Positions 1 to 58,477 of a stretch of 58,477 nt of DNA are shown here, one piece after another. Below the pieces are notes generated by a model that did no database searches, was not told the DNA's origin, and saw nothing but the letters and a program-made list of their open reading frames with translations. This DNA comes from a virus. How positions within the stretch are numbered: the stretch's first letter is position 1; each line of letters starts with the position of its first letter. Location of the stretch: positions 1 to 58,477 of IMG/VR virus record IMGVR_UViG_3300030451_002321, one strand, 5' to 3'. The translations under genes were made by a program, and so were the position numbers.

Positions 1-24
1 GGGAAGGAAGATGGAGGGAACTGA
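1..24 (+). CDS. 3' end of an upstream gene (partial)
   Basis: The first 24 bases read as an open frame, GKEDGGN, ending at a TGA directly before the ATG of the helicase-like gene. The genes downstream are packed stop-to-start in the same way, so this is probably the tail of another early gene. Seven residues are too few to identify it. The same bases also carry the GGAGGGA ribosome-binding sequence of the next gene. Confidence 0.3.
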   Translation, partial: GKEDGGN

Positions 25-1419
25 ATGGAGCCGAAGAATTACTCAGCAGTACAGAAGCACGACATCTTGAGGGCATATCTGCACCACTTCTCGCTTACTT
101 CGATGAAGAACGAGGTACCGGGCCTCCTGTCCTTCTTCTTCGTGCAGGGTCAAGCCATCCTGCCCTACGTTCGCATTCCCACCGGTGATACGCACCTTGA
201 CCCCCGTGTACACGTCTTTTGGATTCAGCCATCACGTACGGGTAAGTCCATTGCTTGGAACTTCATTAGCGACATCTGCGAGCAGGCCGAGGTGCCTATC
301 GAGTTGTTTGCATCAGGTACGGACGCAGGGCTGATTGGCTCGACAGAAGCCGTGTTGGACGACGACGGCAAGCCCACCGGTGAGTACGAAACCATTGACG
401 GGCTGCTCGCGGGTCGCAAGGCCATCAACTTCGATGAAGGCTCCATCATCCTCAACCCCGGTAAGCACAGTCAGGAAACGGTCCTGTACCTACAAACCGC
501 TTGCAACCCAGTCGGTAGCGGTAACAACACGCTTGTCAAGCACATGAAGGGTAACAAGGTCGAGGCTGAGTCAAGCGTGTCCATGTGGATTACGACGTAC
601 CCACCCAAGGGTGTGAAGGAGTACGTCTTGACCAAGGGTATCTTCCAACGTGTGCTCCTGTACTGGAAGCACTGGGACATGGACGAGCGGCAGGGCGTGA
701 GCATGAAGCGGCTCAGCACTTTCTATCGCAAGCCCGTGGTGACTGAGTACTCCCGCGAAGACCTGTACGAGTACTTCCGTGAAACGCAGAAGTGGGTACG
801 GGACAAGTTGCTGAACCTCGCTGAAATCTCGTTCACAACATGGGATGAAATGTCCAAGGATGAGAAGGAAGAACTCGTACAGTCCCACATGTGGGACATG
901 TTCACCGCTGATGAGAACTACGAGATTGCGCTGCATCAGGCATCCGAGGAGGTGTACGACCTGCTGCGCGACATGGACCCATCCATGTCGGAAATTGTGG
1001 CGTCGTTCACTCCTGCCATTGAGAACTACCTCGGCATCTTCTCGACGCACATGGCGGTGCTTGAGCGCAGTGACGTGATTCAAGCGCACCACGTGGACAT
1101 GGCGCATGAAATCCTGCTCGACCTTTTCATCAACCTCATTTCATGGCTTGAGGACTCCGTGGAGATTGGTGGCAACAAGAACAAGGAGCAGAAGTTGCTC
1201 AACGACATGATGACTGCGTACAACGCCTGTCAGCAATACGAACTCGACCAGTCCGGTGACGGGTGGCGCAGGAAGCAGAACGTGGTGGCTGCGTACATGT
1301 CCGCCACTGGGCTTTCCAAGAGTTCGGCTGAGCGCCACTTCAAGGACTTCGGTGGCAAGTTGTTCACCGCCAAGAAGAGCAGTGGTCGCATTTACCTGCG
1401 TAGGAAGGGTGATGCCTGA
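25..1419 (+). CDS. P-loop ATPase, replicative-helicase-like
   Basis: A 464-residue protein with a Walker A-like loop, QPSRTGKS, at about residues 68-75. GKS is at 73-75, and the first glycine of the classical motif is replaced. The Walker B motif is AINFDEG, with D137 and E138. A WITTYPP segment near 190 could be a sensor strand. The last ~60 residues look like a winged helix-turn-helix (GLSKSSAERHFKDFG). This arrangement resembles phage and archaeal-virus helicase/primase-associated ATPases of the DUF3987/MCM-like kind, so a role in unwinding or loading at replication is inferred. No primase domain is seen. The ATG follows GGAGGGA and comes right after an upstream stop. The gene overlaps the next one by one base (TGATG), consistent with coupled translation in an early operon. 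The family assignment is approximate; the ATPase call is firmer. Confidence 0.65.
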   Translation: MEPKNYSAVQKHDILRAYLHHFSLTSMKNEVPGLLSFFFVQGQAILPYVRIPTGDTHLDPRVHVFWIQPSRTGKSIAWNFISDICEQAEVPIELFASGTDAGLIGSTEAVLDDDGKPTGEYETIDGLLAGRKAINFDEGSIILNPGKHSQETVLYLQTACNPVGSGNNTLVKHMKGNKVEAESSVSMWITTYPPKGVKEYVLTKGIFQRVLLYWKHWDMDERQGVSMKRLSTFYRKPVVTEYSREDLYEYFRETQKWVRDKLLNLAEISFTTWDEMSKDEKEELVQSHMWDMFTADENYEIALHQASEEVYDLLRDMDPSMSEIVASFTPAIENYLGIFSTHMAVLERSDVIQAHHVDMAHEILLDLFINLISWLEDSVEIGGNKNKEQKLLNDMMTAYNACQQYELDQSGDGWRRKQNVVAAYMSATGLSKSSAERHFKDFGGKLFTAKKSSGRIYLRRKGDA

Positions 1420-1715
1420 TGAATGAAAAAGAATGGAATGGAAAAATGAATGAAAAATGCAAATGGGCCTACACGCCTTGGAACACACCTGAATGGTGGA
1501 CCGTCCGTGATGAATTGACAACGAGTGTCATGCGTCAGATTCAACACCACATGGACGAACTCACGTCTTCCGCCACGGGCAGCGGTGACATGCACAAGGA
1601 CTACCAACTTCATGAGCATGACCTGAAGGAACTCGAAAAGTGGACCAAGAAACTCCACAATTTCATTCGCTTCGGGCGGTTTGACAAGGAAATTGTTGAC
1701 ACGTTCTTGGAGTGA
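1419..1715 (+). CDS. small hypothetical early protein
   Basis: A 98-residue, Trp- and Lys/Glu-rich protein of unknown function. The N-terminal third carries TPWNTPEWWTVRDEL. The C-terminal half is predicted helical and charged (HDLKELEKWTKKLHNF). The ATG overlaps the stop of the ATPase gene (TGATG), and the end overlaps the next gene, so it is translated as part of the replication operon. A second in-frame ATG ten codons in is a possible alternative start. No metal-binding or catalytic motif is visible. Confidence 0.6.
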   Translation: MNEKEWNGKMNEKCKWAYTPWNTPEWWTVRDELTTSVMRQIQHHMDELTSSATGSGDMHKDYQLHEHDLKELEKWTKKLHNFIRFGRFDKEIVDTFLE

Positions 1716-1717
1716 TT

Positions 1718-1921
1718 ATGATGCCGAAGCAGTGCGAGTTCCGCTTCAAGAACTGGGGTAAGGCAGGTGACCCGTGCGAAGACGAGTACCTGCTCAACGA
1801 AGAGTTGATAGAGGTCACACAAGTGACCACACATGGCGAGCCTGTGGCTCGGTACTTTGCTTGCGAATCATGCATCAACGCAGCCAATAAGGTGATGAAG
1901 AATTACAGGGTGGTGTACTGA
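1718..1921 (+). CDS. small Cys-containing hypothetical protein
   Basis: A protein of about 67 residues with four cysteines arranged as a distant C...C pair plus CESC near the C-terminus (FACESCINAANK). This could form one zinc site. GGAGTGATT lies just upstream of the tandem ATGs, which favours 1718 or 1721 over the in-frame GTG at 1712. The stop overlaps the start of the exonuclease gene (TGATG). Small zinc proteins of this sort are often nucleic-acid binding, but nothing specific can be assigned. Confidence 0.6.
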   Translation: MMPKQCEFRFKNWGKAGDPCEDEYLLNEELIEVTQVTTHGEPVARYFACESCINAANKVMKNYRVVY

Positions 1922-2529
1922 TGAGTGATGTTCTTGCACTGGACATTGAAACGGGCAACTACTCGTACGAGATTGGCGGGTGGGACAAGACCGCATCGTT
2001 TGAACCGACTGTGGTTGCAACGTGGGACGGGGCCGTAGGCAACGTGTACTGCAACAAGGCCGTGGACGTTGATGCTACGGTCAAGGAGTTGCACCCGCGT
2101 ACGTTGGGTGAAGACCTTGCAAAGCACGTTGAGGATGGCGGTGTGATTCTTGGTCACAACATTCGGAAGTTTGACCTACCTGTTCTTCGTGATGCTTTGG
2201 ACTGTTGGACTGCGGGCGACTTGCTCGGCAAGTCTGATGCTATCGTGGACACCAAGTTGCTCGTACAGAAAGCGGGCTTGACCGTTAAGGGCGGTGTTCA
2301 ATCATCATTGGGTGACTTGGTGAAGCACACGCTTTCGGATGCAAAACTGATGAGCAGCCACGATGCACCCGAAGCATGGCGTGCAGGCAAGTACGACGAG
2401 GTGGCGCAGTACTGCCTCAGTGACGCTCGCCTGACGCATGACCTGTACACGTTCGGTAAGTCGAACGGCTACATTCGCTCCCGTGTGATGAACACAGGGG
2501 AAGTGATTGATTTGGAGGTGGAATGGTGA
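1921..2529 (+). CDS. DEDD-family 3'-5' exonuclease
   Basis: A 202-residue RNase H-fold exonuclease with all three Exo motifs. Exo I is LALDIETG (D8, E10). Exo II is [12 protein letters not shown] (D85). Exo III is [13 protein letters not shown] (Y164, D168), the DEDDy pattern found in DnaQ-like and family B polymerase proofreading domains. It would bind two metal ions and remove nucleotides from 3' ends. As a free-standing protein in an early operon it probably trims or proofreads replication intermediates. No polymerase is fused to it or present in the window. The gene starts inside the preceding stop (TGATG) and its last seven bases overlap the chaperonin gene. Confidence 0.85.
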
Positions 2530-4025
2530 GTGATGAACCAAACAAGAGCAAGGCGCAAGTACACAACATCAGGGCGGCGAAGACGGTTGCGGAAACCGTC
2601 AAGTCCACACTGGGACCGTTGGGTATGGACAAGATGATGGTTGATGGTGGCGGCAACGTCATCGTTACGAACGACGGTGCGACGATTCTCCGTGAACTGG
2701 ACGTGTCGCATCCGGGCGGCAAGATGATTGCTGAGATTGCCAAGACGCAGGAGAGCCTGTGCTACGACGGTACGACGAGTACGGTTGTGCTCGCAGGTGC
2801 CCTGCTCGGTAACTCAGAAGCCCTGTTTGAGAAGGGGCTGCACCCCAACGTCATCTGCCGTGGGTACCATGAGGCCGCTCAAATGGCAGTGGAACATCTT
2901 GAGCAGTACGTTTCGCTTTACCGCAAGGACGTGCTTTCGTGGGTTGCCCGTACTGCAATCACCGGCAAGACGTTGGAATCGTCCATTGACACAGTGTCGC
3001 AACTGTGCGTTGAAGCCGTGAGCAAGGCAGGCGGGGACGCTGAGAGCGTCAAGGTCGTGTCCTTCCCCGGTGGTTCCATCGAAGACTCGTACCTGTACGG
3101 CGGCATCATCGTCAACAAGGATTACGTGCATGAGAGTGAGTCTGATGGCTACGGTCACATCGTGCTCATCAACACCGGTCTTGACCATGAAAAGGGTGAG
3201 GACAACGTGCAGGTGCAAATGGATGCGAATGCATATCAGTCCTACAAGAAGGGCGGGAATGCAGCACTCATCACAGACGCGAAGCACCTTGTGGACGCGC
3301 TACCCGAGGGCGGCGTTGTCTTTGTGCGTGACGGCGTGAACGACCACGTTGCTGCGTACCTGAAGAAGCACGACATCATGGTGGTGCGTCGTACCCCTGA
3401 GTCCACCGTGCGTGCGCTGAGCCGTGCCACTGGTGCTACGATTCATCAGACGCCCAGTGAGGTCGAAGGCAGCGTTGAGGCGCAGGTGCGCCGCGAGCGA
3501 CACAACGACGTGTGGTACTTGTTCGTGGAGAACGACCATGAGAGCAACGAGGCTACGCTCGTCTTGCGTGGTGCTACGACGCACACGCTTGACGAAGTGG
3601 AGCGCGGGTTTGACGATGCCCTTGGTGTCGTGTCCCTCGTCATGGGCGACGGTATGGTTGTGGTGGGTGGCGGTAACGCCTACGCTCGCATGGCCATGCA
3701 TCTGCGCTCTCACGCAAGCACCATCGGTGGACGCGCTCAGATGGCCATTGAAGCGTTTGCAGACGGCTTGGAGTCCATCCCTGCCACCATCGCTGAGAAC
3801 GCGGGCCACGACCCCCTCAACACCATTCTCGACATGCGCCACGAACTGATGAGCGGCAACCCGTACGCCGGACCCGATGTGGTCAACGGTGGCGTGATGG
3901 ACTTGCTTGAGGCTCAGGTGGTGGAACCTGCTGCTCTTGTGCGTCAGGCCGTTCTCAGCGCCGCTGAAGTCAGCAACGCCATCCTGCGTATTGACGACAT
4001 CATTGCACGGAGGCCGATGGAGTGA
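2523..4025 (+). CDS. group II chaperonin (thermosome subunit)
   Basis: A 500-residue archaeal-type (CCT/TCP-1) chaperonin, which folds proteins by ATP-driven closure of a double ring. Family motifs lie in order: [11 protein letters not shown] (28-38), TNDGATIL (49-56), [12 protein letters not shown] (81-92), [13 protein letters not shown] in the equatorial return segment, and [11 protein letters not shown] at the C-terminus. Cellular thermosome subunits usually have GDGTT, run to about 540 residues and end in a GGM-type tail. Here the first Gly is Tyr, the protein is shorter, and it ends PME with no GGM repeats. The ATG follows GGAGGTG and overlaps the exonuclease stop. Acquisition from an archaeal host is likely. 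The catalytic aspartates in the visible motifs are kept, so it is probably active, as a homo-ring or mixed with host subunits. Confidence 0.95.
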
Positions 4026-4126
4026 CCGCCTGCATAGTCTGCCACCGCTCTTGCATGAAATGCCATCTAATCGAAGGCATTTGTGAAGATTGCATGGAGG
4101 CTGACTTGCATGGGGAGACTCCTTGA
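4022..4126 (+). CDS. 34-residue Cys-rich zinc-finger-like peptide
   Basis: A very small gene starting with GTG that overlaps the thermosome stop (GTGA). The 34-residue product has three CxxC pairs, at C4/C7, C11/C14 and C21/C24, ending ...EADLHGETP. Six cysteines in 21 residues point to metal binding. The overlapping start and the equally tight overlap with the next gene argue that it is real. Function unknown. Confidence 0.55.
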   Translation: MTACIVCHRSCMKCHLIEGICEDCMEADLHGETP

Positions 4127-4271
4127 CCGGTTGAAGTCAAAGTGCCGTCGTTGTGGTCACTGGCACATTCCGCATAGGCTGCAAGCCGTGTATTTGAATG
4201 GCACTAAAACAAAGGTGAAGTTGCTTGAGTGCCGCGAATGCGGTCACTTGTGGCGTGAGAAAAACACGTGA
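4110..4271 (+). CDS. small zinc-ribbon protein
   Basis: A 53-residue basic protein with two CxxC knuckles, CRRCGHWH and ECRECGHLWREK, about 28 residues apart, the typical spacing of a zinc ribbon. GGAGGCTGA lies six bases before the ATG at 4110, which favours this start over the upstream ATG at 4083. It overlaps the genes on both sides, the downstream one by a GTGA junction. Probably a nucleic-acid- or protein-binding zinc ribbon of the early operon; nothing more specific can be said. Confidence 0.6.
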   Translation: MGRLLDRLKSKCRRCGHWHIPHRLQAVYLNGTKTKVKLLECRECGHLWREKNT

Positions 4272-4414
4272 AACAATACGAATGGTGCGACAACAAGAAG
4301 GATGATGGCGAGCACTACGTCTGCAAGCAAGCGACTGTACACCACGTGTACCACCAATCAAGATGCCATCCACGCTTGTATTTGAGTGAGCGTAGGAGCG
4401 GTGCCGAAGCCTGA
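4268..4414 (+). CDS. 48-residue His/Cys protein, last gene of the early operon
   Basis: A GTG-initiated frame (overlap GTGA with the preceding stop) encoding 48 residues. It contains C7, C19 and C33 and several histidines (HYVCKQATVHHVYHQ), a possible metal site. Its final 57 bases overlap, tail to tail, the last gene of the leftward operon. The repeated GTGA coupling supports it, but it is short and unlike anything I recognise. Confidence 0.4.
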   Translation: MKQYEWCDNKKDDGEHYVCKQATVHHVYHQSRCHPRLYLSERRSGAEA

Positions 4415-4534
4415 TGGGGGCCATTGGTCGGCGTGATACGTTTGCCCTGATGAGGACGATGTGACCACCGCAAACTCAGCAAAATCAAGCGTAGGGTATT
4501 GGCCTTGAATGGCCTCTTGCATCGTTTTACTCAT
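4358..4534 (-). CDS. 58-residue hypothetical protein after the tail fibre gene
   Basis: A short leftward gene whose ATG overlaps the fibre gene stop (TGATG), with GGTGATT just upstream. The product begins MSKTMQEAIQGQYPTLDF and ends APTLTQIQAWMAS. The position and the terminal helix suggest a small fibre-associated or fibre-assembly protein, by analogy with tailed phages. It is the last gene of the late operon and overlaps the converging early gene by 57 bases. Confidence 0.55.
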   Translation of the reverse strand: MSKTMQEAIQGQYPTLDFAEFAVVTSSSSGQTYHADQWPPSGFGTAPTLTQIQAWMAS

Positions 4535-6711
4535 CAGGAATCACCAACCCTTCGTACACTCCATCGGCAGTATTCCCCACCGCGCAATTGCGTAGTTCCT
4601 GTATCTGATTGGTTTGCATCATCCCTAACGAAAAAGTAAATCTCAAGCGTGTCCGTAGCCGCCAATACTACATCAGTTGAAACCGCTGAGGTCTTTGCTG
4701 AATAATCCCTCATGGTCCCCGACCCTTGCCTAATCAGCACCGACCCGTTTTTATAAATAGCAACGTGAATCTGATAATCGTGAGAAGCAGTCCTTCCCAA
4801 CGTTGAATTAGTCCCTGTAAAACCAACTTGAGCGTGAACTGTGTACAGACCACCTTGGCCTGATGGTACAGTGAATGTTTCAGCGTCCGTGGCACTGTCA
4901 AGAGCGAGGGTGTTGCTGCTGATTGTGTCCCAGTACTCAACCTTGTGCCACGTACCCGCCGTGAGTGTCGCATCATTGGTATCGGTACCAACCTTCGCAG
5001 TGAAATACAGTGGGTCAACGAAGCCCTGCTTTGCAGTATTCGCTGCAACCGTTGGGTCAGCAGCAATCGCAACTGCAAAGTCACTGATGGTGGCAGCAAC
5101 TTGCGTACCAGTGTGATTGGCACGATTCTTCAGGTTTGCATCAGTGTCATTTGCAGTAGCACTTGATGCGATGCCGTCCAACTTGGTCTTGTCTGCGGCG
5201 GACATGGACCCCGCTGCGCCTGTTGTGGCTGCACTGATACCGATTGTACCTGTCCCCGTGATGGTGCCGCCTGTAATGGGTGCCGTCGTAGCGACACTGG
5301 TGACTGTACCCGCACCACCTCCAACTTCACTGCTACCGAAGTACAATTTGTTTGAGTCACCGGAGTTGACCCAAATCGTCTTGGCTGCATCTGTACCGGG
5401 GTTACTCCCAACGGCAGTGAACTCAACCCCCGTTGGGTCTATCAATCCGGTTACAGTGAGTTTGCCATTGACAGTAAAGGTGGACGTACCGGTAGTCCAA
5501 AACAACTTGGTGTCGCTTGTGAAACCACCACCACCGTCAGACAACTGCACCATGCCTGTTGCACCATGACCGTTAGGCGAAGTTGCACCGCTTGCGAAAA
5601 TGACGCTCTTCCAATTGCTACCGTCGTACACGAACAGTGCGGACTCCTTGCCCAAGATGACGCTTCCAAGGCCACCGTTGTCGAAGGTAATGCCGTTCGT
5701 GCCGTGTGCTGCGTGATTGCTGACGAACACCATGTGCCCCTTGGGGAACGTACCGCTTGGATTGAATTGATGTGCCGAGCCGGGTGTGATGACGAAAATG
5801 CTGCTCTCGTCATACGTGAACGTCGTTGTGGAACTGGGCGTCAATGCCTTGACGCTTGAAGGGCCGAGCACGTGAGTGTGACGGGTGCTACTGTCTGTCT
5901 TGGCCGAGTAGTACAGAAGCGAGTCACCGTCAGCGTTGTACGATTGCCACAGTGCTCCAACACGGCTACCTGCAAGGCTACCCGCTTCGTCACCGGAGTG
6001 GAACGCATCGGGGTTCGTTGCAGCCGTAGTTGCAGCAACCGCGCCACTTGTAACAGGACTGAAGTAAATGGGGCTTGGGCGTACGAACGCACGCTTGTCG
6101 TTGATTTCGCTGATGCTCACCTTGTAGTCGCCACCGGTTGCACTGTACACGGCACGCAACGTAGCGAGGACCGTGGTGTTGCGGTTGGTCAACGAGCCGG
6201 GTGCGTTGAGGAATGCAGAAGGCGTGGTGGGGTAGGTGTTGGATGCCGTCGTGACCGCCGTGCCCATCTCCCAGTACACGTGCTTGGCGTTGTCGTCAGC
6301 AGACAGGTACACGACCACCAGTGCCTCTTGTCCGCTCGTCAGGGCCGTGGGGCTACCCGTCTTGCTCGTACTGGAAGAACTGATTACGATGTCCGTACTG
6401 TTGCCGGGTCCATCTGCAAAGGCGTACAAGACACCATCAAGAACGGCCAATCCACCCTGTACGCGGAACGTGTAGGAGTTCGTCTGCTGATTGCACGCAC
6501 CGGGTAGGTTCTCAGGGTCATCGCGGTCCCCGTCACCATACGCAGTGTCCTCCTCAAGCAGAATCCCGTTGCCGTGGATTCCCTCAAGGAAATTGGTCAA
6601 CGTAGGGCTGAGAATGTGGTCCCCGTCCGTCAGCCCGTCAGCGGGCTGCGCTGAGCCACTGAGCGTCATGTTGGCCTTGGTGTGTCCTGAAAGTGGGTTA
6701 CCTGCCATCAT
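4534..6711 (-). CDS. tail fibre / receptor-binding protein
   Basis: A 725-residue, Gly/Thr/Ser/Ala-rich protein with the architecture of a phage fibre. The N-terminal region (about 1-210) probably attaches to the tail. A long repetitive middle contains TGTGTIGISAATTGAAGSM and SAADKTKLDGIASSAT, a phrase common in fibre shafts. The C-terminal ~160 residues look like a C1q/TNF-type jelly-roll head (GTWHKVEYWD...YTVHAQVGF...IHVAIYKNGSV). Trimerisation and binding to the host cell surface are inferred. GAGGTGG precedes the tandem ATGs. The gene overlaps the upstream one by four bases and is the penultimate gene of the late operon. Confidence 0.75.
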   Translation of the reverse strand: MMAGNPLSGHTKANMTLSGSAQPADGLTDGDHILSPTLTNFLEGIHGNGILLEEDTAYGDGDRDDPENLPGACNQQTNSYTFRVQGGLAVLDGVLYAFADGPGNSTDIVISSSSTSKTGSPTALTSGQEALVVVYLSADDNAKHVYWEMGTAVTTASNTYPTTPSAFLNAPGSLTNRNTTVLATLRAVYSATGGDYKVSISEINDKRAFVRPSPIYFSPVTSGAVAATTAATNPDAFHSGDEAGSLAGSRVGALWQSYNADGDSLLYYSAKTDSSTRHTHVLGPSSVKALTPSSTTTFTYDESSIFVITPGSAHQFNPSGTFPKGHMVFVSNHAAHGTNGITFDNGGLGSVILGKESALFVYDGSNWKSVIFASGATSPNGHGATGMVQLSDGGGGFTSDTKLFWTTGTSTFTVNGKLTVTGLIDPTGVEFTAVGSNPGTDAAKTIWVNSGDSNKLYFGSSEVGGGAGTVTSVATTAPITGGTITGTGTIGISAATTGAAGSMSAADKTKLDGIASSATANDTDANLKNRANHTGTQVAATISDFAVAIAADPTVAANTAKQGFVDPLYFTAKVGTDTNDATLTAGTWHKVEYWDTISSNTLALDSATDAETFTVPSGQGGLYTVHAQVGFTGTNSTLGRTASHDYQIHVAIYKNGSVLIRQGSGTMRDYSAKTSAVSTDVVLAATDTLEIYFFVRDDANQSDTGTTQLRGGEYCRWSVRRVGDS

Positions 6712-7052
6712 TCCACCTCGATTGTGATTTGGATTTTCATTTCCTTGGACCCGTTCTTCGTGTACGGCACGATGTTGAATCGTCCCACGGGCAGGAAGTC
6801 ATTGGTGTTGCGCATCTGTACGTACACTTCACGCAGTGATTCAGTGAAAGACTCATCGAAAGGCACGGTCGCTTCAACCAACACTGATGTTTCGTCAACG
6901 ATGGTCACTTCGGGCGTGAGTGTGATGGCGGGTCGTCCCGCTGCTCCGTCGTCACTGGTCGCAGGTGTACCGTCGAAGCCAAGCGTCACCTCGTTGATGT
7001 TGTCCCTGATTGTTTCAATCAGCAAACGGCGCAGATGATTCGACACAGGCAT
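6708..7052 (-). CDS. small tail/baseplate-region protein
   Basis: A 114-residue protein, mostly predicted beta, with a helical N-terminus (VSNHLRRLLIETIRDNINEV) and a C-terminal strand KEMKIQITIEVE. It lies between the hub-like gene and the fibre gene. A good GGAGGTGA precedes the ATG, and it overlaps the next gene by four bases. It may connect fibre and tail tip, but this rests only on position. Confidence 0.6.
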   Translation of the reverse strand: MPVSNHLRRLLIETIRDNINEVTLGFDGTPATSDDGAAGRPAITLTPEVTIVDETSVLVEATVPFDESFTESLREVYVQMRNTNDFLPVGRFNIVPYTKNGSKEMKIQITIEVE

Positions 7053-8452
7053 CAGTTCACCTCCTCCGGTCCTTTGGTCACTCCGATGGGCAACCCGTTG
7101 CCACCGATTTTGCCACGTGTGCGCGTCCCTTTAACGCCGCCGATGAGGATTGCAGTAGCCTCAACGCGCCTGCTCGTCACCTTGGCGCTGATGATGAGGT
7201 CCACTTCACCGAAGAACGACAGGTTGCTTTCGACACGCTGCACGTAGGTCGAGGGGTTCTCGTTGTTGCTGAGCACCGTGGATGACTCACCGATGCCCTG
7301 CAAGACGCCCTCAAGCCCCGTTTCGATGTTTAGCATGGTGAAGTCGCTGATGGACTCAAGCGGCTTGTGTACGACCTCCGTGACGACCTTGTTCTTGCCG
7401 TTGAATCGAATGACCGTACCGGGGCGCACATGCGTCATGTTTTCGTTGCCGCTTGATGTGAGAGCACCCTTGGTCAACGATTGCCCCTTCAGGATTTGTC
7501 GAGCGGTACGACGTGCTGCGTTTGCAGTTCGTACGGTGTGGTCAACGATAGGCGAGGGGTCTTCGCGGATTTCCTCAACCTGTCCCTCAGCATCGCTGAC
7601 GGTGACGATGACCATATCGTTGAGCGCCAACGGTAGGCCCTGAATGGTCACGGCGTTGGTGGTGTTGTCCACTGGGCTTTCCTTGAGCGTACCAAGTCCA
7701 CCGTCGTTGTTGATTTCGACGTTGCTTTCACTGAATGTGACGGGCACGTACAGGAGATTACCGAAGCGGTCAAGCAGGACAATACGACTGTCATGACGAC
7801 CAAGGAAGCGTAGCGCGGTCATTAGATTGGAGTTGTTGAAATCCTGCCCGACGAATCGAGTACTATGGTTGCGATAAGACGTGGACGTGTTGCGCGGGCG
7901 TGATAGGCCAACACTGGTCGCACCGTTGGTTGCTGCTTCACCCAGTCGTACGGCAAGGTCACTGGTGCGCAGTCCAACGCCTACGGGCTGACCGAGCCGT
8001 ACACCGTCACCGTCGAAGCCAATGGATTGCAGCGTGCGCCCCTTCATGTTCTTCATGCCAATCAAAATGCCCACGGCACGGTCAGTGATGCTATCACCGA
8101 CAAGCCGTTGCGCATAATTCGACACGTTGTACAACAATTTAGGCTGATTTGAATTGGAAATTACATCGGTGCCAAAATACGGCGTGCCTGAGTAGGAGTG
8201 ACCGTCTGCACCCTTGTGCGTCAGTTGCACGTCAGACTCACCCTCAACGAGCGTGTACTCGCGCTCGGGCATGACCTGCAAGGTGCGCGTCATGTTGCGC
8301 TCCACGGTCACCTTGGGCTTACCGCTGCGTTGTACGCTGAGCCTGCCGTAGTGTACTGCATTGTCCACGAACACCGGCTTACGCACGTGGGTCATCACTT
8401 CGGTTGCATCGGTGTTGTACCGACCAACAACAGTGTCCCGAATCAGTGTCAT
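7052..8452 (-). CDS. putative baseplate/tail hub protein
   Basis: A 466-residue beta-rich protein. The segment HVRPGTVIRFNGKNKVVTEV, followed by a helix-and-strand stretch, resembles the part of phage hub proteins (gp27/gpD-like) where a small barrel defines position and orientation. A preceding basic helix, HTVRTANAARRTARQILKG, fits the same family pattern. It would form the ring between tail tube and tip. The start overlaps the upstream stop (ATGA). The assignment rests on segment-level resemblance only; it could also be a non-hub tip protein. Confidence 0.5.
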   Translation of the reverse strand: MTLIRDTVVGRYNTDATEVMTHVRKPVFVDNAVHYGRLSVQRSGKPKVTVERNMTRTLQVMPEREYTLVEGESDVQLTHKGADGHSYSGTPYFGTDVISNSNQPKLLYNVSNYAQRLVGDSITDRAVGILIGMKNMKGRTLQSIGFDGDGVRLGQPVGVGLRTSDLAVRLGEAATNGATSVGLSRPRNTSTSYRNHSTRFVGQDFNNSNLMTALRFLGRHDSRIVLLDRFGNLLYVPVTFSESNVEINNDGGLGTLKESPVDNTTNAVTIQGLPLALNDMVIVTVSDAEGQVEEIREDPSPIVDHTVRTANAARRTARQILKGQSLTKGALTSSGNENMTHVRPGTVIRFNGKNKVVTEVVHKPLESISDFTMLNIETGLEGVLQGIGESSTVLSNNENPSTYVQRVESNLSFFGEVDLIISAKVTSRRVEATAILIGGVKGTRTRGKIGGNGLPIGVTKGPEEVN

Positions 8453-9075
8453 GCATTCGCCGCCTCAGCATATGGTACAGTGTCGGCCCACCTGCCTTCG
8501 TCCAGTAGGTTCTTGTTGCGTCCTTCCAACATACCATAGTAGCGGGCGATTGATTGAGGTGTTTGGTGATACGATGAGTTAGGAGGGGAAATCCGCACAA
8601 GTTTTTCAGGAGGTATTTCACTGAGCACCATGGCCTCATTCAATCCTTCGGGGGACTGAGAACGACCACGGAACATGAAATCGAGTTGTCTTGGGTTTCC
8701 TCGGAATCCAATGAATGGGTCAGATTCGTAGCCTCTTTGCGTAGCAACCCGCTTCATGTCATAGGAGTACGGCAACGTCCACCACGTACCCGGTTCGTCG
8801 GTTGGGATTTCCTTGATACCCCTACTACTACGGTATTGCTCCTCAAATCCTGTGTTATGCGCACTTTGCGGTAGCGGCTTTACGCCTTCTTGGAACACTT
8901 GCTCCATTCGCTCAGGGCTTAACCTACGCACGAGTGTCATTTCACCATGCGAAGACGGGAATCTTGGGTGGTACTCACCAAGTTCTGTTTGACGAGTTCG
9001 TGGTGGTGCTTGACCCGGCCCGTACGTGGTCTGCGCTTTAGCGAGAAGCGCCCAAGCAAGGTCAAACGGAGTCAT
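8449..9075 (-). CDS. hypothetical protein with N-terminal DAW-type motif
   Basis: A 208-residue protein of unknown function. It opens with MTPFDLAWALLAKA, one of several copies in this genome of a short amphipathic motif. The rest has alternating motifs LVRRLSPERMEQVFQEGVKP, GTWWTLPYSYDMKRVA and LSEIPPEKLVRIS. Their order (strand with Arg, helix, xxWT, then a PPE-(K/x)-(I/L) strand) faintly recalls ADP-ribosyltransferase-like folds, but no catalytic set can be confirmed. ATG 9075 was chosen because GGTGAG lies just ahead, although in-frame GTG codons occur at 9084 and 9081. It sits between the small Cys-rich cassette and the hub gene. Confidence 0.6.
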   Translation of the reverse strand: MTPFDLAWALLAKAQTTYGPGQAPPRTRQTELGEYHPRFPSSHGEMTLVRRLSPERMEQVFQEGVKPLPQSAHNTGFEEQYRSSRGIKEIPTDEPGTWWTLPYSYDMKRVATQRGYESDPFIGFRGNPRQLDFMFRGRSQSPEGLNEAMVLSEIPPEKLVRISPPNSSYHQTPQSIARYYGMLEGRNKNLLDEGRWADTVPYAEAANA

Positions 9076-9077
9076 GC

Positions 9078-9593
9078 TCACCACTTGCTTCGGTTTGCCC
9101 AGTATGCGGCGCTCATCTTGCCGCGCTTGATGTTCTTGGCGTGACGAGCCTTGAACGACTCGCGGCGCTTACGGTAGGACTTGGATTCACCGCGCTTCTT
9201 GGGCGAGCCGGAAACGCCCTGCTGCCCGTAGCGAATGACCTTGACCTTGTTACCCTCCTTAGCCACGACAACGTGACTCTTCTTGGGATGATTTGGCGTG
9301 CGCTTGGGCTTGTTGTACCCGCTCACACCGATGCGCTTGAGGCGTGGGTCAGGCTTCTTTGCCTTCTGAAATCCTCCACTCAATGGAGAGCCGCATGTTT
9401 GACAGACGCCTGCGCTTGCAGGAGTTTGAGCAAGGCAATATGGGTTGGAGCATTGTGCCATACCGGGTTGTATTCCAATCATCCGACGCTTCACAATCAC
9501 GTCACTCTTCTTGACCTTTTCTTCCTTCTTGGGCTTGCCCAACGCAATGACAACGACCATGCCCTTTTTGCCTTTAGGCTCATCTTTCGCCAT
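9078..9593 (-). CDS. basic zinc-ribbon protein of the Cys/Lys-rich cassette
   Basis: A 171-residue, strongly basic protein (Lys and Arg rich). A zinc ribbon in the middle is made of CSNPYC and CQTCGSPL. The C-terminal half has KEGNKVKVIRYGQQGVSG followed by a KSYRKRRESFKARHAKNIK region and YWANRSKW at the end. I recognise this C-terminal pattern (IRYG..., Arg-rich helix, xYW...W) as a small family recurring in marine viruses, usually beside DUF5872-type proteins, as here. DNA or protein binding inside the virion is plausible; no function is established. Confidence 0.6.
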   Translation of the reverse strand: MAKDEPKGKKGMVVVIALGKPKKEEKVKKSDVIVKRRMIGIQPGMAQCSNPYCLAQTPASAGVCQTCGSPLSGGFQKAKKPDPRLKRIGVSGYNKPKRTPNHPKKSHVVVAKEGNKVKVIRYGQQGVSGSPKKRGESKSYRKRRESFKARHAKNIKRGKMSAAYWANRSKW

Positions 9594-9595
9594 GG

Positions 9596-9922
9596 TTACC
9601 GCACTCCTACGTACTTCTTGAAATCACCTTTGACGATGGTAGGCTTGCCACCAACGCCCTGCCTCTTGGAACGCTTGCGCTTGGTTGCTGCACGCTTCTG
9701 ACCCTCACTCATTGAGCCACTGGTCTTGGGCGTCTTGCTGCTGACCTTAACGGACGGACGACACTTGGGGTAGCCCTTGCTGCTTGTGTTGGCCTTGGAA
9801 CGTCCGCAGGGTGGGTGCTTGCCGTCCTTGTCCTTGCGGCTCACGTCCACCCACTTTTCCTTGAACCAACGGTTCAGGTTCTTGATGACAAGAACATCGT
9901 GGCAGGTGCATCGGTCAGTCAC
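9596..9922 (-). CDS. DUF5872-like protein
   Basis: A 108-residue basic protein with the signature WFKEKWVDVSRKDKDGKHPP, then CGRS and YPKCRPS. I recognise this as the DUF5872 family, common in marine viral genomes and of unknown function. The GTG start at 9922 overlaps the previous stop (GTGA) and is preceded by GGTGAGGA; the frame stays open upstream, but the longer version would run into the neighbouring gene. The conserved Cys/His residues suggest metal binding. It belongs to a four-gene cassette of small Cys/Lys-rich proteins just after the giant gene. Confidence 0.65.
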   Translation of the reverse strand: MTDRCTCHDVLVIKNLNRWFKEKWVDVSRKDKDGKHPPCGRSKANTSSKGYPKCRPSVKVSSKTPKTSGSMSEGQKRAATKRKRSKRQGVGGKPTIVKGDFKKYVGVR

Positions 9923-10128
9923 TTCTTCCTCACCCACGCATCGCAAATGTGGTCGGCATGACAGTTGAAGTCGTACCACTCACAGTACCCTGTTTTCGGG
10001 TCATCGGTCTTAGACGAGTCCCACGCTTTGCAGGTACCGCAGTTCTTGCCGACCCTCATTTGGGCAGCAGAAGCATGACGGTAGTTTGGAGCATCTTTCT
10101 TTGCTTTGATGATGTCCCACCAAATCAC
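9919..10128 (-). CDS. small Cys-rich protein
   Basis: A 69-residue protein with NCGTCKAWD, then GYCEWYDFNC and ICDAWVRKK: five or six cysteines in a compact C-terminal domain, probably binding metal or an iron-sulfur cluster. Short phage proteins with CxxC...C...C-D-x-W are common in marine viruses, but their role is unknown. It overlaps both neighbours by four bases. Confidence 0.6.
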   Translation of the reverse strand: MIWWDIIKAKKDAPNYRHASAAQMRVGKNCGTCKAWDSSKTDDPKTGYCEWYDFNCHADHICDAWVRKK

Positions 10129-10316
10129 TTCTTTTTGCCCCCCTTCTTTTTGCGGAACTTACCACGACAGTACTGCACGGCCCAACCGTTGGCATACGCG
10201 CTTGGGTACACCTTGAACTTCCGCTTGGCCGCTGCTTTCCCTTCGGGGCACAACTTCTTTTCCAAGAAGTCAAACGCTGAATCCATGCCAAAACAATGTC
10301 CACATTCACACGTCAT
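10125..10316 (-). CDS. small Cys/Lys-rich protein (DUF5872-associated)
   Basis: A 63-residue protein beginning MTCECGHCFG, with KLCPEGKAAAKRKFKVYPSA and YANGWAVQYCRG, ending in a poly-basic tail KFRKKKGGKKK. The CP-x-GK-(x)-AAKRKFKVYPSAYAN phrase is a conserved marine-virus pattern that I associate with DUF5872-type genes. The ATG overlaps the giant gene's stop (ATGA). The basic tail suggests binding to DNA or to an acidic protein. Confidence 0.6.
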   Translation of the reverse strand: MTCECGHCFGMDSAFDFLEKKLCPEGKAAAKRKFKVYPSAYANGWAVQYCRGKFRKKKGGKKK

Positions 10317-13300
10317 GCGCCATCACCCGAGTGGTCTGATGTTCCGTAGTTCACATCTCCTTTATGCCCCTTGGGGTGGAGGGATTGACTGAATCGTGGC
10401 TTTACCGAGTAGTCGGCTCGTCGCTCAGTGTCATCGGTTTCCGCGCTTGTGCGCCTACGTGATGCGTCGCTGCGGTGATGTTGCAACGTGTTTTCGCTCA
10501 TCACGATGCGCGTTACATCATTGTCAAGTGATGTACTCATGTTGTGTGTACCGCCAAGGTTCGGACCCTTGCTTGCCGGATTACTGTCACTACTGGTGAT
10601 GTTCATGTAGTAAGCCGGGGCATAGGGCGGGTTTGTGTCAGGATTCGTCGCCCTGATGTAGTTACCGTCAGCCGCACGACCCGAGGGCATGTTGTACGCA
10701 AACAGGCCATACTTACCACCACCGGTCGCGGAGAAGTAGTTTGACCCGTACTGTGGGCTACCACTGTGCAAATTGTTGTTGGGTCGGAACATCTCAACGT
10801 GTTGGTCGTCAAGCAGGCGCACTGGGCGCAAAAGGAACGAAATTACCTTGTCCGTGAAATTGGTCTGTGCTGATGCGCTGCTGAACGTGCTTGTAGCATA
10901 TGGGTTCGCTGCCTTTCCGCTCACTGCGCCCCAACCGTAGTCGCTGACCGGGGCAAGGAAGTTGCGGGTTTCTGCCACGTACGTGCCACCAAGCGGGTTG
11001 AAGTTCGCCGTATGGCTGAGTCGTGCCACCCCGCCCACCGGTTGATTACCGAAGTTCAGTGAAGTGTAGTCGAGGTCACCAATGGTTTGCGAGCCTGCGG
11101 TCAGGCCACCAACAAGCACCACGCGCTGCCCAACACCACGGTCAGCGTGCAGACTGTGAGCCTCGGTGTTGAGTGCGATGAGGTTGTCGTCCACACCTTC
11201 GACGTTTTCTGTGTCAAGCCCAATACGCGGAGCAGAACGGGACACTGCGTCGGTGTGCTTGGTGGAGCCGGTGATGGTTTCAACACGGCTGCTGACGACC
11301 GCTTCGGGCTTGAGCAGCCCGTCTTCGTCAATTTCAAGCCGAGCACTAATGCCGCGTGGCACCTCGTCAAGCGCAAGCGTGTCGTTGCGAGCGCGAATGA
11401 ATCCGTCACCGAACACCGGCTCAGCCGTGTGGTGCGACAGGACAACACCGGTCGTGTAATCAGCCTCATTCAACGCAGTCAGCCGGTCCTCGTTGAACTG
11501 CGTGGGGTAGCGCACACCGCGACCGTTGCCCATGTCCCCAACGCGCAATGCCGTAGCAGGCATGAACAAGTCCACCAACGTGTTTGCATTGTTGTTGTTT
11601 GACGTATTCTGTCGTCCACCGAAACGTGGAATCGTCACACCGGAGGACAATGAGATGTTGCTTGACCCTGAGCCGACAATGCCCTTGAGGTTGACAAGTG
11701 GACTACCACTGTTGTACAGTCGCTCGTACGGGGTAGCATTAGTGTTGCGTCCGGGGTCATATGCGTCACCTGCATCCCACGCGGGTCTGATGCCGAATGA
11801 GCGTACAGGGAAGCGCCGTACGTCCTCACCACGGGTGTTGCCCCACCAATCCACCATGTAGTACATCACGGCCTCGTCAATGCGCTCCAAGTCCTTGCCG
11901 TTGTCGTCACCCCACCAATCACGAATGACGGTGGATTCGTTGCGCAGTGTACGCACAGGAGCGCCAAACGAGCGCGTCATACGCATACCGTCACTGTATC
12001 GCACTTGACGCTCAGCCATGTCCACTCCAAGCATACCGCTGAAGTTGGTCTGACGTTCCATGACACCGACGTAGGTTGCAGGATATGTAGCCGCACTGCT
12101 GAAGTCTGTTTTCGGCCACGTCTGCGAGTCAGCCTGCACGTACGGAGCGTATTCGGGAATCCAACCGGCAAGGGTTGAATCGCGGAAATATGCCATGCCG
12201 TACCTTGACCACTGTGGCCTGTTGTACGGTTGACGCAAACCAAAACGGTAACCGAAAGGCAACGACCTTGTTGGGTTTGATAGGGTCTTGTAATCAGTGT
12301 TGGTGACACCGCTGCTTACCGCATATGACCCGTCATCGTCTTGGTCAACCCATACCCACTTGTCGTACCCGTAGGCCTGTGAATACGTCCACGAACTTGC
12401 GGCAAAGCCGTACCCATCAAGGCGGCTAACCAACGGCCCACCGCGACTACCGCACGGCCAGTAGTTGTTGAGTGTGACTTGGGTGGTGTCGGTACCCACT
12501 GAACCCTGAACTGTGAAGTAAGCATTCAGGCTACCCGCAGCGACCACATCTCCAACACCACCCGAGTAAATTGCAGTACCAGTGGGGATTTCAGCATCAA
12601 TGGCTTGGTTGACGACAATTGCACCAGTGAACTTGGAGTCACTGCTTACTGTGTACAGTCGAGCACCAATCGCAATCACGTCACCTGACGACAACGTTGT
12701 GAGTGACGCTGGGTCAGGGTTTGTGGTAATCGTTTTCGTACTGGTGTTGATGGATTGCACCGTACGAGCAGTACCATCAGACCACCTTACAGGTAGCACT
12801 GGATTCGGTGTCTTCATCCCAAAACCAAAAGGCCCAACGCTTGCAAAGTACGGTGCGTCGTGGTAGTGGAATGTTTCAAAGTGCTCAGGCATTGAGTTGT
12901 ACGGTTTGTTGTCCACTGCCCGGTCACTTGCAGGATTGAGGAAGGTACGTGTTGAATCGGAGTAAAACGTGTACGGTCGCCCAAGGTTTGGATGCCACAT
13001 GCACAAGAATGCATCAGGAACGTGCAGACTGTTGGTGTCCCGGCTACCTTGCAACACCTGCGGTAGCATGCGCGTAATCATGCTTGACTTGGAGTCGAGG
13101 AAGACTGAGCCTGCATGGAACGTACCATACGCACGGGTAAGGCGAACCTTGGTGCCGTTGGTGATGTTACTGTGGAATGCACTCGGGGCGCTATCAAGAC
13201 CAATTGACATGGTGTCGGTGGTTGACACCTTGTTGGTGCGCCGAATACCGTTTGCATCCACGTATTCAACCAATCGGTCATAGTATGCACGCTGCGGCCA

Positions 13301-16300
13301 CATACGAGCGTCAGTAACCGTAATTGAACTTGAATTGGCGGAAACGGCAGTGGCTACAGGGTTGAGGCTGGTGAGGTCAAACACTTTGGAGTACACTTCA
13401 GGGAATTGGCTTGGGTAACCCGCAAGCGTCAGTTGTACACCAACGCTGCCTGCACCTGCACGAATGAACTCGTAGTAGTTGTCAAACCGATGGTGGTTGA
13501 GGTGTCGGAAACCAACTGATTTGGAATTGTTTGGCTCATACCGATGCACGATGCTCCACCATGGAATGTTGGTGGTAAGTCCCGGTGTAGCGTCAACAAA
13601 CATGCCGGGGTGGTACGGTAAGGTGTGACGGACAAATGCAGGTGTTTCGGTGGATTGTACACCCAACGGGTTGTACAACAACAACGGTGGAATGTTTGTG
13701 AATTGACTGCCATGGTCCGGGTCATGGTCAAGCATGACCTCGTTGATGAACACCTCGCAACCGCGCACGTCTGCGGCAGTGGCCTCAGCCAACACAAGCA
13801 CGCGAGCACCACGGGTACTGTCGGCTTCCTTGATACCCACGACCAATGCAACCTGTTGATTGGTCAGTTCCGCTACACTTCCATCGGGTAACCCCTTCCC
13901 ATCTGAGTTGTTTTGATGGTAACCAATGAGTTGTGACTTGTGCATGTTGGGTTGAATGACGATTTGGTACGAGCCAACCTCAGCGGGGTCAGGGAAGTGA
14001 TTGGACAATGTGTAGGTAGCAGCCGCCTCCAAGACGATGCTATGCCCACCCTTACTGTTGATGACCCCTGCTTGCCCTTCTGACGCCAGTACACCGTACC
14101 CATCAGCCCTTACCTTGGACTCAAACATCAGCGTGAACGCACCGCCGTGAATGTCGCTTGGTCCCGATGGTGTAGCGGACAGTGAACCGAAGACCAATTG
14201 CGGGTCGTAGTTGTTGAACTGGTCAGTTACCGAGGAAGCAATGTCTGCCCGCAGGGTCGTAAGTCCCACCTCTTCCAAGAGCGTTTGCTCAGCAAACTTG
14301 TGTGACGATGCACGAATGGCTCGATGTTTGTTGTACAGTCCTTGGTACGCAGGGTGCGCCCAGTGTCCCGGTAGCATGCCCATGGTCGGGGTGACAAAGT
14401 GGTGACCCATACGAGGCACCGCCATCGGTGTCAGTTTTGGCTTGCTCAAGATGGCGTGCGCGTTCGTTGCAGCAGAAACGCCTTGGTAGTACATCGTGTG
14501 CATTGCGTCAGGACTGTTGCCGCTGATTTCTGAGTGGTCACGCAGACGACGGGATGCAAAGAAACGGGTGCTGCCTGCGGGAATGTAGTACGACGGTACG
14601 ACCTTGAGTGAGGTGATGCTCGTCTTCACCAACTCGTCAAAGTCTGCATCCCCGACGCATCCTGTGAACGTAGCACCGCTGATGCCCGTAAAGGAGGCCA
14701 CACCACCCCGGTCGGTTGTCGGGTTGTACAGTCGCAGGAAGCGGCGGTTATCAGCAGCCTCCTCGTCACCGAACGCCGTGGAGAAGAGAGCAGCGTCAAC
14801 AGTAGCACTGACCGTGAGCGTAGTGCCTGAGTAGGACACACCGGTGAGGTCACTGTTTTGCACACCGTTGGTATGGTCGTAGTGTGTTGGGTGCTTGTGT
14901 GTATGCGTGTTACCACACTTGGTCACATGGAAGAAGAGTGTGCGGTCATGCAACTCATACGAGGTTTCCAATGGGGCATTACCCGTGGCCTCTTCCCATC
15001 CGGCAAACGTTGGGTCAGGGAACCCACCCTCACCTGCACCCTGAGAGATGTGCTCCCACTGATGGTCGGGACCGGTGGGGTAGGTGCGTGGCGCACTGGT
15101 TTCGGTGGTCCACAGGTGTTTCATGTCAGTACCAAGGTCGGGCCGAAGCATACCACCGCTGCCCATTGTTTCAGTCTGATACGCTTGGATGCGGTCAAAC
15201 CCACTGCGAACGATGATGTTGCCCGGAATGGTGTTGGGGTCAGGCAAGCGCACCTTGAGGTTCGGCTCCACGCCGCTGCCTGCAATGGCAGGTGAAAGCC
15301 CCTCAGATGCACGGTTGGACACCTTGCGGAAGCCACGAATGATGGTGCCGAAGGGTGAGCCACCCTCAACGGTGTGTACCTGTCCAGTGTCGTCCTCAAC
15401 CTCAATGGCGGCGAACTGTACCTCTTCGTTGGGGATGATGAGCACGTTACGTAGTTCTTCAGGGTGGCGAGCCGCAATTTGCGGGTGCGCCAACTCTTGA
15501 GCCTGAATGATGGGGAACATGCTACTGTTCGTGGTTTCAAACGAGAAGCGCACATTGCCGTACAGTTTCTCACCGGTCAGGTATGCAGTGCCACTGTTGA
15601 CTCGCGTGACAAAGGGCACCGAGCCAAGGCCGCGTGCGTTGAGTGCAGGTAGCGAGAGGTTGCCACCGTCCATGCGCTTCCACACCACGTGCTCGACGCT
15701 GAAGTTGCGCACTGGTGTGTTACCCAATGATTTGTACCCGTTGACGCTTGGAAGCCAGTAGGTCAGGTCGTCGTGCTTCGTGTCAAAGTCACTGCTCGAT
15801 GCAGCCGTCTTGAGGCCAAGCAACAGGTTGCGCTCAACCTCAGTCACACTGCTAAGAATGCCGGAGCCGGGGCTTTCGTCGAAGTCAAAGAACAGGTCAC
15901 CAATCTTTGCTGCTGCCGGAGTAGCGTTGAACAGGTTGTTGTCGTCTGTGATTGCACTGTGCAAAGTGTACTCAGACGTGATGAGGTCACCAGTTGGTGT
16001 GGCAGTGCCCGAAGCAATCAGGGCCTCCACGTTAGGTCCGGCGGTAGCAGGTGCATAGTACCGCTCAGCACCATGAATACGCTCGTCCCACTGAACCGTG
16101 CCTGCAAAGGTGATGGCAGTAGCGGCTGCAACACCCGCACGGGTCTTGGAGGAAACACTCAGCCAATCACCAAGTGCAGTGATACCGTCACGGTCACGCT
16201 TTGCCACAAGTGCCAGTTCGCTTTCGTACGACATCACAAGGAAACCCTTGCCAAATACACCCTGTGGGTGGTGCAGTGCATCAGGGATGGTGAAGTCAGT

Positions 16301-19300
16301 CAACGTCTGCGTGTTGACTGGTTCGCCTTGTTGAACAAATGCCCCACTGGTGTCAGCGTTACGCATGGTGTAGGTGTACGAAGTGGCGTTGATGTTGAAC
16401 GTCGTACCCGTACCACCAACGTAGTTGCGAGCATCATTGCCTTGGTAGTTTGCACCCGCGAGTGATTCAGGTGTATTTTCAAGCGCGTACACGTGTGGAA
16501 ACTGCCCATAACCGTTCATCACGGTGGACGCCGCTCCGTACGGTGAAAAGCCCAGTTTAGGATGATATGCACCCAAACCTGCTGCATAGCCCTCCGTACC
16601 GACCTTCAGTGAGTTCAGGTAGGAGTATCGCTCACCTGACCACCCAACAACACCGACTGGCCGCGTACGGTCAATGGCGTCCACAATGCCTGCAAAATGC
16701 ACTTGGGTCATGTGGGTACGCGCACTGTCGTTTTCGTTGTTGTAGCGATGCACACCCGCTTTGCTCCATACGTACACCTTTGTGGCGTTGGAATCCACAT
16801 CGGACTCCGAGGGGTGAGAACTGTCAGAATGCGTTTGTGCATCTTCCAATTTCGGGTGACCTTCGATTCGATTTGGTGCAAGGTAAAACCGTACAGTCCA
16901 TGTACCACTGTTGTTGTACACTTCTCGACTATGATACGGTGCAAACGCAGGTAGCAAAATGGAGTGAAGTGTGCGCCCGCTTTTGTCAGTACGAATCCAA
17001 CCACTTGCAGGCAACTGCTCAAGTGTTGCTTGGTTTGTACCGGATGCCTCAACGTACGTCTTTGATGCTGACCCGTCAATGTCGTAATCCGTGAACGTAA
17101 GTTCAATCCACCCATACCTGTCTTGCCGCATGGCGTTGCCCATTGAAGGTAGGTGAGTACCACCCATGGCCTTCAAAGCCCCACGACCGGGGTTTTCATT
17201 GACGGCTTGTCCAAGGACGGCTGCAAGTTCTTCACCGTTCTGACACCGCGTTGCGTCAACGATGATGAAGTCGCGGTCGAAATCGTCACCTTCTTCGGCT
17301 GACGAACCTGCAAGCATTTGCTTGGCAAGCACACCTGACACGCGGAAGGCGGTAGGGTTGACCTGATTCCAAGACTCCTTGGCCACGCGGTAGTCACTCG
17401 GTTCAAGGGGTGCGTTGAACGACATTTGGTTGTCGAGCCATGAGCCGCCGGGGTGATACCCACCGTCCATGTGGAAGGTGTAGTCGGCTTGACTGGCTGC
17501 ACCGTAACCGAGGAACGGCGCGTGCTTGTACGGGTGGGCTTTGGCGTAGTCAACAATGTTGTTACTGCTGACGGAGTTCTGCGTGTTGAAGTGTTCACCA
17601 AAGTGGTACCCGTGCTCAGGACGCTGCCACAGGCTCTTTCCACTGGACACTGCCCCTACATACGGAATACCCTCAGCGGGTGACCAGTTCATCTTCGTGA
17701 ACCAGTGATGACGGTGACGCTCGGTTTGGTATGTCCCAGTGGGTGGGCCGTAGTCGTTCCTGTCGTTGGTCAGTGTGTTTGGTAGGTACTTGTCGAACGG
17801 CACCTTGCTCCACGTATTTCCGGTCGTCACGACGTAACCGGGGTGTGGTTCAACCGCCGCATCTTCATCAGTGGTTTCGGTGAAGGGGAAGGCTTGACCG
17901 GGACCATAGATGATGTACGCCGTGTAGTTCTGCTTGGAGTTCTGCGCATCATCGTAACGAGCGATTGGATGAGCAACACGCAGGATAAGGGGTGACGGCT
18001 TTTGGTACACCATACCAACGGTGTAGCGTGACTCAACGTGGGACGGCAGGCTACTGTGTCGAGTACCGCTACCACCGTCAAGGTCAACCGCAAGCACACT
18101 GGTCTTGTTGTACACCGGTGGGTGAATGCTTGCCCGATGTTGATTGAGGAGTGCAGTGCCGGGGAAAAAAGCAAGCAGCGCGTTACAGTCAACCAAGGCA
18201 AATGATGTTGAGATTTCATTGGCGTGCTGAATACCCGCCGTACCTGTCGGCCCGCTTGAGTAGGGATGCGTATAGAAGTCGGAGTAATCGTTCTGCGTGC
18301 CGTCGTTCACGTCAAGTACGATGCCGCTGAACCCACCACCAAAGTACAACGGTACACTGTGGTCACCACTGTCCCGCGCACCACGAAAGTAGGTGACAGG
18401 TTCACTGTCCACGCTACCATGCAAACGGTAACCGTCAATCTCCCCGATAAATCGCATTACGAAGAAGTCGTCGTTGATTGTGTTTGACCCAAACTCACTT
18501 TGCCATTCAGCGGTTGCCTCTTGGTCTGTGTACGTGAACTTCGTTTCACTACCGGTTGCACTGGGCGTCTGCTTGCTGAACACCAATGCGTACTTTGTGT
18601 CGTCGTGATAAAACGGCAACCGCTCACCAAACGATGGTACGCGGTCAGGATTCGTGATGTCCTCTTGACCTGCAAGGATGAGAGCATGGCCGAGTTTGTT
18701 GGACGCCGTACGGACGTTGAACTCATTGGATGAGTAAGAGTCAATTTCCAAAATGTAGTTGTTGAGGCACGGCAGAATGTGGTCACCCGGTCGAGCCAAA
18801 AAGCGCGTACCACGGAGGTTTGACCGCCAAGTGCTGATGTCCACAGGGTCGTTGAAGGAGTCAACCAAAATGGGCGTAGGGGTGTTTGCATGGAACCCAC
18901 GACCACGGGTCCGAATCTGCACCACCGTGCGAGGAATGTAGCCAACGTCGAGTTGACGTGACGCTTCAATGTCAGCATCCGAAACCGGTGTACTGGTACT
19001 TGCGGTCAAACTCCACGATGCCGTGGCGTTTTTCTTCAACGACTCGTACTCACCAAACTCAATGTGTGCAGCCTGAATACCGTAGTCGCGGTGCAGGCTT
19101 GCACTGAACATTTCAGACAAGGGGCGTGTACCGCGTTGTGGGTTGTGGGCGCGAATAATGATGGCATCCTCAGCGACCCCCCACTCACCAAGTGTACGAC
19201 CGTCTGCTGCGTACAGGTGTCGCACGTCAACGGCAACGCCCTGCTCAACGTTCGGGTCAGTGAGGTTGATGGCTGCTACTGTTGCATACGCAAGCACCTC

Positions 19301-22300
19301 GTCGGTTACCAACGTGGTCCAATTTAGCCGAGGCGTAATCAGCAAGCCAAACTTTTTCGCGTTGGTCTTGAAGATGGTAGCGTTGTCAGTAAAGGTAGCA
19401 CCGTTGAAAAAGTGACTGACTGTGAAATTGTCACCTGCTATACCATAGAACGTATGCGTGCCTGTTACGTCGTTGGAACTGCGCGTTTCGTAGGTGAACG
19501 TGTTACCGGTTGACCCATCTGCGAATACCCCCGTTCCACTGTACGGGTCCGTGAGTTGAATGATGCCGTTGGTTAGCGGAAAGCCAAGGAAGCCAAGGAA
19601 GTCAGGATGATTGTCATAGTCCGTAGCACTCGTTGTGTACGGGGCTTCAAAGGCAATCGTCAACGAATCACCGGTGTTGTACGTGACCTTGCAATCAATG
19701 CCTGCATCAGCAGCGTACACACCGCGCCACCGGTTACCGACCCACGATGCCTCGGTCATATCAGTCGTAGGTGTGATGCGCCCAGTAGCATCACCTGTAC
19801 CAAGCATGTGATGACCAAGGGTGAAACCACCCCTCGACACGTCACTGTCGTTGATGTACACAACAATTTCATCGTCAAGTGTGGACGGCAGCACAGTCAA
19901 CTCGTTGGCAAATGCTTCGTCTATTGAACGATACACGTAGCGCACACCGTGACCGCGACCGCGATGGTCAGCAAATCGGAAGCCGTACAGGGGTGCATTT
20001 CCCACCGCATCCTCCTTTGCTGACGCCGTTGGTACATGCGAGGTATAGTCGGTGACTCCTGAGTTACCGTACTTCCTGTTGAACCGTGTGTCACCGCGTC
20101 GCCCAAGGCCAAAGTCCCCTGCATCGGGTGCGAAGCCCGGTACTCCGGCAGCAACAAGCCCACCAAAGTTGATGCGACCGATGGCGGTTGAGCCGCGACG
20201 CAATCCCTCAACAAGAGCAGTGGCAGGGGACTGAGCCTCAAACGACTCGTCAGCAACACTGTTGATGTTGGTGCCACCCATGACTGAAGACACTCGACGG
20301 GCCGTGGTGTTCTTCTTGGTGTCACTACGAGCAGCAACGTCAAGGTTGCTTGAGAAGGCGTCATCAGGCTCCTCTTGGGGCACGTACTCCCGCAGTGATG
20401 TAATTGGAGCGAAGGGGCGACCGTGCTTGTTCAACGGCAGCGGAGCAGGGTGCATGTTTTCCCCAAGCGTTTCGTCAGGCTGCGACCAAAAGTTGCGGAA
20501 GCGACCACCGTGACCGATGAGGTACTGCGGTTTGTACGTGGACTGACCCTTACTGTTGTCGAGCCATGCGCAGAAGTTACGGCTGCTTGCACCCGGAATC
20601 GTACTGTGAATGACGATGCTAAACCCTTCGTTACCGTCGAGGTCTTCCACAACGCGACCAATGTGAGCACGCAGGTACCCCATGTGACTACCTCGGTCGT
20701 GACTGTCGAACGCTTCGTCAGGGTACCACCATGGCGCAGGGTCGTAAGTTGAACCAGTAGCGGCAAAATCAGCATTAATGTGCGACGCTGAAGGGTCACG
20801 GTTCGGATTAGCAATGTCCTGTCGAACGCCAATACGTGTTAAATCAAGACGTTCGCTTTCGCCGGGGTACTGATGTGATGGGCGGCGTGCGTGGGTTCGA
20901 CCGCTTTCAGCCCCACCTTGATTGATGAGGCGCACGATTTCACGTGCAGCAGCCTCAATGTCCGTCACACCCTCTTTGACTCCAACCTCACCGAAGTCAA
21001 TGGTCATGCGACGAACAAAGTCCATCTGCGTCCAATGTGGGAGATGTTGAAGGCGGCTCTCTTCGTGGTCAGCAAGGCTCAACGTGGTGCTGCGCTTGCC
21101 CTTCAGTGCAAGGAATGCAGACACAGTACGGGTACCGTCAGGGGTGTCGAACGTTGTACTCGGGTCAGAAAGGGAATGGGTGTTGGGGTTTTGTGCAGCG
21201 CGATGGTTGCGCAATGCATTGATGAGAGGGTGGTCAGCGCCTTGGATGCGGGTCAACTTGTGGATTTCATTGCCCCAGTACGGGCTTGCAACGGCAGGTT
21301 GAACGCGAGGCAGTGTACTGTCACCCACAGTCAAACGGTCAGTCAAATTGGCCTCATGGTACAGTCCTGTATGTACGAAATGACCGTGCCCCTTTGACAT
21401 GAACAATGCGTTGTATGCTTCATTCGTAGGGTTGTTGAGTACTGTCCATGATTGCGTTGTGGTGGTGTAGGAGTTTGCTGCACTCTTCCCAATGATGTCG
21501 TGTGCGTATGCACTTTCCATGAAGTTTGACTGCTGCGTGCTGCGCAAGAATGGGTTCTCGCTCGGGAAGCCGTTGGCCACGTCAATTTGGGTGGTCAGGT
21601 AATGCGGTGCGCCGCCGTTATGTCCCATCAAGAACTTGTCCAACTTGGTCGTACCACCTTCGTAAGCGAGGTTTTGCGTGTACCCAATAGATGGGGTGGC
21701 AGCACTCGTTTGAACTTGCATGTGAAGGTCATGGAAGGCAATGAACTCACGGTCGTGACCTACATCGTAAAGCAACACGCGAGCGTGCCCATCAGTAGCA
21801 AGATACGGGTCAACATAGGCCACGGTTGGTGCTTGGGAAGCATCCAGTCCCATAGCCTTGTAGTTCTCCTCGATGGTTTTGTTGACGTGCTGAGCGTAGT
21901 TGATGGCAGTTTCCAAACAGGAGTTTCCAATCAGAAAGTTTTCCATGGGAATTGAGTCACGTGGCCGAGTTGCAAGTGTTCCCCGTCCACCGTTGAAGCC
22001 CTTCCACACCAGTTCTTCGTTGAACACACCACGACTCTTGGCGAACAAACCCTCAACTGCATGTGGGTTGTTCAGGCTCATGTTGGCCCAAACTGTGTCA
22101 CCGCTACGCAGCCCACCGGCAGCATACGGATAGACCCATGAACGATTAAGAATAGCCGATGGGTCGGTGGTTAGCACAGTTTCAGCACCAACACGGATTT
22201 TGTTGTTAATCGAAATGGCTGCTGCGTTGTTTGCTTTCAGTTCAATTTGATGATTCCCACCAGTCAGGTTGTTTGACTTGACGTAATCCACTTCACCAAG

Positions 22301-25300
22301 GTACGAAATGGTTGAGCCATCATCCACGTACACCTTGTCACCCGAACGAATGTTTAGTCCAAACGTGTTGGCATGAGCAAGGTAATAGGAATACGTTGAT
22401 GGTGCAATGTTGAGTGTAGTGGTAGTACCCGAACTGGCTGCTACGTTGAACACCCAGTACTCATTGTTCGGGGGCAAGAAGGTCATAACCTTCTTTTCCT
22501 CAGTGACAGCAGATGCGGGTGACGAGATAGAATGCAGTGCGTGACTCACACGGTCAAGTCGAATGGTAGCACCAACGAGATTCGTGGGCGATGACGTGCT
22601 GACAATAGCAAACGTGTTCTCCGTAAAGTCACTGCTGAAACGACCAAGGTAGTACGCTTCTTCACTGCTACCGTCTTCTTGGATGATTTCAGCAATGTAC
22701 AATGGGTCACCTGTTTCAAACTGAATTGCATTGCTTGAATCTCGGGTGAACGGTACATCGGGAAACAACGACCCGTCGTCAACCGTAATGGTGTACGAGT
22801 TACCGCTGATAGACGGGACTGAAACAATCGTGGCGGTGGCGTTCTTGGTCACCGTTCGTGGGGCGTGCGGGTTGCTCATTGGTCCGGCTTTAAACTCAAC
22901 TGCACTGACGTACTGCCTCATACCGTAGTCGAGGTTGCCACCTTGGGTTTGCATGTTCGCAGCATCGTAGTAGTACGGGCTACGCCCCTCGTAGTCTGAC
23001 GAGGGCGTGTGGTTGTCTGAGTCAATTGGAATCAGGGACTCCCCACGGAAACCCTGAGCGACGAAAAGGGAGGAGCCGGGAACTGCGTGAGCAAAGAAGG
23101 CCTCAGCAGCAATGCCGTGGTTGGCGTGACCCGCACCTGAGTGGGGGATGCTAAGGAAGCCATCCGATGCAGCGTTGTTAGTGTAAATGGCCCAGTGGCC
23201 ATCGGACGTGAAGCAACGGCGGAAGCGCCCAACACCCTTCATGTTTCCAAGCGAGTCGTTGGCCAAGTCACCACGTGGGAAGACCGAAGCGTTGTCCACG
23301 TGGATTTTGAAGACCGAGCCGGTGTCCTCAACACGAAGAACACGTGCCGAGGCAACGAAGTCATTGCGAACAAAACCGTATGCCGATGATGCCTGCTTGT
23401 CAGCAGGGTGAATGTCGTCTGCGCGGCGACCAACAGGGGTAGGATTCCACGTGTGGGCAGTGTACGTTGCGTCAAGATGCAACTTCATGGAGTTGTCAGG
23501 GCCGGGGAAAATGGCTTGCTCAGGATGGTCGAAGAACTGTTGAGGGAAGACAGGGATTTCGACCATGGCTCGCGTGCTTGCGAACTGCGTTCCCAATTGG
23601 TAATCGTGGCTTACCGTGTCCATGGCTTGGAAGAGGCGGTCGTTGACGGTGCTACCGTCTTGGGCCATGGACTCATCCGCAAAGTGTGGGTCGTTGAATA
23701 AGGTCAGCGAAGTTGCGACTTCAGCAGGAGATGATGTTTCAGTCATCAGTCCAACCGCGTTACACCACAGGAAGAAGTTCGCATATTCCGTGCCGTCGGC
23801 ATCGAGGAAGCGCCCAGTCCCCGTAGCACCGACGTTGGTGAAAACAAAGCCTGCACCACCTTTGCTCGCATACCCTGCGCTTGCCCCGTTCTCAAGGTAC
23901 ACACGACCGACCTTGGGAAAGGCAATCGTACCCCATGAAGCAACGTCAGGTGAGCCGTTGTTCAGTGGGGAAACGCTCAGAATGTTCTCCGTGGTCGTGG
24001 TGTCGTTCTTTGCGAACACGTGAGTGGCACGTACTGCACAGGAGCGGCGCGTAGTACCCGGTAGGCGCATCAGTGGGCTTGGGTCAAACGTAGGCTTGGT
24101 GTTCACTGCACCTTGACCGGGACCGCCGAGCGTGACCGTCACGACAGGTGCGTTTGGCTCAATCTCCTTGACCACATACGAGTCAGGTGAGCCATCACCC
24201 ACGGCGCTGACGTTACGGTTCAGTGCGCTTTCCACAACACCTGCCGCACTGACCGTGATGCGTGAGTCATTGGTTTCAGGGTCCACCTCTTCGCTCACAC
24301 TTCGCAGCCGAGCACGCGCCATCAGCAACATCACGGCCACTGATGTTTCATCTTCAACAACGGAGCGCAACTGGTGGCTACGTCGTCGGTCTGAAGGTTG
24401 AACGAACATGTACACTTCGCCACTACTGGAATAGTAGTTGTCAATGATGTCGAACATTTCGTGAGTGTGGCTACGCCCATCGGTCAAGCCGACATCAAAC
24501 ACCCCTGCACCTGACTTCTCTTCAGTCGGCGTAATGCGTTGGTAGTCGTCACCAATCGAAGTAAAAGACGAACCCACTGAGCCGTTACCTTTGTTGAACA
24601 CCAGTCGGTTGTACACCGATTCGTGTGCAAGACTGACGTGAGATGCCTTGGTAGCCTGTGGGGTGGTACGTGGGTCAGCGTTGACGTTGGAAACAGGAGT
24701 GTAGTTGTTGGGAGTACGGGAGAAGTCCAACTCCGTATCGTTGACCTGCCCACCAGTGTTGTCCCCAAGCAAAGTGTGCGAATCTAAGATGAACTCGTTG
24801 GTAGTAAGCGAATCTCCGCCAAGGACCACCATGCCACCGGGAGCGTGGAGGGTAGTACTCAAGGCCGCTGCGATGACATCGTACACGTAGGCACCGCCAC
24901 CAAGAGCAAGTGACGCAGCGGGAACCGTCTTTTCGACCATCAGCATTGGACCACTGATGCTCATGCTCGCACCAGTCAAGTCAATGGCGTTGTAGTGAAT
25001 CTCAACGAACGGTGCCATGTTGTAACTTGATTGAAGTGCAGGAACGTGGAGGATAGCAACACGGGACGTTGTTTCAGGCGTGAGGTGAAACAGGCGCGTA
25101 TCGTCGTTGATGGACGATGCCAAGTGAGGCACTGGGCCTTTGAGCATAAACGGGCGATGGTCGAAGTTGGCCCCACCGATACCAATGATTTCACGCGCCG
25201 CACTCGGCAGACCGTTGTGAACAACCGACTCAGCGGTGCTGCTGCTCACAACCTCAGTGATGACTGCATCCACGTTTTCGGAATAGAAGTCGGTCAGTGA

Positions 25301-26884
25301 GTTCACAACAAATGCACTCTTGATGGACCCCATGGCTTGCTCGTAGGTTATGGTCACAATGTCCGCTGCACCACTCACGGTTTGGTCCACGGTCATGTCA
25401 TCAGGCTTCGGGAAGCGGCGCATGTACTCATGACCGACAACGTGGGAGAAGGTATGCCGTCCACTGTGACCGACTTGGAAAAGCGCATCAAGCGTACTGG
25501 GCCATACAACGGCGAACGGGTTGTTGGTGTCGGTCGTGGTGGTTGCCATCCGAGAAGAGTACACCAAGCCGTGCTGGGCGTTGTCCGTTTCGTCAATCAC
25601 CATTTGACCCGTGCGGTCAAACACCTGAGTGCCGTAGTGCGGCGGTTGGTACGGCTTACCCGTACCGTTGTCAATCAGCAAGTCAGCAGCAACGACCACG
25701 AAGTAGTTGTCCACGTCGGTCGTACGTGCATGTAGCAGCCCGCGCAGCCCGTTCGTACCGTTCACGAAGTCCACGTGAATGCTCGTCAGCGTAATGACAC
25801 CAGTGCTACCGTTGATGCTCTTGACACGAACACGCTCGGGTGGCTTCTGATTCGGCTTCTGTGTGGACCGTGTTATGGCTCCGGGGTTGATGAGCAGGTT
25901 GTACGGCACGTGTGGGATTTCAAGCGTCGTAGGCGTAGCAGGAGCCGTGTAGTAGTCTTTGACCTTGTAATCGCCCATGCTATACGGTGACGCTTCCAAG
26001 TTGAGGGTCGGGGATGATGAGTCGTACGCCTTGCCGGTGAATCGTGCAATGAGGGCCTGCGCATCAGCAGCGGACACGGTAATGGTCGTGGAGTCGGCGC
26101 TCACGGCGTTGAACGTGTACGTACCGCTGATGACATCAATTGGTTCCTCAAAGCGGTACAGGCCTGTCGAGGCATCCGATTGCGTCGGCATGTGCGACTC
26201 AGTAACCGACTTGTGGTAGTGACCGAGGAAGTGTAGGGACTCAATGGCCCCACGGAACTCGCCACCCTTGCCACCCAAGTACACGTGCTCCGTGGAGCGG
26301 GCAATACGCATGGTTTCGTCAAACCGCTGCGATGCAACGAGGTCACCGTTGACGTACAGGAACGCTTCGCCCAATGAGAAGCCCGCAACGACGTGGTACA
26401 GGGGGCGGTGTGCAGCGTTCAAGTTCGTTGCTTCACCCTGATTTGACGTGTCGAAACGGTTGTACGAATCGTGCAGGTCGCCTTCGTGATGTGGATAAAC
26501 CACCCCATCCCATCGGTTAGTGTCCTCAAGGGCCGTGGTCAGGAAGGCCTGAAAAATGCCCTCAGACCCCTCAAGGATGAGGTCAAACGTCGCAGGCCCC
26601 GGAGTGTCCACCGTGCCCAACGACAAGGTGAACTGACCCTCACGATGGGCGATAACACCACCGCAGTCGGGTACGACCCACGCTTCGATAACGAGGTCGC
26701 CGTCCTCCTTGGCAATCAGTGGACTGTCGCCACCTGACCGTCGCTCGTTCTGCAAAATGTTCCGACTGTCTTTACCGTCAACACCGGGTACACCGGTGCC
26801 GGTGAACGTACCCTGCGGCAGAATGACCGAATCACTCACGCCGTCAAAGAAGAGGGCGTGACTTGTTCGACCGACTGCAACCAC
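10313..26884 (-). CDS. giant 5,523-residue virion protein with N-terminal LamG-like domain
   Basis: One uninterrupted frame of 16.6 kb. It starts at a GTG seven bases after GAGGTGA and ends in an ATGA overlap with the next gene. The first ~240 residues look like a concanavalin/LamG fold (ALFFDGVSDSVILP, DLVIEAWVVP, FLYVNGDLVAS, EHVYLGGKGGEFRGAIESL), often a glycan-binding module. The rest is a beta-rich patchwork high in Asn, Gly, Tyr, His and Thr. Recurrent segments of the type s-ITV-dd-A-lfP occur near residues 1197, 1366 and 4518, and SFTGISGATFTGCVGDADF near 4073. It follows the distal-tail gene, where tail-tip/central-fibre genes lie in siphovirus-like genomes. Host adhesion or a long tip fibre is inferred. 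No signal peptide, transmembrane segment, protease or peptidoglycan-hydrolase motif was recognised. Confidence 0.85.
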   Translation of the reverse strand: MVAVGRTSHALFFDGVSDSVILPQGTFTGTGVPGVDGKDSRNILQNERRSGGDSPLIAKEDGDLVIEAWVVPDCGGVIAHREGQFTLSLGTVDTPGPATFDLILEGSEGIFQAFLTTALEDTNRWDGVVYPHHEGDLHDSYNRFDTSNQGEATNLNAAHRPLYHVVAGFSLGEAFLYVNGDLVASQRFDETMRIARSTEHVYLGGKGGEFRGAIESLHFLGHYHKSVTESHMPTQSDASTGLYRFEEPIDVISGTYTFNAVSADSTTITVSAADAQALIARFTGKAYDSSSPTLNLEASPYSMGDYKVKDYYTAPATPTTLEIPHVPYNLLINPGAITRSTQKPNQKPPERVRVKSINGSTGVITLTSIHVDFVNGTNGLRGLLHARTTDVDNYFVVVAADLLIDNGTGKPYQPPHYGTQVFDRTGQMVIDETDNAQHGLVYSSRMATTTTDTNNPFAVVWPSTLDALFQVGHSGRHTFSHVVGHEYMRRFPKPDDMTVDQTVSGAADIVTITYEQAMGSIKSAFVVNSLTDFYSENVDAVITEVVSSSTAESVVHNGLPSAAREIIGIGGANFDHRPFMLKGPVPHLASSINDDTRLFHLTPETTSRVAILHVPALQSSYNMAPFVEIHYNAIDLTGASMSISGPMLMVEKTVPAASLALGGGAYVYDVIAAALSTTLHAPGGMVVLGGDSLTTNEFILDSHTLLGDNTGGQVNDTELDFSRTPNNYTPVSNVNADPRTTPQATKASHVSLAHESVYNRLVFNKGNGSVGSSFTSIGDDYQRITPTEEKSGAGVFDVGLTDGRSHTHEMFDIIDNYYSSSGEVYMFVQPSDRRRSHQLRSVVEDETSVAVMLLMARARLRSVSEEVDPETNDSRITVSAAGVVESALNRNVSAVGDGSPDSYVVKEIEPNAPVVTVTLGGPGQGAVNTKPTFDPSPLMRLPGTTRRSCAVRATHVFAKNDTTTTENILSVSPLNNGSPDVASWGTIAFPKVGRVYLENGASAGYASKGGAGFVFTNVGATGTGRFLDADGTEYANFFLWCNAVGLMTETSSPAEVATSLTLFNDPHFADESMAQDGSTVNDRLFQAMDTVSHDYQLGTQFASTRAMVEIPVFPQQFFDHPEQAIFPGPDNSMKLHLDATYTAHTWNPTPVGRRADDIHPADKQASSAYGFVRNDFVASARVLRVEDTGSVFKIHVDNASVFPRGDLANDSLGNMKGVGRFRRCFTSDGHWAIYTNNAASDGFLSIPHSGAGHANHGIAAEAFFAHAVPGSSLFVAQGFRGESLIPIDSDNHTPSSDYEGRSPYYYDAANMQTQGGNLDYGMRQYVSAVEFKAGPMSNPHAPRTVTKNATATIVSVPSISGNSYTITVDDGSLFPDVPFTRDSSNAIQFETGDPLYIAEIIQEDGSSEEAYYLGRFSSDFTENTFAIVSTSSPTNLVGATIRLDRVSHALHSISSPASAVTEEKKVMTFLPPNNEYWVFNVAASSGTTTTLNIAPSTYSYYLAHANTFGLNIRSGDKVYVDDGSTISYLGEVDYVKSNNLTGGNHQIELKANNAAAISINNKIRVGAETVLTTDPSAILNRSWVYPYAAGGLRSGDTVWANMSLNNPHAVEGLFAKSRGVFNEELVWKGFNGGRGTLATRPRDSIPMENFLIGNSCLETAINYAQHVNKTIEENYKAMGLDASQAPTVAYVDPYLATDGHARVLLYDVGHDREFIAFHDLHMQVQTSAATPSIGYTQNLAYEGGTTKLDKFLMGHNGGAPHYLTTQIDVANGFPSENPFLRSTQQSNFMESAYAHDIIGKSAANSYTTTTQSWTVLNNPTNEAYNALFMSKGHGHFVHTGLYHEANLTDRLTVGDSTLPRVQPAVASPYWGNEIHKLTRIQGADHPLINALRNHRAAQNPNTHSLSDPSTTFDTPDGTRTVSAFLALKGKRSTTLSLADHEESRLQHLPHWTQMDFVRRMTIDFGEVGVKEGVTDIEAAAREIVRLINQGGAESGRTHARRPSHQYPGESERLDLTRIGVRQDIANPNRDPSASHINADFAATGSTYDPAPWWYPDEAFDSHDRGSHMGYLRAHIGRVVEDLDGNEGFSIVIHSTIPGASSRNFCAWLDNSKGQSTYKPQYLIGHGGRFRNFWSQPDETLGENMHPAPLPLNKHGRPFAPITSLREYVPQEEPDDAFSSNLDVAARSDTKKNTTARRVSSVMGGTNINSVADESFEAQSPATALVEGLRRGSTAIGRINFGGLVAAGVPGFAPDAGDFGLGRRGDTRFNRKYGNSGVTDYTSHVPTASAKEDAVGNAPLYGFRFADHRGRGHGVRYVYRSIDEAFANELTVLPSTLDDEIVVYINDSDVSRGGFTLGHHMLGTGDATGRITPTTDMTEASWVGNRWRGVYAADAGIDCKVTYNTGDSLTIAFEAPYTTSATDYDNHPDFLGFLGFPLTNGIIQLTDPYSGTGVFADGSTGNTFTYETRSSNDVTGTHTFYGIAGDNFTVSHFFNGATFTDNATIFKTNAKKFGLLITPRLNWTTLVTDEVLAYATVAAINLTDPNVEQGVAVDVRHLYAADGRTLGEWGVAEDAIIIRAHNPQRGTRPLSEMFSASLHRDYGIQAAHIEFGEYESLKKNATASWSLTASTSTPVSDADIEASRQLDVGYIPRTVVQIRTRGRGFHANTPTPILVDSFNDPVDISTWRSNLRGTRFLARPGDHILPCLNNYILEIDSYSSNEFNVRTASNKLGHALILAGQEDITNPDRVPSFGERLPFYHDDTKYALVFSKQTPSATGSETKFTYTDQEATAEWQSEFGSNTINDDFFVMRFIGEIDGYRLHGSVDSEPVTYFRGARDSGDHSVPLYFGGGFSGIVLDVNDGTQNDYSDFYTHPYSSGPTGTAGIQHANEISTSFALVDCNALLAFFPGTALLNQHRASIHPPVYNKTSVLAVDLDGGSGTRHSSLPSHVESRYTVGMVYQKPSPLILRVAHPIARYDDAQNSKQNYTAYIIYGPGQAFPFTETTDEDAAVEPHPGYVVTTGNTWSKVPFDKYLPNTLTNDRNDYGPPTGTYQTERHRHHWFTKMNWSPAEGIPYVGAVSSGKSLWQRPEHGYHFGEHFNTQNSVSSNNIVDYAKAHPYKHAPFLGYGAASQADYTFHMDGGYHPGGSWLDNQMSFNAPLEPSDYRVAKESWNQVNPTAFRVSGVLAKQMLAGSSAEEGDDFDRDFIIVDATRCQNGEELAAVLGQAVNENPGRGALKAMGGTHLPSMGNAMRQDRYGWIELTFTDYDIDGSASKTYVEASGTNQATLEQLPASGWIRTDKSGRTLHSILLPAFAPYHSREVYNNSGTWTVRFYLAPNRIEGHPKLEDAQTHSDSSHPSESDVDSNATKVYVWSKAGVHRYNNENDSARTHMTQVHFAGIVDAIDRTRPVGVVGWSGERYSYLNSLKVGTEGYAAGLGAYHPKLGFSPYGAASTVMNGYGQFPHVYALENTPESLAGANYQGNDARNYVGGTGTTFNINATSYTYTMRNADTSGAFVQQGEPVNTQTLTDFTIPDALHHPQGVFGKGFLVMSYESELALVAKRDRDGITALGDWLSVSSKTRAGVAAATAITFAGTVQWDERIHGAERYYAPATAGPNVEALIASGTATPTGDLITSEYTLHSAITDDNNLFNATPAAAKIGDLFFDFDESPGSGILSSVTEVERNLLLGLKTAASSSDFDTKHDDLTYWLPSVNGYKSLGNTPVRNFSVEHVVWKRMDGGNLSLPALNARGLGSVPFVTRVNSGTAYLTGEKLYGNVRFSFETTNSSMFPIIQAQELAHPQIAARHPEELRNVLIIPNEEVQFAAIEVEDDTGQVHTVEGGSPFGTIIRGFRKVSNRASEGLSPAIAGSGVEPNLKVRLPDPNTIPGNIIVRSGFDRIQAYQTETMGSGGMLRPDLGTDMKHLWTTETSAPRTYPTGPDHQWEHISQGAGEGGFPDPTFAGWEEATGNAPLETSYELHDRTLFFHVTKCGNTHTHKHPTHYDHTNGVQNSDLTGVSYSGTTLTVSATVDAALFSTAFGDEEAADNRRFLRLYNPTTDRGGVASFTGISGATFTGCVGDADFDELVKTSITSLKVVPSYYIPAGSTRFFASRRLRDHSEISGNSPDAMHTMYYQGVSAATNAHAILSKPKLTPMAVPRMGHHFVTPTMGMLPGHWAHPAYQGLYNKHRAIRASSHKFAEQTLLEEVGLTTLRADIASSVTDQFNNYDPQLVFGSLSATPSGPSDIHGGAFTLMFESKVRADGYGVLASEGQAGVINSKGGHSIVLEAAATYTLSNHFPDPAEVGSYQIVIQPNMHKSQLIGYHQNNSDGKGLPDGSVAELTNQQVALVVGIKEADSTRGARVLVLAEATAADVRGCEVFINEVMLDHDPDHGSQFTNIPPLLLYNPLGVQSTETPAFVRHTLPYHPGMFVDATPGLTTNIPWWSIVHRYEPNNSKSVGFRHLNHHRFDNYYEFIRAGAGSVGVQLTLAGYPSQFPEVYSKVFDLTSLNPVATAVSANSSSITVTDARMWPQRAYYDRLVEYVDANGIRRTNKVSTTDTMSIGLDSAPSAFHSNITNGTKVRLTRAYGTFHAGSVFLDSKSSMITRMLPQVLQGSRDTNSLHVPDAFLCMWHPNLGRPYTFYSDSTRTFLNPASDRAVDNKPYNSMPEHFETFHYHDAPYFASVGPFGFGMKTPNPVLPVRWSDGTARTVQSINTSTKTITTNPDPASLTTLSSGDVIAIGARLYTVSSDSKFTGAIVVNQAIDAEIPTGTAIYSGGVGDVVAAGSLNAYFTVQGSVGTDTTQVTLNNYWPCGSRGGPLVSRLDGYGFAASSWTYSQAYGYDKWVWVDQDDDGSYAVSSGVTNTDYKTLSNPTRSLPFGYRFGLRQPYNRPQWSRYGMAYFRDSTLAGWIPEYAPYVQADSQTWPKTDFSSAATYPATYVGVMERQTNFSGMLGVDMAERQVRYSDGMRMTRSFGAPVRTLRNESTVIRDWWGDDNGKDLERIDEAVMYYMVDWWGNTRGEDVRRFPVRSFGIRPAWDAGDAYDPGRNTNATPYERLYNSGSPLVNLKGIVGSGSSNISLSSGVTIPRFGGRQNTSNNNNANTLVDLFMPATALRVGDMGNGRGVRYPTQFNEDRLTALNEADYTTGVVLSHHTAEPVFGDGFIRARNDTLALDEVPRGISARLEIDEDGLLKPEAVVSSRVETITGSTKHTDAVSRSAPRIGLDTENVEGVDDNLIALNTEAHSLHADRGVGQRVVLVGGLTAGSQTIGDLDYTSLNFGNQPVGGVARLSHTANFNPLGGTYVAETRNFLAPVSDYGWGAVSGKAANPYATSTFSSASAQTNFTDKVISFLLRPVRLLDDQHVEMFRPNNNLHSGSPQYGSNYFSATGGGKYGLFAYNMPSGRAADGNYIRATNPDTNPPYAPAYYMNITSSDSNPASKGPNLGGTHNMSTSLDNDVTRIVMSENTLQHHRSDASRRRTSAETDDTERRADYSVKPRFSQSLHPKGHKGDVNYGTSDHSGDGA

Positions 26885-26893
26885 GATTTCACC

Positions 26894-28021
26894 TCACAGA
26901 ATCACGTCAGCCGGTAGGAAAATGATGGTGAACTGGTAAATCGGCTCGCCACCCAAACGGACAAACGTGGCCTTGTCAATACCGCCCTTAATTCCTGTGT
27001 AGGAGTTCTTCGTGTCTTCAAACCGAGCACCTGCAAGCACGGCATTACTCACGTCTTTTCGGTCAGGGTTGCGCAAATAGAATGAGCCAGTGGTCATGAA
27101 AAAGTTCCGAGCCGAGTACTTTTCACCGCCACTTGCGTTAATCATTGAATCAAATGGTACTTGAACACCAATGATGTAATCTCCACCACCGCGTAGTTTG
27201 CCAGTTCCGTCATCGTTGTCCCTACGGAAACGTCCTCGCCCACCGTCTTGTGAGTTGTTCAACACACCCCATAGCCGCTGCACTTTGTCGCCTGCACTAC
27301 GACCCGATTGCCCACCACCTGCGACGTGGTTGTTGAACTTCGTGACAATGTGAAACTGTGCATCACCGGGTTGTCCACGTTTGTACTTCGGGTACGCAGT
27401 GTCATTTCCACTTGCAGTGCGTGTAATGGTGAGCATTGCATTTGCTTCACCTGTGTAGGGCGAAGTTCCTCTCACCGCAGTAAAGTCGCTTGAGTAATTG
27501 GCGTCAATAGCCTGCTTAACGTACAGTGCAATGTTGGCTGCGCTAACCGCATTTGTTTGGTCGTGAATCTGCACCCATGGTACACCGCCCTGTGTGCTAT
27601 TTGTGGTGGAAGTGTGGGAAACAAAACGAATCTCCTTGGAACTACTAAGATGCAAACGCTGAGCCTGACTGAAATCATTTGTAGGTGTGATGAATGTTGC
27701 AGTTCGCACAATGTCTCGTTTGTCTTCATCGGTCATTTTACGACCACCGCGCCTTCGTGACTCCATGAAATACGAAAAGTCAATTGATGCGGTAGCCTTA
27801 GATTCCGTTGATTGAAACACCGCATCATCGTCGGTGATGATACCCTCAAGGGTAATGACGGCGCGGCTAAGGTTGGAGTCAGTAGCAATACGGTGACTGC
27901 CGGAAAACACCTTGGGTCGAGCGTTGAACTTGCGGTCAACGTCCAACGAAAGCGTCGTAACGTTCAACTCGATGATGCCACCGTTGCGTTGAACCAAACG
28001 GATAGGGGTGCCGTTTGCCAT
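26894..28021 (-). CDS. putative distal tail protein
   Basis: A 375-residue beta-rich protein located directly after the tape measure gene, the usual place of the distal tail (Dit) protein linking tube to tip. The N-terminus, PIRLVQRNGGIIELNV, and the C-terminus, GGEPIYQFTIIFLPADVIL, form plausible edge strands. An internal part, residues about 140-220, includes IHDQTNAVSAANIALYVKQ and reads like an inserted domain. The next gene downstream is the giant protein, so this is probably its anchoring ring. The function is inferred from gene order. The start is preceded by GAGGTCGG. Confidence 0.5.
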   Translation of the reverse strand: MANGTPIRLVQRNGGIIELNVTTLSLDVDRKFNARPKVFSGSHRIATDSNLSRAVITLEGIITDDDAVFQSTESKATASIDFSYFMESRRRGGRKMTDEDKRDIVRTATFITPTNDFSQAQRLHLSSSKEIRFVSHTSTTNSTQGGVPWVQIHDQTNAVSAANIALYVKQAIDANYSSDFTAVRGTSPYTGEANAMLTITRTASGNDTAYPKYKRGQPGDAQFHIVTKFNNHVAGGGQSGRSAGDKVQRLWGVLNNSQDGGRGRFRRDNDDGTGKLRGGGDYIIGVQVPFDSMINASGGEKYSARNFFMTTGSFYLRNPDRKDVSNAVLAGARFEDTKNSYTGIKGGIDKATFVRLGGEPIYQFTIIFLPADVIL

Positions 28022-29079
28022 CAGAACCGACCTCGCATTGTAGTACCACCAAGGTTCCGGGCCAACTCCTGCTGAATCATATTGCCAATCTCACGCGCCA
28101 TCTGCCGCTTGTCGCTGCGGTCGGTAATGCCGCTTGCGTTCACGGTGATGTTGAACGTCTGACTGCCACCGGGCATGTTGTCGCCTGTAAGCGGCACGAC
28201 GGCTTCGGGACCTGCCTCACCAATCATGGCAAGCGTGGGACCGGTCACAATGCCACCCTTGGCAAGCATTGGGATTTGCCAGTCACTCAGGTCAACCCCA
28301 GCCTCAAACTCACGACCCGCAATGGAGAACGTCTTGGAGAAGTTGAAGTTGGCGAACACGTCGTTGATGGCGGTAATCAGCCCGTTGATGGGCAGTTTGA
28401 CGACATCAAGCAGTTCCGTGGCGAGGTTGGAGAAGAAGTCACTGATAGCGGTCCCGGTAGCAGACAGGCTGCCTGCGGGGTCGTCAATGAAGTTCATGAG
28501 CCAACCAATGGCCCCTTCCACTGCTCCAACACTGAAGTCAATGAAGTTCCCAATCCCAATTACCCCTTGCACCAGTGTGCCTTTGAGCAGACTGACCACA
28601 GTGCTCAGTGGCTCAGGCAACTCACCAATGGCAAGGTCAAGTCGCTCGTTGAGTGTAAAGCCTCCAAACACCCCTTCTCCTCGGAAGAAGTCAACCATCA
28701 ACTGTAGCGGAGCAGGGATTGCAAAGGTGAAAAGTGCATCCCAATCAATGCTGAATGTGAACAAGTCCGTCCAAAACTCCTTGGTGAAAATGGCCGGTAA
28801 CCCGTCCATTACGGATGCAAAATTGGCTCGCATTGCATCAACTGCACCGCTGACGCTACCACGAATCTCCTCCAACCTGACACCAACGCTTTCCTTGAAG
28901 CCTTCCCACCATTCCTTCAACTCCTCCCACTTGTCCAAAATGGGGGTCACTACGTTGTCGTTCACGAAGGTCTTGATGGAGTCGAATGCCTTGATTGCCG
29001 TTTTACCGATGTTCTCAAACGCAGGCGCAATGTCTTGCACGATTCCCGAAAGAGAGGTCATCGTTGCAAGTAGCGTCAT
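28021..29079 (-). CDS. short tail tape measure protein
   Basis: A 352-residue protein whose last third carries the phrase typical of tape measure C-termini: LAKGGIVTGPTLAMIGEAGP followed by EAVVPL, then NITVNASGITDRSD. The rest is helical, with hydrophobic stretches in the middle (VQGVIGIGNFIDFSVGAVEG). Tape measures set tail length at about 1.5 Angstrom per residue, so this one predicts a tail of only about 50 nm; most siphovirus tape measures are 600-1,500 residues. GGAGTGA precedes the ATG. It follows the tail-assembly chaperone pair, as expected. Confidence 0.8.
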   Translation of the reverse strand: MTLLATMTSLSGIVQDIAPAFENIGKTAIKAFDSIKTFVNDNVVTPILDKWEELKEWWEGFKESVGVRLEEIRGSVSGAVDAMRANFASVMDGLPAIFTKEFWTDLFTFSIDWDALFTFAIPAPLQLMVDFFRGEGVFGGFTLNERLDLAIGELPEPLSTVVSLLKGTLVQGVIGIGNFIDFSVGAVEGAIGWLMNFIDDPAGSLSATGTAISDFFSNLATELLDVVKLPINGLITAINDVFANFNFSKTFSIAGREFEAGVDLSDWQIPMLAKGGIVTGPTLAMIGEAGPEAVVPLTGDNMPGGSQTFNITVNASGITDRSDKRQMAREIGNMIQQELARNLGGTTMRGRF

Positions 29080-29083
29080 TGTG

Positions 29084-29359
29084 TCACTCCCAGTCTAAAA
29101 ACGAATAATCGAGGCCTACGGTTTCACGGTCGCCGCCCTTGGCCTGTTGTCTCCTACGTTCGCTCTCCTTTGTCTTCTCTTCGGTCGCAACCATCGCCCA
29201 AACGAGGGACTGCTTGAAAAGCCGAGGAGGAAGGTCGTACACTTCCGCAAGGGACATACCGTAGTGCTGCGAGATGATGTAGGCCCACAATTCGATTTGC
29301 GTGCTCAAATCCTCGCTGCTCTCGTACTTTGTCTTCTTGAGGAACTGCTCGACCCTCAC
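29084..29359 (-). CDS. tail assembly chaperone, downstream frame (gpT-like)
   Basis: A 91-residue frame that can start at a GTG overlapping the upstream stop (GTGA), but no good ribosome-binding site precedes it. The helical region QIELWAYIISQHYGMSLAEV resembles the second-frame part of phage tail chaperones, which is normally made only as a fusion through frameshifting. The frame stays open back through the G-run at 29377-29382. It therefore may be translated mainly as a -1 frameshift extension of the preceding gene. The chaperone would hold the tape measure during tail assembly. Confidence 0.65.
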   Translation of the reverse strand: MRVEQFLKKTKYESSEDLSTQIELWAYIISQHYGMSLAEVYDLPPRLFKQSLVWAMVATEEKTKESERRRQQAKGGDRETVGLDYSFLDWE

Positions 29360-29724
29360 TCGCTCGGCGTCATAAACCCCCCTTGCATGCTCTCCGCAAT
29401 CTCGTTTGGCTGCGGCAGCACACGCGCAACGGCGTCACCGATGTGCCCCTTCAGGGACAGGAGTTCCTTTGATGTCATTTCAGGATTGGTGCGTACAATC
29501 CAATGAGTAAATGCGTGCTCCCAGTACGCTTTGAGCGAAAGGGAAATGTCACCGTCTTTGATGAAGACCATTTTCTGAGCGGCGTCTTGAATGTCGAGGA
29601 ACGAAATGTCGCGCACCCAAACCTCCATGACCTGCGTTGGGTCATCGGGGTCAACCGGTACGACGTGTTTCGTTTCATCATTGCTCTTCATCAGCAGGCT
29701 CTTGTTGGTCACCACTTGTGTCAT
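29356..29724 (-). CDS. tail assembly chaperone (gpG-like)
   Basis: A 122-residue, mostly helical protein. A short beta segment is followed by VRDISFLDIQDAAQKMVF and a conserved-looking AYWEHAFTHWIVRTNPEMT. It lies between the tail tube and tape measure genes, the place of lambda gpG. Together with the downstream frame it forms the usual G/GT pair. Its start lies 46 bases inside the 3' end of the SAP-domain gene, an unusually long overlap, but GAGGATGATG precedes the ATG. It ends in a GTGA overlap with the gpT-like frame. Confidence 0.65.
   Translation of the reverse strand: MTQVVTNKSLLMKSNDETKHVVPVDPDDPTQVMEVWVRDISFLDIQDAAQKMVFIKDGDISLSLKAYWEHAFTHWIVRTNPEMTSKELLSLKGHIGDAVARVLPQPNEIAESMQGGFMTPSE
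29377..29382 (-). promoter_or_regulatory. candidate -1 ribosomal frameshift site
   Basis: Six consecutive G on the coding (minus) strand, read GGG GGG TTT in the upstream chaperone frame, seven codons before its stop. A one-base backward slip would join the two chaperone frames, giving ...RGVYDAERVRVEQF. The heptamer is not the textbook X-XXY-YYZ arrangement in this frame, so slippage would rely on P-site GGG re-pairing. Confidence 0.4.
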
Positions 29725-30202
29725 TCACATCATCCTCATTGGTTGCAGCCGTCTCTTCGACGGGGGCATCCGACTCAACTTCAGGGGCCGCATCTTCTTC
29801 AGCGGGGCCTTCAGCCTCATCTTCTTGGATTTCAATGCCGTTGTCCGCTTGACGCAGACGCAGAATAATCTCGGCCTTCGTGCCGTACACCGGCAGACCG
29901 CGCTCCTTGCACAGTTCACGCAACTCCACAACGGTCATAGAATCGTAGGCAAGAGCGGAGGGGAATGGGGTGTCATCAGCAGGTGCCTCTTCGGTCACCT
30001 CTTCCACAGGCTGCTCCACCACTGCTTCCTCTTCGACCACCGGCTCCTCCGGTACGTCAAGCCGTGCCCGTAGCCATTCAACAATGTCAGCGTGACAGGT
30101 CGTGGGGCACTCTTCGGTGAACTCAATGCCATTCTGTTCACACACCCACTGAGCGTATTGCTCGACTCCCAGTCGGCGGCACATAGCAGTGGAGATAAGC
30201 AT
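29678..30202 (-). CDS. SAP-domain protein with acidic arms
   Basis: A 174-residue protein with a clear SAP (helix-extended loop-helix) domain in the middle, MTVVELRELCKERGLPVYGT followed by KAEIILRLRQAD. Flanking Glu/Asp/Ala/Pro-rich arms (PVVEEEAVVEQPVEEV and a strongly acidic C-terminus) are probably disordered. SAP domains bind DNA, often AT-rich, or act as protein contacts. Start ATG 30202 was chosen because GAGGTGA sits five bases ahead; ATG 30208 and GTG 30211 are also in frame. A SAP domain between the tail tube and chaperone genes is unexpected; it might organise late proteins on DNA or serve in tail assembly. Function unknown. Confidence 0.7.
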   Translation of the reverse strand: MLISTAMCRRLGVEQYAQWVCEQNGIEFTEECPTTCHADIVEWLRARLDVPEEPVVEEEAVVEQPVEEVTEEAPADDTPFPSALAYDSMTVVELRELCKERGLPVYGTKAEIILRLRQADNGIEIQEDEAEGPAEEDAAPEVESDAPVEETAATNEDDVNDTSGDQQEPADEEQ

Positions 30203-30212
30203 TTTCATCACC

Positions 30213-32324
30213 TCAGTACTTTAGGATGGAGTCCCTGCACAGAACACGCATGGACTTGGGCAAGACCTTCAACTGGCTCTTCACCACGCCCTTGTCTTCA
30301 GGGATTTGGACCGGAGCCTCAACGATGTAGTATTCGTCAATCAGAATGGTCAATCGCTGACTGTTCCCTGATGCCGTGTTGCCGAGCGGCTTCTCAAAGT
30401 CAATGACAATCTGACTGTTGGCGTCACCTTCACCATGCACACTGAACTCCGTGGCCGAGCGCATCTTGTTGAAGAACAACGGGTCGTCCACCATGACCTC
30501 AAGGGACAACTCATAGGTGGTCTTCCCTTCGACCATGACTGCCGTATTGCGGCTACCACCAAAGGGCACCGCTGCATCAGCCGTACCACTGTTTTGCGTG
30601 GAGCCGTTGATGGTGTGGAAGCCCTGCATTCCAGTCTGACCGCTAAGGCTGAAGTTCAACACCTTACCTGCTTGAACTCCTGCAATGTTGATGCTACCGT
30701 CATAGAACATGAACGGCTTCTGCGTACCCTTGCCGATACCGGACTGCAACCGTCCTTTGGAAGTGCTTGCCGTGTCGTCAAACAAGCGATGTGGATTGTA
30801 GCGGTCGGTGTGACCGGAGTTTTCCAGTCGTCCTGCATCAGTGTAGCACAAAGCAGCATTGAAGTTCACTGCAAGACGTAGGGCAGCGTCGTTGTCCGTG
30901 GAGAGGGTGAAGTCTGTCACCTTGCAACCACGGAACACGCGAGTCAACGTCTTGGCATCACTTGCCCCACCATCAACGGTAGTGTCTGCATCCTTGTCAA
31001 GACGGCGCTGCGACACCTCAAGGCTGAACGAAGGGGTGTGACTACGAGCAAACAACAGATGCGTCACGGGCTTGGTAATAGCCAACGTTGTGTCGTTGAT
31101 GGTGGGTGCTTCACCTGCGTTGTAATCGTACAAGAACACCTTGTCACTGGCTCCAGTGGCATAAATCAAAGGTTCATCGAGGTAAATGGTTGCACTTCGG
31201 ACGCCCACAATCCTACGCACTTGGTAGGGGGTTGCTTGGTCAAAGTCGCGGTCAGTAACGGCGTTGTTCCACGAATGAGTTGGTTCGTGGTCAAGAACAA
31301 CAGGCACCGTACCGCTTGCAGGCTGAATACCGATGTACTTGCCGATTGCGAAGTCAGTAGTCGAAGCGACCACGATAGATGTTGCACCCACTTCCGCAGC
31401 ACTGCTTAGCGTTGTTTTGTGTGTTCCCGCTGCAATGTCAGATGGGACTGAAATCTCATTTCCAAGGCAGTACTTGAGCCAACGACCGGTGTGCATGGCA
31501 ACCTCAAACGAGCCACCTTCAGTCACGAACTTTCCGGGCACCTGCACCGCAACGTCGCGCCCAAGCCCCACCACGTGCAAACGCTTCAGGTCCACCTTTG
31601 TTTCAGGAAGTGTGAGAGCCGTCGTCACACCGAGGAATTGGTCCGTCAGCACACTTTCGCTTGGTGTATCTGTGTTGCCCGCTCGGTCCGAGTGATTGGC
31701 CGCATCAACTGGTGGTGTTTTGTACGGCAACATGTGGAGAAAATGACCGGATGAACTGCTGGAAAGAGGGGCGGGGGTGAATGTCAGGGTTTCAGCATCG
31801 TTGCCCGTAACCGTGAACACGCGCCCATCAGCAGCGTTGTCACCCTCCCCTGCGCCCGTCAACACGAATTGAGAGCCAACAAGCATGTCCTTGGGGTAAA
31901 GCAGGGCTACGTTACCGGATGCCGCGTGGGCAAAAAGGGGAATGGAAATATGCAACTCATCGTTGTCAGCAAGCGTTGTTTGAGTGCCTGCGGACATGGT
32001 AATTGAAGTTGCACCCACGGCGGTGACTACCCCAACAACAGTTCCGTCTGCTTTGAGCACGGTGTCCCCAACTACAAACCTCGTTGTGGCGTTTGTCCCG
32101 TCAACAGTCATTGCACCAGTGTGAGATGAACTGTACCCCCCACCATTGTTGATGAGAACACCCGATGCGCTTGCTGAGGTAAAGGTCAGCGAACCACTGC
32201 CGCCTGTGATTGCAAAGTTTGCATCGCCAACCCCGTCGCTGTCAGTGCCGTGCTTCAACGTGAAGCCTGTTTCAGTGGCGAAGGACACCTCCGCTAAGTC
32301 ACCTTTGAACACTGTACCGGGCAT
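30213..32324 (-). CDS. large tail tube protein
   Basis: A 703-residue, beta-rich protein at the tail tube position, between the terminator-like gene and the chaperones. The N-terminal VSFATETGFTLKHG and the later LGRDVAVQVPGKFVTEGGSF and EVAMHTGRWLKYCLG fit the phage tail tube family, in which a beta sandwich packs as rings. The C-terminus LRLAVNFNAALCYTD...RLTILIDEYYIVEAPVQIP fits the same fold. At 703 residues it is two to four times the usual size. Inserted modules include an AGTHKTTLSSAAEVGATSIV region near 305-345, which may decorate the tube surface. GAGGTGA precedes the ATG. It is likely the main structural tail protein. Confidence 0.7.
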   Translation of the reverse strand: MPGTVFKGDLAEVSFATETGFTLKHGTDSDGVGDANFAITGGSGSLTFTSASASGVLINNGGGYSSSHTGAMTVDGTNATTRFVVGDTVLKADGTVVGVVTAVGATSITMSAGTQTTLADNDELHISIPLFAHAASGNVALLYPKDMLVGSQFVLTGAGEGDNAADGRVFTVTGNDAETLTFTPAPLSSSSSGHFLHMLPYKTPPVDAANHSDRAGNTDTPSESVLTDQFLGVTTALTLPETKVDLKRLHVVGLGRDVAVQVPGKFVTEGGSFEVAMHTGRWLKYCLGNEISVPSDIAAGTHKTTLSSAAEVGATSIVVASTTDFAIGKYIGIQPASGTVPVVLDHEPTHSWNNAVTDRDFDQATPYQVRRIVGVRSATIYLDEPLIYATGASDKVFLYDYNAGEAPTINDTTLAITKPVTHLLFARSHTPSFSLEVSQRRLDKDADTTVDGGASDAKTLTRVFRGCKVTDFTLSTDNDAALRLAVNFNAALCYTDAGRLENSGHTDRYNPHRLFDDTASTSKGRLQSGIGKGTQKPFMFYDGSINIAGVQAGKVLNFSLSGQTGMQGFHTINGSTQNSGTADAAVPFGGSRNTAVMVEGKTTYELSLEVMVDDPLFFNKMRSATEFSVHGEGDANSQIVIDFEKPLGNTASGNSQRLTILIDEYYIVEAPVQIPEDKGVVKSQLKVLPKSMRVLCRDSILKY

Positions 32325-32333
32325 CTTGTCACC

Positions 32334-32783
32334 TCATGGGATGGATTCTGCGAGGGTCACAACCTCGATTTGGAACGTCATACGGTGCATGAACTTGCTG
32401 CGGTCTGAAAGGTCCGTGCGTGTCTTGAACACCATGCGGTCGAAGTTGATACCGTCCCCCTTGCGTTTTGAGTGAACAAGCCGTCTAATCTCGTTCTCAA
32501 GTTTTTGCAGGTGCTTCCTGCCTTTAACCGTTCGGACATCAACGGTCATGTTGACTCGCGTTGTCACGAAGTCGTAAAACAGTTCAGGAGCCTCTTCGTT
32601 GTGCGCCGTTTCGTACAGGAGCACGAAGTCGTGGTTTTGCAAATCAAGACGCTTGCCCTTCTCAGGGTCCGTCGTCGTGATGTCAATGACGACAGGCCGG
32701 TAGTTCGACGTGTTGCCACGGTTCCAATCGTCTTGGAACAAGTCCACCATGATTTCCACGCTTTCCTTCCACGTGGCCACCAT
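32334..32783 (-). CDS. tail terminator / completion protein-like
   Basis: A 149-residue alpha/beta protein. A helical N-terminus (WKESVEIMVDLFQDDWNRG) is followed by strands and the helix HLQKLENEIRRLVHSKRKG. A final strand, RMTFQIEVVTLAE, is typical of the gpU/HK97 gp10-like neck and terminator fold. Its place between the adaptor region and the tail tube gene supports a role in capping the tube or joining it to the head. GGAGGGGATT precedes the ATG, which overlaps the previous stop (TAATG). Confidence 0.6.
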   Translation of the reverse strand: MVATWKESVEIMVDLFQDDWNRGNTSNYRPVVIDITTTDPEKGKRLDLQNHDFVLLYETAHNEEAPELFYDFVTTRVNMTVDVRTVKGRKHLQKLENEIRRLVHSKRKGDGINFDRMVFKTRTDLSDRSKFMHRMTFQIEVVTLAESIP

Positions 32784-33151
32784 TACCGAATCCCCTCCGT
32801 GCGTTGCATTTCCTTCAGGTCACGGTAGTCGAGGGGGATGAAAAAGCCGTCCTTGTACTGCAACTGCTGCTCACGGATGGCTCCGTTGCTCAGAAGCATC
32901 TGCTCGTCCACCCGGTTGTTGATGGCCTCCTGAGTCATCTCGTCAGCAGGGTTACCGTTTTGGTCCACGATTTCACCATCAATGAACTCAAGGTCAGACG
33001 CTCCTGCTTCGATGCGTAGCAGCATCTCGCGCATGCTCCGTGGGTTGTTGGTGAAGTGCTCGCGCAACTCCTCTTGGTACCCCTTGTCTTTGCGGTACAG
33101 GTCCACCAAAAACTCAAGGTTACGCTCACCTTGACGGGTGAACTCCCTCAC
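32783..33151 (-). CDS. neck-region hypothetical protein
   Basis: A 122-residue charged, largely helical protein. A stretch of helix (GERNLEFLVDLYRKDKGYQE) is followed by a short beta region, FIDGEIVDQNGNPADEM, and then another helix. It starts at a GTG overlapping the adaptor stop (GTGA). It is probably a head-tail joining or stopper component by position. No family was recognised. Confidence 0.55.
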   Translation of the reverse strand: MREFTRQGERNLEFLVDLYRKDKGYQEELREHFTNNPRSMREMLLRIEAGASDLEFIDGEIVDQNGNPADEMTQEAINNRVDEQMLLSNGAIREQQLQYKDGFFIPLDYRDLKEMQRTEGIR

Positions 33152-34725
33152 TCAAACACCACCAACTCAACGTAGCGCGGCAGCGTCCGGTCAATCTCGG
33201 CTTGGTACAGTTGAACCTTGCTTGCAAGGTCAATGTTCTGTGTGCCTTCAGGAATGAGCACGCTGCGGTCATCAGCCATCAGCAGTTCAATGGCAACCAT
33301 CTTTGTGCAAACGTCTTCGATGGCCTTTTCGACGTACCGTTCACCGTACACGTAGGCCACCTTAATTGCGTTCCATTCAAAGAACGGATAGGAGTTGTTG
33401 AAATAAACGATGCCCTGCTCGGGGTCAAGCCACCAGTCACGCAAACGGCCAACGTCGCCGCTGCTGCTACCACCTTGCAAGTCAACCACAAGGCTTTGCT
33501 GAGTGATAGTACCGCTGACTGCCGTGTGGTCACCAACCACGTCAACGCAGCCGGTGAACGATGTACTCGTCTTTCCAGTGTAGCGGAAGACAATGGCCCC
33601 ATTGATGGCCACACCTGCATCCACAAAGCCCGTTGTTGAGTTCACGGTGATAGTCCCCGAAGAAGCCGAGGACACGGTGGCTGAGTTTGTTTGGGTCTGC
33701 TCGATGGTGATGTCGCTTGAGTTGGTCACAATGCTGCACGATTCACCGCTTTTAACTGGGCGCATGCTCGTCACCTTGACCACGCCAGTGCCAAGGTCTG
33801 CATTGGCGGTTGCAAGGAACTCGTTGTGCAGTGCCACGTTGGACGTTGAGCCTTCAAGCGTGAACGCAGGACTGAACTCCACCGTGGCCTTGCTCACGCG
33901 GTCCTCCTTGTTGATAAGGTCGGCAAGGTTCTGCGCGACCGTGGTTGGGTCGAAGTCGTCACGCCACTGGTTCGAGGCGGTGCCCTGAGCCAATGTAGCA
34001 ACGGTACCGTTGCCGGGTGAAATGAAGATGGACGAAGAGGCAAGGTTGCTTACGTCGTTGAACTTGATGCGGGCTTCAGCACCGCAAATCTCGCGGTAGT
34101 CGTCACCCTGCCACAACTCGATGCGGAGCATCTGTTGTACGTTGCGAAAGAGCAACGGAGCGGTACCCACGTAGTCGGTGTAGTAACGACGGCGATAGGG
34201 CTTGTAGGTGTCGAAGTTGATGTACTCAGCCGTGACGAGATAGGGACGCCATGCATTGTGCGTGATGTTGTCAATGCGGTCCTGCATGCGCTGAATCACG
34301 TGGTCCACCTTGTCCTTGGTTAGACCACTGATGCGACCGTTGGTGAACGAGGCTTGGTTCTGCACGTAGCCGTTGTCGGCTACTTCGTAGTCAGCAGCAG
34401 TCAGCGTAGCCCCGCTGAAGGTGATTTTGACGTGACCCGCCTTCCCACCAGTGCCCTTACCGATGGCGGTGATGGTCAAGTCTTCTTCGCCCAGTGGGTC
34501 CGCGTCACTGTACACACGGATTTTGTCGCCCACGGAAAAGCCGTGACTGCGGTACTCGTTGCCCGTGACGTACACGGCGTCGGTATCAGCAGCCGCGCTC
34601 ATCAGCACGGCTTCCTTGGGGCCGATGTCAAGCAGGTCAGCGACCTTCTGAGCCGTAGTGTACACCGTCGCAGTAGGGTCGAGAGGCCGAGTTTCCGGCT
34701 CACCGGGACTGAAGACGACGGGCAT
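33148..34725 (-). CDS. head-tail connector (adaptor) with inserted beta domains
   Basis: A 525-residue protein with helices like those of HK97 gp6-type adaptors at both ends: TTAQKVADLLDIG, then LTKDKVDHVIQRMQDRIDNI near the front, and AIEDVCTKMVAIELLMADD near the end. Adaptors are usually about 100-200 residues. Here the middle (about 60-130 and 225-420) carries inserted beta modules, one with TSTSFTGCVDVVG, a phrase repeated in the giant tail protein. It would bind below the portal and start the neck. GGTGAG precedes the ATG. Confidence 0.65.
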   Translation of the reverse strand: MPVVFSPGEPETRPLDPTATVYTTAQKVADLLDIGPKEAVLMSAAADTDAVYVTGNEYRSHGFSVGDKIRVYSDADPLGEEDLTITAIGKGTGGKAGHVKITFSGATLTAADYEVADNGYVQNQASFTNGRISGLTKDKVDHVIQRMQDRIDNITHNAWRPYLVTAEYINFDTYKPYRRRYYTDYVGTAPLLFRNVQQMLRIELWQGDDYREICGAEARIKFNDVSNLASSSIFISPGNGTVATLAQGTASNQWRDDFDPTTVAQNLADLINKEDRVSKATVEFSPAFTLEGSTSNVALHNEFLATANADLGTGVVKVTSMRPVKSGESCSIVTNSSDITIEQTQTNSATVSSASSGTITVNSTTGFVDAGVAINGAIVFRYTGKTSTSFTGCVDVVGDHTAVSGTITQQSLVVDLQGGSSSGDVGRLRDWWLDPEQGIVYFNNSYPFFEWNAIKVAYVYGERYVEKAIEDVCTKMVAIELLMADDRSVLIPEGTQNIDLASKVQLYQAEIDRTLPRYVELVVFE

Positions 34726-34738
34726 TCAACAACTCACC

Positions 34739-35656
34739 TCACGACTTCATCAGGTCCCAAGCATCACCAAATGCTGCACGATGGGCGCGGAACTGTCGAG
34801 CGGCCTTGCCCAACATTTCGTCGCTACCACCCTCACCGGGGTCACGCATGGTGGGCACCGCAGTTTGACGCTGCGTCGCCAGTCCCATTGACATGAGTTG
34901 TTGAATCTGCTCAGGTGTCATGTTGGCAAGCATAGCACGCGCTTGAGCCATTGCATCCGGCTCAGGGGCAGCAGGACCGCCCGCATCTCTCAGGTTGCCT
35001 GCGTCGTCAAACGCACCCTGCATTTCGTCAGGAACACCGGGAACCTTGGCGCGAGCAGCCGCAGACATGTCAGGAGCCTTGGGCTTCTCGTCGGGTGCAG
35101 GTGCATCCTTGCTGCCTTCAGGCTCAGGGAAGCCGTACTTCTCCGCGTTCCTTGCCTGCTGCGCGTCACGCATTTGCTTGAACTTCTCAGAAAGCCCTGC
35201 CGTGCGGTCGGTCAAGTTTGACACACTCATCTTGCCGCTGCGCATGGCGCTCTCACGCTCAGCAGCACGCTGCTGCTTTGGCGTCATGAACGAAGCGTGG
35301 TCTTCACCGGGAGGTTGAATCGTACCCAACACCTGTTCCAGTGTCCTGCCCTTCAATTGCTCCTGCAACTCTTCATTGAGATTCATGGGGTCGTTCACAA
35401 ACTCAAGGTCATGCATCTCAGGATTTGCAAGCATTTGAGCCATGACCATTTGTCGAATGGTGTTGAGTTGCGTTTGGTACGCAGGGTCCGCCGTATTGGT
35501 GTAACCCGCCTCACGCATCGCGGGGTACACGATTTGGTTGGCGACACGTTGGAATGGGTGGGGGCCAAGACCCGCGTGCTTGCCCCGCTCAAGTGGGTAG
35601 TACACCTTCTGACGGTGTGGTTGCATCTCATTGGCTTTCACAAGGACATGCTTCAT
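34739..35656 (-). CDS. capsid-region protein with C-terminal DAW-type motif
   Basis: A protein of about 305 residues, mainly helical and hydrophilic. Low-complexity stretches are rich in Pro, Ala, Glu and Asp (DAPAPDEKPKAPDMSAAARA), with Gln/Met-rich helices (MTPEQIQQLMSMGLATQRQT). It ends in AAFGDAWDLMKS, one of the recurrent DAW motifs. ATG 35656 was chosen because it lies five bases past the preceding stop; an in-frame ATG at 35680 would overlap that gene. It may be an internal capsid or scaffold-associated protein; no family recognised. Confidence 0.6.
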   Translation of the reverse strand: MKHVLVKANEMQPHRQKVYYPLERGKHAGLGPHPFQRVANQIVYPAMREAGYTNTADPAYQTQLNTIRQMVMAQMLANPEMHDLEFVNDPMNLNEELQEQLKGRTLEQVLGTIQPPGEDHASFMTPKQQRAAERESAMRSGKMSVSNLTDRTAGLSEKFKQMRDAQQARNAEKYGFPEPEGSKDAPAPDEKPKAPDMSAAARAKVPGVPDEMQGAFDDAGNLRDAGGPAAPEPDAMAQARAMLANMTPEQIQQLMSMGLATQRQTAVPTMRDPGEGGSDEMLGKAARQFRAHRAAFGDAWDLMKS

Positions 35657-35660
35657 CGTA

Positions 35661-35954
35661 TCACAACCGGTTTGTTTCATCTCGGTGTCCGAGGTTGTAC
35701 TCCATGGGCTTGTCACAGGCCCCACAGGTTGCCCGCCACATGAAGTGGAGGAAACCGCAGTGCTTGCAACGTGTACCTGAGCCAATGTTCAGCACGTCAC
35801 CGATATTTGCGTTTCGGTTACGCTGGGCTGAAGTGATGCCCTCAAGAGGCTTTTCAGTGTTGGTTACCGTGGCGTTCTCAAGGTCGTACTTGATGCCCTG
35901 CTTGCCTGCGCGAACAAGGTCCTCAAGGTCGAGGCTTCGTGCGTCAAACCCCAT
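35661..35954 (-). CDS. small zinc-ribbon protein
   Basis: A 97-residue protein. A helical N-terminal part (MGFDARSLDLEDLVRAGKQG) is followed by a compact zinc ribbon, CKHCGFLHFMWRATCGAC. Its two CxxC pairs are separated by ten residues. GAGGTGAGG lies four bases before the ATG at 35954, so the longer frame upstream is rejected. It lies between capsid accessory genes and the DAW-motif protein. The ribbon probably binds protein or DNA; role unknown. Confidence 0.65.
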   Translation of the reverse strand: MGFDARSLDLEDLVRAGKQGIKYDLENATVTNTEKPLEGITSAQRNRNANIGDVLNIGSGTRCKHCGFLHFMWRATCGACDKPMEYNLGHRDETNRL

Positions 35955-35964
35955 TTCCCTCACC

Positions 35965-36141
35965 TCATGTGAAGGAAACGACGATGTAAATGTTCCCAAG
36001 CACGGTAATCGGTTCAGCACCGACAATTGCGTTTGAGCCGATGGCCGCAGCCACGTCGGTAGCGATGGCAGTGTTCAGGGCAGTGAGGTCACTGAAGTCC
36101 TTCGGAGAGAAGGGTCCAATCACCTTAGCGCCTTCGGCCAA
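35965..36141 (-). CDS. 58-residue protein with TTG start
   Basis: A short gene filling the gap between two late genes. The frame starts at TTG, with GAGGTGATT four bases upstream. The product contains KVIGPFSPKDFSDL, TAIATDVAAAIGSNAIVGAE and PITVLGNIYIVVSF: a helix, then two strands. The strong ribosome-binding site and the tight packing against both neighbours support it. No family was recognised. Confidence 0.6.
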   Translation of the reverse strand: MAEGAKVIGPFSPKDFSDLTALNTAIATDVAAAIGSNAIVGAEPITVLGNIYIVVSFT

Positions 36142-36152
36142 GAGGAATCACC

Positions 36153-36467
36153 TCAAGCGCGGCGACCGATGGCCATGAACGTGCCACCAATGGTAGCCTG
36201 TGCCGCGCCGGGGGTGTTGACAGTAATCGTCGTTCCGTCCACGGTAGCAAACTCACCAAAGGTGAAGGGGGCACCGTCAGAAGCATCAGCCGCACCTGCG
36301 GTTTCAAGATTCTGAGGAGCCAAAGCACCGGTAGGGGTAACAACGGCCATGTCAATGCTCGTCAATTGACCGGCGAGTTCAATGCTCGTATCGGTTGCAG
36401 CGTAGGTACCAGTGACCACAAAACGGTCACCAAAAACGGTCGGTCGGGGGTCAATCGTAATCGCCAT
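36153..36467 (-). CDS. small beta-rich capsid-accessory protein
   Basis: A 104-residue beta-rich protein (RFVVTGTYAATDTSIELAG, then strands ending GTFMAIGRRA). It is low in charge and rich in Thr, Ala and Gly, as capsid decoration or tail-tip proteins often are. It is the third gene after the major capsid gene, so it may decorate or stabilise the capsid. GGAGTGATGA precedes the ATG. Role inferred from position only. Confidence 0.6.
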   Translation of the reverse strand: MAITIDPRPTVFGDRFVVTGTYAATDTSIELAGQLTSIDMAVVTPTGALAPQNLETAGAADASDGAPFTFGEFATVDGTTITVNTPGAAQATIGGTFMAIGRRA

Positions 36468-36473
36468 GTGTCA

Positions 36474-36821
36474 TCACTCCGTGGGTGTTGGTTCTTCGGT
36501 AGGTGCCGGAGGATTTAGGTGTTCCTCCACAAGATTCAGTGCAGCGGCCTTCGTGACGTAGCCGGAGTACTCGACTCCCTGCCCGTCAAGCCACGCGATG
36601 ATGTCCTTTCGGGTCCAACCCGCGTCGGGAATGCCGTCAGCACCCTCGTCTGTGGTCACGCCCTCGTCACCTTCAATGGTGAACTGGCTTTCAGGAAGGT
36701 TGTGACGCCACTTGTTAAGCCACTCTTGCGACACCTCAACCGTGTCCCCACGTCGAAACGAAGCAGGTCCATCGGGTCGGCGGCGCTCAAACGAGCGGCC
36801 CACGTAGGTCAGTTTTGGCAC
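36474..36821 (-). CDS. HeH/SAP-like small protein
   Basis: A 115-residue protein. An N-terminal beta part reads KLTYVGRSFERRRPDGPASF and RRGDTVEVSQEWLNKW. The C-terminal helix-loop-helix, WTRKDIIAWLDGQGVEYSGY followed by VTKAAALNLVEEHL, resembles the HeH/LEM/SAP group. It ends in a Pro/Glu/Thr tail (APTEEPTPTE). In tailed viruses such N-terminal parts are often head-tail joining or capsid-binding. It starts at a GTG preceded by GAGGTGG. It is the second SAP-type domain in the late operon. Confidence 0.6.
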   Translation of the reverse strand: MPKLTYVGRSFERRRPDGPASFRRGDTVEVSQEWLNKWRHNLPESQFTIEGDEGVTTDEGADGIPDAGWTRKDIIAWLDGQGVEYSGYVTKAAALNLVEEHLNPPAPTEEPTPTE

Positions 36822-36830
36822 TCAACCACC

Positions 36831-37295
36831 TCAGTTGAGGAGGAGGAGGGTAATTGTACCTGCACCCGCGCCTTCGGCGTGAGCCTCAATCGCTCCCAAC
36901 GAGCCACCAGTCTTGGCGGGCGGGGCACCGTCGGCACCCGTGTTGGTAAAGGCGATGGAGAGCGTCTTGTCAGCCACCTCAAAAGAACTGCCAACAACGC
37001 CGAGAATCTTGGAGCATCCGCCGGTGAAGACAAACACTTCCGCGTCCGTCGTCGCCAAGGTGAACTGAATGGTCACCAAGCGGAGGCTACCAACGGCGTT
37101 ACCGTCAGTGTTTTGGGCGGTGAAACCGGTAAGGGTGCCGGGGTACGAGCCACCGGCGTTACCGCTCAGCCAACCCGTTTCCTCGACGGGAGTACCCGTA
37201 CGAAGGTCAAGGTCAACAAGGATTTCCATTGCCGAAAACTCACTGTCTTCATATGCGATGATGAGTTGCTTCTCACTTTCTGTCTGCTTTGCCAT
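36831..37295 (-). CDS. capsid decoration-like protein
   Basis: A 154-residue, beta-rich, Gly/Ala/Thr-rich protein directly downstream of the major capsid gene. Strands such as KQLIIAYEDSEFSAMEILVD and RLVTIQFTLATTDAEVFVF suggest a beta sandwich. Position and composition fit a capsid decoration or cement protein; a tail component is also possible. GGAGTGA precedes the ATG. No family recognised. Confidence 0.55.
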   Translation of the reverse strand: MAKQTESEKQLIIAYEDSEFSAMEILVDLDLRTGTPVEETGWLSGNAGGSYPGTLTGFTAQNTDGNAVGSLRLVTIQFTLATTDAEVFVFTGGCSKILGVVGSSFEVADKTLSIAFTNTGADGAPPAKTGGSLGAIEAHAEGAGAGTITLLLLN

Positions 37296-37330
37296 GTCAA
37301 ATCACTCCATGTTTTGTTGTTTCTCCGGCC

Positions 37331-38428
37331 TCACTTCAGGTCACGGATGGAAGCGTGACCACCAAAGAAAGTGGTCCACAGTTCACCCATGGTGCGGTAC
37401 ATACCTTCCTGCCCGAGACGGTTGATGGCGAAGGGGTCGCCAGTCTCAATGCCGGACTCGAAGTACTGAGTCGGGATGGCCGTGGAGAAGTACAGGTAGT
37501 CGGTGTCAAGGAAGTACATGCGGGACAAGGTGTCCTTTGCAACGTCCTTGGAGGGGATGATGGGGACACCGTTGTAGGTGGCCACAATGAACCCGGCTTC
37601 GATACCCGGAACACCCTTCACACCGTTGTAGGTGGGCGTCACGCGCTTCTCTTCCATGAATCGCTGCTGCGACTGGAGGAGTTGCTGAAGACGCATGAGG
37701 GTGTCGTACCCGGTCAGGATGACCTTGGGGTTGCCACCGCGCTCCCACGTCAGACGGAAGATTTCGTCAAGGTGGTCGAGGCTGAGAACACGGTCGGTAC
37801 CACTGTTCTCACTGTGCTCAGCAAGGGACCAAGAGTTTGCACTTCGGTCAATACTGTAAATGTCGTTGGTGGAAGCGGTGTCGCCGGTCGTAACACGGTC
37901 GAGGGACTCAAAGTCGTTGCCCGCGACGGTGCCCTTGTCTTGGGTCAGCATGCGGTTGATGTGCTCAGCGTGGTGCTTGCCCATCTCTTCCTTGAGCACC
38001 GAGCGAATGTCGCCCAGTCCGTCGTCCTTGTCAGCAAGGAACATTGCGGTTTCCGACATATCGAAGGTGTGCGCAACGGTCTTGGGCTTCGCAGCAATGT
38101 GCTGGAAGGTCGGCTTGGTGGTGTCGGGGAGAGTTGCGTTCTCCGCGAGTCCGCCGCCAACGGTGAAGGAGGGGCGCTCAGTGATGACGCGCCATCCACT
38201 GCGCTCCCATGGGCGCTTGGGGAGGATGGAGAAGGCGTTGAACTCTTGGTTCAACTGGCTCCAAACCTTGCGACCGTAAATCGCTTGGTAAATGCCCGCC
38301 GTGGTGGAAAGCATCGGTGCGTCAGCCTTCAAAAGTTCGCTGCCTGAGTAGGAGTAGCCCATGGCGTTACCTGCGCCATAGAAGTACCGCTCCATGTCGG
38401 TGATTGTCCTGATGTAATCTCGTGCCAT
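37331..38428 (-). CDS. HK97-fold major capsid protein
   Basis: A 365-residue protein in the major capsid position immediately after the protease-scaffold. Segments typical of the HK97-like P-domain and E-loop are present: AIYGRKVWSQLNQEFNAFSI, the strand ERSGWRVITERPSF, GGNPKVILTGYDTLMRLQQL, GFIVATYNGVPIIPSKDV and RMYFLDTDYLYF. The last two resemble the well-conserved C-terminal half of archaeal tailed-virus capsids. There is no long N-terminal delta domain; the scaffold is probably supplied by the fused protease. GGAGTGA lies seven bases before ATG 38428, so the longer GTG frame from 38461 is rejected. Confidence 0.85.
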   Translation of the reverse strand: MARDYIRTITDMERYFYGAGNAMGYSYSGSELLKADAPMLSTTAGIYQAIYGRKVWSQLNQEFNAFSILPKRPWERSGWRVITERPSFTVGGGLAENATLPDTTKPTFQHIAAKPKTVAHTFDMSETAMFLADKDDGLGDIRSVLKEEMGKHHAEHINRMLTQDKGTVAGNDFESLDRVTTGDTASTNDIYSIDRSANSWSLAEHSENSGTDRVLSLDHLDEIFRLTWERGGNPKVILTGYDTLMRLQQLLQSQQRFMEEKRVTPTYNGVKGVPGIEAGFIVATYNGVPIIPSKDVAKDTLSRMYFLDTDYLYFSTAIPTQYFESGIETGDPFAINRLGQEGMYRTMGELWTTFFGGHASIRDLK

Positions 38429-38457
38429 TTCATTCACTCCATTTGTTTTGTTTTGTT

Positions 38458-39858
38458 TCACTCACCGCGAAGGGCACGACCTGCAAGGTTGTGGACCTCA
38501 TCCCATGACATGGAGCCGAGGTCGCCGGTGGAGGGCAACTCGACGGTGGAAGCAGACTTGGCAATCGGGGTGCCGACTGCGACACCCTCGCTACCGAGGT
38601 TGTCAATGCGCTCGCTCAAGGACTCGATGGACTTGAGAACTTCAGCGATTGGGGCGCGAGCGTCAAACTGGTTGCGCTCGGCCTCAGCCTTGGCGACCTC
38701 CATTTCGGAAGCGAAGCGGGAAGCGAACTTGGCTTCAAGGTCGCCACGGAAGGCCTGCTCAAGAGCAGCAGCCTTGTACACTTCGTACGCGGCCTCGATG
38801 TCAGCCTCGGAAGCATCGGTGACGTAGGAAGCCTTGGAGAGTTGGGAAGGACCCATGGCTCCGGCAGGCTCCTTACCACCTGCGGCGGTGAGGGCGGAGA
38901 TAGCGCCCGTGGAGGGGCTACCCTTTTCCTGTCCGCGACCGCGAACCTGACCACCGAAGTATTCGGCACCGTCAACGGCGTCGGGGTTGTCGAAGCCGCC
39001 GAGTTGAGCCTTGGCCATTTGGTCGAAGTGGGCGCGAGCGTTGTCGGTGTCAACACCGGCGCTCTTCAGCGTGTCTTCCATCCACGACAGGTACTCGGCG
39101 GTAATCACGTCTGAGTATTCGTCGCCCTTTTCCATGGCGTACATCTTCTCTTCTTTCATGTCGTCGTCCTCCTTCTTGTCGTCCTTGGACTCTTTTTCGT
39201 CGGAGTCCTTCTTCCCTTCCATGTGTTCACGGAGTTGGGGTGGCATTTCGCCCTTTTCCATCGCGTCGAGGCGGGCTTCAAGTCGGTTCATAATGCTGCT
39301 CAGGTCGTCTTCTGCACTCATGGTAGCGTCCTCCTTCAAGATACTGAATTGTGCTTCAGGGTTAATCCCCTTCTCGCAAATCGTAATCTCGTGGAGTTCC
39401 ATTTTGGAGATTTCTTGGTATTCTCCATGGTTATTGTCGGCCTTACGGACACGCTTGAATGCCTGTCCACCGATAGAAAACCCGCGCAGATTGCCCTTGC
39501 GGATTTCCGCAGCAACCTCACGGGCCTTTTCGATGTCGTTGCGCAACTTCACAACGACGAACATTCCGGTGTCGTCAACTTCAGACTTCCACATGCGACC
39601 ATTGGAGTCCACATAGGAGTCAATGACTTCACCGACTTGAATGTTGGAATGAGCGAGTTGCACGTTGCGGTACTTTTCGCTCTTCATGAATCCGCCGAAA
39701 GCATCCTTGAGGGCACCACGGGTGATGAGGTCGCCCTGCTTGTCCACCAACTCAACGGAGGCGTAGCCCGCAACCACGAGGTCGCTGCCACTCTTGAGGA
39801 GTGACAGTCCCATCTCGGGGCGCTGAACTGCGAGCATTGCCTCCCAATTCACAGTCAT
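38458..39858 (-). CDS. prohead protease (S78) fused to scaffold
   Basis: A 466-residue two-part protein. Residues about 20-175 form an HK97-type serine protease with VVAGYASVELVDKQGD near the front, H70 in QLAHSNIQVGEVID, S128 in LRGFSIGGQAF, and MELHEITICEKGINPEAQ afterwards. The remaining ~290 residues are charged and coiled-coil-like (EEDDLSSIMNRLEARLDAMEKG, with many Asp, Glu and Lys) and act presumably as scaffold. The C-terminus SMSWDEVHNLAGRALRGE is shared with the small coiled-coil protein encoded at 46405-46743. After procapsid assembly the protease would cut the scaffold and capsid termini. GGGGGTTGAT precedes the ATG. Confidence 0.85.
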   Translation of the reverse strand: MTVNWEAMLAVQRPEMGLSLLKSGSDLVVAGYASVELVDKQGDLITRGALKDAFGGFMKSEKYRNVQLAHSNIQVGEVIDSYVDSNGRMWKSEVDDTGMFVVVKLRNDIEKAREVAAEIRKGNLRGFSIGGQAFKRVRKADNNHGEYQEISKMELHEITICEKGINPEAQFSILKEDATMSAEDDLSSIMNRLEARLDAMEKGEMPPQLREHMEGKKDSDEKESKDDKKEDDDMKEEKMYAMEKGDEYSDVITAEYLSWMEDTLKSAGVDTDNARAHFDQMAKAQLGGFDNPDAVDGAEYFGGQVRGRGQEKGSPSTGAISALTAAGGKEPAGAMGPSQLSKASYVTDASEADIEAAYEVYKAAALEQAFRGDLEAKFASRFASEMEVAKAEAERNQFDARAPIAEVLKSIESLSERIDNLGSEGVAVGTPIAKSASTVELPSTGDLGSMSWDEVHNLAGRALRGE

Positions 39859-39874
39859 GGTATATCAACCCCCA

Positions 39875-42800
39875 TCATGAGGGAGAAATTACTGGTTGGT
39901 CGTTTTCGTAGTTCAAAACGATAGGCTGCTCGCCATCTATAGGCATAACAACATGGTCCGTGCGCTTCTTTTCCTTGACCGGGCGACCCTCACCTTTAGG
40001 GTCATAATCCGGCAAATTGCGCTCTTCAGTAACCTTGGTTGGACCTTGAGGTGATTCAACAGGGGTGGCCACGTCAATACCCAGTCCCTTTGGACCAGTC
40101 CACGTCATGCGCTCCTTGGCCAAGCGGTCAATGGTGCGAGTAATCAGGTCAAGCGCCTTCTTCTTGCTTTCAGGCTTGAGGATGCGCTCGTCTTCTTCAT
40201 CCAACAGACCTGCTGATTCCTTCTGCTGCTCTTTGATGTTGGGAGGCTTGTCCTCCGCTTTGACAAGCACCTCCTCCAATAGAAGGGGGACAAAGGGGGT
40301 CCAGTACGCACTGATGGATTCAGCAATCTGCACAGGGTAGTCCGACTTGTGCATGTCACCAAGTTCTGACTTGGGTTCATACAAGTGCCATGCGTCATTG
40401 AATGCCTCAACCTTGTAGGTCACTGTACCGATGCCGTCGAACTTCAGCATTACGTTGGAGTCGGTTACGTCAATGTCAAACGGCACAAAGGTTGGCGGAT
40501 AGGATTTGGTAAGCAGGTCCAACGACTCGGCACTTGCTGCTCCTTCTCCTTCACCTTCTCCCTCAATCTCCCGCACATGAACGGTGTACACGTTGCGCCC
40601 ACCACGGTTCTTCTTCGTAACCCCTGAGATGGAAACACGAACGATGTCCCCCACCTTGAATGGCTTCTGTTGGTTACGAGCCGTACCCACGTCCATGTAG
40701 TCGTTCCCATCATGTTCAACCGCACGGTTACCGAGGACTGAGCCATCAAGAATGGGGCCTGCACCCAGTTGGTAGGTGTATGGGCCAGTGCCTCGACGGT
40801 CGAGGATGATGAAATTGAAGTCACGACTGGGACGCAGAACAATCCACTTTGGATGCCGTGCTTCACCACGCATGTAGGTGGACTTCGTGTCGCGCAACAG
40901 AATGGTTTCGTGTTCATCCTGAAGTCGCTTAACTGATTCAGCAAGACCTTCCTCGTCCGTCATCTTAGTGTCGTGTGGTCCGGGGACAATGACGCAATCG
41001 TGACTGTCAAACTGACTGCGCAGAACTTTGATGCGCTCAAACATCTGCATGTCAGAAATGTCATTGTTGTCGTAGTTCACGATGTCAATGACGTTCATCT
41101 CTTCATCGCCCAAGATGGCGTCAATAGCGTAGTCACGCTCATTCAACTTCTCCAAGGCTTCTCGGAACTTCTTCTTCACACCAACTTTGCGGTTGTTTTC
41201 ATCGAGTACGGTGATGGACTTACCGTTCTTCACCACCATGACACGCTTCCCATCGTACCACTTTGAAACCGCCCACGACCCGCTAAAGCCGCGAAGGTGC
41301 TCAAGGTCACTCAGTTCAAAGATGCGATGCATGGGGCGAATTGGGAGGACCCATTCGGCATCGTCTTCCTTGGTGAACAATACTTCAGGGTCAAGCAACC
41401 CGTTGATGAGGGCCGATGCCTCAGACAGTGCAAGCGTTTCGTAGTTGTCGCTAACAGGTGCCATGCCCTGTTCGTCAAGTCGGGTCCATGGTGCAGTCGT
41501 GTCGAGTGGTGGGTTCAGGTTTGGCTGAACTTGACTGTACCAGTCGTTACCAAACACCTGCTTGATGTGGTCTTGAGGTACAGGAGTAGCAAGCAGTGGT
41601 GACGGGTTTGGTCCTGCGAAGATACGTCCATCCGACTCAAAGTCAAAACCAATTGTTGGCTCATGCACTTCGTTTTGGAAATGTACGTTGTGACCCGTGT
41701 TGTATGTAGCATAGATGGCATGATGGTTTGGTCCTGCTCCCACAGGCATACCGTCGTGCCAACCGCGAATGGTCTGAATGTCGTCTGTGCCTCCACTGGT
41801 CGGAACGGCCATCGGGTCGTGTAGGATGAAAGCGTCAGCGTTGTTACGTGCGTTTGCGTTCATCCATCCATACGTGTTCTTGGAGCCATGGTTTGCCCTA
41901 CCGTGTGCATCGGAATGAATCATGCGCAGGCCAAACTCGTCAAGGGTTTCACCGAACATAGAGGGGTCCATCGCTCGCGCAAGCGTTGCAGGTAGGCGAT
42001 GAATGGGATGACCTTTCCATGTGCTTCTGTTATTTGCACCTTGGTACTTCTGTTGCTGAAGCATTGGGATGGCTTGAGAGTACCCATGTGTGTGAATAGC
42101 ATGGTTCAGTTCATCGTGCCCTTCCAAGTCAGCAATGTCCTGACCCATGAACTCTTCACCCCGATGGTGCATGTGAGTAGCGTCATGCATGTTCTTGCCG
42201 AGTTTCACACTGTCAAGGCCACCACTGGTGAGGATTTGTCCAATGGTTGACACATTCATTGGGTAACCGGCTTTGTTGACTGCATCAATGACTTGCTGAG
42301 CGTGTTCTTTCAAACCCGGTGAGATGTCCATACCAAGGATTTCCAACAACGCTTCGGGGGATTCAGTGCCCTGAACCTCGTAGCCGTTCTGCCCAACGTG
42401 GCTTGCGATGTCTTCGTAAGTTACGTTTTCAGCAGCGGCACGACTGACAACATCGGTCTTCAGACCGTATGCCTTGCGTGTCAAACCGTGAACTGAATGA
42501 GGGAACGAGGAAATGTACCGCTCAGCGTCGTGGAAGATTTGCAGCATGTTGGCCCACGCCTTCTCCGGCTCGTTGGGGTCAAACGCAGTCGGGTCTTCGG
42601 ATTCCGCGATGCTGCGCATGTAGTTGGCAACACCTGCAACCAAGTTTCGTGACTGCCGCATTTCCTCCATGTGGTGGTCTTCGTTGGTCTTCCACCAGTC
42701 ACTCTTGACTTCACCAAGTGCGCCTTTCTGCGCTTCCATCTGCAACTCGTTCAACCGTTGCTTGACTTCGTTGAGGCGAGGGCGCACCTCCTCAGAAGTG

Positions 42801-45643
42801 GCCTTTCCTTGCTCAAAGTCTTCCATGAGGCGCGTCATTTCCTCACTGAGCGATTGTTCTTCTTCCATAGCAGGAAGGGCTGCACCGATGGCAAGCATCT
42901 GAGCAATGCCGCGCCGAGGCGCGTCAATCATCAAACCTGAACCACTCTTGCCCTTCTTTCCTGATTCCATCATTTCCCGACGGGCGTGCTCGGAAAACAC
43001 AGGAATGTGGGCCTTCGCTTCGTCAAAGCGTCGCTCAACCTCATCGAGTGGGTACTCCTTACCTTCCTTTTGGTTGATGTGCTCCAAGAATTGTTCAGCG
43101 TGTTCAAGGTCACCACTGTTGAGGAAAGACTGGATTTCAGCAGGATTCGTTGAGTTGAGAATCTGCGCGATGTTGGAAATGGTCGTTACCGCAGGTCGCT
43201 CATTCTTTGAGTCAAGCATCTTGTACTTCGTGCGGTCAAGGGTTGGTAGTTTTGCCCCGCCCCATCCCATGAGTGAAACGAACTCATCCAACGATTCACC
43301 TGCCGGGAATGCAGATTGCCCGCTGATGACATCGTGATACGAAGACACGCTTTTGTTCGGTGGGTCGCGCGTGTGGTTCAGCAACCCGAGGTACACCGCT
43401 TGACGGAGGCCGTCTGTGACACGATGGTGCCCACTACCCATAGCAGCGTAATTCATTCCTGCTCCACGATGCATGAACTGGTTATGCGACAACTCGCTTG
43501 ACATGCGCTGCCGCTTTGTGCCTACGGATTCAAACGTCTTGTCAGGGTTCAGCCCCTTCATTGCTGCGCGGCGCATTTCGTATTCATACAACGGTGAAAG
43601 TGAATGCTTGAACAGGGTGTGATTGTTCTTGTGTGTAGCACCCTCAGCGTTTGGTCTTTTGACCGTGGACACACCTGCGGGTGACAAGATGTTACGCAGC
43701 GGCAACATCTTTGGAAGGTACGTGAACTTGCCCGCAGTAGTGTCATAGATGCCTTCCGTTTGAGTCATTGGTGGCATGAAGTGGTGAGCAAGGAAGCCAT
43801 TACCCATACGCTCAGTTGAATCCTGACCACCAAGTGCTTCACCACGGAACATGAAAGAGTTGCCATCATCGTCAGAAATGACGGAGTGAATGATGTCGTT
43901 GTACGTGCCAAGACTCATGTTTTGCCCACCGACACCACGGAAGGGTTGGTCCCAAAACGCACCGGGACCGTAGGTGAACCCATCACCTTCTGCCCACATT
44001 GGCGGTCGCTCTTCTTCAGGATGAGGACCGTGGGCGGCACGAAGGAACGACAGGTCGTTGCGAATCTGCTTCTGCATGCGCTCAAGGGATTCCAACTGAC
44101 TGCCGTTTTCAATCAACTTCTCGACCGTGGCCGCGTTGATTTGAGGCTCATTCGGATTTTGCACACCGTACATTGGGTGATTGGCCATCACCGTCCGTGT
44201 TCGCGGGTCATACCCTGCAAGGAAATACAATTCATCTGAAGTAAAACGAATACGGGTAGGGTCATGCTGCTTACCCTTCCTGAAATGAGCCTTGGATGCC
44301 TCTTTGATGTCATCCAACGAAAGGTCGGAGTCAAGCACTTCGTCCAAGTTCTTGAACTTGGGAAGGAAGTCCAGTTTGCTCTCTTTTCCATGTGCGTCCT
44401 GAATCATCTCAAGAACACGTTCATGGAATGACTTCTTGACAACGTTTCCGTCTTCATCAAACGTATCGAAGTCGTCCATGTAGTTCCACACAGATTGCCC
44501 AAGCCCGTGTTGCAAAAATCGTCCTTCGTCACCCTGCTTGTAGTCCCTGTCGTTGTCTTCCAGTTGCAAGTGAGCGTTTCGTCCCTTGCTACGAAAACCA
44601 CGGGTAGCCCAATCCATCTCCGGGGTCATACGGCTAAGCATGTTCCACCCAAGACGTGACGTGGAAAACAACGTGCCGTCAGGCAGTTTGATGTGATGGT
44701 GGTTTTTGCTGCCCTGAATGCCGTTGTTGAGAGCATCCCTAACGGTAGCGCGTTCACGGGGTGAAAGCCACTCAAGCCCCATGTGGTAGCCTTTGTGACC
44801 CAGTGCAGTTGGTTGACCGTCAATTTCATCTTGCTCAACCCAAGAGCGTGCTCGGTCATCGAAGTGTTCGTTGCGCAGTGCTTCTTCTGTACTGGTGTAA
44901 CCAAGTTCGCCCAACAGTTCTTGGTTTGCGTTCCAGTAGTCTTCCCGCTCAGGGTTACCACTTTTCCACCGCTTAAAATCGCGGTCGTACAAATCCACGG
45001 CGTGGTGGGTGTCAGGTGAACCGCGTCGCGGGTCACCAAGGATTTTCAGACGGCGGCTTGGCTCCTTCTTGTCGGGAATGAAGTCATGTAACACGGGACT
45101 CTTGGTGTCTTCCAAGTGTCGAATGAACTCCTGTTCCATCTCCTTTTCCTTCTGCGCGTGACCACCAAGATAGAAGTCACGCAGCAGGCCAACAAAGGCA
45201 GGCATACCCGTACGCGCAGACTTGCGCAGCAGTGGATGGTTGATTTCACTGAAGGGAAAGTTTTGCTCACGGTAAGGTGAGTTGAATGACGGAGGAGCGT
45301 ACGTTGGCCAAGCGGCGTGACCAAACTCACCCGCTGACATCAAACCGTCAATCCAAGCGTGGTTGCTCAGCGGGGTGGATTCGTCAAAGGCAAGAAGAGG
45401 CAACTTACCGGGCATGATGTGTTGGTCCCAACTTGATTCAAGACTGACTTTTTCCTCTTCCTCCAACTTGAGAATCTGCTCGGAGGCTTCCTTGAGCAAA
45501 CCGTACATCGAGTCTTGCGTGGGTGAATACTCAAGCGATTCCCACGCAATGACGTACTCCGCAGCGGAGTCACGCAGTTCTAAACCGTCGTTCAACGACT
45601 TCAGCAGGTTGACCGTTGCAATGTCAAACTGCTTGTAGGACAG
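39875..45643 (-). CDS. giant capsid-region protein with degenerate DNA-ligase-like domain
   Basis: About 1,922 residues. Most of the first ~1,400 is unrecognised, helical and charged, with His-rich stretches. Residues ~1410-1680 resemble an ATP-dependent DNA ligase: a nucleotidyltransferase part (WAVSKWYDGKRVMVV, DYAIDAILGDEEMNVIDIVN, MFERIKVLRSQF, PKWIVLRPSRDFNFIILDR) then an OB-like part (PFKVGDIVRVSISGVT). Key residues look lost: motif I reads K-W-Y-D-G-K-R, so the lysine is not at the normal place; motif III lacks its Glu; motif IV lacks EG. It is probably non-catalytic, perhaps binding DNA ends or nucleotide in the virion. A later segment, EAFNDAWHLYEPK, carries a DAW-type motif. Start: a CTG at 45643 behind GAGGGGGTG fits better than TTG 45595, which has no such site. 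Confidence 0.7.
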   Translation of the reverse strand: MSYKQFDIATVNLLKSLNDGLELRDSAAEYVIAWESLEYSPTQDSMYGLLKEASEQILKLEEEEKVSLESSWDQHIMPGKLPLLAFDESTPLSNHAWIDGLMSAGEFGHAAWPTYAPPSFNSPYREQNFPFSEINHPLLRKSARTGMPAFVGLLRDFYLGGHAQKEKEMEQEFIRHLEDTKSPVLHDFIPDKKEPSRRLKILGDPRRGSPDTHHAVDLYDRDFKRWKSGNPEREDYWNANQELLGELGYTSTEEALRNEHFDDRARSWVEQDEIDGQPTALGHKGYHMGLEWLSPRERATVRDALNNGIQGSKNHHHIKLPDGTLFSTSRLGWNMLSRMTPEMDWATRGFRSKGRNAHLQLEDNDRDYKQGDEGRFLQHGLGQSVWNYMDDFDTFDEDGNVVKKSFHERVLEMIQDAHGKESKLDFLPKFKNLDEVLDSDLSLDDIKEASKAHFRKGKQHDPTRIRFTSDELYFLAGYDPRTRTVMANHPMYGVQNPNEPQINAATVEKLIENGSQLESLERMQKQIRNDLSFLRAAHGPHPEEERPPMWAEGDGFTYGPGAFWDQPFRGVGGQNMSLGTYNDIIHSVISDDDGNSFMFRGEALGGQDSTERMGNGFLAHHFMPPMTQTEGIYDTTAGKFTYLPKMLPLRNILSPAGVSTVKRPNAEGATHKNNHTLFKHSLSPLYEYEMRRAAMKGLNPDKTFESVGTKRQRMSSELSHNQFMHRGAGMNYAAMGSGHHRVTDGLRQAVYLGLLNHTRDPPNKSVSSYHDVISGQSAFPAGESLDEFVSLMGWGGAKLPTLDRTKYKMLDSKNERPAVTTISNIAQILNSTNPAEIQSFLNSGDLEHAEQFLEHINQKEGKEYPLDEVERRFDEAKAHIPVFSEHARREMMESGKKGKSGSGLMIDAPRRGIAQMLAIGAALPAMEEEQSLSEEMTRLMEDFEQGKATSEEVRPRLNEVKQRLNELQMEAQKGALGEVKSDWWKTNEDHHMEEMRQSRNLVAGVANYMRSIAESEDPTAFDPNEPEKAWANMLQIFHDAERYISSFPHSVHGLTRKAYGLKTDVVSRAAAENVTYEDIASHVGQNGYEVQGTESPEALLEILGMDISPGLKEHAQQVIDAVNKAGYPMNVSTIGQILTSGGLDSVKLGKNMHDATHMHHRGEEFMGQDIADLEGHDELNHAIHTHGYSQAIPMLQQQKYQGANNRSTWKGHPIHRLPATLARAMDPSMFGETLDEFGLRMIHSDAHGRANHGSKNTYGWMNANARNNADAFILHDPMAVPTSGGTDDIQTIRGWHDGMPVGAGPNHHAIYATYNTGHNVHFQNEVHEPTIGFDFESDGRIFAGPNPSPLLATPVPQDHIKQVFGNDWYSQVQPNLNPPLDTTAPWTRLDEQGMAPVSDNYETLALSEASALINGLLDPEVLFTKEDDAEWVLPIRPMHRIFELSDLEHLRGFSGSWAVSKWYDGKRVMVVKNGKSITVLDENNRKVGVKKKFREALEKLNERDYAIDAILGDEEMNVIDIVNYDNNDISDMQMFERIKVLRSQFDSHDCVIVPGPHDTKMTDEEGLAESVKRLQDEHETILLRDTKSTYMRGEARHPKWIVLRPSRDFNFIILDRRGTGPYTYQLGAGPILDGSVLGNRAVEHDGNDYMDVGTARNQQKPFKVGDIVRVSISGVTKKNRGGRNVYTVHVREIEGEGEGEGAASAESLDLLTKSYPPTFVPFDIDVTDSNVMLKFDGIGTVTYKVEAFNDAWHLYEPKSELGDMHKSDYPVQIAESISAYWTPFVPLLLEEVLVKAEDKPPNIKEQQKESAGLLDEEDERILKPESKKKALDLITRTIDRLAKERMTWTGPKGLGIDVATPVESPQGPTKVTEERNLPDYDPKGEGRPVKEKKRTDHVVMPIDGEQPIVLNYENDQPVISPS

Positions 45644-45658
45644 GGGTACACCCCCTCA
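45644..45658 (-). promoter_or_regulatory. ribosome-binding site suggesting a CTG start
   Basis: The bases TGAGGGGGTGTACCC, directly before CTG 45643, hold both the stop of the previous gene and a strong Shine-Dalgarno-like GAGGGGGTG five bases from the CTG. The extra N-terminal residues, LSYKQFDIATVNLLKS, read naturally into the rest of the protein. Confidence 0.45.
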
Positions 45659-46408
45659 CATCAATTGCTCGAACTGAGGGCAGGCGAAAATATCCATTCC
45701 GGGGTGCAGACCGCATCCTGTACTGGGGGTACCCCCACAGGCTTTGCAAATAACAGGCATGCCTGCTGCCGCAGCAGCACGTGCATCACGGCTCTTCTTG
45801 AGAGGAGCAGACTCACCTTCAGCATCTTCGCGGTCAACACCGGTTCCCTCATGAGGATTCATGCGGCCTGAAAGTCCTTCCATGTCCACTTTCTTGTCGG
45901 CCTTCTTGCGCTTAGGCTTGGCGTCCTCGGTTTCAATGGGACGGTCACGGGTGGAGTAGTAAGCGGTACGGGTCTGTCCACCCGTTTCAGTCATGAAGTG
46001 GGGGTTGACGTTGGTAATCTTCTCAGCCATCTGCTCGCCTTCAGCCTTGGCCATGGTACCGCAGCCTGCCTTGAGGCAACCGCCCTTTTCCATCTTAGCG
46101 CCACACTCAGGACAATCCTTGGCTTTCTCGACTTTACCGTGGGCCTTGTCACATTCTGCTTTTTGCTTTTCAGTACATTCAGAATACTTCTTGCCGAAAC
46201 GCTTCATGCAGTACTTGTCTTTGTCGGCCATGCTCGCCTTCTGCATCTTGGTCGGGCCACCGCAACCCATCTTCATGCAGTTACCCATCTTGTCCAACTT
46301 TCCGTCGTCACACTTAGGACAATCACGGGCCTTCTCAAGCGTGTCAAGTCGAACGGCCATTTCGCGGGCCTTGGTCAGTGCTTCAGATTCAACGGGTCGT
46401 GGCTTCAT
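45656..46408 (-). CDS. multi-zinc-ribbon protein
   Basis: A 250-residue, Lys-rich protein with repeated CxxC units. The first is DCPKCDDGKLDKMGNC followed by GCGGP; the second is DCPECGAKMEKGGC with GCG; the third is ICKACGGTPSTGC with ACPQF near the C-terminus. The first two are internal duplicates. A helical, Lys/Cys-rich linker lies between them. The start overlaps the preceding gene (ATGA). Multiple zinc ribbons suggest DNA or protein bridging in the capsid, but no family was recognised. Confidence 0.65.
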   Translation of the reverse strand: MKPRPVESEALTKAREMAVRLDTLEKARDCPKCDDGKLDKMGNCMKMGCGGPTKMQKASMADKDKYCMKRFGKKYSECTEKQKAECDKAHGKVEKAKDCPECGAKMEKGGCLKAGCGTMAKAEGEQMAEKITNVNPHFMTETGGQTRTAYYSTRDRPIETEDAKPKRKKADKKVDMEGLSGRMNPHEGTGVDREDAEGESAPLKKSRDARAAAAAGMPVICKACGGTPSTGCGLHPGMDIFACPQFEQLM

Positions 46409-46743
46409 TCAGGTGCCCCCTTTGCTTGTTGTGCCATTTCGTGAATGTCTTCCCACGACATGTTGTGAAACTCTTCGTTTGATTGAGGAATAGAAGTAGC
46501 AGGGCCTCCCTTGAGGATGGAGTTGTTTTCCATGTCCATACGAAGGGGGTCGGGCATGAGGTCGTCCGCATACGGAGTGGTCACAGGGACGAAGCCCGCC
46601 TTGCGGAACAGTCCTTTGGGGGAGGAAATAAGGCTACGAAGGCGCTCATTTTCTGCTTTGAGCAAGGCAAGGTCAGAATCCATGCCTTCCATCTTGGTGA
46701 TGAGGACACTCATCAGGCGTTCAACCGATGATTCCTCAGTCAT
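46405..46743 (-). CDS. coiled-coil protein with scaffold-like C-terminal tag
   Basis: A 112-residue protein. Residues ~5-45 form a leucine-zipper-like coiled coil (LMSVLITKMEGMDSDLALLK followed by AENERLRSLI). The C-terminus, HNMSWEDIHEMAQQAKGAPE, matches the end of the protease-scaffold protein (SMSWDEVHNLAGRALRGE) at nine of about twelve positions or by close substitution. Both could dock on the same surface of the procapsid, for instance the portal or the capsid interior. The start follows the previous stop by five bases. Confidence 0.65.
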   Translation of the reverse strand: MTEESSVERLMSVLITKMEGMDSDLALLKAENERLRSLISSPKGLFRKAGFVPVTTPYADDLMPDPLRMDMENNSILKGGPATSIPQSNEEFHNMSWEDIHEMAQQAKGAPE

Positions 46744-46748
46744 TCAAA

Positions 46749-47171
46749 TCAGCCCCATCGTCCAAGGGTTCCTTGGGCGCGAGTCATGCGCCCCTTGTAG
46801 CCGTTGGAAATGACACCGGGAATGCGTGGTCCTTCCATAGGAACCGTTTCCACCTCTTGCACAAACTTGCGCACAGGAACACCACCGGCGAAGATGTCGT
46901 TGGGACCGCGAGCGTTGGGAAGAGCGTCTTGCGCCTTCGCAATCTCAAGGTTGAGGTCTTCAAGCAAGTAGTCGCTCAACTTGCTGACTTCAGACAGGTG
47001 CTCCTTTGCAAGACTTCCATCGCCACTTTCAAGGGCAGTCTGAAAAGCGTTTTGCGCTTGTTGCATTTTACGGGCCATGGGGTGCATCTTGAGCAGGTCC
47101 AAATCAATCCCTCGTTTCTCGCAGGTGGGTGGTGGATAAAAAGATTCAGGCCCCACGGGGTCGTCGGGCAT
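46749..47171 (-). CDS. small helical protein next to portal
   Basis: A 140-residue protein starting 26 bases inside the end of the portal gene. The GTG at 47156 is an alternative start. A Pro-rich N-terminus is followed by helices: KMQQAQNAFQTALESGDGSL and EHLSEVSKLSDYLLEDLNLE. It is acidic in the middle and basic at the end (YKGRMTRAQGTLGRWG). It may be a portal-associated or internal head protein; no family was recognised. Confidence 0.55.
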   Translation of the reverse strand: MPDDPVGPESFYPPPTCEKRGIDLDLLKMHPMARKMQQAQNAFQTALESGDGSLAKEHLSEVSKLSDYLLEDLNLEIAKAQDALPNARGPNDIFAGGVPVRKFVQEVETVPMEGPRIPGVISNGYKGRMTRAQGTLGRWG

Positions 47172-48894
47172 TCAGAAGTGCGTTGCTAACGTTCTGTGCC
47201 AAGTTAGGTTCAGGACCACGTTGTTGAACGCTGCTAACCGGGGCACCGCTGCCCACTGTAGCACGTCGCTCAGGAGCAGCCGGACCTCGATTACGAATGC
47301 CCATGCCTTGACCACCGGGTTGTGGTGGAGGCATTGGCATACCGGGCGGCATACCACGGGCCATCGGCATACCACCTTGCATTTGAGGTGGCATTGGCAT
47401 CCCTCCACCCGGCGGCATACCCGGAGGTGGCATCGGCATACCCGGTGGGGCACCACCCGGCGGCATACCGGGTTGTTGCGGTTGTGGCTTGCGGTACACG
47501 AAGCGAATGTCGCGGTTTGATGGGTCCTCAAGCAGTTCCGGTTGGAAGCCCAGTTGAGCCATGCGCTGAGCCACGTTGAGTTCCTGCTCGTCGCGGCGCA
47601 GGCGAGTAATTTCGTCTTCTTCCTCGTTGGGGTACAACGTAAGTTTCCAATCGTTGACACTCATTTGCTTGAGCAAGCGCGGGAACAGAACATCGGTGTA
47701 CACCTTTTGGCCAAACTCAACGGCACGGTTGGTGACAAGAATCTGCATGCCTTCGTTGTTAAGGCCACCGGACTTACCGTTGTCCACCATGAAGATGCTC
47801 GACACACCATAGAATGCAGCAATGCGGTTACGGATTTCCTCACGGACAGGAATGTACTGCATCTCCTCAAGTGTGTCCATGAACTTTATCCAGTTCACAC
47901 CACCGCGACCCGTTTGACTTTCAATTCCAACACGTGGAATGTAGTGTGGGTCGCGCTCCATCTTTTCATCAACAGACTTCCAAAACGACTTCATGGACTC
48001 AAGATTGTCCGTGGTGACAGAAATGATGCCCTTGGGCATTCGGCGCTTTTGGTACGCGGTGTACATGTAATTGTCCATGGCCGTAAGCGTCATGGCCTGA
48101 CGCCACATGGTGTTGACCGGACTTCGACCGTACAACTTTGATGGCGTGTACTTGCTCACGTGCAGAACTTCACCCTCAATGAAGTACTGCGTCTTACCGC
48201 TTCCTGCCATGTTGACGTAATGCACGTCCTCAAGTTCTCGACCGCACACGTCACACGTCTTGTCATCAGCGTGCGTCTTGACTTCGTTGCGATGGATGCG
48301 GCAGACCTTGAAACGACCACCACGTACACCGCGCTTGTCAGCGACAATGCGCATGAAAATGGGGTCACCGCGAACCATTTCCTTAATTCTATAGAATGCA
48401 ATGTCCTTGGACTCAGGGTCAATGAAGTACTCCTTGACCAAGATGAGGAAAGCGTCGTCCACAATGTTGAGGTCGTTTTCAATTTCATGTAGCAGGTGAA
48501 CAAAAGATTGCTCCATTGAGTTTTCCTGATTCAACAACCACTTGGGGTAGGTCAACTCATCAGGGTCAGGTTTGCGTACTGAGCCACCGCACGTGGTACA
48601 CTCAGTCATTTCCTGTTGGAACTCTTCGTCACACACCGTACACTTCGATGTGAACTTCTTTTCCCAGTAGTAACCACGACGGAACATTTCCTGTCGCAAC
48701 TTGGAAAGAACCGTGCGCAGAATCAGGGATTCGTTGCTGACCGCGTACAGGGCAGGGATGGTGATACCCTGCGCCATGACCGGCTCCTGAATGCCGCTCG
48801 ACCACAACGGCATAGTTGGAGTGGGCGATTCGCGGGAGCGAAACGGGCGACGGAGGCCCGACAAGAAGCGAGAAATACGTCCTTCTTCAGCCAT
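47146..48894 (-). CDS. portal protein with zinc ribbons
   Basis: A ~582-residue portal (dodecameric DNA gateway at the capsid vertex). The core has YTPSKLYGRSPVNTMWRQAM, DNYMYTAYQKRRMPKGII, the IRNRIAAFYGVSSIFMVD and GGLNNEGMQILVTNRAVEFG phrases, and VLFPRLLKQMSVNDWKLTLY near the clip/wing. Two zinc-ribbon insertions are unusual: CTVC...CTTCGG near 85-103, and CRIH...CDVCGREL near 200-225. The C-terminal ~100 residues are a Pro/Gly/Met-rich tail with runs such as PPGMPMPPPGMPPGGGMPMP, probably disordered. ATG 48894 overlaps the previous stop. Internal zinc binding in portals is something I associate with archaeal head-tailed viruses. Confidence 0.85.
   Translation of the reverse strand: MAEEGRISRFLSGLRRPFRSRESPTPTMPLWSSGIQEPVMAQGITIPALYAVSNESLILRTVLSKLRQEMFRRGYYWEKKFTSKCTVCDEEFQQEMTECTTCGGSVRKPDPDELTYPKWLLNQENSMEQSFVHLLHEIENDLNIVDDAFLILVKEYFIDPESKDIAFYRIKEMVRGDPIFMRIVADKRGVRGGRFKVCRIHRNEVKTHADDKTCDVCGRELEDVHYVNMAGSGKTQYFIEGEVLHVSKYTPSKLYGRSPVNTMWRQAMTLTAMDNYMYTAYQKRRMPKGIISVTTDNLESMKSFWKSVDEKMERDPHYIPRVGIESQTGRGGVNWIKFMDTLEEMQYIPVREEIRNRIAAFYGVSSIFMVDNGKSGGLNNEGMQILVTNRAVEFGQKVYTDVLFPRLLKQMSVNDWKLTLYPNEEEDEITRLRRDEQELNVAQRMAQLGFQPELLEDPSNRDIRFVYRKPQPQQPGMPPGGAPPGMPMPPPGMPPGGGMPMPPQMQGGMPMARGMPPGMPMPPPQPGGQGMGIRNRGPAAPERRATVGSGAPVSSVQQRGPEPNLAQNVSNALLNARRPRGA
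47318..47486 (-). repeat. low-complexity Pro/Gly/Met repeat in portal tail
   Basis: A run of imperfect short repeats of the ggc-ata-ccn-ggn type (on the plus strand) coding MPPPGMPPGG-like units at the portal C-terminus. The repeats are translated low complexity, with no spacer-repeat pattern and no terminal inverted repeats, so this is protein-coding repetition rather than a mobile or regulatory element. Confidence 0.8.
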
Positions 48895-50192
48895 CACACA
48901 CCCTCCGCGTACACACCAATTGTGTCGGCATCAATGCCCCACTTGTCAAGCAGACCGTCGGCCTTTGCTTTATGGTCTTTCCAATTGGAGAAAGTCACAA
49001 GCCGGTACAACTCCTGCTTGCGCATTGAATCGGTTTCATCCACATATGTCAGCATAGCACGTGCCTGTGTGGTCTTCAACATCATGTGAGGAAGGGTGGC
49101 CTTGAGCACACGGCGAATGTCGTCTTTGCGAGAAAAGATGAGACGGTGTACGCTTTTCTTTGTGTTCTTCGACACCTTTTGGTCCGTCACAAGACGACCA
49201 CACCCCATGGCCTTGTGCAAGTCCTCACACAGTTGCTTGCCTGAATCACCACTGGCCACAAACGTCACCCGTGGGTCACCACGTTCGCTGATGAAGATGC
49301 TACCGTCAGAATCCAACGAGCCTGCCATGTATGCCCAAATGTCCTTGATGATGAATCCTTCACGCCCCAACTTCACGTAGTCACCACGTGACGTGCTCTT
49401 GAAGATGTTCAACTCCTCTCCGTACATTTTGAGCAGTGAACTCATCCGCTTAGGCGTGAGATTGCGATTGAGAGTACCAACCCCACGACGGATAATCTCA
49501 CGGCTACTGAGATGGCCATTTTCCTCCAATTGCTCAGACGCAAAGTACAGTGCAGTCTGCTCTTCCTTAGCCAAGGAATCAACTTGGTGTAGTACGTTTC
49601 GCCACATTTTGCGAGCATCCTTCTGCATTTGCGTAGCATCCACCCACGATTGTTGGTCGTCAATCGTCCAATCCACCTTACCGTTGAGCATTTGCAGGAC
49701 GGTGTTGGCCTTCAAGAATTGGTGACATGCCTTCTGCAACGACACTGAGCGGGACTCTCCGAACTTGCGCAGCGCCTTGAGGCTGCGGTCAGTCAGTCCC
49801 ATTTGTTTGATGACGCTTTCCATGCCGTCCGACCATGACAAGTTGCCAATGGTTGCCTCCACCTCAAGTGACTTGAGTTGTCGAACAAGACCAATGGTTT
49901 CGTCGTACTCGTCACGGTTGGCTTTGTCGTGACGGCGCATTTTGCGGCACTCACGAATAATGGTATCAGCATCCTTGCCCCAGTAGGTTTCAAGCCACCC
50001 ATCACCGTTCTTTGGGAACTCACGCTTCTTCAGTTCTTTGTTGATGTACACCGAAGATGTCTGCTGAAGCGGTAGGTCACGTGGATTGAATGCGGGGTGC
50101 TGAGCGAGGTTGTTCACGACCATTTTGGTCAGCGCGTCTTCGCAGACAACAGGGAGGTCATAGGCATCCCCGACCAACGCGCTCCCCCACAT
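48894..50192 (-). CDS. LAGLIDADG-family nuclease-like protein in packaging cluster
   Basis: A protein of about 430 residues. The first ~200 residues are helical and charged, with no known domain. A winged-helix-like region follows near 215-280 (LSSREIIRRGVGTLNRNLTP). Then comes a single LAGLIDADG motif, WAYMAGSLDSDGSIFI, with the catalytic aspartate position kept (residue ~297), followed by SVHRLIFSRKDDIRRVLKA and AMLTYVDETD, as in this family. One motif suggests a homodimer. It lies between TerL and portal, with tight coupling to the portal gene, so it does not look like an intron or intein passenger. It may help cut DNA for packaging, like the HNH nucleases next to terminases in HK97-like phages. 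ATG 50192 was chosen over GTG 50201. Confidence 0.7.
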   Translation of the reverse strand: MWGSALVGDAYDLPVVCEDALTKMVVNNLAQHPAFNPRDLPLQQTSSVYINKELKKREFPKNGDGWLETYWGKDADTIIRECRKMRRHDKANRDEYDETIGLVRQLKSLEVEATIGNLSWSDGMESVIKQMGLTDRSLKALRKFGESRSVSLQKACHQFLKANTVLQMLNGKVDWTIDDQQSWVDATQMQKDARKMWRNVLHQVDSLAKEEQTALYFASEQLEENGHLSSREIIRRGVGTLNRNLTPKRMSSLLKMYGEELNIFKSTSRGDYVKLGREGFIIKDIWAYMAGSLDSDGSIFISERGDPRVTFVASGDSGKQLCEDLHKAMGCGRLVTDQKVSKNTKKSVHRLIFSRKDDIRRVLKATLPHMMLKTTQARAMLTYVDETDSMRKQELYRLVTFSNWKDHKAKADGLLDKWGIDADTIGVYAEGV

Positions 50193-50245
50193 AATGACCA
50201 CTCACTTGACCATTGGTTAAAAGCCCCACTCTCCAAATGGGTATT

Positions 50246-51733
50246 TCATGGCGTCAACCACCCTCCAAACCGGTTGCCCTGATTCTTGTCTTTGCCTCCA
50301 CCGAGCCAATCACCGAAACCGGGCATGTAGTCGTCAAGCATCACAATGCTGCCACGGAACTCCTTGGTGCCCCAATTGGCCAACGCAAGAGCCATGGCCA
50401 AGTCATCGTGGGTGCCCACGCTTTCCAACTTCCCATTTTTCTGCATACCAAAGCGGTTGAGTTCTTGCTCCAACTTGTGCGTGAACGTACGGCTGCGCTC
50501 GTCACCGTAGGGCGTACGAATGTGACCTTGCTCAAAGGCCATGAGGAGAGACATGAACATGGATTCCTTGCGTTGCCTTGTGGTCATGAAGGTCTTGATG
50601 GGAATGTCGTCACGCATGTCTTGCAGTTCAGCAGCGAACATACGTTGGAAGTTGTTGCCTTCAAGTTCAATCAGGTCCGGTTGGAAACGGTTGTTGAGCA
50701 GCAAAATGTGCTTTTTCTGCGCTGCACTACCCAGTCCCTTTTCGTGAACAATACCGACAATTTGCTTTTGGTTGTCACCGGGCAGCACCCGCATCACCAG
50801 CATAGCCGTGAAGTCAGCGTTCTTGTCAGACGCAATAGCCGTGTCCCACCCAATGAAGTGTTGACCAAAGACACCCATTGGTTCGCCTTCTTCGTCGTGC
50901 TCCATTTCAGCGCGGTCAAGCAAAACAAGGTTCTTGTCCCGAGCCTTCTCCAAAATGTCATTGGGAAACATACTGGCAACGTCGTGAATCGGCTCACACA
51001 AGTACTCACGCGAAAACTGAATGGCGGGCATGGACAAACGCCGTTGGTCCAGTGACTCCAAATCCCATCGCTCAGGCCACAGGGCTTTGCCCTCGTTGTC
51101 AATTGCAGGGTAGGTTTCAACGGTGAACGCCTCACGCTCCTCCAGTTCAGCGTACAGGTCGTTGTAACTGAACGGTGTACCGACAATCATCATGCGGCCC
51201 GTGTGGTGGAGCACAGGAAGCAGAACACCATAGAACCAGTCAGCCGCACGCTGCAACTCCGTACCGGTTGTGCCCCACAGAATGTCGTCGCACACCACAA
51301 CGTTTGGGTGGAAACCACGGGTACCACCGCCCACGGACTTTGCCATCATACGGCTCCCGTTAGTGAACTCAAAGTACGTCTTGCGCCATGGTCGGCCTTC
51401 AGGGGTAAGGTGACGCAAACATGGTGTGGATTCGATGTTGTTGCGGATAAACCGCATGTGCTCAAGCGTCTGCTCAAGCGAGTGCGAGAAAATCATGACG
51501 TGAGTGTTGGGCTGAAAAGCCGCAATCCACAGGGCATAGGACATGAAAAAGACAGACTTGCCGTGGTCACGGCTTGCTTTCACACAGTAGTATCTGTTAC
51601 TGGCAAGTCCGTTGTCCCACGATTCGTGGTGACCTGAGTAATCGAAGCCAAGGATTTCAGTGAAGAAGTACTTGAACGACTTGGCAGACATCTGCCGGTC
51701 CATCTCATGGATGAACTCTTCCATGTCGGACAT
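50246..51733 (-). CDS. terL: terminase large subunit
   Basis: A 495-residue packaging motor. The ATPase part has Walker A ASRDHGKSVFFMS (52-64), Walker B VVVCDDI (145-151), and the coupling motif MMIVGTPFSYNDLY. The C-terminal RNase H-fold nuclease keeps its three acidic positions: FIGWDTA, DLIELEGNNFQRMF and VGTHDDLAMALALA. It would cut concatemeric DNA and drive it through the portal using ATP. The start overlaps the preceding stop (TGATG). An arginine-rich C-terminal tail is not present; it ends FGGWLTP. Length and motifs are normal for the family. Confidence 0.95.
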   Translation of the reverse strand: MSDMEEFIHEMDRQMSAKSFKYFFTEILGFDYSGHHESWDNGLASNRYYCVKASRDHGKSVFFMSYALWIAAFQPNTHVMIFSHSLEQTLEHMRFIRNNIESTPCLRHLTPEGRPWRKTYFEFTNGSRMMAKSVGGGTRGFHPNVVVCDDILWGTTGTELQRAADWFYGVLLPVLHHTGRMMIVGTPFSYNDLYAELEEREAFTVETYPAIDNEGKALWPERWDLESLDQRRLSMPAIQFSREYLCEPIHDVASMFPNDILEKARDKNLVLLDRAEMEHDEEGEPMGVFGQHFIGWDTAIASDKNADFTAMLVMRVLPGDNQKQIVGIVHEKGLGSAAQKKHILLLNNRFQPDLIELEGNNFQRMFAAELQDMRDDIPIKTFMTTRQRKESMFMSLLMAFEQGHIRTPYGDERSRTFTHKLEQELNRFGMQKNGKLESVGTHDDLAMALALANWGTKEFRGSIVMLDDYMPGFGDWLGGGKDKNQGNRFGGWLTP

Positions 51734-52494
51734 CAGCCCATCCTCTTCAGCAAGTAGTTCAAGGCGTGAGTAAATGGGTCAGCGGAGTTTGTAACTGGCA
51801 TGTACGTATTACCCGGTTGGCCCGGTGGCATGAATTGATTACCCACTCCTTGCTGCTGCGGTTGCTGCCCCTGTTGAGGTTGCTGAGGAGCGGTCGGAGC
51901 GGTCACTGGTGGTTGTACCGCAACTGGTTGTGTGGGAGCAGTTACCGGGGCAGGGGCGAATTGTTGCGTTGGTTGTTGCTGAGCCATAGCACCCAAGGTT
52001 GCTTGAGGAAAGATGTTTTGCTGAGGGTTGTACTGAGCACCACCTGCACGTTGATTCGTGCTGAAAAAAGCCGGTGCTCCCTCAGGGAGGAGGTTGTTTG
52101 ATGGTTGATACGAAGGGGTAACGCTTTGTGGAAGTGGGATGCTTGCAGGAGACTGGGGTTGTTGAGGTCTTGGACCCAAATCCTCTATGTTGTTGGTGAG
52201 GCTAAACGGCACGTTTGCCCTGTACATCGCAGGTGCGCTCAAATAGGCTTCAGCACCACGTCCTGATTGTGCTTGTTCCGCTGCTTGTTGTGCGGTAGCC
52301 ACCGCAGAAAAACCACGACCTGCAAGGTCACCCATAGCAGCAAGACGAGTGCCAAGTTTTCGATTTCGTCCAAAAGCAGCACCGGCCAAATCACGAAGAC
52401 CATGTTTTCCTGCCCCAACTGTGAATTGAACGTCACGCGAACCGGGAACCAAACCCACTGCGCTTTCGTTCTTGAGGACGAGGACTGGCTTCAT
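51733..52494 (-). CDS. Gln/Pro-rich protein with C-terminal DAW-like motif
   Basis: A 253-residue protein. The N-terminal ~75 residues are basic with mixed strand and helix (RKLGTRLAAMGDLAGRGFSA). The rest is long low-complexity Gln, Pro, Ala and Thr, with runs such as PQQPQQGQQPQQQGVGNQF. The last residues, DPFTHALNYLLKRMG, resemble the recurring DAW motif. GAGGTGA lies before the ATG. It is upstream of TerL and coupled to it. Function unknown; an intrinsically disordered linker or tether is likely. Confidence 0.6.
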   Translation of the reverse strand: MKPVLVLKNESAVGLVPGSRDVQFTVGAGKHGLRDLAGAAFGRNRKLGTRLAAMGDLAGRGFSAVATAQQAAEQAQSGRGAEAYLSAPAMYRANVPFSLTNNIEDLGPRPQQPQSPASIPLPQSVTPSYQPSNNLLPEGAPAFFSTNQRAGGAQYNPQQNIFPQATLGAMAQQQPTQQFAPAPVTAPTQPVAVQPPVTAPTAPQQPQQGQQPQQQGVGNQFMPPGQPGNTYMPVTNSADPFTHALNYLLKRMG

Positions 52495-52498
52495 TGCT

Positions 52499-54673
52499 TC
52501 ACCTCAGACTCATTTTGATGACCTTGACGACTTCAGGGGTTGTGGAGTAGGACTTTGCGATGTTGTGCCAATCACCCATGGTGTGGTTGATGGTCGTTAC
52601 TTCTTCTGAGGTGAGTCCTACATAAGAAGCCAACTGACGCGCAGAAGACAACGATGACGACATGTGCTTGGTGACGTTTGCATCGAGTTCAGCCTCGCGG
52701 TACTGCATTCGCTCAAGTGCCTTCATCACTTGGTCCATGACGGGTAGGTGAGAATCTTCGCTGCGCAGGAATTGAGTCAGCATGGTTTGTTGCGGGTCAG
52801 CAAGTGCAGCACGGCTGCGCAACTCTTGCTCGGTAAATTGGGTTGGGTCTTCGGGCATCACTTGTCTTCCACTCCCTGCGGCCTGTAGCATCTGTCTGTA
52901 CGCTTCCGGTGTCATTGTTGCAATGTTTCGTCGGTTTGCTTGGAACGTTGGGTCCATGGGTTGCATCATTGTTGGTCGGACGGTGGGTTCCAAAGGTGCC
53001 CCTGCGCCCAGTCTGGGAGGCGGAGGTGAAGAACCTCTCCCCTCGATGGTGGAACTACTTCCATCAAGGGGTTGTGTCGCGGACGCAGGGACTCGTTCAA
53101 TTGGCTCGATGTGGCCGGGTGCATGGTTGGCGAAGTGACCAACGGTTGGATAGTGGTAGTTTTGCATGTGCTCTTCAAGAGCAATGGTCGGCTCTATTTG
53201 GTTGCCGTAGTAATTCACAAGGTCAGCGCCAACCATGCGCTCGGTAGGAATCTCACCAAGACCCCGACGTGTCTGATGGCCACGACCTTCTGCTTGGTGG
53301 TCAGCCAGTGCTTCGATGATACGACGGTTGGTTTCAGATGCGGCTTGGTCTTCAGGGGACGGTGAGCCGAACGTCATTTCACTGAGAGCGGAGCGTCCTT
53401 CTTCTTCACCGTGGCCAAACACGCGAGCAAGGCCCATGACACGCGCAGCCTTGTCGTGCATCCCTGAGCCTTTACCTGATGCCCCACCGGTGAAGTATTG
53501 CCGGTGGTCGTCGTACGAAAGCCCATCAGCAACATCTTCGATGCGCTCCATGACTTGGTTGTACAGACGCATGAAGTTACCACCACCCTGATTGGCGCGA
53601 CCAAACAGGAACATCATGGCAGGAATGCTTGACACTTCTTTGATGACACCATCAATCAACGACGGGTCTTGCAACGCTTCACGCAGGGGACGCTGCATGC
53701 GTCCTCCCGGTCCGTCGAATGTAACCGGAATGTTTGGAATGGAGTCAATTTTACCCTCACGTACCAATTGCATGATGTGCTCCTTGGCCGTACGCATCAT
53801 GGCAACGGGCATTTTGTTTTGCTTCATTGGTCTGAAAAACACGTCAGGCAGATGATGCAATGCTTCCCACGTGAACACGGGTGATTGTTGCGAGTGAGCA
53901 AAGTCATCTGAAAACGGTGCCTTGGAATCCTCAAGCATAGCCCCACCGGGGTCGTCCATAATCGAATGAATGTACTTGGGTGGAGCAGTGTAGTTGGCGT
54001 ACACATACGGTTTGTTTTCCTGTAGGAACTTGGCGTTGCCTTCCAAAGAGCGAACGTTGTCCTCACCAATCAGTTCTTCCAACAAGTGGCGCAGTTCAAC
54101 GTTGAACGGCAAGTAGTAGGATTCAACAAACTCACCGTTAGGGTTGGTTGCCGCACCACGGTTGGTTGCAAGGGTCACCTTTGTGCCGTCATGAGCACGT
54201 GAGGGGCGGTTGGTTTCCTCACGGCTTGCCATGGTGTCAGTAGGCAGTGGGGCTGAGCGCAACTTGCGCCATTCCTCACTGTCGAACGAACTTAACTTGT
54301 GTGCCTCGTCTTTGTGTTTGTCGTTGTACAGGTCAATGGCGCGGTTCATCAGTTCAACCACGTCACCTGACTGCACATTGAAGCGCATTTTTTGCAGTCC
54401 CTTTAGCAAGCGATACGCTGCTGCGTCAATGCCGTGTTGGAAAAACGCACGACCGTCATCACGGGTATGGTAGTAGTGAATGCCCCCATCGTCCTTTTCC
54501 CATTGCCCTTCGTACACGTTGCCGTGTCCGTCGTGAGCAAAAGCAGGAGCGTCAAGTTCTCCTTGAGGTCGGAATGCTTGGGGTGGCGGGTTACGCAAAA
54601 CCACTCGACCACGAGGACCTGAGTGGACAAGCCCCCATGCCTTGAGAAGCATGGGGACGTTTGCGTAAATCAT
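52499..54673 (-). CDS. large hypothetical protein in packaging cluster
   Basis: A 724-residue protein of unknown function. The N-terminus starts MIYANVPMLLKAWGLVHSG. It contains mixed helical segments (SIPNIPVTFDGPGGRMQRPL), a Pro/Ser/Thr-rich, disordered region at about 540-600, and a C-terminal helical part ending WHNIAKSYSTTPEVVKVIKM, which looks like a helix-turn-helix. It overlaps the upstream gene (ATGA). The late-packaging position suggests a virion-internal or DNA-binding protein. No catalytic motif seen. Confidence 0.6.
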   Translation of the reverse strand: MIYANVPMLLKAWGLVHSGPRGRVVLRNPPPQAFRPQGELDAPAFAHDGHGNVYEGQWEKDDGGIHYYHTRDDGRAFFQHGIDAAAYRLLKGLQKMRFNVQSGDVVELMNRAIDLYNDKHKDEAHKLSSFDSEEWRKLRSAPLPTDTMASREETNRPSRAHDGTKVTLATNRGAATNPNGEFVESYYLPFNVELRHLLEELIGEDNVRSLEGNAKFLQENKPYVYANYTAPPKYIHSIMDDPGGAMLEDSKAPFSDDFAHSQQSPVFTWEALHHLPDVFFRPMKQNKMPVAMMRTAKEHIMQLVREGKIDSIPNIPVTFDGPGGRMQRPLREALQDPSLIDGVIKEVSSIPAMMFLFGRANQGGGNFMRLYNQVMERIEDVADGLSYDDHRQYFTGGASGKGSGMHDKAARVMGLARVFGHGEEEGRSALSEMTFGSPSPEDQAASETNRRIIEALADHQAEGRGHQTRRGLGEIPTERMVGADLVNYYGNQIEPTIALEEHMQNYHYPTVGHFANHAPGHIEPIERVPASATQPLDGSSSTIEGRGSSPPPPRLGAGAPLEPTVRPTMMQPMDPTFQANRRNIATMTPEAYRQMLQAAGSGRQVMPEDPTQFTEQELRSRAALADPQQTMLTQFLRSEDSHLPVMDQVMKALERMQYREAELDANVTKHMSSSLSSARQLASYVGLTSEEVTTINHTMGDWHNIAKSYSTTPEVVKVIKMSLR

Positions 54674-55953
54674 CCCATGTGCCCCCGCTGCGAAACAATG
54701 TACCCGGCGGGGTCAACGCCAAACCGCTTGGCGTCCGTTTCATTGTTCTCGGTTGGCCCCTCAGGGTCCTCTTCGTCCTTTGCGCGGACACCGGCAGGGT
54801 GAGCAGGAACGTGACCGTTTTCCATGGCACTGCGCGTACCAGTCATGCTCTTTTGCAACTTTGCAGCCTTTTCCTGCGCCGCAATCAAGCGACGAATCAG
54901 GTTGAGCATGTGGACCCGACGTGCGTGTGGACCTTTGAGCAGTTCACTTTCAGCACGCTCGTCGCTCATCATGATGGAAGATGGAGGAGCAGGCATGGAA
55001 GGAACCATCGAGGACTGCGGTGAAGGCATCATGGGTGGCATGGGTGGGCGCGGCATACGCGGCATACGCGGCATGCGAGGGCGACGAACACGCATTGGGC
55101 GTAGTGCAGGTTGCCTCATTTGTCCTGCTTGTCCGGCAAGGAGTCCACCGAGTCGGCCTGCTCCTGTTGGTCCGGCATACGAGGAACGCTCACTGTATCG
55201 TGCGTGCGGTGAGAAGGTGGTGCGTACATTGCCGAGAATCTTGCGAGCCTCAGACTGACCCATGTACGCTCGGTACTTTTGAGGGTCTTTGGACATGGGT
55301 TGTTTGGTTGCGATGCCACGGTGACTCATCTCCACAGACAGGTGAGGTTTCATCAGTCCCGTTTTCTTTCCGCCCTTGATACCACGCATACGGGCGCGAA
55401 AACGACGCATGGTGGCTCCTGCGGGGTTCATGCCGCCCGGTGGGCGCTTGAATTGACCTGTGGAGGGGCGGAACTCACGACGTTTTTCACGACGGCGACG
55501 TGCCTCAATGCTGCTGCGCGTTTCACGCTTCAGCAATGTGGACCATGCATCGTCCATTGCTTCACCCAAATACAGCGGGGTACCGCCCATTGAACTGCCT
55601 GTGCCTGACTTTGCTCCCGTAGCCATGTCGAGCAAGTGACCACGACTACCCGAAGGGCCACCCTGCATGCCGAGTTCCCGCTCCAAGTCCTGCTTGTTGC
55701 CATCATCCTCACCCATCGGTGACTCATTACCGTCCAATGGCAACTTGGAACTGACCTTGACGTGCTTGATTTTCTCACGCTTTTCCTTGCGCTCTTGCTC
55801 TTGTTGTCGCTTCTTTTCGCGGCGAGCCTCAAGGTCTTCAGGAGAAGAAGCCGAGTACTTGCCTTCGTCCTCGTTAGCGGACGAGTACATGCGGTCTGAT
55901 TCGCTACGCGGAGCGTACATTCGAGTGTCTGAGCCGCGTCCCATCATTGGCAT
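54670..55953 (-). CDS. basic low-complexity protein with DAW-type motif
   Basis: A 427-residue protein, strongly basic with charged coiled-coil (EARREKKRQQEQERKEKREK) and Arg/Met/Pro-rich stretches (RRPRMPRMPRMPRPPMPPMM). At about residues 130-144, LGEAMDDAWSTLLKRETR carries the recurring DAW motif. The C-terminal part is a helix, MLNLIRRLIAAQEKAAKLQKS, then a mixed charged tail. Start ATG 55953 overlaps the previous stop, with GGGGGTGA ahead. Virion-internal DNA binding is an inference from composition. Confidence 0.6.
   Translation of the reverse strand: MPMMGRGSDTRMYAPRSESDRMYSSANEDEGKYSASSPEDLEARREKKRQQEQERKEKREKIKHVKVSSKLPLDGNESPMGEDDGNKQDLERELGMQGGPSGSRGHLLDMATGAKSGTGSSMGGTPLYLGEAMDDAWSTLLKRETRSSIEARRRREKRREFRPSTGQFKRPPGGMNPAGATMRRFRARMRGIKGGKKTGLMKPHLSVEMSHRGIATKQPMSKDPQKYRAYMGQSEARKILGNVRTTFSPHARYSERSSYAGPTGAGRLGGLLAGQAGQMRQPALRPMRVRRPRMPRMPRMPRPPMPPMMPSPQSSMVPSMPAPPSSIMMSDERAESELLKGPHARRVHMLNLIRRLIAAQEKAAKLQKSMTGTRSAMENGHVPAHPAGVRAKDEEDPEGPTENNETDAKRFGVDPAGYIVSQRGHMG
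55049..55080 (-). repeat. 9-base tandem repeat coding Arg-Met-Pro
   Basis: About three and a half copies of a 9-base unit (gcggcatac on the plus strand), in frame, giving R-M-P-R-M-P-R-M-P in the basic protein encoded at 54670-55953. It probably arose by replication slippage and could vary between related viruses. Confidence 0.7.
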
Positions 55954-56627
55954 CAGTTCACCCCCATGTTCTCCGTCAATTGCGCCTTAAGCCGCGCCCA
56001 TACTTCAGGACTTTCCTTACTGAGTTCAACCTGCAAGATGTTGAAGGTTTGATTGACCTGCTGCGTGTCGCTTTGCGCACCCCATTGGTCTTGGAATCGC
56101 ATGAGGTCCTTGACCGACTCACGGATTTCCTTGTGCAGCGACACGGCGTCACGAACAAATCCGTCCTCATGCACGCTGCCTTCGTCAAGCAATTCGCTCA
56201 ACTTGTGGTTCAACCGCTCAGCGTTGCTGCGAAGCAGTTCAATCTCGGTGCCCGCACGCAGTGCAACCTCAATGGCTGCGGTCTTTTGCACCAAAGGCTG
56301 AAAGTGATTCTTCATGTGTTGATACACGACGTTTTCACTGACTTCTAACTCCTGAGCAATCAGGTCACTGTTGCCGGTGTTGAAGTACAACTCTTCGTAC
56401 GCAGCACGTTGAGGGGAAGTACACACTGGGCAAGACGAGTTTGCAGCAAGGTGAAACTCACCCATGTGGTTGCGCCAGTGACGCTCGGTCGTGCCAAGCC
56501 GCCAACCCTTGTCCTTGTCCAGTTGCTTAGGTGAAATGTGGCCGTTCAGCAACGCTTCTTCAAGCGTGTCACGCTCTTCATCCATGCAAAAAGCACAGGA
56601 CCGTTTGTACACACGGTCCCCGCTCAT
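55953..56627 (-). CDS. tandem zinc/helix-turn-helix protein, small-terminase-like
   Basis: A protein of about 224 residues with a duplicated unit. The first is CAFCMDEERDTLEEALLNG... to HWRNHMGEFH; the second is CPVCTSPQRAAYEELYFNTG... to YQHMKNHF. Each is CxxC, helix-turn-helix, HxxxH, a pattern common in phage DNA-binding proteins near terminases. The C-terminal half is coiled-coil-like (RSNAERLNHKLSELLDEG). It precedes TerL by three genes, so a small terminase subunit that recognises viral DNA is a fair guess. ATG 56627 is chosen. The frame extends to a GTG at 56690 that overlaps the previous gene, and a TTG near 56654 is another option. Confidence 0.65.
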   Translation of the reverse strand: MSGDRVYKRSCAFCMDEERDTLEEALLNGHISPKQLDKDKGWRLGTTERHWRNHMGEFHLAANSSCPVCTSPQRAAYEELYFNTGNSDLIAQELEVSENVVYQHMKNHFQPLVQKTAAIEVALRAGTEIELLRSNAERLNHKLSELLDEGSVHEDGFVRDAVSLHKEIRESVKDLMRFQDQWGAQSDTQQVNQTFNILQVELSKESPEVWARLKAQLTENMGVN

Positions 56628-56664
56628 GCCTGTTCTTAAGTGAGTCCGTTTCAAAAGCGTTCCG

Positions 56665-56913
56665 TCATCGCACGATGCGCGAGTACACACCCGTTAGCAT
56701 CAGCGCACAACCGAACAAACCGACCACGTAGTAGGACATAGAGGACGCAGGCAACTCATTTCCCTTGAACAACACAACGGCAAGGATGACAATAATGGCA
56801 GAAATGAACTGCACCATCACCATGTCCACAATGACACTGCGCTCGGGGTTGAGCACGTCAAGTGTGGAGTTTGCAAAGCCACGGGGCATGTAGGACTTGT
56901 CAGGCATGTTCAT
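56665..56913 (-). CDS. small membrane protein with two transmembrane helices
   Basis: An 82-residue protein. A polar N-terminus of ~25 residues is followed by two hydrophobic segments, VMVQFISAIIVILAVVLF and YYVVGLFGCALMLTGVYS, separated by a short loop, KGNELPASSM. It ends in SRIVR. Two helices in so short a protein recall holins or other lysis/exit proteins, but nothing specific proves it. GGAGGTCGA sits ahead of the ATG, which overlaps the preceding stop (TGATG). Confidence 0.7.
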   Translation of the reverse strand: MNMPDKSYMPRGFANSTLDVLNPERSVIVDMVMVQFISAIIVILAVVLFKGNELPASSMSYYVVGLFGCALMLTGVYSRIVR

Positions 56914-57527
56914 CAGGCTCGACCTCCAGTGATGAAAGAGCGAGCCGTGTTACCGATGAAGCCACCGGCCTTTTCCATCATTCCTTCACTCATGGCAGCA
57001 TTCAGTGCAGTGTTCATCATAGACTGCTGCGCCATGTTGTTGAGTTGCATTTGTTGACCCTCAGCGTTCTGAATGTTCTGTTGAGCGGCAGATTGCAGTG
57101 CGGTAAAGTCAGCCTTGATGTTTTCAGCACTCATGGTTTGGAGGTTCTGAGGCAAAGAAGAGGGGTCCATCTTGAGGTTCCCGTCTTCGTCTGCTACAAA
57201 CACGGCATTCTTCATGACTTCAAGCACCGAATAGGACACAATGTTGTTGAGCATTTCCACCAAAACACCCATCTGAGGACTGGCGATAAAGCGGTCAACA
57301 GGGACAATTCCACGCAGCAACATGATTTGAACTTCCAAATCACTCGGTGGTTGCACGGGTTGGGGTTGAAAACCCGCACCTTGGGCAAAGGCTCCCATGG
57401 CTCCCATTTGTTGCGGTTGCTGACCCCAAGGGTTCTGTGCAGCGGGAGCAGGTTGCCCAAAAGAGGACACTCCAAGACTCAACGTACCGGGAGCCTGTTG
57501 AGGCTGATTGTTGTTCAGGTTAAGCAT
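56913..57527 (-). CDS. Gln/Met-rich helical protein
   Basis: A protein of ~204 residues. The N-terminal ~65 are Gln/Pro/Gly/Ala-rich (PAAQNPWGQQPQQMGAMGA). The middle is an ordered helical part (PPSDLEVQIMLLRGIVPVDR). The C-terminal half is a Gln/Ala/Met-rich helix (AAQQNIQNAEGQQMQLNNMA). ATG 57527 lies one base past the previous stop, with GGTTGAGTG ahead. It overlaps the membrane-protein gene start. No family was recognised. Confidence 0.6.
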   Translation of the reverse strand: MLNLNNNQPQQAPGTLSLGVSSFGQPAPAAQNPWGQQPQQMGAMGAFAQGAGFQPQPVQPPSDLEVQIMLLRGIVPVDRFIASPQMGVLVEMLNNIVSYSVLEVMKNAVFVADEDGNLKMDPSSLPQNLQTMSAENIKADFTALQSAAQQNIQNAEGQQMQLNNMAQQSMMNTALNAAMSEGMMEKAGGFIGNTARSFITGGRA

Positions 57528-57528
57528 G

Positions 57529-58464
57529 TCACTCAACCACCGGAGGGGTTTGTGGGTCAAGAGGGTTTTCACCCTGCATCATGGCTTGAAACGCAGGAGT
57601 AGGTTGGTTCAACAAGGCCAATTCCTGCTGAAAAATCCGCAAGTCAAACGTAATGGTCGTCAGGTCATTGTACCCAGTAGCCGGGTTTTCGTAGTGTGAA
57701 ATGGTAATACCCTTGGTCTTCTTAGCGTCCTTTTCCAGTTCAGCAAAGAAGGGGTCGTACTTTTGCAAGAAGGTTGGTGTTGGGTCCTTCTTGGTCACCG
57801 CAGCCACGGGAACCGTCACCATAGACACGCCCTTCTTCATCCGGTCACGCAACCTACGCGGACTGGATTCGCTCACCTTGTCTTCTTCGGCCTCCCACTT
57901 GCACAACAAGTGGTACAAGTGAAGATGCTCGGGGCAGTAGGTTCCACGCATTTTGCGTCCACTGGTCACCCGGTCCTTTGCGACAAAGGCTTCGGGTTGC
58001 CCGGTTACAGGGTTTTGCCAGTACAACTCCCACAGACTCTTGCCTGTGTCTTCGTCAATGATTTTGTCGTACAGATTGTCCACTTGAATGAGGGCAGCGC
58101 AATCGCACCCGTCAATGACGCACACATGGGCTTGCTTGTCGTAACGATACTTGCGACCCAAAAACAAACGAACAGGGTTGAAGATGCTGCGCTTGGTTGG
58201 TGTCAGCAGTTTGTACGCTTGACGAATATCGCGCCGCCGTGCCTTGTTAGGGTCAGGGTGACGACTGGGATAGAAGTTCACTTTGGGCACTTGCAAATTG
58301 GCCCCCGCAGCAACTTCCTGCATGGCGGTCTGAGCCGTGGCCTGAGCAACCAACGCATCGTGGGTGAGTGCAGCGTTGCCTTGTTGACTGAGGGCATAGA
58401 CACTTGCTGCGTTCATGTCGGCCAAACGCTGCTGCGCTTGCTCAGTTGCGCGAAACGGAATCAT
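57529..58464 (-). CDS. Cys/His-containing protein, first late gene in window
   Basis: A 311-residue protein. The N-terminal ~60 residues form an Ala/Gln-rich helix. The middle has CVIDGCDCAALIQVD and YCPEHLHLYHLLCKWEAEED, whose cysteines and histidines could bind zinc. The C-terminal part has strands near KTKGITISHYENPATGYNDL and TTITFDLRIFQQELALL, ending PLDPQTPPVVE. GGAGGAAG lies before the ATG. Upstream sequence is cut by the window end, so operon context to the right is missing. Function unknown. Confidence 0.6.
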   Translation of the reverse strand: MIPFRATEQAQQRLADMNAASVYALSQQGNAALTHDALVAQATAQTAMQEVAAGANLQVPKVNFYPSRHPDPNKARRRDIRQAYKLLTPTKRSIFNPVRLFLGRKYRYDKQAHVCVIDGCDCAALIQVDNLYDKIIDEDTGKSLWELYWQNPVTGQPEAFVAKDRVTSGRKMRGTYCPEHLHLYHLLCKWEAEEDKVSESSPRRLRDRMKKGVSMVTVPVAAVTKKDPTPTFLQKYDPFFAELEKDAKKTKGITISHYENPATGYNDLTTITFDLRIFQQELALLNQPTPAFQAMMQGENPLDPQTPPVVE

Positions 58465-58477
58465 TCTTCCTCCACCA

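Follow-up and report, generated by a model that had tools for sequence, protein, structure and literature searches.

A 16.6-kb gene in the tail module of a magrovirus-like archaeal virus likely encodes a distal-tail structural protein

What use does a virus have for a single protein chain of 5,523 residues, and where in the particle would such a chain reside? The question is raised by a gene on the minus strand of IMG/VR record IMGVR_UViG_3300030451_002321, at positions 10313..26884 of the 58,477-nucleotide stretch that was analysed as a whole and is referred to here as the window. The gene starts with GTG and encodes, in one open frame, a protein of 600 kDa, hereafter the giant protein. We consider it likely that this protein has a structural role at the far end of the tail, in the tip or baseplate, of a magrovirus-like archaeal siphovirus, and that it is equipped with glycan-binding domains.

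The giant frame is neither a product of chance nor an assembly fault. At the composition of the window, a run of 5,523 stop-free codons has a chance probability of about 1e-97. Related IMG/VR records numbered 39; all of them match the last 1,000 residues and 37 also match the first 1,000, each of these 37 carrying a single giant frame free of internal stops; complete frames among the related records encompass 5,194 to 6,332 residues. Two scans of IMG/VR with C-terminal pieces returned 127 and 423 coding matches. A single frame break was encountered in three of about 178 fetched loci (L005, L065 and L355), and the breaks look like sporadic errors because each of them lies at a different place. 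The start codon, GTG in the window, is ATG at the identical codon in close relatives, where it is preceded by TGAGGTGA, a sequence that shares bases with the upstream gene's stop codon. Judged from the sequences compared, this start context is conserved among relatives and the annotated start is right. An earlier note on this DNA had described one continuous 16.6-kb frame, and its coordinates and strand proved exact; it had also named chimeric assembly, frame-breaking indels and homologues split at conserved positions as grounds for doubt, and no chimeric or indel pattern is common to the relatives, nor does any of them split the gene in this way. Open frames of about 500 amino acids run antisense inside the giant gene of L034, L038, L079, L091, L097 and other relatives, and probably result from codon bias.

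Genes for an HK97-type capsid, a portal, a terminase and a prohead protease are present in the window, whose major capsid protein is 36% identical to gp120 of HVTV-1. A thermosome-type (group II) chaperonin is encoded on the plus strand at 2523..4025 (E 1e-130 with thermosome models versus 1e-30 with GroEL), the nearest cellular match of which is a Poseidoniaceae MAG, at 43%; a chaperonin of this type fits clade 1 of Nishimura et al. (PMC5332604). PolB was found in 11 of the 15 records tested, on the strand opposite to the giant gene, and was not found in this 58-kb record, which is probably incomplete. The window fits a magrovirus-like archaeal tailed virus, an assignment made by gene content only. 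Magroviruses of marine Poseidoniales have been described (PMC10768690, PMC12999244), and the hosts are probably among the most numerous archaea in the sea; GTDB genomes, scanned with a pattern, contained no relative and thus gave no direct host link. The window contains a second very long gene (1,906 aa; 39875..45595, minus strand) between the prohead protease and the portal, with a weak match to ATP-dependent DNA ligase at residues 1500–1585 (E 0.004) in its product; in HVTV-1, a 'zeta toxin' protein of 1,313 aa is encoded upstream of the prohead protease.

The surroundings of the giant gene are those of a tail module. On the minus strand, the order is tail tube, chaperone, tape measure, a 375-aa protein, the giant protein, a hub candidate and a fibre-like protein, and profiles built from relatives identify the tail tube, chaperone, tape measure and hub candidate as homologues of proteins of the cultured Druskaviridae. 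The tail tube protein (703 aa; 30213..32324) corresponds to HCTV-5 gp127, annotated as 'tail tube' (E 1e-11), and to HVTV-1 gp128 (95.6%). A SAP domain protein (29678..30211; E 8e-13) separates it from a homologue of the HVTV-1 tail assembly chaperone gp129 (29356..29724; E 4e-4, same gene order), which is followed by a frame conserved in 22 relatives that, by its position, is a possible second chaperone (29084..29359). The tape measure (28021..29079) comes next, and then the 375-aa protein (26894..28021), which is conserved in 23 relatives, has no match in the PDB or Druskaviridae, and is by position only a candidate distal tail connector.

Downstream of the giant gene, a variable cassette of four small genes (99, 127, 171 and 211 aa; 8449..10309), found in close relatives only, extends to the hub candidate. 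One of its genes contains DUF5872 (9596..9979), and the C-terminus encoded by another (9078..9593) matches phrog_7595 and shows a weak similarity to a second family, annotated as 'minor head protein and DNA pilot'. The hub candidate (466 aa; 7052..8452) is a homologue of HVTV-1 gp133 and starts no more than 60 nt from the giant stop codon in 41 of 77 relatives, often with a 4-nt overlap; the cassette therefore represents a local insertion. A small tail-tip protein (114 aa; 6708..7052), conserved in 73 relatives, precedes the tail-fibre-like protein (725 aa; 4534..6711), which follows in 72 of the 77 relatives and comprises 400 conserved N-terminal residues and a variable C-terminal part with an indel and the GSMSAADKTKLDGIA motif. 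By eye, the C-terminus of the fibre-like protein resembled C1q, a likeness for which a PDB search gave no support, and antibody heavy chains retrieved from the PDB with the fibre profile were judged chance composition matches. The position of the giant gene in this module agrees with the original description of a tail-region protein among coupled late genes.

This arrangement is preserved across the lineage. In every checked contig that extends far enough, the giant frame lies about 3.3 kb downstream of the tail tube gene. A capsid-based scan combined with a profile search located the giant gene in ten marine records, so that the same gene was indeed found in other marine archaeal virus contigs, as the earlier note had proposed to check, and the locus coordinates reveal that several marine records with no match end before its C-terminal part. 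The profile search did not find the gene in HVTV-1, in HCTV-1 or in a 104-kb relative of them. The giant gene thus looks like a hallmark of the marine lineage.

The tape measure sets the scale of the tail. Its match to phrog_1535 (E 1.6e-19) and its homology to HVTV-1 gp131 (hhalign, 94.9%) substantiate the 352-residue tape measure described before, and the corresponding frames in relatives range from 284 to 449 aa. In HFTV1, a cultured archaeal virus, a 341-aa tape measure goes with a tail of 560 Å composed of 11 rings (PMC12494034), and by this yardstick 352 residues correspond to a tail of about 57 nm. This implies that the tail of the window virus would be short but ordinary, and that the unusual part would be its tip. 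The very short tail proposed in the earlier note is therefore not upheld, since HFTV1 reaches 56 nm with a similar tape measure, while the outsized distal part that it foresaw is supported. On the assumption, borrowed from HFTV1, that three copies of the giant protein assemble into a trimer, they would contribute some 1.8 MDa.

The N-terminal domain of the giant protein (approximately residues 61–232; 26188..26704, minus strand) is LamG/ConA-like according to a Pfam Laminin_G_3 match at residues 160–219 and the predicted fold. In the window, the Laminin_G_3 (PF13385) match has an E-value of 0.002 and, at 18.7 bits, stays below the curated cut-off of 27.6; the domain was matched in the giant proteins of 11 of 13 relatives with a best E-value of 1.6e-6, and the score of L025 is 25.0 bits. 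The AF2 model of residues 60–230 or so adopts a LamG/ConA jelly roll with pLDDT values mostly of 75–85, and a Foldseek search with the N-terminal model retrieved the LG domains of neurexin, laminin and agrin (E of about 1e-5). Clostridial neurotoxin binding domains, also retrieved with this model, have only the jelly-roll fold in common with it. A LamG-like N-terminus had been suggested before, and it holds through the relatives and the predicted fold despite the weak profile score in the window; the beta-rich character claimed for the chain is likewise supported by beta-rich folded islands. The models cover two-fifths of the chain with a mean pLDDT of 50 (N-terminal) and 37 (C-terminal), and no hub or baseplate fold was seen because they are poor.

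Smaller beta modules are found further along the chain. One of them, at residues 1362–1446 (22547..22801), is repeated at residues 4517–4585 (13130..13336; hhalign probability 84%), and the C-terminal model contains two small folded islands, one of which is the second copy. The best Foldseek match of that model, taken as a whole, is a phage portal-tail complex, with a weak score (E 3e-4). LamG phage proteins are among the matches in BFVD, as are baseplate wedge initiators of cyanophages, and in one relative a module resembles a baseplate wedge subunit (phrog_438, E 4.4e-5). A further module of about 75 residues, with the pattern VDGxDATTxFxVGDxLxxxxG, occurs in the giant protein of 9 of 21 sequences. 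Its carriers comprise the tail tube protein of the window (residues 50–130), the giant proteins of L119, L123, L124 and L126, and the hub homologue of L082/L083; no match to it was found in Pfam or in the phage collection. That different lineages carry this module in the tail tube, the giant protein or the hub is as expected for surface-exposed parts of the virion. This new small mobile beta module is a by-product of the analysis.

The remainder of the chain could be aligned colinearly in 21 sequences, with a mean identity of about 26–68% in blocks of 150 residues, mostly above 40%, and a profile self-comparison yielded one confident internal repeat. Between the window and its closest complete relative (L109), for which 5,482 of the 5,523 codons could be paired, dN/dS amounts to 0.07–0.20 in each 400-codon block; by this codon comparison, the gene is under purifying selection along its whole length. 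Length variation is largely due to insertions of about 65–155 residues at differing sites. The giant protein is thus a colinear, nearly repeat-free core into which small mobile beta modules have been inserted, and the long patchwork described in the earlier note is confined to these modules. The least conserved part, at about residues 4,581–4,980 (11945..13144), has 87–90% identity to a relative that is otherwise mostly 94–100% identical; it is a site of module insertion and a candidate exposed region. It overlaps the block of residues 4,401–4,800, in which dS is raised, a feature suggestive of recombination.

These patterns bear on the possibility that the virus uses the giant protein as its main fibre or adhesin for receptor binding, a reading that we regard as unlikely. 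The LamG domain, the large beta-rich chain, the tail region and the gain and loss of modules would all suit an adhesin. By contrast, the giant protein is 96% identical to that of L031 over the shared part, whereas the fibre-like protein of the same relative, conserved in its N-terminal part, falls to 58–68% in several C-terminal blocks and the 211-aa cassette protein to 27%. Moreover, adhesins often vary at their C-terminus, which in the giant protein ranks with the better conserved parts in the 21 sequences. The giant gene evolves like the structural genes and unlike a receptor-binding protein. A tandem-repeat adhesin was rejected, given the single confident repeat. The description of the giant protein as a fibre does not stand either, since the variable fibre-like protein is the product of a separate gene and, judging from its sequence, is probably the determinant of host range.

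Profile searches with both halves of the giant protein returned LamG-like domains and no Pfam, PHROGs or PDB family match for the core. No match to a gp27-like/Tal hub was found in PHROGs or PDB sequences, nor in the two-fifths of the chain modelled at low confidence; tblastn against 50,697 phage records gave no match to the gene. The family appears undescribed in the libraries searched. UniProt A0A1B1IU10 (BFVD A0A1B1IU10_1), an unnamed entry, is a deposited viral homologue with 44% identity to the N-terminus over about 1,200 alignment columns.

A polyprotein that is cut after assembly into several tail proteins, each encoded separately elsewhere, is an explanation to which we give quite a low probability. 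It would account for the position of the giant gene, a place taken up in Druskaviridae and HFTV1 by several tail-tip genes of smaller size, and for the alternation of variable stretches with conserved blocks. Yet the gene is split at a conserved position in no relative, hhalign comparisons with the separate tail-tip proteins of HVTV-1, HCTV-1 and HCTV-5 gave nothing above 8% probability for any segment, and the hub candidate and the fibre-like protein each have a gene of their own already.

Chains of comparable length have been described in virions as tape measures or polymerases: the P23-45 tape measure has 5,002 residues and is fused to an RNA polymerase (PMC10770324), and the N4 virion RNA polymerase, of about 3,500 residues, is ejected (PMC12633501). 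The claim that there is no close example thus fails for virion proteins in general and holds for tail-tip proteins, among which none of such size was found. The precedents make an internal or ejected protein conceivable, but very improbable: profile searches found no polymerase or enzyme family match, the chain lacks a clear hydrophobic segment and is not markedly biased towards helix, and the LamG domain and surface modules suggest exposure. A role as tape measure was discarded on similar grounds, as the 352-aa tape measure is separate and the giant protein of the window has no match in PHROGs. An artefact, be it a chimeric assembly or a read-through of several genes, has three broken loci in its favour and is refuted by the comparative data, with one open frame in 37 of 37 records, low dN/dS throughout and a conserved start context.

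We therefore return to the distal-tail structural protein. The giant protein, translated next to the connector, hub and fibre proteins, would be incorporated into the virion, where its colinear core would probably form an oversized tip on a tail of about 57 nm. General contacts with glycans of the archaeal envelope would probably be made by the LamG domain and by the small beta modules that come and go at the protein surface, and the separate 725-aa fibre-like protein would probably decide host range. More tentatively, marine archaeal viruses may have replaced a multi-gene tail tip with a single-chain baseplate platform of about 600 kDa, the core being a scaffold that captures mobile surface modules, also present in tail tube and hub, while the fibre sets the host range. 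The giant protein fits no family described in the libraries searched, and the cultured salt-lake relatives lack its gene. If a single-chain tip of 600 kDa is universal in the lineage, it offers a large and unmistakable target for virion proteomics and for cryo-EM of seawater particles. Such a protein also raises a folding question, in which the encoded thermosome is possibly involved.

A comparison with known systems places these features in context. In size, the giant protein is comparable to the proteins of P23-45 and N4, and by sequence it is of neither kind. Magroviruses (order Magrovirales, families Apasviridae and Aoguangviridae) are marine archaeal tailed viruses of 90–110 kb with a family B DNA polymerase, a chaperonin and HK97-type capsid genes; the giant tail gene is not mentioned in the magrovirus accounts covered. 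In PMC10160649, Laminin_G_3 is listed for four magrovirus groups only as a putative auxiliary metabolic gene, which may be the LamG domain of the giant protein. In the Druskaviridae HVTV-1, HCTV-1 and HCTV-5, homologues of the major capsid, tail tube, tape measure, chaperone and hub-candidate proteins are arranged as in the window, and the tail module of HCTV-5 includes gp136, for which a laminin G domain is annotated. In HVTV-1, the tape measure and gp133 are separated by gp132 (151 aa) alone, whereas this interval in the window contains the 375-aa protein, the giant protein and the four small genes; the cultured Druskaviridae thus allow for a clean before-and-after comparison. No confident profile match to HFTV1 tail proteins was obtained for the window's tape measure, tail tube, 375-aa, hub-candidate or fibre family; HFTV1 gp44 has 954 aa, and the PDB profile search with the giant protein (5,523 aa) gave no match. 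The baseplate hub gp44 and tail fibre gp42 of HFTV1 (PMC12494034) represent a model for how such a tip may work.

Follow-up and report, generated by a model that had tools for sequence, protein, structure and literature searches.

A LAGLIDADG gene between terminase and portal

Is a LAGLIDADG gene lying between the terminase and portal genes of a virus a selfish visitor, or has it become a working part of the packaging module? The question arises in the window analysed here, a whole stretch of 58,477 nt from a large group of marine tailed viruses that is presumably magrovirus-like and whose hosts are probably archaea. The ORF concerned (48894–50201, minus strand) opens with a GTG, and an internal ATG at 50192 offers an alternative start. 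Since Met4-Trp5 (GTG numbering, used throughout) is unchanged in an initial 14-sequence alignment of the family, the ATG is preferred, giving a gene at 48894–50192 and a protein of 432 aa (435 aa from the GTG at 50201). The upstream neighbour encodes the terminase large subunit (TerL, 50246–51733, minus strand) and the downstream neighbour the portal protein (47146–48897, minus strand). The terL stop lies 53 nt from the ATG, and the portal ORF shares 4 nt with the gene at the portal start, which bears out the tight coupling to the portal proposed in the initial annotation. Both neighbours are long open frames that profile searches identify, so neither is interrupted, as had also been proposed.

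The protein consists of a conserved helical domain, a winged-helix-like segment and a single LAGLIDADG domain of the I-CreI/I-MsoI type. The motif WAYMAGSLDSDGSIFI on which the original assignment was based is present in the ORF (MAGSLDSDG, residues 292–300, 49302–49328, minus strand), and the domain that carries it (about residues 286–412, 48966–49346, minus strand) has one motif, as in I-CreI and I-MsoI. The assignment is now backed by profile and by fold: a profile of 14 family sequences matches I-CreI over residues 286–412 (1af5: E=1.9e-4 over 286–410) and a tandem I-CreI fusion (E=5.8e-8), phrog_5046 and the protein match with E=2.8e-6, and the predicted structure, which has the alpha-beta-beta-alpha-beta-beta-alpha fold of LAGLIDADG proteins, matches I-MsoI with Z=14.6 and an rmsd of 2.8 over 129 aligned residues. 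Hits to 'Pizza' designed proteins in the profile search were discarded as repeat artefacts. Pfam (E up to 1) and NCBIfam (E up to 0.1) gave no LAGLIDADG match for the protein, so that routine annotation would overlook the domain.

The N-terminal domain, winged helix included (residues 62–285, 49347–50018, minus strand), is predicted with a pLDDT of 92.9, and its R89, R90, K93, W123, R151 and C159 are near-invariant. Structures of the winged-helix type match about residues 208–283 (49353–49580, minus strand) with borderline scores (Z 8.0–8.6 over 61–72 residues), which lends moderate support to the winged-helix-like segment noticed initially. The top row of the structure list for the N domain (Z 8.8) was rejected, since it matches two helices in another part of the domain and is unrelated. 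For the helical part (residues 62–205), no match stood out among PDB structures or by sequence (best E=0.062). Over both domains, the best viral structural match is the BFVD entry A0A516LD89 (E=1.0e-16; N domain, E=8.8e-5), a viral protein of 533 aa that is longer than the window protein.

Catalytic residues and proposed activity

D297, G300, R353 and K376 are unchanged in all 301 distinct proteins; K376 (49074–49076, minus strand) aligns with I-CreI Lys98. The catalytic aspartate D299, whose conservation had been put forward as a sign of nuclease activity, is kept in 296 of the 301. Asn replaces it in five proteins, the genes of which are still intact and constrained. Judging from this substitution, cleavage has probably been lost in one sub-lineage that nevertheless keeps the protein, an indication that it also serves in binding or as a structural component. 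I-MsoI belongs to a mobile intron. I-CreI is likewise a mobile-intron enzyme, according to its PDB title, and the window protein resembles the two in fold (Z about 13–14.6), motif, catalytic Asp and aligned Lys, whereas it is fixed and has an N-terminal part of 280 residues.

One may ask whether the LAGLIDADG fold is used here mainly for binding, in a DNA-binding regulator or a structural packaging protein. Such a role would accord with the winged-helix-like segment and with the purifying selection acting on the five Asn-for-Asp proteins, but the near-complete retention of the Asp and the invariance of the Lys exceed the demands of binding alone, and I regard it as unlikely. A domesticated LAGLIDADG protein that is a fixed head or packaging part, and that serves the terminase as a DNA-binding and DNA-cutting partner, is instead the probable reading. 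I infer homodimerization, cleavage, a packaging role and a target as follows: recognition of DNA, or of the terminase/portal complex, would fall to the N-terminal helical and winged-helix domains; the LAGLIDADG domain, as a homodimer, would cut both strands of concatemeric viral DNA at a specific site, and this cut would start or end packaging, much as HK97 gp74 promotes cos cutting.

Fixation in the virus group

Sporadic presence among relatives with empty sites, the pattern of a selfish homing element, had been named in the initial annotation as what would speak against domestication; it was searched for through TerL and the portal, with the best 80 matches given per search and loci counted among the matches listed. 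In the first TerL search the gene was present in 79 of 80 loci; the remaining locus stops 1.1 kb past terL. Together, the two TerL searches listed 160 loci, of which 134 show TerL, the gene and the portal; the rest end at contig edges, ten inside or just after the gene and 16, with TerL only, at most 1.5 kb past terL. Relatives thus have the gene at the same place. The two portal searches listed 147 loci: 138 carry the gene, and the other nine are six haloviruses and three loci cut off upstream. Among these 307 listed loci no empty site (TerL and portal present, gene absent) was found in this group, loci without the gene being cut-off contigs or having portals that belong to other virus families. 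Sporadic presence was likewise not found within the group; this result and the conservation of the aspartate give good support to the domestication suggested at the outset.

When all searches were pooled (491 loci, repeated contigs included), 452 loci had a portal and both domains, representing 238 distinct gene sequences. Both domains lie on one ORF in 450 of the 452, and all 450 ORFs are on the portal's strand and upstream of it; the ORF is split in one contig only (L017/L079). A portal without the gene was seen at 13 of the 491 loci. Ten of these are halovirus or methanogen-virus portals (L182–L185, L418–L423), and in the other three (L399, L469, L473) the contig begins 0.2–2.7 kb upstream of the portal; the contig of L473 bears the gene at its other end (L568). 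Every retrieved locus with a complete gene also shows TerL or the portal. Spacing varies: in 18 loci the gene and the portal are 0.15–2.4 kb apart, and the distance to TerL reaches 3.1 kb. In the long genomes the gene is single-copy (14/14); three of the 14 matches were flagged with one internal stop, probably because the match runs beyond the gene's own stop, and the corresponding ORFs are whole through both domains. Two copies occur on one contig of 184,733 bases. A tblastn search of the 'phages' collection gave no match to the protein at E limits of 0.01 and 0.001. The sole match in a prokaryote genome (L264) most likely lies on a viral contig that was binned into a MAG, since IMG/VR has an equally long contig whose TerL is 100% identical. 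That the gene is fixed beside the packaging genes in all complete examples examined suggests that it has become a lasting functional component of the virus, possibly of the packaging motor.

A second clade, the TerL of which is 36% identical, carries the gene too. Its ORF opens between -4 and +14 nt from the terL stop in 71 of the 77 loci having TerL, and the distance to the portal reaches 3.6 kb. A profile of the N domain derived from first-clade sequences missed 23 of the 80 loci, whose ORFs are of 451–693 aa. As these 80 loci were retrieved by the gene itself, they are unable to show its absence; four second-clade loci found by the portal comprise two with the gene, one with the gene at the contig's other end and one cut off.

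Co-divergence and selection

Over 183 viruses, protein distances of the gene correlate with those of TerL (0.94) and of the portal (0.955), none of 999 permutations giving values as high, and the correlation holds in both deep clades. The whole-gene dN/dS is 0.064, against 0.041 for TerL and 0.040 for the portal; by domain, it is 0.024 for LAGLIDADG and 0.045 for the N domain. The decay after fixation that marks a selfish gene is thus not seen (one split against 450 whole ORFs, and this low dN/dS), nor are several places or copies, with the 184,733-base contig standing alone beside the 14 single-copy genomes.

These data bear on the possibility that a free-standing, selfish homing endonuclease has spread to fixation and is now maintained by homing from one co-infecting virus to another. 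The catalytic domain is indeed that of homing endonucleases, terminase neighbourhoods are described as hot spots where homing genes gather (excerpt of PMC10448857), and the Druskaviridae HNH genes in the corresponding position appear to be selfish. Yet the group shows no empty site among the listed loci, the gene is single-copy and always seen with TerL or the portal where complete, its divergence follows theirs in two deep clades, it has a large conserved second domain, and where the catalytic Asp was lost it is still whole and under constraint, all of which makes selfish homing improbable. Another possibility is an interference weapon that cuts the genomes of related co-infecting viruses and favours its carrier, so that all survivors carry the gene. 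Phage PhiPA3 gp210 provides a precedent (excerpt of PMC11620839) and the catalytic domain is under purifying selection; near-universal presence would, however, leave few sensitive targets, and the constant place in the packaging module and the retained Asp-to-Asn lineage also weigh against this idea, to which I give a low probability. LAGLIDADG enzymes are known as sequence-specific cutters, which makes very improbable a structure-specific, debranching nuclease that clears recombination junctions for packaging in the manner of T4 endonuclease VII, even if its position in the packaging module and the absence of PF01844 HNH from all 14 long genomes (PF01844 profile search) would fit.

Relation to HNH packaging proteins

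The probable reading, a domesticated terminase partner, has parallels of another fold. The skunavirus protein HrdP, a GVE2-like HNH protein, lies between TerL and the portal in all 89 skunaviruses analysed, and a packaging role has been inferred for it (excerpt of PMC12724721). It resembles the window protein in place, group-wide presence and inferred role, but has an HNH fold and belongs to bacterial phages, whereas the window protein combines LAGLIDADG with a large N-terminal domain. Cleavage of cos by TerL is stimulated by HK97 gp74, an HNH protein (excerpt of PMC9410871); gp74 too is a nuclease-type gene product encoded next to the terminase, with the difference that its biochemistry is known while the window protein is known here from computation. 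The fixed place beside TerL and the portal is common to all three; the window protein has no HNH motif, its catalytic domain being LAGLIDADG.

In Druskaviridae, the portals of which are related to those of the window group at about 30%, an HNH gene lies exactly between TerL and the portal in HVTV-1, HVTV-2 and HCTV-5 (HVTV-1 genes gp109 and gp111 surround TerL). It is sporadic: HCTV-1 has none and HCTV-16 has one only before TerL. These HNH genes come and go in the selfish pattern, whereas the LAGLIDADG gene shows no such pattern. No similarity was found between either the N domain or the LAGLIDADG domain and HVTV-1 gp108, gp109 or gp111. The initial annotation had suggested an independent replacement of packaging HNH proteins. 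A counterpart is plausible, given place, fixation, selection and the HrdP parallel; a strict replacement is less certain, HNH itself being sporadic at this place in viruses with related portals. The best reading, by analogy, is that the protein may be a domesticated packaging-module endonuclease that corresponds, with a LAGLIDADG fold, to HK97 gp74 and to skunavirus HrdP. A bolder version, which I put forward tentatively and at somewhat less than even chances, is that a captured LAGLIDADG protein, not an HNH one, has served the terminase of the window's virus order since before the split of the two deep clades, as an obligatory partner that cuts at a specific site or licenses the cut, and that in one sub-lineage it became a non-cutting DNA-binding part.

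Whether terminase-side HNH genes are packaging parts or hot-spot homing genes, or perhaps both, has been discussed as open (excerpt of PMC10448857). If a nuclease of a different, unrelated fold is fixed where HNH sits in other viruses, this would count as strong evidence for repeated recruitment of a helper nuclease by packaging modules, and the catalytic and natural Asp-to-Asn versions make a clean case for testing. A probable role would also be assigned to a gene that is core to ocean viruses of worldwide distribution and that is missed or mislabelled by the profile libraries used. No text joining 'magrovir' with LAGLIDADG or homing endonuclease was found in a literature search that lay outside the main magrovirus and HNH packaging papers, which may name the gene. 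Among the matches listed for LAGLIDADG, terminase and portal, no excerpt dealt with these viruses; the nearest concerned the herpesvirus terminase, the HCMV subunit pUL56 being reported to hold a LAGLIDADG-like pattern, LATLNDIERFL (excerpt of PMC6950143). As described there, that pattern lies inside a terminase subunit, whereas the window encodes a separate protein with a whole LAGLIDADG fold.

Search for a packaging site, and the terminase subunits

Comparison of 12-mers between window positions 44500–58477 and 183 dereplicated loci marked no cos-like element. The most-shared 12-mers sit almost all inside the TerL and portal genes, with two in the LAGLIDADG gene and one at 53832, and therefore look like coding motifs. 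Contig ends fall within 300 nt upstream of the terL start in 25 of 142 cases; they were considered and rejected as fixed genome ends, since no end sequence is common to them and several fall in stretches of low complexity; they look like assembly breaks. TerL itself matches a nuclease-type domain, the acidic residues of which are invariant, and therefore need not rely on a partner nuclease. As a separate TerS, the conserved gene at 55953–56690 (minus strand), itself weakly identified (phrog_2538, E=0.035; HVTV-1 gp108, E=1.5e-4 in a 10-protein search), may be a better candidate than the LAGLIDADG protein. A homologue of it is present in all 83 first-clade loci whose TerL starts past position 6800.

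Gene position and predicted fold

The LAGLIDADG open reading frame (48894-50201, minus strand) lies between terL (50246-51733) upstream and the portal gene (47146-48897) downstream. Met4-Trp5 does not vary across 14 relatives, which makes the ATG at 50192 the better start; residues are numbered here from the GTG at 50201. The gene lies 53 nt from the end of terL and overlaps the portal gene by 4 nt, in agreement with the tight portal coupling described in the initial annotation. No LAGLIDADG match to the protein was obtained in Pfam (E up to 1) or NCBIfam (E up to 0.1). A profile built from the 14 relatives matched I-CreI over residues 286-412, and the protein is matched at 2.8e-6 by phrog_5046 of PHROGs. 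This family is labelled 'HNH endonuclease', yet its match is the LAGLIDADG domain of the window protein's family; the label may be misleading.

In the whole-protein model (61 input sequences, pLDDT 84.3, pTM 0.55), the LAGLIDADG domain has the predicted order alpha-beta-beta-alpha-beta-beta-alpha and superposes on I-MsoI, I-CvuI and I-CreI with Z 12.8-14.6. The large N-terminal region noted initially is helical when the N domain is modelled alone (residues 62-285, 74 rows, pLDDT 92.9); the winged-helix-like unit predicted at its end is borderline (Z 8.0-8.6). Comparisons with the PDB and by sequence gave no outstanding match for the helical part.

The gene is fixed between terL and portal

Neighbourhoods were collected in 491 loci, many of them overlapping pieces of the same contigs, from three protein, two TerL and two portal searches, plus the window locus itself, four phage regions with annotation and a single genome contig. 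The best 80 matches per search entered the counts, so that members beyond those may differ. The portal and both domains were found in 452 of the 491 loci, 424 of which also showed TerL; the two domains share one open reading frame in 450 of the 452, representing 238 distinct gene sequences. The remaining 39 comprise 13 portal loci (ten haloviruses or methanogen viruses and three that begin shortly upstream of portal), 16 TerL-only contigs that extend no more than 1.5 kb past terL, and 10 that break off inside or just after the LAGLIDADG gene.

Since loci found by the gene cannot reveal its absence, the fair test lies in the TerL and portal searches. TerL, the gene and portal were all present in 134 of 160 TerL-found loci, the other 26 being cut off, which bears out the claim of fixation between terminase and portal. 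Among 147 loci first found by portal, 138 carried the gene; the nine others are six haloviruses and three cut-off loci. Within these two sets (best 80 matches per search), no locus combined a window-type TerL and a window-type portal without the LAGLIDADG gene. Sporadic presence with intact empty sites, named initially as the mark of a selfish homing element, was therefore not found in the group. In many loci of the first clade, the window's own, about 1-3 kb of variable genes split terL from the LAGLIDADG gene (e.g. L264:6984-7661; one encodes a lysine-rich 225-aa protein), and portal coupling is mostly kept there.

A second deep clade was reached through two portal-found outliers, L455 and L480. 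Its TerL and portal are 36% and 49% identical to those of the window, and the L480 homologue is 23-29% identical to first-clade LAGLIDADG proteins. Searching with the LAGLIDADG gene itself supplied 80 loci of this clade, of which 77 show TerL. Relative to the end of terL, the open reading frame starts at -4 to +14 nt in 71 of these 77 and 312-797 nt away in the other six, with portal 0.1-3.6 kb further on. The gene thus hugs portal in most of the first clade and terL in the second, and stays between both genes in either. In L480 (1840-3693) and L455 (1241-3481), a NUDIX domain is fused to the C-terminus.

Conservation and constraint

Residues were counted in 301 distinct proteins from both clades (302 alignment rows, the window being present twice). 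D297, G300, R353, K376, K286 and Y291 are kept in all 301; K376 aligns by profile with Lys98 of I-CreI. D299, which corresponds to the catalytic Asp20 of I-CreI, is kept in 296 and replaced by Asn in five, so the aspartate whose conservation was proposed as a sign of nuclease activity is nearly always retained. Position 322 is basic in 298, and R89, R90, K93, W123, R151 and C159 of the N domain each occur in 298-299.

Across 183 dereplicated viruses, LAGLIDADG protein distances correlate with those of TerL (0.94) and portal (0.955), as expected of co-inherited genes, although this does not amount to a formal test of trees. Taken clade by clade, the correlations (TerL/portal) are 0.80/0.89 and 0.72/0.79, compared with 0.93 and 0.67 for TerL versus portal; none of 999 permutations was as high as any of these correlations. 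By domain, median dN/dS was 0.024 (LAGLIDADG, 81 pairs) and 0.045 (N domain, 75 pairs); over 66 pairs, the whole LAGLIDADG gene gave 0.064, compared with 0.041 in TerL and 0.040 in portal. Constraint on the gene is strong, if somewhat weaker than on terL and portal, and distances between its proteins are roughly 1.5 to 2 times as large as for TerL and portal.

The D20N change abolishes cutting by I-CreI. The I-CreI D20N/DNA complex is a solved structure, according to its title. The five proteins with Asn come from five contigs (L489, L458, L442, L452 and L467) and are also changed at three other well conserved positions. A selfish gene unable to cut should decay; these genes have an intact reading frame, keep their place and evolve under purifying selection (dN/dS 0.04-0.14), and cutting is therefore probably not required in this small lineage.

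Each of 14 long records (89.8-115.6 kb, not necessarily complete), drawn from both clades, contains exactly one copy. Given this, the lack of empty sites among the TerL- and portal-found loci and purifying selection, the gene is very probably domesticated, as first proposed. Two copies (L510 and L529) lie on another, over-long contig of 184,733 bp, IMGVR_UViG_3300021958_000021, which may be an assembly chimaera of two viral genomes.

Comparison with HNH genes and a possible function

In phage HK97, cos cleavage by TerL is enhanced by gp74 (PMC9410871); in skunaviruses, the HNH protein HrdP lies between TerL and portal in all 89 analysed, while their other HNH genes vary (PMC12724721). The LAGLIDADG protein shares place and fixation with these packaging HNH proteins, and the initial comparison holds to that extent; its fold is LAGLIDADG instead of HNH. 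In Druskaviridae, by contrast, HNH genes show the come-and-go pattern of homing genes: they fall directly between TerL and portal in HVTV-1, HVTV-2 and HCTV-5, precede TerL in these three and in HCTV-16, and occupy two additional places in HCTV-5, whereas in HCTV-1 TerL adjoins portal with no gene between. The LAGLIDADG gene lacks such a pattern, and PF01844 (HNH) matched in none of the 14 long records.

By analogy, a packaging-nuclease function is the best explanation and a moderately likely one. The protein would be a homodimer acting together with TerL as a site-specific cutter or cut-licensing factor, with the N domain serving targeting. Since the window TerL has its own nuclease-type domain, whose invariant acidic residues are presumably catalytic, and a separate TerS candidate is present, the protein seems to supplement the terminase, replacing neither subunit. 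A search for conserved DNA elements (window 44500-58477 against 183 dereplicated loci) did not locate its DNA target, nor did comparison of contig ends locate genome ends. No earlier report of such a gene was found in literature on LAGLIDADG with terminase and portal or on magroviruses with LAGLIDADG or homing endonucleases, key papers lying outside the coverage.

Virus group and other features

Among named phages, Druskaviridae have the portal closest to that of the window, and this family groups with magroviruses in PMC8651126; I infer that the window is a magrovirus. It carries a thermosome (group II chaperonin) gene at 2523-4025 (plus strand, E=7.9e-132). Family B polymerase was found in eight of nine long genomes tested and a chaperonin gene in all nine. 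Of the three second-clade genomes among them, two have a polymerase divided into two pieces and one shows a single short piece, and chaperonin scores are much lower in all three; this resembles what the ICTV describes for Aobingvirus (split PolB, GroEL-type chaperonin, 90-100 kb; PMC10768690). The Druskaviridae TerL (L182) showed no significant similarity to the window TerL in the comparisons made; as the portal family is common to both, terminase genes may have been exchanged.

By eye, the terminase of a haloarchaeal-type virus (L423:389-2878) seems to contain an intein that includes an endonuclease-like region. In the window, a 1906-aa structural-module protein (39875-45595, minus strand) has a weak ATP-dependent DNA ligase match at residues ~1500-1585 (PF01068, E=0.0039, below the cut-off), and a 5523-aa open reading frame (10313-26884, minus strand) occupies about 28% of the window.
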